From Pirellulales bacterium (lineage in GTDB: Bacteria > Planctomycetota > Planctomycetia > Pirellulales > JACPPG01), in contig DASXEJ010000266.1 of assembly GCA_036490175.1 (NCBI GenBank), positions 1-35,396 on the forward strand: DNA of 35,396 bases. The letters are read 5' to 3'. A program made the position numbers and the translations under genes. The notes beneath the pieces are model-generated. The model did not search any database, had not been told where the DNA came from, and was given only the letters and a program-made list of their open reading frames with translations. Positions 1-35,396 of this stretch are shown piece after piece (positions within the stretch are counted from its first letter, which is position 1; each line of letters begins with the position of its first letter).

Positions 1-54
1 CAATGTGTTCGTCGTCGGCCTCTTATCCTACTTGCCGGTGTCGGCGTTTCACGC

Positions 55-861
55 ATGCGAATCTTGGCGCTATTGCTCGTGGCATTGGTCTGTAGCGGCT
101 GCACGCATCGGCAGCTGTCGCGCAGCATGGTGCACCAAGCGAGCACCATCATGAGCATTGAGTACCAAATGGTGCTCGACAATATTGCGATGCTTGACGA
201 CAACCCTGCGGTGCTACCCTGGGCAATTCGCATCAACGACGGCACCGTGCAGGTCAACGACGAAGGTGGTATGCCCGAGCTTGGTGTGCAGTGGGGTGGA
301 ACGCCAGGGTTTACACGCGGCGTTCGTGCTGTCCGCAGCATCACCGAGCAATGGGGCGCGCATCCGATCACGGATCCATTGGTGGTAAAGACCCTACAAG
401 ACGTCTATCGGCAGGCCATGGGACTCCCGCCCGCGCCTGACCCACCGCTGCTCGCCCAATTGTCAGCTAGTGCTGAAAATCCCCCGGCGCCCAAAACTCC
501 AGCAGGCGCAACAGGTGCTTCGATCGATTCGACCAAGGACAACCAGATCGAAGAGTTGCCCGACGGCTCTTCGCCGGGAACCGATCGGGCCGAAGAGGTC
601 CCGAGCAATCTGCCTTATGCCGGCTCTGCACTAGCTCAACTGCGAGGTCGCTTTGAAGTTCCAGTTGGCTGGTTCTGCGTTGGCTGCAAGAAGGACGTTC
701 CAAAGAATGCTTGCTACGTCGGCCACTATTGCGACCACTACGTTTGGGTCATGCGCGACAACGTCGAGGACCTCAGCCACTTCACGCTGATTGTGCTGGG
801 TATTACCAAACACGGAGTATCCAGTCAGCCTTCCAGTGGCCTAATGTACGTGCGCCATTGA
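55..861 (+). CDS. Hypothetical lipoprotein, planctomycete type
   Basis: The 268-residue product starts with a short hydrophobic signal and a lipobox reading C-S-G-C, so Cys16 is the likely lipidated residue. It is probably anchored in a membrane facing the periplasm. The middle (about residues 140-190) is a Pro/Ala/Ser/Glu-rich linker. The last 70 residues form a compact Cys/His-containing segment (GWFCVGCKKDVP, then CYVGHYCDHYVWV) ending in a hydrophobic strand. I have an impression of similar C-termini in planctomycete lipoproteins but cannot name a function. The frame is open upstream to the window edge, so a start before 55 cannot be excluded; the ATG at 55 places the signal peptide correctly but has no clear ribosome binding site. 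Seen: lipobox and open frame. Inferred: surface or periplasmic location. Confidence 0.75.
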   Translation: MRILALLLVALVCSGCTHRQLSRSMVHQASTIMSIEYQMVLDNIAMLDDNPAVLPWAIRINDGTVQVNDEGGMPELGVQWGGTPGFTRGVRAVRSITEQWGAHPITDPLVVKTLQDVYRQAMGLPPAPDPPLLAQLSASAENPPAPKTPAGATGASIDSTKDNQIEELPDGSSPGTDRAEEVPSNLPYAGSALAQLRGRFEVPVGWFCVGCKKDVPKNACYVGHYCDHYVWVMRDNVEDLSHFTLIVLGITKHGVSSQPSSGLMYVRH

Positions 862-1107
862 TAGTGACATTCTCCCCGTCTAGCGTCGACCAAACCGACG
901 CGACGATAGACCGCTTGTGCGGGGTTATTACTAAAACGAACATCAACCGTGATCGTGCGTCACTCGTTCATGCGAAGAAATGCTAATGATATGCATGGAA
1001 CGTTCTGCGTCCGATTGCGCAATGGCGACCCACCCTCCTTGACAAGAACGAGACGCTCAAGCTGTCAATAAGATCATGTACTGACGACGCACGACGCGAG
1101 ATCGCGG

Positions 1108-1671
1108 TTACTTGCGATCCATCTTGATGAAGTGCGAGGCGAGCGCGGCTGCGCCGAGAGCCAGGGCCGCTTTTCCCCAAAAGCTCTGCAAAATAGCTGG
1201 CTGCTTTTGAGCGATTTCGGTTGCCGCCTGGCCAAAAGCGCCGGGATGATTTTCCTGCGTGTAGCGGGCGACTTTGGCCACGTCGTGCGCGTCCATTTTT
1301 TGCGGGTCTTTGGTCTGCAGGTCGGGCACCTGGTCGAGCGGCGAATCCGCTGTGTCGCTGCCGCCCCCAAGTTTCTTCAGATGGTCCATTAAAATCGCGG
1401 CGACTGACGCCAAAGCGCCGGACGAAAGTTCCCCTAATGGGTTCGTGCCGCCTACGCCCGGCGTGACGTGGTCGGAATACTCTTTGGGATCCGTCTGTTC
1501 CGCGATCTTGGCAAAAATCTGCTGCAGTTTCTTGGGATCGAAGTTTTTGATCATGTCTTGCAGCCGCTGTAGGTCAGCCGAATCGGGCGAATCAAATTTC
1601 GCTTTTCCGTCTGAAAGCCGTTGCAGGTCGCTGTTACCGATAGCTGCGGCGATGTCCTGAAGAATTCCCAT
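1108..1671 (-). CDS. Hypothetical protein with C-terminal membrane segment
   Basis: This 187-residue protein starts at the ATG at 1671, which has AGGAG eight bases upstream; a GTG six bases further out lies too close to that site. The N-terminal half is charged and probably helical (QRLQDMIKNFDPKKLQQIFAKI). A Gly/Asp-rich linker follows, then a stretch rich in Ala, Gln and Lys, and then one hydrophobic helix near the C-terminus (about residues 165-182, WGKAALALGAAALASHF) ending in basic residues. It lies 50 bp downstream of the GlsB/YeaQ-like gene on the same strand, so the two probably share a transcript. I do not recognise the family. The neighbour suggests a stress or envelope role, which is inference only. 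Confidence 0.75.
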   Translation of the reverse strand: MGILQDIAAAIGNSDLQRLSDGKAKFDSPDSADLQRLQDMIKNFDPKKLQQIFAKIAEQTDPKEYSDHVTPGVGGTNPLGELSSGALASVAAILMDHLKKLGGGSDTADSPLDQVPDLQTKDPQKMDAHDVAKVARYTQENHPGAFGQAATEIAQKQPAILQSFWGKAALALGAAALASHFIKMDRK

Positions 1672-1721
1672 GGTCACTTCTCCTTGTTAATTGGTCGGAC
1701 TCGACGAATTGACAACAAAGA

Positions 1722-1976
1722 CTAAGCGGGACGTCGCGAAATCGCATGGTACAAGACGAGCACAAGGACCGACCCCACAACAGCAATCAGAATGCTGTAC
1801 AGGTTGAACCCTGTGATTCCTGAAAAGCCGGCGAAATGCGCGACGAATCCGCCGGCGACCGCACCCACTATGCCCAGCACAATGTCCATCAGCATGCCCT
1901 CGCCTTGCTTATTCACCAGCTTGCTGCCGATAAAGCCGGCGATGAGACCCAAAACCAGCCATGCAATGATTCCCAT
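1722..1976 (-). CDS. GlsB/YeaQ/YmgE-family stress-response membrane protein
   Basis: The 84-residue protein begins MGIIAWLVLGLIAGFIGSKL, the classic opening of the transglycosylase-associated protein family (GlsB/YeaQ/YmgE). It has three hydrophobic helices separated by short Gly-rich turns (VGAVAGGFVAHFAG) and the usual polar loop KQGEGM after helix 1. Length matches the family (80-90 residues). The ATG at 1976 has an AGGAG-type site a few bases upstream; the open frame extends about 130 codons further but that part is low-complexity shadow. Members are small inner-membrane proteins induced by stress, without a defined biochemical role. It is first in a probable two-gene unit with the hypothetical protein at 1108-1671. 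Confidence 0.9.
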   Translation of the reverse strand: MGIIAWLVLGLIAGFIGSKLVNKQGEGMLMDIVLGIVGAVAGGFVAHFAGFSGITGFNLYSILIAVVGSVLVLVLYHAISRRPA

Positions 1977-2620
1977 GGATAACTCCTCTGTGTTTGGAAT
2001 CGGTATCCGCTGGCGGCACCACAAAACTGCGCGGTTCAAGTCGCGCCGCGCACGAGGGGCAGTTTCAAAACCCACAGAGCTGCATTCAAATTTCGAACCA
2101 GGATTTCCCGATTGGGATTCGATGGTCCTCGCTCGGCAACACCGACGAATCGCAGCCGCCATTTTGAGGCTGTCAAGGGCCAGATGCAACTGGCTTTCGC
2201 AAGACAGCCGGTAGGCGCCGAATCCACTCTGAATGCCCGCCGCCGCATTCGACGTTGTAGAACCACCAAATGGACGATTTTCGAAAAAAAGTTCATCTTG
2301 CGATGCGACTAGCGGGACGAACTCCACGGAACGACTGATGGCCCTTCCCATCTCACAAAACGGAAGAGTTTCCGGCACGCGGCCGGAGTCTCATAAATGG
2401 GGTCGAGTTCTGCGAGTGCCGCAAAGGGTGTGAGATTGGTAAGCGTCCGCCTCGGATTCTGGTAATTTGGCAATCTTCGCCCTATCCTCAATGCGTTTTA
2501 GGGAACCGCCGGCAGGATGTGAACGTCGGTTTAAAAAGCCTGCCCTAGGCTGGGCGAACACGCCACAACTCCCAATGAGCACGGCGATATTCGAAATTGT
2601 TTTCTAGTCTCGAGGACAAA
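1977..2620. other. Intergenic region between divergent genes
   Basis: This 644-bp gap separates the minus-strand stress-protein unit from the plus-strand oxidoreductase gene. Open frames here are short, overlap on both strands and carry neither start signals nor recognisable motifs. It should contain promoters for both sides, but I see no convincing -35/-10 pair. Confidence 0.5.
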
Positions 2621-3946
2621 ATGAGCGGCAGCAACCAACCACACAAGAATCGCCGGACATTTATTAAACAAACGGGCGGATTGCTCGCCGGAGCAGGCCT
2701 CGGTCTGGCTCTGCCCACGATTGTGCCGCGCTCAGTGCTGGCAGGCTCTAAAGAGGGAGCTCCCAGCGATCGCATCAACGTCGGCATTATTGGCGTCCGC
2801 AATCAAGGCGGGGGCAATCTGGGCCGAGTGCTCGATAAGAAGTTCGAGAAAATCGCCCGAGTCATCGCAGTTTGCGACGTTGATACCGACGTGCTGGCCA
2901 TGGGCAAGGCCCGCGTCGAAAAGGCCAGCAAAAGCTCCTGCCAGGCATACGGTGACTATCGAAAATTGCTAGACGATAAAGATATTGATGCTGTTGTCAT
3001 CAGCACTCCCGACCACTGGCATGGTTTGATTACGGTCGACGCCTGCATGGCGGGAAAGGACGTTTATTGCGAGAAGCCGCTGTCGTTGACCATTGCCGAT
3101 GGCCAGGCGATGGTCAACGCCGCCCGCAAGATGAACCGCATCGTGCAAACCGGCAGCCAGCAGCGCAGCGACGATGGTTTTCGTCGGGCCTGCGAATTGG
3201 TTCGCAATGGAAAGCTCGGGAAAATCCACACTGTCCGGTGTGGCATCTCGGGCGTCAATCTGAAGGGCGAGCCTGTGCCCGATAGCGACCCGCCGCAAGA
3301 ACTCGACTTCGATTTCTGGCTGGGTCCTGCCCCGAAGCGGCCCTACAACGCGCAGCACGTGCACTATAATTTCCGCTTTTTCTGGGACTACTCTGGCGGC
3401 CAAATGACCAATTGGGGAGCGCATCACTTGGACATCGCCCAGTGGGGATTGGGAACCGACGATACCGGCCCCGTCTCGATCGAGGGACAGGCGCGCTACA
3501 ACAAGGACAACCTATTCGAAGTCCCGGAATGGTGCGAGGCGATTCATCATTACGCCAACGGCGTGAAGTTGATCGTTGGCCAAAGCGAAAAAGGGGGAAC
3601 GACGTTCGAAGGAACCAAGGGCACGCTGCACGTCGATCGCAAAGGCTTTACGTGCAATCCCAAGGAATTGGCGGACTCACCGATTTCTGCAGGCGACACT
3701 AAGCTTTACGCGAGCACGGATCACTTTGGTAACTGGTTCGACTGCATCAAGTCGCGGGACTTGCCAATTTGTGACGTCGGCATTGGACATCGCTCCGCGT
3801 CGATGTGCCACCTGGGAAACATCGCCATTCGCCTTGGGCGGAAGCTCAATTGGGATCCAATCAAGGAAGAATTTGTCGGCGATCAAGCAGCCAACGAAAT
3901 GATCGCACGCCGCTACCGTGCACCCTGGAAGAACCCGATCTCCTGA
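2621..3946 (+). CDS. Gfo/Idh/MocA-family oxidoreductase, Tat-exported
   Basis: The 441-residue protein has a twin-arginine signal (NRRTFIKQTGG, then a hydrophobic stretch ending near SVLAG), so it is probably folded in the cytoplasm with its cofactor and exported. A Rossmann dinucleotide-binding motif follows (VGIIGVRNQGGGN), with an acidic VCDVDTD at the end of the second strand. The family's catalytic Lys lies in CEKPLSL, and the C-terminal domain carries WGAHHLDIAQW. The family oxidises or reduces sugar alcohols and related carbohydrates with NAD(P); planctomycetes encode many exported members and the substrate cannot be read here. The ATG at 2621 has GAGGAC just upstream; an in-frame TTG at 2597 is less likely. 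The gene stands alone. Confidence 0.92.
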   Translation: MSGSNQPHKNRRTFIKQTGGLLAGAGLGLALPTIVPRSVLAGSKEGAPSDRINVGIIGVRNQGGGNLGRVLDKKFEKIARVIAVCDVDTDVLAMGKARVEKASKSSCQAYGDYRKLLDDKDIDAVVISTPDHWHGLITVDACMAGKDVYCEKPLSLTIADGQAMVNAARKMNRIVQTGSQQRSDDGFRRACELVRNGKLGKIHTVRCGISGVNLKGEPVPDSDPPQELDFDFWLGPAPKRPYNAQHVHYNFRFFWDYSGGQMTNWGAHHLDIAQWGLGTDDTGPVSIEGQARYNKDNLFEVPEWCEAIHHYANGVKLIVGQSEKGGTTFEGTKGTLHVDRKGFTCNPKELADSPISAGDTKLYASTDHFGNWFDCIKSRDLPICDVGIGHRSASMCHLGNIAIRLGRKLNWDPIKEEFVGDQAANEMIARRYRAPWKNPIS

Positions 3947-4259
3947 TCGCATTGCCCACCACAAGTGAAGAGTTACCGATAACCGTCGCGATTTGTTGAA
4001 ACACTCCGCGCAAGCACGTCGTTGAGGGATCCCGACAGTTTTAAGAACGAAGAGTATCAAAAGCTGCTGATGGATGCCCTGCAGAGCCTAATGGGGCAAT
4101 TTCTCCCATCGCTACGCTGACACTCTCCAGCGGCTCGCGGCTGTACGGCACTATAACTTTTGGTGGCGGTCCGACAGAAAGTGGCACCGTGTTCGTACTT
4201 GAAGCTCCAAAGCACGCGACGCGGCAATTGACGCTCGCCGGGATTCACCATCTCGCTGC
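3947..4259. other. Intergenic region with a possible short gene remnant
   Basis: This 313-bp gap lies between convergent genes. On the plus strand 4022-4120 reads as 32 codons from a TTG (RDPDSFKNEEYQKLLMDALQ, ending at a TGA at 4118) with protein-like composition but no start signal. It may be the decayed end of a gene or chance. No terminator hairpin was found. Confidence 0.3.
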
Positions 4260-5660
4260 TCATGGCTCAAGCGTCACTACTGTCCTCCGATACCGAACTA
4301 GGGATGGTTTCCCCTTGTCGCTCAGTTCCAGCACAACATGTAGGCTCGCGGGTCGATCCACCACCGGCGCGGTGAAACTCGTCGTGACACCTTCGGTCGC
4401 GTCGAGCTTACATTCACCCTGAAATGTTCCAGCCTCGGGATATAAATACCACGACATATGAATCACATCGTCGTCCGGATCACTCGATCCGGCCGCGGAC
4501 AGAACAACGCGTTCACCAGATTTTGCTGATACTCGAAGAATCGCCTTCGATCGATCATCGTTCAGAACTGCCACAGGAGGATGGTTCGCCGAGCCGATCG
4601 TATCGGCCACGCACCAATCTGCCCGGGCCGCGAAGTCGCTCTGAATCGCAACGGCCCAACGCGCCAGGGTATTCTCACGGCTGGTCGTTCCGTTCCACCG
4701 GTCTTGTGCATCGGCCCAATAATACTCGCGGTTATCCTCGTCCGTTTGTCGACTGTACCGCCCGCCCCAACTCCCCCAGGTCGGCTGCTCTGGGTCGTTC
4801 ATTCCCGTTGGCACGAGGTATAGGAAGGTCATTGTGTCCCCTTCCTTTTGCCGGTGCGTGGTGTTCAAGGGATACAGCTTTCCGAGTGCGCCGTGTGCAG
4901 TTCGCACATCGCGCTCTATGTCGAATCCTCCGGCAATCGCCGTCAGTCCCGAAAACGAGTGATACCATCGCTTGCCATTTTGCTGCGGACGAAAGGTATC
5001 GATCCACAATGCAAACGCCGGTGAGATCTCCCGAGTGTGTTCGCCGAACGCATCTGCCGATGCCAAGCGAAGTCGGCGTTTGAACTTCGCGTACCCCTCC
5101 GGGCCGCGCTCCTTGAGTACGCGTTCGAGCGCACGCCGGAGATTGTTTTTTCCACCCCCCGAAGCGGTTCCCCAATCCGCATACCATATCGGCCTGGGAT
5201 CGTCTCGATCCACGGCCGAGAGGATGCGTTCGACGCCGTCGTTCGAATCGTCATACCCGGCGACCGTCATCTTCCAAAGCGATTCGGATGTCGGATATCG
5301 CCCATCATGCTTGGAAAGATTGTTCCAGCAATCGCCATAAGCCGACACCATCGCTCGCACAATTCCCAGGCCTGTTCGCTCACGGTTTTTGTTCTCGCCG
5401 TTCTGGGCATGCGAGCGGTTGGCGACGATGCCTTCGATATCCCATTCGTTTGCATACAGAAGAAATCGCACCAGCGACTGTTCGTCATCCGGGTCGCCGC
5501 CTGCGTCAGTTTCAATGATCACCCGTAGGCGCGTCGCGTTTACGCCGAGCGATTCGTCACTGGCTGCAACTGTCCCAGCGACGCTGATTACGACTGCCGA
5601 TGCGATGACGACCAGCCTTCGGGCCATAATTGTTGGCACTGGAATTCCGCCTTTTTTCAT
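4260..5660 (-). CDS. Exported DUF1593 (Sde182-like, nucleoside-hydrolase fold) protein
   Basis: The start is uncertain between ATG at 5660 and ATG at 5627; the longer frame begins at a poor TTG (5738). The preprotein has a basic N-terminus and hydrophobic signal ending near VAASDE. The core opens with VIIETDAGGDPDDEQSLVRF, the Asp-rich metal-binding strand typical of nucleoside-hydrolase-like folds and of DUF1593. Further conserved-looking blocks are WYADWGTASGGG, WGSWGGRYS and a C-terminal beta-rich domain with AAGSSDPDDD, a PKD/cadherin-like turn seen in this family's C-terminal region. Named relatives include the cellulose-binding Sde182 protein of Saccharophagus, so a carbohydrate-related extracellular role is plausible but the substrate is unknown. 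Single gene, convergent with the oxidoreductase. Confidence 0.85.
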   Translation of the reverse strand: MKKGGIPVPTIMARRLVVIASAVVISVAGTVAASDESLGVNATRLRVIIETDAGGDPDDEQSLVRFLLYANEWDIEGIVANRSHAQNGENKNRERTGLGIVRAMVSAYGDCWNNLSKHDGRYPTSESLWKMTVAGYDDSNDGVERILSAVDRDDPRPIWYADWGTASGGGKNNLRRALERVLKERGPEGYAKFKRRLRLASADAFGEHTREISPAFALWIDTFRPQQNGKRWYHSFSGLTAIAGGFDIERDVRTAHGALGKLYPLNTTHRQKEGDTMTFLYLVPTGMNDPEQPTWGSWGGRYSRQTDEDNREYYWADAQDRWNGTTSRENTLARWAVAIQSDFAARADWCVADTIGSANHPPVAVLNDDRSKAILRVSAKSGERVVLSAAGSSDPDDDVIHMSWYLYPEAGTFQGECKLDATEGVTTSFTAPVVDRPASLHVVLELSDKGKPSLVRYRRTVVTLEP

Positions 5661-6065
5661 CTGCTGATTGTCCGATTGTCGCCGACGACCTGCGCGTCGG
5701 TCCCTAGAGCTTATATGACTGGGTCGGTAAACGGACAAGCTGCTCGATAGCGCGCAGGCAACAATGGCGCCGGGGTGACCAGCGTTCCCGAAAAGTCGTC
5801 AACGCTGGGACTGCGCCGTTTGAGGAACCAGGTTTGAGAGTTCAAATTCCCTTCGCCACCTTCACGGCAATCAACTGAGTGGATGAACTGTCGCTTCGCG
5901 CTGGGCAACACCTGGCAACGCGTCGGTGTGTCGGACGCGCGTCGGACCGAATCGCGCAAGGATCCGTTGAATATATTTTGCGAATTGCCTCTTGGCCCAT
6001 GAGCTTAGTGCCATCTTATTCCGGGCGTGGCCCTTGCCTGTTGTTTCGGCACTGAGCAAAACTGG
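5661..6065. other. Intergenic region, nothing recognised
   Basis: About 400 bp upstream of the DUF1593 gene and downstream of the phosphatase-superfamily gene, both on the minus strand. Short frames here are not supported by motifs or ribosome binding sites. The promoter of the DUF1593 gene should lie here but I cannot point to it. Confidence 0.4.
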
Positions 6066-7190
6066 TTACTTGGCGGCCGGCAAAACCTGGTTAATCGCAG
6101 GCCCTGAATTTGCAACGGCGCCGTGGTAGTTTTCGCCCAGAAGTGCCGCGAGCGTCGCTGCAATCTGACTTTGCGTCACGCGGTCGCAGTTTGTTCGCTC
6201 CCCGAGAGGCGGTGTGTCCGGCCCGAGAAATGCCATCCATATGTCTTCGGCTCCCTGGATATCCTTGCCATGATTCTTCCAGTCGGCCGGTCCCGAGCCA
6301 CGACCATGATCTGTCGAGATGATGAAAGTGGTCTTGTCGCGATACTGGTCAATCGACTGCATCGTTTCCCAAAGTCGTTGGATGTACTGATCGACAGCAT
6401 TGGCCGAATTCAACAAGTTGTCGTAGCGGCCGGCATGCCCCCAAGCGTCGGTTTCGAGAAAACCGACGAAAAGTACTCGTGGTTTGTGTCGCAGCAGATG
6501 TTCGCGCGCCGCCTGATACAGGAACGAATCGATGACTTCCGCGGAATTCGGCCGAGTGGTGTCCGCGATCAGGTCATTGAGTAGTTGCTGTCTCGGGTTG
6601 GGGTCCGGCTCAGGGAGAGGCTCCCAGCCACCCATCACGGGAAAGCCACATCGCTCACGGTTAATGATGTAGGGAATAACGTCCCAAGCGCTGTACGCGG
6701 CCACCTTGCCGCCAAACGCAGGCTTGCGGTGCAGCCATTCGAGGACGGTGAAGTTCTTGTTCGGCCTCTTCGCGTTGCTGTCGATCAGCGGATCGGCGAA
6801 GCCGGTCAGAATTTCATTGTAGCCCGGGTACGAAAACTTCATTGTGTTCGTGATCTGTGCCGAGCTGCCTTTTGGCTGGTTTCCATAAACCTGCCCTTCC
6901 CGAGCGATCTTCTTCCAGAAGAAGGGAAGCAGAGCTTCGCGGCGCTCTTCCGGAGTCTCGCGCCAGAACTTTTCTTCGATGGCCTTCGCGTCCGCGACGC
7001 CGCCATGTTGCTTGTTGATCAGCGCCTTTTCGGCGCCGCTAAAGACCTCTTGCCAGCGCAAGCCGTCGGTTGTGATCAGGACGATGTTCCGCGTCTTGAG
7101 GTCCGCCGCACGGACAGTGGTCGTGGCGAACAGCAGCACGATCAGGGCACAGTTTGCTATTCTTCGTAATCGATATTCGACGACTGACAT
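6066..7190 (-). CDS. Exported alkaline-phosphatase-superfamily hydrolase
   Basis: The 374-residue product has a signal peptide (hydrophobic ALIVLLFATTTVRAAD) and then the superfamily's metal site: NIVLITTDGLRWQEVF, where the Asp binds metal and the Thr three residues before GLRW-type turns or a nearby residue acts as nucleophile. SYPGYNEIL resembles the substrate loop of phosphodiesterase members. The second metal cluster is FLETDAWGHAGRY (Asp/His), followed by ISTDHGRG and WKNHGKD near the C-terminus. These residues place it with phosphodiesterase, phosphatase and phosphoglycerate-mutase-type enzymes rather than Cys-type sulfatases, because the C/S-x-P-x-R sulfatase signature is absent. Substrate unknown; location periplasmic or extracellular. 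Monocistronic. Confidence 0.85.
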   Translation of the reverse strand: MSVVEYRLRRIANCALIVLLFATTTVRAADLKTRNIVLITTDGLRWQEVFSGAEKALINKQHGGVADAKAIEEKFWRETPEERREALLPFFWKKIAREGQVYGNQPKGSSAQITNTMKFSYPGYNEILTGFADPLIDSNAKRPNKNFTVLEWLHRKPAFGGKVAAYSAWDVIPYIINRERCGFPVMGGWEPLPEPDPNPRQQLLNDLIADTTRPNSAEVIDSFLYQAAREHLLRHKPRVLFVGFLETDAWGHAGRYDNLLNSANAVDQYIQRLWETMQSIDQYRDKTTFIISTDHGRGSGPADWKNHGKDIQGAEDIWMAFLGPDTPPLGERTNCDRVTQSQIAATLAALLGENYHGAVANSGPAINQVLPAAK

Positions 7191-7933
7191 GAGTTGTTGC
7201 CTGCACGCGACTGCGATGCGCGGTTCACGATGCCCGACACGGCAGCGCTAGTCCGGCTTCGAAACTTATGGAGCAATGGTAGCTTGCCCTGCGCAAGTCG
7301 ACCAGCGTACGGAGGAGGGCCTGGAGACAAGATTCGAAGTTCCCTGATATCCGAAGCTGCCGAACGAGCGAATCGCATACCTCAAGGTCGCGCGAGCTAT
7401 CGGGAAGTTACCGGCGTAGCGAATCACAGCGTAAGTGGCTGCCATCCAGTTCTCTCAGTCGTTCGGCGACCCGCGTCGGTCAAATCGATCCAACCATCAA
7501 ACGACATTCGCATTTGCGCCGAATCTGTCCGCCTCAGTGGCCATTGTCCCAAGAACTCGTGTCGATGATCGGGATTCTTCGGAATCCCATCTGACGACCG
7601 TTTTTTACGAGTCGCGTGGAACAATCAACTCATCGCGCTCGCTGCCCACGTCGGCGTTGAACGCGGATTTCGACGTCTTGACATAGGTCTGTTCTGGGAA
7701 CAGCCGACAGCGGATGGGTGAGCGCATGTGGGCCGTGCACCAGGTATCGCCAACGTCACCACGCCATTCGCGCACGGCGTCGCGGTTCGCTTCCTCCGGA
7801 AGCTGTATAATGGCGGCGCAACCGCCTTCAAGAACTTGCCGGCTGTAAGCTACATTCGCGGCCAGCATTACTGCGTGCAGTGCAAACACGTCGGTCGCCC
7901 TTACATCCCCGCGAAGCAGCTGCTCCAAAAGGC
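7191..7933. other. Long region without a secure gene
   Basis: This 743-bp gap contains only weak frames. The best is on the minus strand (7605-7928, 107 codons from a TTG start; LHAVMLAANVAYSRQVLEGG, then IIQLPEEANRDAVREW). It has protein-like composition and G/C-biased third positions but no ribosome binding site or family. It may be a small unrecognised gene or a remnant. Nothing else stands out. Confidence 0.3.
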
Positions 7934-8449
7934 ATGACCATGAACGAAAACAAGCCGACTCGCCGCCTGTTCAGTGAAGCGGCGTTGCTCACAGCCATCA
8001 CGGCCTGGTTGCCGTGGACCAAGACCGAAGCCGAGCCTACGAACCAGTCGCAGCCCGAGCACGACAATGGTTGGCCAAAGGAGCCCGAGAAGCTGGTCAA
8101 GCCGCCGGATCAGAAGCTCGTACTGCACATAGTTGGCCATCAGATTGGATTCATGACCGATCAGGAGAAACGGGCAACTCGTGTGTTGAATAACACCCCG
8201 GAGAATATGGCGGCGTTCATCGGCGACGCTTGGTCGTACAAGCCGTTACACCGGCTCATCACCGGCCTTGCGCTGGGAGAAACAGCCGACGTCACTTTGC
8301 ATTACACGTTCCTTCCCGACGAGAACGACGACTATTCGCGCTACTTGGTCAGGCGTGAGTTTCAAATAACTCGTCACAGCTACGACGATCCATGTCCGGA
8401 TCTGTACTTGACCGACAAGCACGGCAAAGGCTGGGACGACTTAGCCTAA
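7934..8449 (+). CDS. Small exported hypothetical protein
   Basis: Two ATGs are close together (7934 and 7940); the protein is about 170 residues from either. The N-terminus reads PTRRLFSEAALLTAITAWLP, a pair of arginines followed by a hydrophobic stretch, so a Sec or Tat signal is likely. A Pro/Glu/Gln-rich linker follows, then a globular part with VLHIVGHQIGFMTDQEKR, VTLHYTFLPDEND and LVRREFQITRH. No family is recognised. It lies just left of the first 198-bp repeat and is transcribed towards it, with no partner gene. Confidence 0.6.
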   Translation: MTMNENKPTRRLFSEAALLTAITAWLPWTKTEAEPTNQSQPEHDNGWPKEPEKLVKPPDQKLVLHIVGHQIGFMTDQEKRATRVLNNTPENMAAFIGDAWSYKPLHRLITGLALGETADVTLHYTFLPDENDDYSRYLVRREFQITRHSYDDPCPDLYLTDKHGKGWDDLA

Positions 8450-8518
8450 CCACCGACTTCTCTGGACGTGGGGGCTCAGGACCGCAACGATCGCGACACG
8501 GCAATTGAGCCCGGACGG
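8450..8518. other. Short spacer before repeat R1
   Basis: This 69-bp stretch follows the stop codon of the exported hypothetical gene and precedes the palindrome that opens R1. It has no match to the sequence in front of R2, which is why I place the left edge of the repeat at 8519. Confidence 0.5.
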
Positions 8519-8540
8519 ATTCTGTACCGTGGTACAGAAT
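8519..8540. repeat. 22-bp palindrome in R1
   Basis: Arms ATTCTGTACC and GGTACAGAAT are perfect inverted repeats with GT between them. In R2 the same arms flank CG, which makes that copy fully symmetric. Conservation while the surroundings diverge suggests a protein-binding site, perhaps a recombinase core or regulator operator. This is inference. Confidence 0.7.
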
Positions 8541-8667
8541 CGGTTTGTAACCAGATGAAAGCGCCGTAAAATGTAGACTGTTACGGCATCGCCTTCGGTT
8601 GCCCAAGCTGTTCCAAAAACGCTGTATTTCAGGCCTTTTTCACGCACAATTGCTGCGGGCCGTTCGC

Positions 8668-8714
8668 GCGACTTCTAATCCGCAGGTTGCTGGTTCGATT
8701 CCAGCCGGGCGTAC
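8668..8714 (+). pseudogene. 3' half of a tRNA-Arg(TCT)-like gene
   Basis: The sequence contains an anticodon loop CTTCTAA (anticodon TCT), the 3' anticodon-stem strand TCCGC, a variable loop, a perfect T-arm (GCTGG, TTCGATT, CCAGC) and an acceptor strand CGGGCGT. No matching 5' half with a D-arm exists upstream, and the bases before the loop (CGCGA) do not pair with TCCGC. It is therefore not a functional tRNA but a tRNA-derived attachment-site fragment. Its reverse strand translates to RPAGIEPATCGLEV, a well-known spurious peptide. Confidence 0.75.
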
Positions 8715-8790
8715 TTCGCTGTCGGTACGGCGATGCCAAACGATCGCTGCGCAACTTGTTGCGTCATTTCCGCGCAGTCCGACATGGATC

Positions 8791-11328
8791 TCATTCGCCG
8801 GAATGAGCGACGGCTTTGATGGCATGCAAAAGCAGAACGGTGCTCTCGGGCCTAAAGTCGGGATGAGGGCTAAAAAGTATGACGGAACCCTTGCCATGTT
8901 TCGCAGCCACGATGGCGGGCGTCCCGCTCATTGTGTTTTTCTGACTTGGCAGCCGCCAGACTTCCTCGGCGAAATCCGCCAGCGAAACTACCGGCGAAGG
9001 TAAATGACGGGCCCACTCGCAAAGAACTGGTCCACTCGTGTAGGGAAGCTTGAGTTTGGACGGCGCTTCCGGAAATACGTGTGACCCGATCGGCGTTACC
9101 TGGATTGTCAGCTCTGCGGCGCCTCGATCGGCGAGCACCGCCAGGTCGCCATCACGTTCCGGATCCTTGCCGTTCATGGCCTGTTCATTGACGAGATTCA
9201 AGCCATAACCCGTGGTTGCCAGGTAGGCGCCCCCACATATTCCGACGTATCCGCCGCCGGACAAGACAAACGCGCGCAACTCGTCGAGACCATGCTCCTG
9301 TAAAGCCTGCGCCTTGTCCGCTGCACTTCCCCCGAAGACGACGACTACATGGTATGCTCGTGCACGCAGCGCTCCATCGTGAACCTTGGAGGGAGTTAGG
9401 CATTCGAAGGACAGCAGCGGATCGTGGCCGGTTCGGTCAACAAAACTCCGCAGGGTCCACAATTCCGCCTTGTCGAATGCCACAATGGCGACGCGCACCG
9501 GCTCTTCGCGGCGAGCGAACTTCGCCAAAGACGCGCGAAGATCCTGAATGGCCTGTGCCGCGGCGCGCATGGCGCTGGCTTCGGGCACGCTGACGTGATA
9601 CACGTTGATCGAGTAGCCAATACGCGCCTCTGGCCGCAATTGTCGAAAGCACGCAAACAGCGGATTCATTCCAAAGAGAGGAGTCAGGCCGATCGCGTAC
9701 CAGCCGGGGGTTATATCGCTCGGGTGAAAAAGCCGGGTGCCAGGCGGTCGGTCTTCGATGATGGTCCCGTGGAAGCCGAAATCCTCGGGCGAGGCATACG
9801 ATCCAAGGGCTACTTTTAAGTTATTCCGATCTTGATCGCATTTCTGCCACTCACCCAGACGAAGCGCATCCTGGCCCCAATCCAAGCTGCTTCCCAGCAG
9901 ATGTCTATGGCCATTCGTTGGTCCGCCGGCAAGGAGATTGAAAAACGAGAGACTATAGGGGTAGCAGCCGAGGCTGCCTACAACCAGCGTGCCTATCGCG
10001 ACGACGACACTCGCCCTCACGGCGCACGATTGCCTTGTTTTTGATGACGTCCAAACGACACCGAGTCGGCTTATCCACACATAAAAAAAGGGATATGCCG
10101 GAATCAAATATCGATAGTGAACGCTCATATTCGATTGCGACGCACATAGCAGAGAGACCACTACGATGGGCAGTGCCAGCGCTACTTCCGACGTCACATC
10201 TGCTCGACACCTTGGCGCCATCACAAACGCGATGAGCGCCAGTATGGCCAAGGCCAGCGTTCCGGAAGGCGTCTTGACCAGCGCCGCGTACGCATAATAG
10301 TACGACCATCCGCCGTGTTTCCACGTCCCGCCAAGATACGAATCCCACGGACGCTCAAAGTCTGCTGCTTGCACATCGATCCCTTCTATGTAATAGCGCG
10401 GCAGCGGCAGTGGCAGCGCACTCATGATCGTGTCGCGGAACCGGTTGCCAGGTTCTGGATTCTCGCTCGGCGGGTTGCCCGTCATTCTGCCGCTTATGAG
10501 TGCATAATCGCCGAGACGACGGCCTGTACCTTCAAAGTTATAAACCGCGTTCACCGTCACAACCGCTAATGTCAACAGCATGGCAAGCTGCCGGACAGTC
10601 GTGGCCGCGGAAACGATCCGCGCACCACGACTCGACAGCATATGCACCGCACAGACGACCACGACGACGCACGGCAACACGACCCACGTCAATTTCGTCA
10701 GCATGGCCAGGCCGCAGACGAGTCCGGCGATCGCGGCGCTGGAATATGACTGACCACGGACCCAGCGCAAGGTGACGTGTATAGCCGCGATGCCGAGCGA
10801 TGCCGCCGCCACGTCGGGATTGATCAAGTGCCCATGGCCCAGGATCATCGGAGAGAAACACCAAACGGTCATCGCAATCAATCCGGCGGCGCCGCCGAAC
10901 AGATCATAGCTCATGCGAAAGCAGATCCACGCTCCGAGCAGCGAGAAGGGAATGCATGCCCACCGCGCGACGGTGAATAACCAGGCGGACCGCGGACGAT
11001 TTGCCAACAAAAAGCCCTTTCCGGAAACCAGCTCCGGCCGTAGCGCCGGGTCTTGTGAAAAGGCTGACCAGTCAACCGATGGCGACATCGCCAGGATCGG
11101 CAATGAAGCGACAAGACGAACCAGAGGCGGATTTTGCCGGAAATAGTAGTAACTACCGGATTGCCAATGGCTTAGGCCAGCAGGCAGGTGAGCGATCTCA
11201 ATTTCTGTCGGGGCGTCGCGATAGCCGGCATAGGCCAGTAGCAAAGCGTGGGACAACAGGATTCCTATCGCGCCCGTGCGAAGGGAAGACCCTTTCCCAG
11301 TGCTAATCCATGAGGAATTGGCCGTCAT
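8791..11328 (-). CDS. GT39-like membrane glycosyltransferase fused to a BPL_N domain
   Basis: The 845-residue protein starts at the ATG at 11328, whose A is shared with the TGA stop of the upstream gene (TGATG), so translation is probably coupled. Residues 1 to about 580 are a multi-pass membrane domain resembling dolichyl-phosphate-mannose glycosyltransferases (GT39): first loop EIAHLPAGLSHWQSG, then RQNPPLVRLVASLP, and GGPTNGHRHLLGSSLDWGQD near its end. The acidic pair normally DE in loop 1 reads IE here. Residues about 612-845 match BPL_N, a class I glutamine-amidotransferase-like fold: VVVVFGGSAADK, SGGGYVGICGGAYLA with candidate nucleophile Cys near residue 698, and ILFSPHPDF. BPL_N is the N-terminal domain of eukaryotic biotin ligases; its bacterial role is unclear. 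Lipid-linked sugar transfer to exported proteins is inferred. Confidence 0.82.
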   Translation of the reverse strand: MTANSSWISTGKGSSLRTGAIGILLSHALLLAYAGYRDAPTEIEIAHLPAGLSHWQSGSYYYFRQNPPLVRLVASLPILAMSPSVDWSAFSQDPALRPELVSGKGFLLANRPRSAWLFTVARWACIPFSLLGAWICFRMSYDLFGGAAGLIAMTVWCFSPMILGHGHLINPDVAAASLGIAAIHVTLRWVRGQSYSSAAIAGLVCGLAMLTKLTWVVLPCVVVVVCAVHMLSSRGARIVSAATTVRQLAMLLTLAVVTVNAVYNFEGTGRRLGDYALISGRMTGNPPSENPEPGNRFRDTIMSALPLPLPRYYIEGIDVQAADFERPWDSYLGGTWKHGGWSYYYAYAALVKTPSGTLALAILALIAFVMAPRCRADVTSEVALALPIVVVSLLCASQSNMSVHYRYLIPAYPFFYVWISRLGVVWTSSKTRQSCAVRASVVVAIGTLVVGSLGCYPYSLSFFNLLAGGPTNGHRHLLGSSLDWGQDALRLGEWQKCDQDRNNLKVALGSYASPEDFGFHGTIIEDRPPGTRLFHPSDITPGWYAIGLTPLFGMNPLFACFRQLRPEARIGYSINVYHVSVPEASAMRAAAQAIQDLRASLAKFARREEPVRVAIVAFDKAELWTLRSFVDRTGHDPLLSFECLTPSKVHDGALRARAYHVVVVFGGSAADKAQALQEHGLDELRAFVLSGGGYVGICGGAYLATTGYGLNLVNEQAMNGKDPERDGDLAVLADRGAAELTIQVTPIGSHVFPEAPSKLKLPYTSGPVLCEWARHLPSPVVSLADFAEEVWRLPSQKNTMSGTPAIVAAKHGKGSVILFSPHPDFRPESTVLLLHAIKAVAHSGE

Positions 11329-14024
11329 CAATTGACCGGAGAGCTGACGGTGAAATGACGAGCATCGCGGTCGCCGTCCGCAAACGTGACATGACAGGTG
11401 ACAACGAAATGACGGTGTGCGGAGTCGGCGCTGCGCAGTAGCTCAACGAAGTAGCGCCCCTCGGGACCTCGGACAACACCGCATTCCAGCCCGTCAGGTT
11501 GAGCGGTGACGGCGATCTCTTTGATCGCCTCCTTAAACCACTCTCGCGTGATAACCTCGACTTTCGCACGCGCGTCACCGTTCAGCGTTGCCTCCGCGGG
11601 AGAGAACTCGATCCGCGCTTCGCGCGTTATCGCAAGGCGGAATTGCGCTTCCCGTCGCACTTCATTCGCTCGGACGGTAATGAGCGCGTGCAATTCGTTG
11701 TCATGAGATAATAGGTTCTCGGTCAGCTCCTTGGAGCGTTCCAGCACACATACAACGCGGTGCGACTCACCCGATGTTGGCGAGCTTGCTGCGGATTCCT
11801 CTGAGACCTCCTGAATCGATGCTTCGACGGCCTTCATGCTCGATTCCACCTCCAAGCCGTCACGAAGCTCTTGGGCAACGAACAAGCCAAGATCGGTTTT
11901 GTACTGCGGGGCATCGACATCTCTGTCCGTGATGCGCATTTCCGTCTCACGAGCGGACGATACGTGCATCGAAGGCGAGCCGTGGCCGTCGTGTCGCGTG
12001 CCGAAGATCGAAATTCTCTTCGAGCGTCCATCCGAAAATTGGGCCAGCAAATACTGCACGCGGCGCCCCTGCGGCCAGTCGCCGCGCGAAGTGCTGATTG
12101 TCAGCGGCTCTGCGGAATTTGCATCGATAATCTTTCTCTGCCAGCTCAAGCGGCCAAGACAGCCGCACGAGGAGTACATCTCAACTGCCACCGGCACGTC
12201 GGAGTTATTTTGCAGAGAGATCGTGGACTCGACAGATTTTGATGACGATGCCTCGCCGCCCACGCCAAATTCGCCCAAATCGATCGAAGCGGGCCGTATC
12301 TCCACCGTTTCCGAGCTCCGGGAGGCAACTCCGCGGTAAGCAAACAAGACGATGCCGTGCCGTGCCGCTAGGGCACCATCGATTTTGGCGATCTCGTCGG
12401 CGGAGACGTCATCGAGATACGTTACTCCTCGAGGAACGTCTGCGAGATAGACCCCTTTCTGGTTACGTGACAGCACGTAGTAGTGATCTCCACCTGAGAT
12501 CGGCAGCGCGAAAATCGCCACCATACCGGACCGAATACGCCGCAGATCGCGGATCGACACATCCCGTCGTCCTTCCGCCACAAGACCGTAGGCAGTTAGG
12601 ACACGTTGCAGACTATTCAGCGGGACGCCCTCTACTGATGGGACGAGGTTTTCGCTAACCAGGACCGGATTGTAAGGCACTCCCAGGATCGTCATCGTAA
12701 GGCCCGTTGCATAGAACGAACACTGGGTGATCCTCGCCTCGAACCGGCCGTCATGATCTCGCCACCAACCGTTGTCGAACTGGAATCTTGGGTTGGCGCT
12801 GGCGGGCTCGGCAACGCCGGCGCGACTTTGGTTGGCAACACCGCCGAGGAACGTGCCGAGTACCATGACGGCGGCAGCACCCCCCTTGAAGTGCTGAACG
12901 AACCGTCGGCCCCATTTGAGGATTACGACCAGCAACAACACGGCGACCACCGCCGGCAGAATGAACCGTCGACGATGCGCAACAATTTGCTCAGGGACCT
13001 TTAGACCATGGAAAACGGCAAATGCCTCGACCGCCTTTTTCTCGTCGACCGGATCTCCGGACACGGTGTAAAGTTGGCCGGCGACTTCGTCCACCATGTT
13101 GGTGCCTTTTTTCCATTCGATGATGAAATCGGCCTCGGTCAGCGGCCGGTTGACGGCCACATCCGAAAAGGTGTATTGAACGACCGGATCATAGGTAAGG
13201 TCTTTGGTTCGATGAAAAAAAGTAACGGTCTGCGGCACCCAAAACCCATCGATTTCTTGCAATTCATAACTAATCTTCTCCAACGACTCGCCCGCTTGTT
13301 CAGCGGCGGCGCGGGGGTCTTCAAGCCGGCTGGTGAGCACTTCCAGAACCGCGCCCGCCCGACCTTTCCCGGGCGAGAAGCGTATATGGGCAAACATGCG
13401 CAAGTCGCTTGCGGTGTCCTGGGCGGGCGTGACCGTGTCGAGCACGACAATCTGCCAGATGCCGTCGTCCCCTTCGGTGACATGCACCACGCCGTATTGG
13501 TCGATCTTGCTCTGTAGATACTGCGACAACGTGCGGGCCTGCTCGCCGTCGCCGAGCGGGAAGAAGTACGGAAAGAAATACCGCATCCCCTGCGTCGCAA
13601 AGCCCTGCGCCAAGACATTCGTGCTCTTGTCGGTCTTGATGAGCCCCATCGCCGGTTCCTTGTCCGGCGGGAGCGCATCTCCCGCGAGCTGCTGGTGCTG
13701 CTTGCGAATTACTTCCCCGTCGAACGTGACGATTTCCCGCACGCCGACCGTCTCGACATCACCGCTCGCGCGTTGAATGGCCTCGGTCGACAACCTAAAG
13801 CGACCGTTCGCGTCCAGTGCAAAGTGCGCAATTCCGTGCACGTCCTTTTGCTGGATCCACTGCTCGCGGCACGTCCAGCGAATCGCCGAGATCGCCTGTT
13901 CTTTGGCTCGAATGATCTTGAGCGCTGCATCGGGCGGAATTTCAGCGGATCTCGCGCTCTGTGGCGCAACGAATGCGATTTGGGCCGCCAATAGTGCGCA
14001 GAATGAGAGAACACCAAGTCTCAT
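11328..14024 (-). CDS. LolA-like / C39-like peptidase / DUF1573 fusion, membrane anchored
   Basis: The 898-residue protein starts at the ATG at 14024, preceded by an unusually strong repeated AGGAGG; the frame is open 38 codons further upstream without a good start. Residues 1-28 form a signal peptide. Residues about 30-330 resemble the outer-membrane lipoprotein carrier (LolA-like) fold (FSDVAVNRPLTEADF at the end). Two hydrophobic segments follow (about 354-371 and 381-398). Then comes a C39-like domain: candidate Cys435 in TQCSFYATGL, His514 in GGDHYYVLS and Asp529 in YLADVPRG, a plausible Cys-His-Asp triad although CG(L/P) is replaced by CSF. Residues about 580-665 are DUF1573-like with SSCGCLGRLSW, and a beta-rich tail ends the protein. 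It probably processes or handles exported substrates in the periplasm. Confidence 0.82.
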   Translation of the reverse strand: MRLGVLSFCALLAAQIAFVAPQSARSAEIPPDAALKIIRAKEQAISAIRWTCREQWIQQKDVHGIAHFALDANGRFRLSTEAIQRASGDVETVGVREIVTFDGEVIRKQHQQLAGDALPPDKEPAMGLIKTDKSTNVLAQGFATQGMRYFFPYFFPLGDGEQARTLSQYLQSKIDQYGVVHVTEGDDGIWQIVVLDTVTPAQDTASDLRMFAHIRFSPGKGRAGAVLEVLTSRLEDPRAAAEQAGESLEKISYELQEIDGFWVPQTVTFFHRTKDLTYDPVVQYTFSDVAVNRPLTEADFIIEWKKGTNMVDEVAGQLYTVSGDPVDEKKAVEAFAVFHGLKVPEQIVAHRRRFILPAVVAVLLLVVILKWGRRFVQHFKGGAAAVMVLGTFLGGVANQSRAGVAEPASANPRFQFDNGWWRDHDGRFEARITQCSFYATGLTMTILGVPYNPVLVSENLVPSVEGVPLNSLQRVLTAYGLVAEGRRDVSIRDLRRIRSGMVAIFALPISGGDHYYVLSRNQKGVYLADVPRGVTYLDDVSADEIAKIDGALAARHGIVLFAYRGVASRSSETVEIRPASIDLGEFGVGGEASSSKSVESTISLQNNSDVPVAVEMYSSCGCLGRLSWQRKIIDANSAEPLTISTSRGDWPQGRRVQYLLAQFSDGRSKRISIFGTRHDGHGSPSMHVSSARETEMRITDRDVDAPQYKTDLGLFVAQELRDGLEVESSMKAVEASIQEVSEESAASSPTSGESHRVVCVLERSKELTENLLSHDNELHALITVRANEVRREAQFRLAITREARIEFSPAEATLNGDARAKVEVITREWFKEAIKEIAVTAQPDGLECGVVRGPEGRYFVELLRSADSAHRHFVVTCHVTFADGDRDARHFTVSSPVN

Positions 14025-14358
14025 AACCCTCCTCCTCCTCAATCTTGGCAGACCTAACGATCCACGCCGCGGACCTACAGTCGACGTCGCCAGCAGCGAA
14101 GCCCTGGTAGGCGACACACTCCGTATGACGAAGGCCAAGCAATATACGGTTCCCCGGCCTGCTCCGATTGTTTAGGTCAGGCTAAAACGACCGCAGTACC
14201 GCGAACTGCAAATAAAGTCGGTCATTTCATCGACGATCCGCTGAATAGGTGCCCAGAGGCGAAATCCGTCTTTCCGTTGTGGGCGTTGCAACTTCAATCC
14301 TTAATCGCGCACGCGAACGCATGAGGAATCCGACGTGAGCAGCCGGCCCGACAGCAAC
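14025..14358. other. Spacer inside the cysteine-rich cluster
   Basis: This 334-bp gap separates the second cysteine-rich gene from the LolA/C39/DUF1573 gene on the minus strand. It ends in the repeated AGGAGG that serves the latter. I see no clear terminator or promoter; an internal promoter is possible given the length. Confidence 0.4.
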
Positions 14359-14883
14359 TCAGCCCTCTTTGACCAAACCTCCCTGATCCTGGCACTGAGT
14401 CAGGTTGCCAACCCATTTTTGTTGCATGGGCGCCCCGACGGTGCAGCCTGTCACCTTTCCGTTGGCATCGGTCGTGGGATTACATGTTCCCACGTTGACC
14501 TGACAGCAGAGAAACTGCTTGGCCTGGTAATTGTTGCGAACCAAGCCGCCCTGACAGGTAGTGTGGGCCTGGCCGCCGCACCCAATGTTTTGCGCAGCGG
14601 CGGCCCCACCGGCTCCACTGCAGGCCGCGGGAACGTCGTCGGCCGTCCCCATAACGCCATCCGGGCCCGGGCTGGCCGCCGTAAATTGGCATGTTGAGTT
14701 GGCCACGAAGCCACCCTGGCAGGCCGCTCCTGCAACTGGCTTTTGTGAGTAGCCCGCCGCCACGACCGACTTTAGTTCCGTCACATAAACTCGTTGGCCG
14801 GGCATTTCGTCCGACGAGAGATACAGCTCCACGAGCATCGCCGTCCCCAGACACGCGAGCGATATTGCCATCACCTTGTACAT
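14359..14883 (-). CDS. Secreted ten-cysteine protein, copy B
   Basis: This 174-residue protein starts at the ATG at 14883 with GGGAG seven bases upstream. After a hydrophobic signal (VMAISLACLGTAMLVELYL) the sequence SVVAAGYSQKPVAGAACQGG begins the mature-looking part. Ten cysteines follow, in the same order as in copy A, including a CC pair (FLCCQVNVGTC). Both copies share an Asp/Gly motif, PGPDGVMGTADD, of a type seen in extracellular proteins and suggestive of calcium binding. The C-terminus (WVGNLTQCQDQGGLV) is also shared. Ten conserved cysteines suggest up to five disulfides. I recognise no family. Position between a thioredoxin fusion and a C39-like fusion suggests it is their substrate. 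Confidence 0.8.
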   Translation of the reverse strand: MYKVMAISLACLGTAMLVELYLSSDEMPGQRVYVTELKSVVAAGYSQKPVAGAACQGGFVANSTCQFTAASPGPDGVMGTADDVPAACSGAGGAAAAQNIGCGGQAHTTCQGGLVRNNYQAKQFLCCQVNVGTCNPTTDANGKVTGCTVGAPMQQKWVGNLTQCQDQGGLVKEG

Positions 14884-15009
14884 CTGACGCTCCCTAAGGT
14901 TAGTGAAAATGGTTTTGATCGGGCAATGCAACACAGCCGCGCGCTAGCACCGAACGAGTGTCCGACTGCAGTACCGGCGTCCCCATAGGGCGTGAGTGGT
15001 CGTGAGCTT

Positions 15010-15540
15010 TCAACCCTCCGGAACCGCACCTCCCGCATCTTGACAAAGGTTCAGCGTCCCCACCCAAACGTCGGAGTATGGCCCATTGGTTCGACATGCC
15101 CTTACAGGACCACCTGGGAACTGGACGTTATAGCAGGTCCCCAAATTGACCTGGCAGCAGAAGAACGACTTGTTCTGATAGTTGGTGTTTGAGAGCGCTC
15201 CTTGACAATTCGTATGGTTCTGTCCCGTACATCCTCGATTGGTGTTCCAGCTTGGGCCGCCTACTCCCGAACAACTTGCCGGAGTATCGTCGGCCGTCCC
15301 CATTACGCCATCGGGCCCTGGCCCCGCGGCGGTAAAGACGCAGCTTTGCGTTGTCAGGTACGCCCCCTGGCAGGCGACTCCATTGACAGGCGACTGCGCA
15401 TACCCTGCTGCAACAGTCGACTCCAAGTCGCGATCCGACGAAATTTGCCCGGGAAGTCGCTCGCTGCTTACGTCCGTAGTTCCGACGCCATACCAAGTGA
15501 GCACTGCTGCCGCGGCCAAAGCGCAAATACCGGTCTTCAT
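15010..15540 (-). CDS. Secreted ten-cysteine protein, copy A
   Basis: This 176-residue paralogue of the protein at 14359-14883 starts at the ATG at 15540 with AGGAG eight bases upstream. The signal peptide is GICALAAAAVLTWYGVG-like. The shared core is STVAAGYAQSPVNGVACQG, then PGPDGVMGTADDTPASCSG, FFCCQVNLGTC and WVGTLNLCQDAGG. All ten mature cysteines align with copy B; residues between them differ freely, indicating selection on the cysteine framework and the Asp/Gly motif. The two copies are tandem, 126 bp apart, so they arose by duplication. Function unknown. Alternatives are a surface structural protein, an adhesin or a peptide effector; nothing in the sequence decides. Confidence 0.8.
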   Translation of the reverse strand: MKTGICALAAAAVLTWYGVGTTDVSSERLPGQISSDRDLESTVAAGYAQSPVNGVACQGAYLTTQSCVFTAAGPGPDGVMGTADDTPASCSGVGGPSWNTNRGCTGQNHTNCQGALSNTNYQNKSFFCCQVNLGTCYNVQFPGGPVRACRTNGPYSDVWVGTLNLCQDAGGAVPEG

Positions 15541-15607
15541 ACAGGTTTCTCCTTAGTGTAAACGCACTGCATGTAAGTCGCTGATTTTCGAGAGGAATTT
15601 AACATCG

Positions 15608-16597
15608 TCACTGCGACCATTCGGAATCGGAAGAGGTGCCGGCCACGATCCCCTCATCTAACTGAATAACTGCTGGAGTGTGCGCGAACCAGTCTCGATC
15701 GGCCGTAAGTCGTCCCCTCGCCAGAACACGGGTGCTGGCGTCAGCACGCTGGGTGTTCACGTCGTCAAAGGGGGGCATCTCGATAAGAGCCACGCGATTC
15801 GTGTGGTCGGCTCCCGCCGATTCGCGAGCCGCCTCCTCGATCTTGGCGATCAGCGCCCGGCACTTCCGGCAATCGTGATGGTGCAGCACTATGGTCCAGC
15901 GGCCACTGGTCAACGACTCCCCGATGTCGATGTGGCCCTGAAGTGGAAATTGCCTGCCGATCCACTGGTTGGGGTCGAGCACAACGAGCGAAGAAACACC
16001 AAGGCGCTCGCCATCAGCAAGTAGCGCCGACGGCCCGCCATTGTTCATCGCCAATGCCGTCGGGATTCCAGAAGCCACAAACGCACTGCAGAAAAGTGCT
16101 ACACGCCAGGTTCCACTTCGACTTTCGGCAAGCGGCGGCTCTTGCGCGACATTTCGCCGCGGACGAAGCTTCCAGAAGAAGGCCGTGGCCACGACATCCA
16201 TCGCTAGCACCAACCACGGGTTAACCGGCATGCTTCCAAAGCAACCGCACGAGTCGTCGCCTGTTACGCCGCGATATAGTGCGACAGCAATGAAAATGCT
16301 GAACGTTATGATGGCAATCTGGCGAACAGGTTCCTGGTACAGCCCAACGACAAGAGCCAGGCCCATCGCGATTTCCCACTCGACCACAACGATGAGAAAC
16401 CACCGTGTGGTCAGAATATCGGTTTCGTTCAGTGGCCCTGTGGCCAGTTGATAGGCCTTGAACGTGGCAGCCGTGAGAAACAGCACACCGGCTACGACGC
16501 GAAGGGTGTCGTAGCTGGTCCAGCAATGGCCGCGACGATTGACGTCAACGGCGGCATGGCTGCTGAGCAGCGTGTCGGCGTCCCTCAGTCCGTCCAT
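15608..16597 (-). CDS. MauE/DoxX-like membrane protein fused to a thioredoxin-like domain
   Basis: The 329-residue protein starts at the ATG at 16597 with AGGGG upstream. Residues about 28-147 hold four hydrophobic segments and the motif DSCGCFGSMPVN (Cys117, Cys119), typical of MauE/DoxX-family redox membrane proteins. A further hydrophobic segment lies near 165-183. The remainder is periplasmic: DPNQWIGRQFPLQGHID, then WTIVLHHHDCRKCRALI with a CxxC redox pair (Cys243, Cys246), and a strand near HTPAVIQLD where thioredoxin folds have their cis-Pro. The family moves electrons or disulfides across the membrane, as MauE does for methylamine dehydrogenase maturation. As first gene upstream of two ten-cysteine proteins, it is the likely oxidase or isomerase for them (inference). 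Confidence 0.85.
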   Translation of the reverse strand: MDGLRDADTLLSSHAAVDVNRRGHCWTSYDTLRVVAGVLFLTAATFKAYQLATGPLNETDILTTRWFLIVVVEWEIAMGLALVVGLYQEPVRQIAIITFSIFIAVALYRGVTGDDSCGCFGSMPVNPWLVLAMDVVATAFFWKLRPRRNVAQEPPLAESRSGTWRVALFCSAFVASGIPTALAMNNGGPSALLADGERLGVSSLVVLDPNQWIGRQFPLQGHIDIGESLTSGRWTIVLHHHDCRKCRALIAKIEEAARESAGADHTNRVALIEMPPFDDVNTQRADASTRVLARGRLTADRDWFAHTPAVIQLDEGIVAGTSSDSEWSQ

Positions 16598-16660
16598 TGT
16601 GCCCCTGAGCCCCGGAAGCTTTGACTGCGCTGGCCAACATTCATTTGATGAGATCGGATC

Positions 16661-16688
16661 AACATAGCGGAATGCGACACAGTGTCAA
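16661..16688 (-). promoter_or_regulatory. Sigma70-like promoter for the leftward cluster
   Basis: On the minus strand TTGACA (16688-16683) and TATGTT (16666-16661) are separated by 16 bp. Transcription would start near 16654, about 57 bases before the MauE-thioredoxin gene at 16597. Seen by eye; not scored. Confidence 0.5.
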
Positions 16689-16709
16689 CAATTTATATTT
16701 ATGGGAAAT

Positions 16710-16726
16710 GTGTGTATATGCCACAC
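16710..16726. promoter_or_regulatory. Inverted repeat between divergent promoters
   Basis: GTGTG and CACAC are separated by seven A/T-rich bases (TATATGC). The site lies between the leftward and rightward promoters in a visibly A+T-rich stretch, so it could be a shared operator. The repeat is short and could occur by chance. Confidence 0.3.
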
Positions 16727-16757
16727 GTAAGGTGGAATTAAATACTTCTGTTGTTGT

Positions 16758-16786
16758 TTGCATTAAATAATCTGCGTCGATATAAA
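16758..16786 (+). promoter_or_regulatory. Sigma70-like promoter for the rightward pair
   Basis: TTGCAT (16758-16763) and TATAAA (16781-16786) have the ideal 17-bp spacing. Transcription would begin near 16793, leaving a leader of about 110 bases before the DUF1559 gene at 16903. Seen by eye; not scored. Confidence 0.45.
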
Positions 16787-16902
16787 CGCGCAAAGCACGT
16801 GATTGCGATGTGCGACGTGCGAAGGCCGTGCGATGCCGCGATCGATGAACGCTCTCTTCTGCTAGCCGCGTTTCTGACAACTGCTTCCGCCACGAGGGAC
16901 GC

Positions 16903-17976
16903 ATGCGACCATTCCAGGCAAGGCTTTCGGGCGCCTTTACGCTGATCGAGGTACTTCTTGTCGTCGCGATCATCGCCCTTCTCGTCACGCTCAGCATCCC
17001 GGCGATTCAATCCGCCCGTGAGGCAGCGCGGCGGACTCAGTGCACGAACAACATGAAACAATATGGTGTGGCGTTTGCTGGTTTTGAAGGTCAGCAGAAG
17101 ATGTTTCCCGCGGCCCTGACCGGGCGCCTTACTGGGCCGATTTCCCGCGACGCGACCGTCGAGCTCTACGGTTATATGGCAGACCTAATGCCCTTTCTGG
17201 ATGCGCAGTCTGCGAGTGCCGCTTACCATCGCAAAGCAGTGTTTTGCGCGGCGGAGAATGCTTCGGCCATTCGAACCGTTCTTCCGGTGGCGATTTGCCC
17301 GTCGGCACCAGATCGTGACTTGGTTGTCACCGCGACGTTCGTTCCTTCGCTTTCGGTGAGTCAGTCGGTTCGCGACTTCCCGCTGCTTTCCGGTGTCTGG
17401 TCGACACTCGACAAAAAGTACACCGCCACGTACGAAGCAGGGATTTCGGACTACGCAATCCCGCTCGAAGCCGCCAAGGGGTTGGCGCAACGGTTCGGTT
17501 ACGAGTTCTCAAAGGACAGCTTCATTGGCTTGCAAAGCATGTTTCCTGTGCCGATAGGAACCGTCCCAGAAGCGATAACGACGCTCAGTCCGCTCTTAGT
17601 CGGATCGACGACGGTAGAGCTGAAAAAGCAGACGAAGGCGTCCGACATTACGGACGGACTGTCGCATACTTTCGCGCTCACCGAAGTTGCCGGACGGCCG
17701 CAGCGATGGCAAAATGGCTCGTGGACGGGCCTCAACGAGCCGCTTAACGCCGCCTGGGCTGATCCACGCACGGTGCTGCAGATAAATGGCGTCCCTGGAC
17801 CCGATGGCAATCCTTGTCTGTTGCAATGTGACAACTCGACCGAAATCTACAGCTTCCATCCAGCCGGCGTGAACTTTCTCTTCGCCGATGGGCACGTGCA
17901 GACGGTGCCAGCGGGAACGGACCCTCGGGTCATCCTGGCATGGCTGTCCCCGAACCAGGCCGATGCGGCGCCCTGA
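16903..17976 (+). CDS. DUF1559 pseudopilin-like protein
   Basis: The 357-residue protein has a type IV prepilin signal: basic [11 protein letters not shown], then [17 protein letters not shown] with Glu at position +5 if cleaved after Ala11. The next segment [19 protein letters not shown] is the usual start of the DUF1559 domain (N-methylated family common in planctomycetes). [18 protein letters not shown] and the C-terminal [15 protein letters not shown], the H-X9-DG motif, complete it; the family's usual end (DPRV) is present. Proteins of this type are thought to be exported by a type II/IV pilus-like machine and retained at the envelope. GAGGGA precedes the ATG. It is divergent from the MauE-thioredoxin gene and probably cotranscribed with the hydrolase 77 bp downstream. 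Confidence 0.92.
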
Positions 17977-18053
17977 TGGACCGTCCGCAAATGGCCCTTG
18001 GTCACCTCACTTTCCTCGCAGCGTGATCCGACGGTGCCTCCGGAGCGCTACTC

Positions 18054-19016
18054 ATGACATTCGCAGTGTCCTTAATTATTGCGCTCGCACAGCCGGGCGA
18101 AACGCGGGCGGAGTTTGTCGCGTTATTCATGGCGCGCGAATTGCGATATGGCGGCCCTCACAACCAAGAGACGCTGTACCGATATCGTCTCTTTGTTCCG
18201 GAAAGAAAGGAGGGCGTCAAGTATCCTCTTATCGTTTGGCTGCATGGCTGGGGGGAGTCGGCCCGGGACAATGTTCATCAATTGCGGTGGCTCGATTCGC
18301 TCATCTTTCATCCGCCGTGGCGCCGTGGCGACTACCCGTTCTTTCTTCTTGCGGTTCAGTGCCCGCGCGACGACGGCGCTTGGTTTCATGCCGACAAATC
18401 GCATGCGCCGCCTGAAATGATTGACGTGGCCATGGCGGCGGCGGACGATTGCCTGCGCGAATTTCCAATCGATCAGGAGCGCATCACGGTGGCAGGGCTG
18501 TCCAGTGGCGGTTCCGGCTGCTGGGAGCTTGGGATGCGGTATGCTGACCGTCTGGCCGGCGTCGCGCCGCTGGCGGCAGGTGGCATCGATGATAGCCGTG
18601 TAGCGCGACTGATCAACGTCCCCGTATGGGCTTTTCACTCAGCCCGCGACAGCAGCACGACGATAGCCGGCGTCCGGCGCTCAGTAGCGGCGCTCCGGGA
18701 CGCCGGTGGGCGAGCGCATCTGACCGAAATTGATTCGGTGGAACATGACTGCTGGACGCCCGCTTTCGGCGATTACGATCTGCTGGAATGGCTCCTCGCG
18801 CAACACCGAGGTCAAAATGCGCTCGCACCAGGCGCAATCTCGTTTCGCGGACATCTACGACTCGCTTTGCGCGGCTGGAGCGCTTGGCAACTGGCCGTTG
18901 CCGTGCTCGTTCCTCTCGCCTTGGCGACGGCCGTCTGGACCGCCGCTCGTGGTCGGCCCCAAAACGTCGGCGCTACGTCAACCGCCGACGCCAAATCGCC
19001 AGACCGCCAAGGATGA
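18054..19016 (+). CDS. Alpha/beta hydrolase with C-terminal membrane anchor
   Basis: The 320-residue protein has an oxyanion-hole motif LHGWGE (about residues 63-68), a nucleophile elbow GLSSGGSG with Ser150, and candidate Asp199 (SARDSS) and His231 (VEHDCW), completing a triad in the order expected for the esterase/phospholipase-type fold. The N-terminus is weakly hydrophobic and may be a signal. Residues about 278-297 form a clear hydrophobic helix followed by a basic tail, so the catalytic domain is probably membrane-tethered, facing out if the signal is real. CGGAG precedes the ATG by eight bases. It follows the DUF1559 gene by 77 bp. Its last 44 bp overlap the end of the convergent GYF gene. 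Substrate unknown. Confidence 0.82.
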   Translation: MTFAVSLIIALAQPGETRAEFVALFMARELRYGGPHNQETLYRYRLFVPERKEGVKYPLIVWLHGWGESARDNVHQLRWLDSLIFHPPWRRGDYPFFLLAVQCPRDDGAWFHADKSHAPPEMIDVAMAAADDCLREFPIDQERITVAGLSSGGSGCWELGMRYADRLAGVAPLAAGGIDDSRVARLINVPVWAFHSARDSSTTIAGVRRSVAALRDAGGRAHLTEIDSVEHDCWTPAFGDYDLLEWLLAQHRGQNALAPGAISFRGHLRLALRGWSAWQLAVAVLVPLALATAVWTAARGRPQNVGATSTADAKSPDRQG

Positions 19017-19920
19017 AGATGACAACCACTTCGGCGGCCGCCCAACTACTCCACGACCATCGCCTGATGTCGATCACGCCAAGAATCGTTGAAGTGGCCG
19101 AAGGAGAAAGCTCGAGAACCAGCGAGATCCCACCGAGTAAGAGCAGGAATTCTAGCCAGGGGAATCGGCGCGGAACGCCGCGATTCTCGTGCGCCTCCTC
19201 GCTGCCGTGCACTTCGAGAAACCGCTCGACGGGCGGTAGTATTGTCTTTGTACTGCCGCGTGCGGATTCGAGTTCCGTCGCAACGAGCGCGGCCGGTTCC
19301 TGGGATGCCGCGGAAGCCGACAACGATCGCCGAAACAAATTCCTGGGCGACCAGCGGACATTGAACGTCTTCGTATCTCGAGAAGGAGCACAGGGCGGCT
19401 CCCCCGTCGTAGCAGGCGCCGAATCGGTCGCTTTCTCTTCAAGCAGCCCGAATTCAACCAGGCCGGGCTCCGACCGACTCTCAATTGGCGCGCCCAACAC
19501 CGCCAGAATGAGCGATTCAAGATCGTCGACGGCGGCCGTAGCCGGCGCGCCGCGTTCGCCAGTGATGCTTCGCCGCTCCGACTCCAATTGCTCCAGATAG
19601 CCGGCGATCGATTGCCACTCCCCGGGACCGACACGTCGAACCCGATCGCTTGACGCCAGCTTCTGCTCGCGGATCATGGCCACGACGTCGGCAAGCAGCA
19701 AGGGGCCAAGCGTCTGCCCCATGACCTCGACGAGCCATTCTGCATGCGGAGGCCTTAGCAGCAACCCCTCGACGGAATCCGCGCGCCGCCACTCCCCCCT
19801 CTCGTCGCGCACCAAGTCACTTGCAAGGAGCGTGCCTCTACGCATCGCCTTGATAAGATCGGCGAAGCAAAGCGGTCCGAATTCCTGGCCGAGCGATTTG
19901 AACCACCAGCGACCTTCCAT
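18973..19920 (-). CDS. Tandem GYF_2-domain membrane protein
   Basis: The ATG at 19920 is chosen because GGAGG lies seven bases upstream; a start at 19947 would put that site inside the gene. The 315-residue product begins with two GYF_2-like repeats: WWFKSLGQEFGPLCFADL (about 4-50) and WLVEVMGQTLGPLLLADVV (about 60-110), each with the GPL turn and an acidic/Arg-rich end. A disordered Ser/Ala/Glu-rich linker of about 140 residues follows, then two hydrophobic helices (LEFLLLLGGISLVLEL and AAAEVVVIFILGGLAIW) and a basic C-terminus. GYF_2 domains are thought to bind proline-rich or partner peptides at the cytoplasmic face, so an adaptor role is likely. It overlaps the hydrolase gene tail to tail and is the last gene before R2. 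Confidence 0.82.
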   Translation of the reverse strand: MEGRWWFKSLGQEFGPLCFADLIKAMRRGTLLASDLVRDERGEWRRADSVEGLLLRPPHAEWLVEVMGQTLGPLLLADVVAMIREQKLASSDRVRRVGPGEWQSIAGYLEQLESERRSITGERGAPATAAVDDLESLILAVLGAPIESRSEPGLVEFGLLEEKATDSAPATTGEPPCAPSRDTKTFNVRWSPRNLFRRSLSASAASQEPAALVATELESARGSTKTILPPVERFLEVHGSEEAHENRGVPRRFPWLEFLLLLGGISLVLELSPSATSTILGVIDIRRWSWSSWAAAEVVVIFILGGLAIWRRRLT

Positions 19921-20227
19921 CGGTCCACCCTCCTGCAAGACTGACATTCCTCACAAGCAGCGGCGCCGCTCATTCTGGCGATCGAGTTGGCCTCTCGCAA
20001 GATCGTATTCGCTTGATTCCGTTCGACCTCGTTCTTCCCAAAACCACCATGCGATCTCTTGATCGGTCGGATCAGGAAGGCTGTCCCCTTGAGTGACGAT
20101 CTAAGTTGCCAGGGCGCACTCGGCCAGCGTCACTTCCTCACTGCGAGATCGTAGGCGGTAAAGAGTCGTATTAGAATCTGCCGGCTACGCGGGACATTGG
20201 TAGACACCGTGATATGCCGTCGCCAGA
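19921..20227. other. Spacer between the GYF gene and repeat R2
   Basis: These 307 bp hold the ribosome binding site of the GYF gene, at their left end, and otherwise nothing recognisable. The promoter of that gene should lie here; no clear -35/-10 pair was found. Confidence 0.4.
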
Positions 20228-20425
20228 ATTCTGTACCGCGGTACAGAATCGGTTTGAAACCGTGCGAAATCACCGTAAATTGTAGAGCGTTACGGTGTTG
20301 CGCTTGAGTAGTCCATCTGTCCCGAAAATCACTGAATTACCGGGCTTTTTCACGCAATACTCTGCCAATCGCTTCCGCGACTTCTAATCCGCAGGGTCGA
20401 GGTTCGAATCCAGCCGGGCGTACTT
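20228..20425 (+). repeat. Direct repeat R2: palindrome plus half-tRNA
   Basis: This copy pairs with R1 at 8519-8716, in the same orientation, exactly 11709 bp further on. It has the same order of parts: palindrome (arms ATTCTGTACC/GGTACAGAAT around CG, 20228-20249), TTACGG block, CTTTTTCACGCA, half-tRNA. It forms the right boundary of the cysteine-rich cluster. Confidence 0.8.
20377..20423 (+). pseudogene. 3' half of a tRNA-Arg(TCT)-like gene, decayed
   Basis: It has the same CTTCTAA loop, TCCGC strand, TTCGAAT T-loop and CGGGCGT acceptor strand as the copy in R1. The 5' T-stem strand reads CGAGG instead of GCTGG, so the T-arm no longer pairs fully. No 5' tRNA half is present. The reverse strand reads RPAGFEPRPCGLEV. 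Confidence 0.7.
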
Positions 20426-20619
20426 TGCTTTTCCTGTCCATCCGCTGCCAGGTGACGCCAACATCCTTGCCGCTGGACGACTTGGCATCGTCGGAGCCGT
20501 CGCCCCAACCGACACGTTGCGACACCGAGCGAAATGGCAAGTCGTGCGTTTGTGCAAGCTTTTGTGCAAGCTGGCCATCGGTGCCCGTTGCCTTCTGCTG
20601 CTCGATGGTGTGTTGTTCG
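20424..20619 (-). pseudogene. Possible C-terminal tail of a tyrosine integrase
   Basis: The minus strand is open from about 20714 through the half-tRNA to 20337. The part before the tRNA sequence reads GTDGQLAQKLAQTHDLPFRS, then a Ser/Asp-rich stretch. From memory, planctomycete tyrosine recombinases end in low-complexity tails of this kind that run straight into the attachment half-tRNA. No catalytic part (R..H-x-x-R..Y) is present, so at most this is a remnant. Identification is tentative. Confidence 0.35.
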
Positions 20620-20817
20620 TCAGTCCCAATGCTCGTGGTCCCAGAAAACGACCGGGCATTCGTCGCTATCAAAACGGTACGTGTCCAGGCAGCCATGGTT
20701 TCCAGCGCCATCATTCATGAACGGCACCAAATGGTGTGGCATGCTCGGCTCGCATTCAGTCCGCTCGCATAGGACGTGCCCGACGAGTGCATAGGGGTGA
20801 GGGACGCTTGGCCCCAC
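20620..20817 (-). pseudogene. C-terminal fragment of a SMI1/KNR4 (SUKH) family protein
   Basis: The frame contains MPHHLVPFMNDGAGNHGCLD followed by ECPVVFWDHEHWD and a stop at 20620. The spaced signature 'F-x-x-DG-x-G-N...CLD...P-V-x-F-W-x-HE' is characteristic of SUKH proteins, many of which are immunity proteins to polymorphic toxins. The recognisable part is only about 46 residues (20620-20757) against the usual 130-180, and the sequence before it does not continue the fold. I therefore call it a truncated remnant, probably cut by the same events that left the integrase tail. Confidence 0.55.
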
Positions 20818-21236
20818 TCTACTTGGCCTGTATCAATCGGTTCCTCAAATCGGCGACGATCACGATGCCTGCCAACCCCCTCGACTTTACGTGTAGGATC
20901 GGCGCTTCGCCATCGGCATCGTAGACCAAAGCAAACGGCGCTGGCAGGGAATGTGCGCGCATCGACATCCACGATGCGCTCGCGTTTACCCTAGTCATAT
21001 ATATAGAGGGGACATGCCCTGGCCAGATTGGCCAGTTGACGGCGGGATGACGCAATACGAACGCCATACTCAAGGAGTGGCGACGTCATGAAATCGCAGC
21101 GCCGGCAATTTGAGAAACGCGGCGTTTGACTATTTTCCATTTTGCCCCGCCTTGCATTTACACCGCGTTGACGTGCTTAAACCCAGAACATTCGAGTGCC
21201 TGCGTTATGGGCATTCTTTGAGTTGGGTTTGCATAA
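20818..21236. other. Region of small fragments upstream of amt
   Basis: This region holds no convincing gene. A minus-strand frame (20819-21073, LPAPFALVYDADGEAPILHV near its end) looks protein-like but has no recognised family or ribosome binding site. A 13-codon plus-strand frame at 21088-21129 follows a good AAGGAG but is too short to defend as a gene. Confidence 0.3.
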
Positions 21237-21253
21237 CGAACCCTTAAGGTTCG
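21237..21253. promoter_or_regulatory. Palindrome upstream of the amt sigma54 promoter
   Basis: CGAACC and GGTTCG flank CTTAA, about 60 bp upstream of the -24 element, where an activator of a sigma54 promoter could bind. A related run (CTTAAACC) follows at once. It does not match the enteric NtrC consensus, so the regulator is unknown. Confidence 0.4.
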
Positions 21254-21311
21254 CCTTAAACCTTTTCGTAACTGTGGTTTATGGGCATGGCGGCGCCCTA
21301 TGTAGCAACGC

Positions 21312-21327
21312 TGGCACGCGACTTGCT
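21312..21327 (+). promoter_or_regulatory. Sigma54 promoter of amt
   Basis: TGGCAC, five bases, then TTGCT matches the -24/-12 consensus exactly, with the GG and GC dinucleotides correctly spaced (21313-21314 and 21325-21326). Transcription would start near 21337, 80 bases before the ATG at 21418. Sigma54 control fits nitrogen-regulated ammonium uptake. Confidence 0.8.
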
Positions 21328-21417
21328 TACTCGCCAGCCAGCGCGCCAGTTATGTAAGGCGAACGAGCGCGTCCGTGGTTTTTTCCCTGTCACGTCCTTC
21401 TGCTTGGCGAGCTTAAC

Positions 21418-23163
21418 ATGAGATCATTGCGCGCGTGGGTTTCGTTGTGTTGTCTGTTATTGGTGTACCTGGCACCACTAGCAGGTCGAGTCGCGGCCCA
21501 GGACCCTCCGGCTGAAGCGGCGACCGCAGCTGCGGAGCCTGCCGCTGCGGCGCCCCCGGCGGCGAATGTACCGCCCTACTTCACGGCCACGACGCCACCC
21601 GATGCAGACGGCAAGTCGCAAGCTCCTTTCTGGCCTGATCCCACCGGTGGCAAGTCGGGAACTTGGGCCGCTCCCTCGGGAGACACGGCCGGTGGCGGCG
21701 ATGTGCCGGAGAGCCTGAAAGGCCCGGATCTCTACGATCGTATCGCCCACAATTTGTTCTCGATCAACATGGTGTGGACGTTGCTCGCCGGGTTCCTCGT
21801 GATGTTCATGCAGGCCGGCTTCATGCTCGTAGAAACGGGCCTGTGCCGCGCGAAGAACTCCTCGCATACCGCGGCCATGAACCTCATGATTTACCCGCTT
21901 GGGTGCATCGCGTTCTGGGCGTATGGTTTCGCGATTGGCTGGGGTAATTGGTACAACGCCCCGGTCGCCCCTGGCTGGTATTCGCCGTTGGGTCCCGGTA
22001 CTTCGGTTTTGAACGGAGGCATTGGTATAGAAGAGGACACGGCCACACCCGGTATCTACAAGTATGGCCTGTTGGGCACCAAGGGCTTTTTCTTGCACGA
22101 CATGGATGACACGGGCGTAATGGCCCTGTTCTTCTTCATGATGGTGTTCATGGACACCACGGCCACGATTCCCACGGGGGCCATGGCCGAACGCTGGTCT
22201 TGGAAAAACTTTTGCCTGTATGGATTGTGGGTAGCGCTGCCCTATTGCATCTTCGCCAACTGGGTATGGGGCGGAGGCTGGTTGGCGCAGGCTGGCAAAA
22301 ACTGGAGCTTCGGCCACGGTGCCGTCGACTTCGCCGGCTCGGGCGTCGTGCATGCGATGGGTGGATTCATAGGACTTGCCGGCGCCATAGTGATCGGCCC
22401 ACGCATCGGTAAATACATCAACGGAAAGCCGCAGGCCCTGCCCGCTCACCATATTCCGATGGTGGTTTGCGGTACGTTCATTCTGGGTTTTGGCTGGTTC
22501 GGATTTAATCCCGGGTCGACACTCGCCGGCACGGACCTGCGCATCAGCGTCGTGGTGGTGAACACGATGCTGGCGGGCGTGGCCGGCAGCATCATGGCGA
22601 TGCTCACCATGCAAGTCCAAGGGCTCAAGCCTGACCCCTCGATGATGTGCAACGGCATGCTAGCCGGACTGGTGGCGATCACGGCGCCTTGTGCCTTCGT
22701 CGACAGTTGGGCAGCAGTGGTCATTGGCGGCTTGGCTGGCGTCATTGTGGTATTCAGCGTGTTCTTCTGGGACAAGATAGGAATTGACGATCCGGTCGGC
22801 GCCATCTCGGTCCACGGTATCAATGGCCTGTGGGGACTTATCTCGGTGGGCCTGTTCGCTAACGGCAAGTATGGCGGCGGCTGGAATGGTGTCGTACGAC
22901 CCGAAATGGTCGAGAAATACGGTAGCGACGGCGTACGCGGGTTGTTCTTCCACGACGCGTCGCAGTTGAACGCCCAGTTGCTCGATGCGGCAGTAGTCGC
23001 TGCATTCGGCTTTGTCATGGCGTATGTCTGGTTCAAGTTCAGCAACATGATCGCGCCAGTCCGCGTTAGCCGCGAGACCGAACTGGAAGGTCTGGACGTG
23101 CCTGAAATGGGTGCGCACGGTTACCCGGATTTCACACTTTCTTCACACGGTTCGACAACCTAA
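21418..23163 (+). CDS. amt: Ammonium transporter (Amt/MEP/Rh family)
   Basis: The 581-residue protein has an N-terminal signal peptide (to about residue 28) and an unusual Ala/Pro-rich exported extension of about 75 residues before the Amt domain (about 108-560). The transport core is clear: MQAGFMLVETGLCRAKN in helix 1-2, the twin pore histidines His312 (GSGVVHAMGG) and His466 (DDPVGAISVHGINGLWG), GFGWFGFNPGS and the eleven-helix hydrophobicity expected. It conducts ammonium/ammonia across the inner membrane. The region about 180-230 is a longer periplasmic loop than in E. coli AmtB. No glnK/PII gene is adjacent in this window, although amt and glnK are paired in many bacteria. A sigma54 promoter lies upstream and a strong terminator downstream, so it is monocistronic. 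Confidence 0.97.
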   Translation: MRSLRAWVSLCCLLLVYLAPLAGRVAAQDPPAEAATAAAEPAAAAPPAANVPPYFTATTPPDADGKSQAPFWPDPTGGKSGTWAAPSGDTAGGGDVPESLKGPDLYDRIAHNLFSINMVWTLLAGFLVMFMQAGFMLVETGLCRAKNSSHTAAMNLMIYPLGCIAFWAYGFAIGWGNWYNAPVAPGWYSPLGPGTSVLNGGIGIEEDTATPGIYKYGLLGTKGFFLHDMDDTGVMALFFFMMVFMDTTATIPTGAMAERWSWKNFCLYGLWVALPYCIFANWVWGGGWLAQAGKNWSFGHGAVDFAGSGVVHAMGGFIGLAGAIVIGPRIGKYINGKPQALPAHHIPMVVCGTFILGFGWFGFNPGSTLAGTDLRISVVVVNTMLAGVAGSIMAMLTMQVQGLKPDPSMMCNGMLAGLVAITAPCAFVDSWAAVVIGGLAGVIVVFSVFFWDKIGIDDPVGAISVHGINGLWGLISVGLFANGKYGGGWNGVVRPEMVEKYGSDGVRGLFFHDASQLNAQLLDAAVVAAFGFVMAYVWFKFSNMIAPVRVSRETELEGLDVPEMGAHGYPDFTLSSHGSTT

Positions 23164-23258
23164 GTGTGGCTCGACCAAGGCGGTCCGGTAGGTAGAGCCC
23201 CGGACCGGGAGTCTGTCATTGAACTCCTGGCTTCCGCCTAGCCAGAAGGACGCCCGCG

Positions 23259-23299
23259 CTTGGGTGGGTGGTGCAAACCACCTGCCCAAGACGGGTTTT
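23259..23299 (+). terminator. Rho-independent terminator after amt
   Basis: A 14-bp stem (two wobble pairs) from 23259 to 23290 closes on a GCAA tetraloop and is followed by ACGGG and a run of seven T, then ATTTT. It is a strong intrinsic terminator for amt, 96 bp after its stop. Confidence 0.85.
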
Positions 23300-23455
23300 T
23301 TTATTTTGGATGGGCCGCGTCTCACCATCGCACGGCAAAGGCATCCGCCCGCGGCTACTCAGCATTCGTGCGGCGCACCGTCTGGGTCGCATTGACCTGA
23401 CGGCTGAACCTTTGGCGACGGGAAGTCGAGCGCGCGATAGAATCGGGGTCGTTCT

Positions 23456-24583
23456 ATGCCCCAAGCACCATCCATTCGCCGCTGGTTCCAATTCGGCATG
23501 GGGACTTTGTTTGTCCTTGTGACGGCTATGGCGTTACTATTTGCGATGATCGTACCCGCCTGGCGGCAGCGTCACGCCGTGGCGGAGATTGTTGAGCTGG
23601 GGGGCCGAGTTTCTTACGAGTATCAGAGCGTCGGTGCAAAAGCGCCGTTGGCGCCAGCCTGGTTGCGTGACTGGCTTGGAAAAGATTACTTTCAATCCGT
23701 TCACGGCGTGTCGCTTTTTGGCCGCGAATTCAAGAATCCTGACAAGGTCGCCGCAGCGCTCGAACAAATCGCGAGCATGCCAGGTGTTAAGAGCCTGGCT
23801 GTTGCTGGGGCAGGCCTACAGGAAGCGCACTTGGCCAGGATTGGCCAACTTCATGCGTTAACAGACCTCGCGATAAGCGGCAAGGTGACCGACGACTTGT
23901 TGGCGCAGATGGCGATCACTACGCCGCTGAAGAGCCTTGTCATTAGCGGCACCTTTACGGATGCGGGACTCGCACACGTTTTGCCTTTGCGACAACTAAA
24001 TCGTTTGATACTGGATGGTCAGATTAGCGGGGCCGGTGTAGCGAGCCTGAAAAGTCTGAAGTCTTTGGATGATCTGAGTCTTTACGGTACTATTGCCGAT
24101 TCCGACCTTTCGCAGGTGGCGACGTTGACGCAATTGCGCTCATTAACTCTGGGCGGAACGGTTACGGACGCGGGGATGGAGCATTTGTTGCCGCTTTCCC
24201 AGCTTGAAAACCTTACCTGCGGCGTCACGCTTCAAGTTGCGTCCGAGTTGCAAAATCAAACCGAGTTTGATTTCCGAGACGTTTCGCCCAGGGGCGTCAT
24301 CGATTATTTTGGGACGAAACACGGTATTCGATACCGCTTCGATGATGCCGTGATCTCTAACGCCGGCATTTCAGTCGATACGATGGTTGTGACCGACGCG
24401 GCGATAAACCTCTCACTCTGCGACGCGCTCGAACGAATCCTGAAACCCAAGGGTCTTGGGTTTTGCATTGAAAATGATCAATTGGTCATTACCACAGCCG
24501 AAAACGCGGAACTAGCGCATCAGGGAATCAACAAACTCCGCCACGCTCTGCTAAATCTCCGCGAAGTGCGGGTCGGCTGGTAG
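23456..24583 (+). CDS. Membrane-anchored LRR-like protein with STN-like C-terminal domain
   Basis: The 375-residue protein has a short basic N-terminus, then one membrane helix (about 13-34, FGMGTLFVLVTAMALLFAMI) typical of planctomycete envelope LRR-like proteins. Residues about 85-265 form repeats with the pattern (LxxLxxLxLxGxxTDAGLxxL), for example LVISGTFTDAGLAHVLPL and LTLGGTVTDAGMEHLLPL; the asparagine ladder is absent. Residues about 275-350 look like the secretin/TonB short N-terminal (STN) fold: VSPRGVIDYFGTKHGIRYRF, then LSLCDALERILKPKGLGF and LVITTAENA. Both parts bind proteins in known cases. The partner here is unknown. A GGGG-type site precedes the ATG. Confidence 0.8.
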   Translation: MPQAPSIRRWFQFGMGTLFVLVTAMALLFAMIVPAWRQRHAVAEIVELGGRVSYEYQSVGAKAPLAPAWLRDWLGKDYFQSVHGVSLFGREFKNPDKVAAALEQIASMPGVKSLAVAGAGLQEAHLARIGQLHALTDLAISGKVTDDLLAQMAITTPLKSLVISGTFTDAGLAHVLPLRQLNRLILDGQISGAGVASLKSLKSLDDLSLYGTIADSDLSQVATLTQLRSLTLGGTVTDAGMEHLLPLSQLENLTCGVTLQVASELQNQTEFDFRDVSPRGVIDYFGTKHGIRYRFDDAVISNAGISVDTMVVTDAAINLSLCDALERILKPKGLGFCIENDQLVITTAENAELAHQGINKLRHALLNLREVRVGW

Positions 24584-24697
24584 CTGTTATCGCATACAGC
24601 TCTTCGCAGACGCAGTGGTATCGTCCGGTAACATGCGCACAAATGATATTGGGCAGTGCCTGGAATCGGGTCGATTCCTGTTTGGTGTTTGTCCGCC

Positions 24698-24722
24698 TTT
24701 ATTCCCCCCAAGGGGGAGTAAA
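24698..24722. terminator. Bidirectional hairpin between convergent genes
   Basis: TTTATTCCCCC pairs with GGGGGAGTAAA (one wobble) around a CAA loop, with A/T-rich flanks on both strands. It lies between the LRR/STN gene and katG, which converge, and can serve both directions. Confidence 0.6.
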
Positions 24723-24801
24723 AAGTTCCCCGGTTTACGCGATCGCTAATTCGTCCGCGGCTCGTTGTGCTGCTCGCAGGCGGCCCTTGTCGAGGTTTTT
24801 T

Positions 24802-27469
<2,668 letters not shown>

Positions 27470-28543
27470 ATGCCTGCGACCATCCACCGCCCTGCGACTG
27501 TATCGCGTAATGTTCGCCGTGTCTCCCCCTCGATCGTCGATCCTGCGAGCGCCGCGCCGTTCACGCTCGAACAAGAGCTCAAGCCCTTCGGCACTTGGGT
27601 CGGAAAGCCTATTTGGGTGCCGCCGAAGGAATCCGGCAAAACATTCGCCGAGACCATGCTGCGCGAGACGCGCCCGTTTGCCGCCAAAGACAAGCGTTGG
27701 GCCTCGGTCGTCAAGAAGCATCGTGGCGACTTCACGCAGGTGCGCGAGATCGAACTGTCTCAGGCTTCGATTCGACTTCCTAAAGGAAAGTTCTTCGTCA
27801 CGGTAACCGAGCAAGAGCACTTCGACAAAATCACCGACACGATACCGAAGTGCGTGCAGACCCGGCTTGATGAGTTTTTGAGCGGGCCCGCCATGCAGCG
27901 GGGCGCGAAGGTCTATTACCTGAAGCCGCTGTGTGTCGAAATCGGCGACGAGCTGATCCTCACCACGCGTGAAGACCTGATGGCGGCGATTTCCAAGGTT
28001 CAGGACGACGTCTTTGCCGAGTACCGACGCGTGGCACGCTACCGCCGGCCGTTGCAAGCGATGGTGGCCGCCGCCAATCTTGGTTTGGCCCTGCCGCGCG
28101 GGGTGGTGAATTACGCTGTGGGCCGCAAGCAGCGGGCACTCGATGCATTCCAGGCCCATCTGGAATTCAAGCGCAGAAAACTTGCCCTGCGTACTGCCAA
28201 AACGTTTCGCAAGTGCCGCAGCGACGGCTGCACTTTCGACGAAGTGCTTGAGCTAACCAGTCCGCTCAATCGGATCGACGTGATCGATCAGTTCTGCATC
28301 GAGAATGATGTTTCTTCAGCCAAGCGCCGACAATTGTTGCTCATCGCCACAGGATCCATTCCTTGGTTCGTGGCGATGTCACTGACGATTTCGTTCATGG
28401 CGTCGATCGCCGTGGCTTCGTCGACACCGCCGATCATCGTGTGCGACCCGGCTTTCGTCGCCGAAATGCCGGGCTCGGGCGGGATGGTCCTGAAGATTGG
28501 CCACTTCGACGAGGTCGGCGGCATCACGCACGTCGAAATCTAG
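27470..28543 (+). CDS. Hypothetical protein, 357 residues
   Basis: The ATG at 27470 is preceded by GGAGAG at good spacing; the frame is open five codons further. The protein is basic and mostly soluble-looking: RETRPFAAKDKRWASVVKKH, TVTEQEHFDKITDTIPKCVQ and YYLKPLCVEIGDELIL. A single hydrophobic stretch near 300-322 (IPWFVAMSLTISFMASIAVA) could be a membrane segment, followed by a short C-terminal domain (VCDPAFVAEMPGS). No family is recognised. A 303-codon frame on the opposite strand lacks a start signal and is a shadow. The gene is divergent from katG and convergent with the UPF0314 gene. Confidence 0.75.
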   Translation: MPATIHRPATVSRNVRRVSPSIVDPASAAPFTLEQELKPFGTWVGKPIWVPPKESGKTFAETMLRETRPFAAKDKRWASVVKKHRGDFTQVREIELSQASIRLPKGKFFVTVTEQEHFDKITDTIPKCVQTRLDEFLSGPAMQRGAKVYYLKPLCVEIGDELILTTREDLMAAISKVQDDVFAEYRRVARYRRPLQAMVAAANLGLALPRGVVNYAVGRKQRALDAFQAHLEFKRRKLALRTAKTFRKCRSDGCTFDEVLELTSPLNRIDVIDQFCIENDVSSAKRRQLLLIATGSIPWFVAMSLTISFMASIAVASSTPPIIVCDPAFVAEMPGSGGMVLKIGHFDEVGGITHVEI

Positions 28544-28558
28544 CGACGTATAGTCATC

Positions 28559-28596
28559 GCCCGCCGCGCGGAGACGGTTGCTCCGCGCAGGCGGGC
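28559..28596. terminator. Strong hairpin between convergent genes
   Basis: GCCCGCCGCGCGGAG pairs with CTCCGCGC-A-GGCGGGC: 15 base pairs with one bulged A and a seven-base loop, 15 bp after the hypothetical gene. There is no T run, so it may act as a convergent-gene barrier or RNA-stabilising end rather than a classical terminator. Confidence 0.5.
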
Positions 28597-28639
28597 TCCT
28601 AAAGCCAGGCTGACAGCGCTGTCGAAGCGAGACCGCTGA

Positions 28640-29269
28640 CTAGGTTCCCTGCTGCCAGCTCTTCAGGGCCTCGATCGGGTGGACCAGCATCAGGGTGCTG
28701 AGGATCAGGCTATCGCGGATCCAGAAGACGAGCGTCAGTTCCGTGACAGCGAACAAGATCAACGAACCTGTCAGTCCGAGATACGACGCCAAAGCAAATC
28801 CGCTGCCACAGCTAATGACGTCGCCCAGCGAATTCGCGATCGAGTCTCCCTGGTAGCCGAGCGAAATGGTGGCGGTGCGATAACGCTCGATCACCATCGC
28901 CGAGTTCTCCAGCAACTCCCACGCGGCTTCCAGCGTCATTGCGCAGACAAAACGCCATGTGGTCGGCAGCCGGGGAACGCTCCAGGCCAACAGCCAATAG
29001 AAGACGACGCCGTGCAGCATGTGGGTAAAGCTGTACGGATCGAATAAATGCTGCGAGTTGTGCGAGCTCTGGATCTGTCCCGACCAGAGGAACGGCTCTC
29101 CACACGCGCACCACCAAGACCGCCCGTTGTGGTGCAGCAGGTAGCCGGCGGCAAGCAGGATCACGACCAGCGCCAGCCCTGGCCACAACCAGGCGCGCAA
29201 GCCCGCGGGTTGCGTGGTCGGTTGCTTTTCGACGTTCTCGCCAGACTTCGCTGAGGACTGCTCTGACAT
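28640..29269 (-). CDS. UPF0314/DUF2585 family membrane protein
   Basis: The 209-residue protein starts at the ATG at 29269; the frame extends 170 codons further but that part is low in motif content. After a polar N-terminus and a first membrane helix (WPGLALVVILLAAGYLL) the family signature follows in order: WWCACGEPFLWSGQIQSSHN, SQHLFDPYSFTHMLHGVVFY, LEAAWELLENSAMVIERYR, ATISLGYQGDSIANSLGDV and WIRDSLILSTLMLVHPIEAL. These match UPF0314 closely along its whole length (about 200 residues). The family is known mainly from Alphaproteobacteria and has no established function; conserved His/Glu/Asp residues at the membrane surface suggest a metal-dependent activity. It is divergent from the large membrane-protein gene. 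Confidence 0.9.
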   Translation of the reverse strand: MSEQSSAKSGENVEKQPTTQPAGLRAWLWPGLALVVILLAAGYLLHHNGRSWWCACGEPFLWSGQIQSSHNSQHLFDPYSFTHMLHGVVFYWLLAWSVPRLPTTWRFVCAMTLEAAWELLENSAMVIERYRTATISLGYQGDSIANSLGDVISCGSGFALASYLGLTGSLILFAVTELTLVFWIRDSLILSTLMLVHPIEALKSWQQGT

Positions 29270-29635
29270 AAACGCGAGATCCGTGGGAATGTGCGTGCTG
29301 CGCTGTGGGAACGGTCGTGAATCGCACCGCCATCGTAACCTGTGGCCCTTGAAAAAGCGCGCTGCACGTGATGATTCCCGCTCGGCGGCGATCGGCAACA
29401 GTTGTGGCGTTCTTACCCACCTGTTGCCCTGCAGTTGGACCACTGCATGCCTGCCTGTGGGGCACTGCACTCCCCACACGACACGACGCGCGCTCGAAAA
29501 CGCGTAGCGATCGCTAAACGTCGCTCGGTTCGTGGGTTGCGGCCGATTCCAGACGCGCGCGAGGTGCCTGGCATCGAATTTGTATTGTGCTCCCGTCATC
29601 ACAAACGGCCCTCGCATTGCCAGGAGATTTTCGAA
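29270..29635. other. Divergent intergenic region
   Basis: These 366 bp separate UPF0314 (minus) and the 1213-residue membrane-protein gene (plus). Both flanking frames stay open into it, but no start signals support extension. No promoter boxes are obvious. The last bases hold CAGGAG, the ribosome binding site of the large gene. Confidence 0.4.
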
Positions 29636-32600
29636 ATGAGCAGCCCCCCTGAATCGCGCTCGTTGTTGGCGGAGTTTCTGGACAGTTTCCTGCAGGAACG
29701 AAACATCCGCTGGGTGCTCACCGCCGGACTGGCGATCTTGTTCGGCTCGTCCGTCATGCTTGTGACGAGCCATTGGCACGAGGCCGGCCCGGTTTGGAAG
29801 TACCTTGTTTTTCTGGGGTACACGGGCGTCGCCTTTGTCGTGGGGCAGTTCGTTTGTCCGAAGTTGGGGCTGGATCGGACGGCGACGATTCTTCTCGCAC
29901 TGGTCGCGCTATTGCTGCCGGTGACTTTTGTCGCCTGGCGCTGGACCTGGCCCGGCGTCGATGGCGGCACGATGAGCAGGATCATTTCCGCCGCACTGCT
30001 GGTTGCGAACACGGCCCTGACGGCTTTTGCAGGGCGCGAGGTATTTCGGCGATTATTGCGAGGGGACCAACTCACGTTTCTCGCCAGTTATGTATTGCTG
30101 TGCGTCGTCGGAGCGGTGCTGCCCGCCTGCCCCAGCGGGCTTCTCCTGCCTGCCAGCGTGCTGCTATGGGGAGTGTTCACCGTCGGCAGCGTGAAAGTGA
30201 ATCGCCACGTGTTCTGGTTGACCGAAGAGTTGCGACGGCCGCGCATCTTCGACTTTTTTCCTATCGCGCTACTGGCGGCACAGTTCGTAGGGCTGTTGGC
30301 CTTTTGCGTGGTGCCGTATGTGACTGTCGCCTGGCTGGGGCCAATCTGCGTGCTGGCCTCGTTGACGATCTTGCTCACGGCTGACACCGTGGCACGCGTC
30401 TTCGAGCAGCGCACGGGGGGCATCGTTTGGCCCTGGCCGGCGACGATTGCCGTACCGATGACGATCGGCTTGCTGGTTTGCGTCGGCGGAGTGTTGTTGG
30501 CATCGTCGGGAATAGCACAAGCGCACGATGCGCGGCCGCTGGTGGTTGCAGCCGCTTTGGCAGCATTTGTCATCGAGCGGGTGGCGCGACGCACGAACCA
30601 CGCGTCGTTCGTCTATGCGACATTGCTGCTGGCGACAGTGGCCTATAACTTTCTGCCGTCATTCGCGCTCGAAACGGCGCGCCATGTCATTACCCAATCG
30701 GCTCACGCCGTTCAAGAGCCTCGATTGCCGTTGGCCTTTTACGGCTTCACCTATCTGCCGCTGATTGGCGGGCTGCTGGTCATCGGAGCCATGGCCAAGA
30801 GGCGAGGCGACGCTTTGTTCGCGGCGCCTATCGAACGATACGTCGCGCTGCTTTCCTGGTTGTTGCTCGGCCTGGGCACAACGCACGTCAAGGCGCTGGC
30901 CGGCGTCGGCCTGGCCATGACAGCCGTGTTCGCCGTACACGAGCGCCTATTCCGCTCGCAGGGGGGCATGGTCGGGACGATCATCGCCTGGCTGGTGTGC
31001 TGTGCCGGTGTGGTTCCCTTGGTCAGCGCCGTGGGCGATGTTGCGGTGCCGCAGGTAGCGCACTTTCTGGTGTTCGCGGGGGGAGCAGCCGTTTTGTTCG
31101 CGGTGGGCGCGTGGCGCCGTCGCGTATGGGGAAATGAACCACTCCATTATGAACTGGCCAGCCTGACCGTTTCGCTGGCGATGGCGATTGTCTTTCCGCT
31201 GTTTGCTGTGGCGGCCGATTTGGCAGTACCTATGTTGGGACTGGATATCCCCAGCACCATGGTCGCGGGAACCGACCTGCTGACGTGGGCTGCAGGAGCG
31301 GCGATTGCCCTGCTGATGTTCGGTCATAGTGTGCGCTGGCGCAGCCAGGCGGTGAGCACGGCCGCGATTCTGTTTTTCCAAGCTCTGCAAGTGCTGGCCG
31401 TACTGCAGAGCGGTCTCGCCAACGAGCATCTGCTTGCCGTGGCAACGCTGAGCCTGACCGGACAATGGCTGGTCGCCCGGGTTTTGCGGATGCGGCCGAC
31501 ATTCATCGTCTCGCAGGTATTCGGCACGGCGTTGCGACGCACACTCTCTGTCGAACTATCGGCGATGTTGTCCTTGGTGTGGCTGCCCCATTACGTTTTG
31601 AGCGCATGCGGCCAAACGCCGTGGAGTGGCAGTGTGCCGGAATGCGTCGCCGCGGCGGCGATCATCGGCTGGGCATTCGACCAGGCCATACAGTCTGGGC
31701 AGCGGGGCACCGCTCTGGTTGGCATGCTGACCATCCTGGGTCTGGCCTGCACAATTCTCGTGAGAGTCGCTGGTCCAGGCTATGAGCCATGGTTGCCGGT
31801 GGTCTGTGGCGCGATGGCACTGCTGGGCGTGCCGGCTGCCGAAGCCTTGCGGGCATATCGTGGTCGTCATCCGTACGACGAGGACCAACGTTGCACATCG
31901 GCCGCGCAAACGATCGAACAGCCGTTGGTGGGACTCATGCTGGGCGTGTTCATCGGTCTGGCCTTGTGGTCGATCGTGGCCTGCACAACTCCGTCGATCG
32001 TCGCGGCGGTTTTAGCCGCAGCAGGGCTGGCCTGGTTTTCGGCCCGCTCGCGGTTCCCGGCATTGCGTCTGGCGACCGTCGCTTTGATCAGTTGGCAAGT
32101 CGTGGCATCGCCGGTTGATTTTCTGACGAAGAACCACGATTACGTGTGGGATTTAAGGTGGGTCGACGCCCAGGCAGCCGCTTTCCCGGTAGGCCTGCTG
32201 GCGGCAATCGGTTTTGCGGCTTGGGCGTTGGTGCGTCGCACGAAGAACAACGACGTGGCCGCCATCGTCGATTTGCAACGGATGGGTTTGGGAGCGGTTG
32301 CGATCCTAACCGGCCTGTCCGCGCTGGCCGTCAACGATCCAACGGCCTGGCAAATTGCGATGGCCCTCTTGGCCCCGGTCGTGGTGGCCGTTGCCTACCT
32401 GTACGGCGCGTGGCGCGATCAGATCGAAGCCCGCGTCTGGAGTGCCATGTCGCTGGCGGGCGTCGTGTTGGCTTATATGTTTCATTGGCACTTGCTACGC
32501 GTCGACGGGCAGATCGCGATGTTTGCCTTGTTGGGAACCGGCTTCGCGGCGTGGAGCGTTGGTAAAGCGCTCGCCGGACGCGGCCGGTGGGGAATTTTTG

Positions 32601-33277
32601 CCAGGCCGCTTGTGGATGCTGGCTACCGGTTGCCGGCGTTGAACCTGGCCGTGGCACTTTTCAAACAGGCCACGCTGGCAGAGCCGGGCTGGCTCGGTCC
32701 CGGAACCCTGGCGCTGTTTCTGACGGCCGGCTTCTATTTCTGGCGCGGCGTGGAAGAGCGTCGTCCGCCGGCTGTCCTGTTCGCGGCGCTGGTCGCGAAC
32801 ACGAGCCTGTTTCTGGTGTGGCACGAATTGCGAGTCACCAATCCGCAGTGCTACATGATTCCGTTGGGTGCCACGATCTTGCTTCTGACAGAAACATTGC
32901 GGCGCGAAGTTCCGGAAAGTGTGCGGGATCCGCTGCGCTATCTCGGTGCCATCGTGGTGTTGGTCTCGCCGACGTTCGAAATATTCGACGGCTCATGGCT
33001 GCCGTTTCTGACATTGATGGTGGTCTCGGTCCTGGTGTTGCTGATGGCCATCGGACTGCGTGTGCGGGCTTTGATGTACGCCGGAGCCGGCTTCCTGGCC
33101 GCGGACCTGGCCGGCATGGTCGTCCGCGGCTGCGTCGATCATCCACACCTGCTGTGGGTGGCGGGGCTGGGCATCGGCACCACCGTTGTGGTGCTGGGCG
33201 CCGTGTGCGAGCTGAAGCGCGAGGCGCTGTTGGCCCGCGTGCGATCACTGTCCGCGGCGCTGGAAACCTGGAACTAG
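29636..33277 (+). CDS. Very large multi-pass membrane protein, 1213 residues
   Basis: The ATG at 29636 has AGGAG nine bases upstream; an earlier in-frame start at 29402 has no such support. The N-terminus (SLLAEFLDSFLQERNIRWVL) leads into about 30 or more hydrophobic helices separated by short basic loops, running to the C-terminus. The start resembles DUF2157/DUF2339-type predicted membrane proteins, which have unknown function. There are no obvious soluble domains, no transporter signature and no strongly conserved charged residues in the helices that I can name. Helices rich in Ala, Val, Leu and Trp dominate. It is 45 bp upstream of the PspA-like gene on the same strand and probably forms an operon with it, suggesting an envelope role. 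Confidence 0.8.
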   Translation: MSSPPESRSLLAEFLDSFLQERNIRWVLTAGLAILFGSSVMLVTSHWHEAGPVWKYLVFLGYTGVAFVVGQFVCPKLGLDRTATILLALVALLLPVTFVAWRWTWPGVDGGTMSRIISAALLVANTALTAFAGREVFRRLLRGDQLTFLASYVLLCVVGAVLPACPSGLLLPASVLLWGVFTVGSVKVNRHVFWLTEELRRPRIFDFFPIALLAAQFVGLLAFCVVPYVTVAWLGPICVLASLTILLTADTVARVFEQRTGGIVWPWPATIAVPMTIGLLVCVGGVLLASSGIAQAHDARPLVVAAALAAFVIERVARRTNHASFVYATLLLATVAYNFLPSFALETARHVITQSAHAVQEPRLPLAFYGFTYLPLIGGLLVIGAMAKRRGDALFAAPIERYVALLSWLLLGLGTTHVKALAGVGLAMTAVFAVHERLFRSQGGMVGTIIAWLVCCAGVVPLVSAVGDVAVPQVAHFLVFAGGAAVLFAVGAWRRRVWGNEPLHYELASLTVSLAMAIVFPLFAVAADLAVPMLGLDIPSTMVAGTDLLTWAAGAAIALLMFGHSVRWRSQAVSTAAILFFQALQVLAVLQSGLANEHLLAVATLSLTGQWLVARVLRMRPTFIVSQVFGTALRRTLSVELSAMLSLVWLPHYVLSACGQTPWSGSVPECVAAAAIIGWAFDQAIQSGQRGTALVGMLTILGLACTILVRVAGPGYEPWLPVVCGAMALLGVPAAEALRAYRGRHPYDEDQRCTSAAQTIEQPLVGLMLGVFIGLALWSIVACTTPSIVAAVLAAAGLAWFSARSRFPALRLATVALISWQVVASPVDFLTKNHDYVWDLRWVDAQAAAFPVGLLAAIGFAAWALVRRTKNNDVAAIVDLQRMGLGAVAILTGLSALAVNDPTAWQIAMALLAPVVVAVAYLYGAWRDQIEARVWSAMSLAGVVLAYMFHWHLLRVDGQIAMFALLGTGFAAWSVGKALAGRGRWGIFARPLVDAGYRLPALNLAVALFKQATLAEPGWLGPGTLALFLTAGFYFWRGVEERRPPAVLFAALVANTSLFLVWHELRVTNPQCYMIPLGATILLLTETLRREVPESVRDPLRYLGAIVVLVSPTFEIFDGSWLPFLTLMVVSVLVLLMAIGLRVRALMYAGAGFLAADLAGMVVRGCVDHPHLLWVAGLGIGTTVVVLGAVCELKREALLARVRSLSAALETWN

Positions 33278-33322
33278 GACTTGATGTTTGGGCTTTTACC
33301 TCATTTCAACAGGAGAACGACG

Positions 33323-33997
33323 ATGAATTGGATGGAAAGTTTCAGTTTCGTGATTCGCTCCAGCGTGACCACGCTTCGCGAGAAGGTGGAAAATCCGGAG
33401 CGAATGCTGCATCAATTGCTGGTCGACATGGAAGAGGAGCAGTGCCGTGTACGGTCGAGCGTGGCCGAGGCTATTGCCGACGAGATTCAGCTTGGCAAGC
33501 AGGTCGACAAGGCGCGGCAGGACAGCGAGACCTGGCTCGAGCGCGCCTCGACGGCCATGCAACACGGTGACGAGCGGGCGGCCCAAGCGGCACTCGAGCA
33601 AAAGCTGGCTGCCGACGGCCGCGCCGCGTCGCTCGAGCAGGAACACGCCAAGCAAAAGGAGCAGACGGCGAAACTGGGTCGCTCGGTGCGCGAACTGGAA
33701 TCCAAGATTCGGCAGGCGCGGCAAAAGCGCACGTTGCTCTTGGCGCGCTTGACCCGGGCCGATTCGCAGCGACGGATCGACGGTGCCATCTCGCAATGCG
33801 GCACGGACTCCGCCTTTGCCTCGTTCGATCGACTCGAACAGCGTGTGGAACGGGCCGAAGCACTGGCCACGGCCAACGATCGGCTGGCCGACCGCGACCC
33901 CGACGCGGAGGAATTAGCGCGACAGTTTGAAGAACAACAACGTCAGGAGCAATTAAAGGTCGAACTTGAGGAGCTGAAACGCCGTGTATCCCAGTAA
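33323..33997 (+). CDS. PspA/IM30-family protein
   Basis: The 224-residue protein starts at the ATG at 33323 with AGGAG seven bases upstream. MNWMESFSFVIRSSVTTLRE resembles the amphipathic N-terminal helix that binds membranes in PspA and Vipp1. The rest is coiled coil: VENPERMLHQLLVDMEEEQ, then long Gln/Glu/Arg/Ala heptads to the C-terminus (EEQQRQEQLKVELEELKRRV). The family forms ESCRT-III-like polymers on damaged inner membranes. The upstream gene encodes a giant membrane protein 45 bp away, and the next gene overlaps by 14 bp if it starts at 33984. I find no PspF or PspBC partner. Confidence 0.85.
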   Translation: MNWMESFSFVIRSSVTTLREKVENPERMLHQLLVDMEEEQCRVRSSVAEAIADEIQLGKQVDKARQDSETWLERASTAMQHGDERAAQAALEQKLAADGRAASLEQEHAKQKEQTAKLGRSVRELESKIRQARQKRTLLLARLTRADSQRRIDGAISQCGTDSAFASFDRLEQRVERAEALATANDRLADRDPDAEELARQFEEQQRQEQLKVELEELKRRVSQ

Positions 33998-34391
33998 CCA
34001 GACAGGCATGATCGCATGGTGCCAGCAACTCGCTCGGCTCATGCGATCATGGTGGAAGGTGGATCGCATTCGCGTCTCGCCGCGGGAAGGTCGTTTAAGG
34101 CGGCTGGCGTGCGGCACCTTGGTCAGGATCTGTGACCAGTGGTTCGAAATCGAGAGCCGCACGGTGACCGCGGGACCCGGAACGGTGCTGGTCACTTACG
34201 ATTGCGCGGCGGCGAACCGCAGGGCCCGCTTGCACGTGAAAACGGCCAATACCGGCGATGCGGACACCGTGCGCTGGCAGGATGCTTCGGTCCATCACGA
34301 GATAGACGCTGCCACGATCGAGATATTCGAACGACAACCTGGGATGCTCGACGCGCGGGTTCCGTACCCGTCGCCGTGGCAAGATGACTGA
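33984..34391 (+). CDS. Small hypothetical protein in the PspA unit
   Basis: The protein is 135 residues from a GTG at 33984, inside the end of the PspA gene, or 127 residues from the ATG at 34008, 10 bp after it. The sequence begins with a basic, Trp-containing helix (MIAWCQQLARLMRSWWKVDR) and continues as a beta-rich domain (LACGTLVRICDQWFEIESRT, GTVLVTYDCAAANRRARLHV) ending in VPYPSPWQDD. No family is recognised. Position suggests it belongs functionally with PspA and the large membrane protein. A 14-bp perfect palindrome (CACGACGCGTCGTG, 34395-34408) just after the stop may be a transcript end. Confidence 0.65.
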   Translation: MYPSNQTGMIAWCQQLARLMRSWWKVDRIRVSPREGRLRRLACGTLVRICDQWFEIESRTVTAGPGTVLVTYDCAAANRRARLHVKTANTGDADTVRWQDASVHHEIDAATIEIFERQPGMLDARVPYPSPWQDD

Positions 34392-34457
34392 GCGCACGAC
34401 GCGTCGTGAGATGGCGCGTCTTTCGATAAAGAACCAATCACAGGACCTTACCTGGTC

Positions 34458-34907
34458 ATGCAAAAAAACAATCAGATCAATTTCGGCTTCGCCGCTCTAT
34501 TGATTGGTATTCCGGCGATATTTCACTTGGAATTCGCGGGATCCTATATTGTTGATCCGCGCGGAGATCCGCGGACATTCTGGATTGGACCCGTTAGCAC
34601 GACACTCCCCTTTGTCGGTTTGGCGGCAATATTCTTGCGACATTGTGCAAGAGCCACGCGGCGCGGCTCGATGATTGGCGGCGTGACCTTGCCGGCCTAC
34701 GCCGGCGCGGCGGCGGCATGGATGACGATGATGTCGCTTAGCCTCTTTCTGACATCTCAAACTCCTGGTCCGTCGACTTCGTCGACGATGGGAATCGCTG
34801 TGCTTTTCACGCCACTGTTCTATGTTCCACCGGTTGTCCTCGGATATCCGCTGGGCGCGATCGCTGGCCAGTACGGGATGCGACGAAGAGGACGAACTGG
34901 CAGCTGA
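34458..34907 (+). CDS. Hypothetical membrane protein
   Basis: The 149-residue protein has four hydrophobic segments: FGFAALLIGIPAIFHLEF, STTLPFVGLAAIFL, MIGGVTLPAYAGAAAAWMTM and IAVLFTPLFYVPPVVLGYPL, with a basic C-terminus (MRRRGRTGS). No family is recognised. The ATG at 34458 has only a weak site (ACCTTACC) upstream; codon use is like its neighbours. The spacing of 66 bp from the preceding gene leaves open whether it shares that transcript. Confidence 0.6.
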   Translation: MQKNNQINFGFAALLIGIPAIFHLEFAGSYIVDPRGDPRTFWIGPVSTTLPFVGLAAIFLRHCARATRRGSMIGGVTLPAYAGAAAAWMTMMSLSLFLTSQTPGPSTSSTMGIAVLFTPLFYVPPVVLGYPLGAIAGQYGMRRRGRTGS

Positions 34908-35147
34908 GGGAGTTCGGTCAGGCCAGGGCCGCGACGCAAAGGCGTTGCCACGCGGCCGGTCGCACGCTTCCGGGCCCTGGCCAGCGATCGCGCGATCCGA
35001 ACGACGCGCCTACGCGAGAGAGACTACACTAGACGGACGAATCATCTTGTGGCAACTGCGATAGGAGTCGCGCGCAGCGGCGGTCCCGTCGTTTGTGCCA
35101 TTGCGTGTCCAAAGTGACATTCCCTAGTACCGACTACACGACCGAGC

Positions 35148-35396
35148 ATGCTCGCCAGTATTGAACTATTTGCCTATGGCGCCGCGACCGTGATCGACAC
35201 GGTGCTACTGGTCACGCTCGTCGACGCCCGAAACTATGCGCGCGTGATGTTGCCGATCGTGCTGCTGACCTGCGGCACATGGCTGTTTCACTTCGGCACG
35301 TTTTTTCATGCTTATTTCGAATCGCTGGAGACGCCCTGGTCTGGCGAACTTCACTGGTGGGCCATGAGCGTGATGGCGCTGGGCCTGATCATCATG
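35148..35396 (+). CDS. Partial membrane protein cut by the window end
   Basis: From the ATG at 35148 the frame is open for 83 codons to the last base. The product starts MLASIELFAYGAATVIDTVL and contains three hydrophobic segments (for example VMLPIVLLTCGTWLFHFGTF, MSVMALGLIIM at the end) joined by short loops. The layout resembles multi-helix sensor N-termini of bacterial signalling proteins, but no output domain is visible in this window and I do not assign a function. Confidence 0.6.
   Translation, partial: MLASIELFAYGAATVIDTVLLVTLVDARNYARVMLPIVLLTCGTWLFHFGTFFHAYFESLETPWSGELHWWAMSVMALGLIIM

What the first reader, a model, noticed from the sequence alone, without database searches (positions are those of the whole stretch)
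8519..8716. 198-bp direct repeats with half-tRNA ends bracket 11.5 kb
R1 and R2 have equal length and order but only about 70 percent identity, so they were not made by one recent insertion. They may be two related attachment sites that collected elements in tandem. The reverse strand encodes the spurious RPAG(F/I)EP..CGLEV peptide, a hallmark of tRNA-derived sites in these genomes.
Basis: partly seen in the sequence, partly recalled or inferred. Interest (0 to 1): 0.62.

Follow-up and report, generated by a model that had tools for sequence, protein, structure and literature searches.

The report
Leftover landing marks of mobile DNA
The two look-alike 198-base stretches are the far-end scars left when mobile DNA islands inserted one after another into the middle of a single arginine tRNA gene; this is a known way bacteria collect new genes, seen here in a poorly studied group of Planctomycete bacteria.

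Summary
The repeats are real. R1 (8519-8716) and R2 (20228-20425) are 77% identical and in the same orientation, with 11.5 kb between them. Each is a ~150-bp arm followed by the 3' half of tRNA-Arg(UCU), starting at the anticodon loop; only the right end is tRNA-derived. The genome has a third copy and one intact tRNA-Arg(UCU) gene. Full copies otherwise occur only in one congener and one other family.

Best explanation: distal attachment ends (attR) of islands inserted in the anticodon loop of tRNA-Arg(UCU). In four relatives the intact tRNA and a same-orientation 3' half lie on one contig, 10-68 kb apart. Close members of one tyrosine-integrase clade occur only in genomes with R or R-like arms. 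One congener copy runs arm, 3' half, integrase, which is what tandem accretion predicts.

R1 and R2 are not copies of each other: R1's arm is closer to a copy in another species (85%) than to R2 (72%). The window has no integrase, so the R1-R2 module is a stranded or trans-mobilised passenger. Solo 5' halves also occur. This is a new member of a known kind. Linkage of the window to the intact tRNA, on another contig, was not shown.

The parts
8519..8669 (+). R1 arm, the element-end (attR, P-type) arm; starts with palindrome 8519-8540
   Evidence: nhmmer profile of 8 copies, 193.7 bits; palindrome covariation
8670..8716 (+). R1 core: 3' half of tRNA-Arg(UCU); crossover region CTTCTAA at 8672-8678, T-stem still pairs
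   Evidence: 96% to the intact tRNA-Arg(UCU) of the same genome, C239:12395-12440
20228..20378 (+). R2 arm, the element-end (attR) arm; starts with palindrome 20228-20249
   Evidence: nhmmer 205.6 bits; 81% arm identity to congener copy G003:C78a
20379..20425 (+). R2 core: 3' half of tRNA-Arg(UCU), CTTCTAA at 20381-20387; T-stem no longer pairs, so it has decayed
1..8516 (.). Segment left of R1, inferred to belong to the element that R1 ends; Gfo/Idh/MocA oxidoreductase, Sde182-like hydrolase, phosphodiesterase; G+C 56.8%
   Evidence: no integrase found
8717..20227 (.). R1-R2 module: PMT-like/BPL_N fusion (8791-11331 -), 936-aa protein with no family hit (11328-14138 -), two small Cys-rich secreted-looking proteins (14359-14934 -, 15010-15540 -), MauE-like (15608-16597 -), DUF1559 (16903-17976 +), esterase (18054-19016 +), GYF_2 (18973-19947 -)
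   Evidence: Pfam and NCBIfam; syntenic homologue in G003:C49 beside tRNA-Leu(UAA) and an integrase
20426..35396 (.). Segment right of R2, inferred chromosome: amtB, katG, DUF2585 and others; joined by a 141-bp contig overlap to C95 (54 kb) with no further R copy
   Evidence: 76-85% DNA matches in congeners; contig overlap; R census

Best explanation
R1 and R2 are attR-type attachment ends of genomic islands that inserted one after another at the anticodon loop of tRNA-Arg(UCU). A tyrosine integrase recombines the 7-bp overlap CTTCTAA in the tRNA gene with an attP that carries a replacement 3' half. The tRNA is rebuilt at the near end, and the displaced 3' half ends up at the far end behind the element's own ~150-bp arm. 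Each R is therefore the arm of one element plus the 3' half left by the event before it. R2 most likely borders the ordinary chromosome. The 11.5-kb R1-R2 segment is an older tandem element or passenger that has lost, or never carried, its integrase. Shown: structure, anticodon-loop boundary, complete island examples in relatives, association with one integrase clade, an arm/3' half/integrase junction. Inferred: the sequence of events for R1 and R2, the physical link to the intact tRNA on contig C239, past mobility of the module.
For: (1) Homology to the intact tRNA starts at the anticodon loop and runs to the 3' end; the ~150 bp before it is not tRNA. (2) Intact tRNA-Arg(UCU) and a same-orientation 3' half share a contig in G005 (61.8 kb apart), G017 (68 kb), G049 (53 kb) and the complete genome G027 (10.4 kb). 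(3) R-like arms (62 bits) end the G005 island and occur in G007; in both, the integrase beside the intact tRNA belongs to the clade of the integrase directly behind R in congener G003:C102 (41-59% identity). (4) Of 57 genomes, only G003, G005 and G007 have close members of that clade (over 600 bits; next best 387), and its wider relatives mostly sit beside tRNA genes of other isotypes. (5) R1's arm is closest to G003:C78b (85%) and R2's to G003:C78a (81%), against 72% between R1 and R2, so they reflect separate events. (6) Palindrome and T-stem covary (14 double-change cells against 4.2 in shuffles). (7) Right of R2 congeners match at 76-85%; left of it, apart from R itself, mostly at 66-74%.
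Against: No integrase in the window, and no close cognate integrase in this genome (best 312 bits, beside a tRNA-Lys half). The intact tRNA is on another contig, so no complete island is seen here. R copies in this genome and in G003 lie on several contigs with unrelated right flanks, including a 480-kb and a 178-kb contig, which a single compact array does not explain without later rearrangement. Gene order between congeners is poorly conserved, so no clean empty site was found.
Confidence: 0.83

Rival explanations
1. R is a small dispersed repeat of about 200 bp (MITE- or SINE-like) that carries a half-tRNA and moves on its own; the genes between the copies are incidental.
For: Copies lie in unrelated neighbourhoods on several contigs, have a hairpin at one end, and most lack an adjacent integrase.
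Against: The right end is always cut at the anticodon loop, as at islands with an integrase. The tRNA halves carry different T-stems, most still pairing, so they come from different tRNA donors and not from one replicating unit. Left flanks (R1 with G003:C121) and right flanks (C78a with C63) can each be shared beyond the R boundary. Copy number is low: 3 in this genome.
Confidence: 0.08
2. The tRNA gene is truly split: 5'-half and 3'-half loci are both expressed and joined in trans into a working tRNA-Arg(UCU).
For: Solo 5' halves exist in this genome (C261, C296) and in G004, G024, G033, G034 and G053; G053 has halves but no intact gene was found.
Against: This genome has an intact gene. G004 and G024 have a 5' half and an intact gene but no 3' half. 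R2 and the C296 copy have broken T-stems. The 5' halves fit the mirror-image integrases on the 5' side of the tRNA.
Confidence: 0.02
3. R1 and R2 are a segmental duplication, one copied from the other inside this genome.
For: Equal length, order and orientation.
Against: R1's arm is 85% identical to a copy in another species but only 72% to R2; the flanks of R1 and R2 are unrelated.
Confidence: 0.03
4. R is a conserved small-RNA gene: promoter-like TTGAAA-N16-TAAAAT, then a hairpin ending in CTTTTTC, beside a chance tRNA fragment.
For: By eye, a promoter-like pair and a terminator-like hairpin lie in the arm; the first hairpin covaries.
Against: No Rfam match. The arm is tied to the tRNA half and to an integrase clade, which attachment sites predict. 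Expression was not tested. It could be true as well as, not instead of, the attachment-site role.
Confidence: 0.04

Closest known systems
tRNA/tmRNA-gene genomic islands as defined by Islander (PMC4383910)
   Same: A tyrosine integrase inserts at the anticodon loop; the island restores the tRNA and the displaced fragment marks the far end. Islander lists 3,760 islands with a 3' fragment, 159 with a 5' fragment, and 125 tandem arrays of two or more.
   Different: Here the window holds only the far ends; the intact tRNA and integrase are on other contigs or absent, and the arm before the fragment is conserved over about 150 bp.
Dehalococcoides ssrA genomic islands (PMC3146451)
   Same: Multiple tandem islands bounded by displaced repeats of one RNA gene, with a conserved motif just before each repeat and some units without an integrase.
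   Different: Those use a serine recombinase and the tmRNA 3' end; these use tyrosine integrases and the tRNA-Arg(UCU) anticodon loop.
tRNA-dependent lysogeny of actinobacteriophages (PMC10865867)
   Same: Integration at a tRNA gene with element-borne tRNA genes in play. G003 has no intact tRNA-Arg(UCU) outside an array of 14 or more tRNA genes, and the G005 island carries a 37-tRNA array.
   Different: In those phages the host tRNA is not rebuilt; here islands with an intact tRNA at the near end rebuild it, and dependence was not shown.
Tycheposons and other cargo islands at tRNA genes
   Same: Cargo genes collected at tRNA genes by tyrosine recombinases, with integrase-less units (from general knowledge; papers naming them listed).
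   Different: Different host phylum and integrases; no sequence link was tested.

Membership tests
tRNA-gene genomic island (Islander definition) | tRNA fragment in the same orientation as an intact copy on the same replicon | tested here: inconclusive
   Met on single contigs in G005, G017, G049 and G027. In this genome the intact gene is on another contig.
tRNA-gene genomic island (Islander definition) | Fragment is an end piece cut at a known sub-site (anticodon loop, T loop or 3' junction) | tested here: met
   All copies start at CTTCTAA and run to the 3' end.
tRNA-gene genomic island (Islander definition) | Integrase gene inside the island | tested here: not met
   None between R1 and R2 or elsewhere in the window. 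Met in relatives: G005, G007, G003:C102.
Tandem accretion array | Two or more displaced fragments in a row, with an element between them | tested here: met
   Window R1/R2; G003:C78, 5.7 kb apart; G053:C89, 13.8 kb apart with an RND efflux module.
Tandem accretion array | Each array member has its own integrase | tested here: not met
   Only G003:C102 shows arm, 3' half, integrase. R1-R2 would be a passenger (CIME-like) unit.
Integrase clade using this site | Close integrase present in genomes with R or R-like arms and absent from others | tested here: inconclusive
   G003, G005 and G007 have it (over 600 bits) and no R-less genome does; this genome and G053 have R arms without it.
Dispersed small repeat (MITE/SINE-like) | Many near-identical copies moving as a fixed unit | tested here: not met
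   3 copies in this genome, 68-74% arm identity, differing tRNA donors.
Split (trans-spliced) tRNA gene | Both halves present and no intact gene in the same genome | tested here: not met
   An intact gene is present in this genome, G001 and G004.

The most novel reading that the evidence does not exclude
In these Planctomycetes one tRNA-Arg(UCU) anticodon loop is used from both sides. One integrase clade rebuilds the 3' half and leaves solo 3' halves (R); another carries the promoter and 5' half and leaves solo 5' halves (L). Arrays thus grow in both directions, and in some genomes (G003, G053) the host gene is lost and an element-borne tRNA array may supply the tRNA.
Probability: 0.3. Interest if true: 0.55.

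Novelty: new member of a known kind. Interest (0 to 1): 0.36.

Why it matters
It gives concrete landmarks (a ~200-bp attR arm and its integrase clade) for mapping mobile islands in large Planctomycete genomes, where mobile elements are poorly charted. It shows that ordinary-looking metabolic or secreted-protein modules there can be bounded by tRNA attachment scars. The paired 5' and 3' scars at one anticodon loop make it testable whether islands accrete on both sides of a single tRNA gene.

Tried and rejected
Plasmid and phage collections: no full R match; phages gave only tRNA-Arg-like stretches. Viral-contig pattern scans for R, L and a joined attP form: no R, and the other hits show no tRNA half or arm around them. 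A shared chromosomal flank behind all R copies: not found. Empty sites through congener synteny of the R2, C296 and C121 flanks: gene order too scrambled. tRNA-splitting without repair: dropped as the general rule once integrases were found on the 5' side of the tRNA with matching 5'-half scars. The G047 and G020 'halves' are contig ends and were excluded. Contig-end overlaps to place C239 next to the window: none; in this genome only C266 to C95 is joined.

Full report
Observation. R1 (8519-8716) and R2 (20228-20425) are in the window as described: 198 nt each, same strand, starts 11,709 nt apart, 77% identical over 204 aligned columns with E 1.7e-37. Most of the difference is in the first ~150 nt (72% identical); the last ~47 nt are 90% identical. 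No whole tRNA or Rfam family is present in the window. Only the right end is tRNA-derived.

What the sequence is. In the same genome (G000; the window is contig C266) there is a third copy at C296:21140-21336 and one intact tRNA-Arg(UCU) at C239:12365-12438, which shares only the last 46 nt with R, from the anticodon loop CTTCTAA to the 3' end. R is therefore an arm of ~150 nt plus the 3' half of tRNA-Arg(UCU). Among 57 relatives, full copies occur in congener G003 (C78 twice, 5.7 kb apart; C121; C102; a decayed one at C63) and in G053 of another family (C89, with a second bare 3' half 13.8 kb away). Weaker R-like arms occur in G005 and G007. A scan of 84,980 species found the half-tRNA motif only in G053's public record and in Botrimarina hoheduenensis, with this genome itself possibly left out. 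The arm begins with a palindrome whose two sides change together (five pairs with double changes), and the T-stems of the tRNA halves also covary. Taken together there are 14 double-change cells against 4.2 expected from shuffles, and the structure collapses when slid by one column.

How it most likely works. In G005, G017, G049 and the complete genome G027, an intact tRNA-Arg(UCU) and a 3' half lie on one contig in the same orientation, 61.8, 68, 53 and 10.4 kb apart, the classical signature of an island that rebuilds the tRNA at one end and displaces the 3' half to the other. The integrases beside tRNA-Arg(UCU) fall into several groups. One group (G005, G007a and G003:C102; 41-59% identity; Phage_integrase domain) goes with R-type arms. 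In G003:C102 the order is R arm, 3' half, integrase 160 bp on, which is the junction expected between two tandem elements. A search of 57 genomes found close members of this group (over 600 bits) only in G003, G005 and G007, and more distant members (387 bits and below) mostly beside tRNA genes of other isotypes or their exact halves. R1 and R2 are then the far ends of two events. The arm comparison pairs R1 with G003:C78b and places R2 nearest G003:C78a, so they are not copies of each other.

The two intervals. No integrase is found in the window. The R1-R2 module encodes a PMT-like/BPL_N fusion, a large protein without family hit, two small Cys-rich secreted-looking proteins, a MauE-like protein, a DUF1559 protein, an esterase and a GYF_2 protein. 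A syntenic module in G003:C49 lies next to tRNA-Leu(UAA) and an integrase gene, and a partial one in G003:C55 has the same tRNA and integrase, which suggests it travels with tRNA-associated elements. To the right of R2, congeners match at 76-85% DNA identity; to the left, apart from R itself, matches are mostly 66-74% and sparse. The right side continues by a 141-bp contig overlap into C95 (54 kb), which has no further R. I therefore read R2 as the island/chromosome border and R1 as internal.

Mirror image. Solo 5' halves that stop at CTTCTAA and continue into a different arm were found in this genome (C261, behind a gene that looks like a RecQ-type helicase; C296, with an unrelated arm), G004, G024, G033, G034 and G053. 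Integrases of another group lie on the 5' side of the intact tRNA here and in G007 and G024; in G053 a weakly similar ORF lies directly before a 5' half. The simplest account is elements that carry the promoter and 5' half. Islander reports 159 islands with 5' fragments against 3,760 with 3' fragments, so this is uncommon but known. No genome here has the intact gene, the integrase and the 5' half on one contig, so this part is inferred.

Limits. The intact tRNA and the window are on different contigs, congener gene order is scrambled, the R copies have unrelated right flanks, and this genome lacks a close cognate integrase. Several copies on large contigs require rearrangement after accretion or more than one former tRNA locus. 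A promoter-like pair and a terminator-like hairpin in the arm were seen by eye and not tested.

Verdict. A well-understood phenomenon, displaced tRNA ends of tandem islands (compare the tandem ssrA islands of Dehalococcoides), in a new host group with a new arm and integrase clade. New member of a known kind; moderate interest.

Noticed in passing
window 24617-24758: Sequence downstream of katG matches several places in congener G003 at 78-82%, some at contig ends, so it belongs to another dispersed repeat family.
   Followed up: no
L090:13154-18700 (G005:C5) and L163 (G003:C142): Arrays of 37 and at least 14 tRNA genes in similar order, the first inside the 61.8-kb island at tRNA-Arg(UCU); the G003 array holds the only intact tRNA-Arg(UCU) found in that genome.
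   Followed up: partly
L169:13625-13665, L170:5608-5653, L166:7021-7063, L168:4668-4710: Solo 5' halves of tRNA-Arg(UCU); all but the L170 one are followed by a similar arm with a GGGTGTCAGTGACACCC-like palindrome further on.
   Followed up: partly
L080:1018-11321 with tRNA-Leu(UAA) at 11753-11839 (G003:C49); L081 (G003:C55): Homologues of the R1-R2 gene module lie beside tRNA-Leu(UAA) and an integrase gene at two loci of one genome.
   Followed up: partly
L075:6391-11359 (G053:C89): The segment between the two tRNA-Arg halves in G053 carries an RND efflux system (HlyD_D23 and ACR_tran).
   Followed up: no
window 14359-15540: Two tandem small Cys-rich secreted-looking proteins without any Pfam or NCBIfam match, next to a MauE-like gene; possibly an oxidatively matured secreted-peptide cluster.
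   Followed up: no
L166 downstream of position 7063 (G024:C176): Genes behind the 5'-half arm look by eye like a DUF6527/ThiF-type/multiubiquitin set, suggesting defence cargo (family search not run).
   Followed up: no
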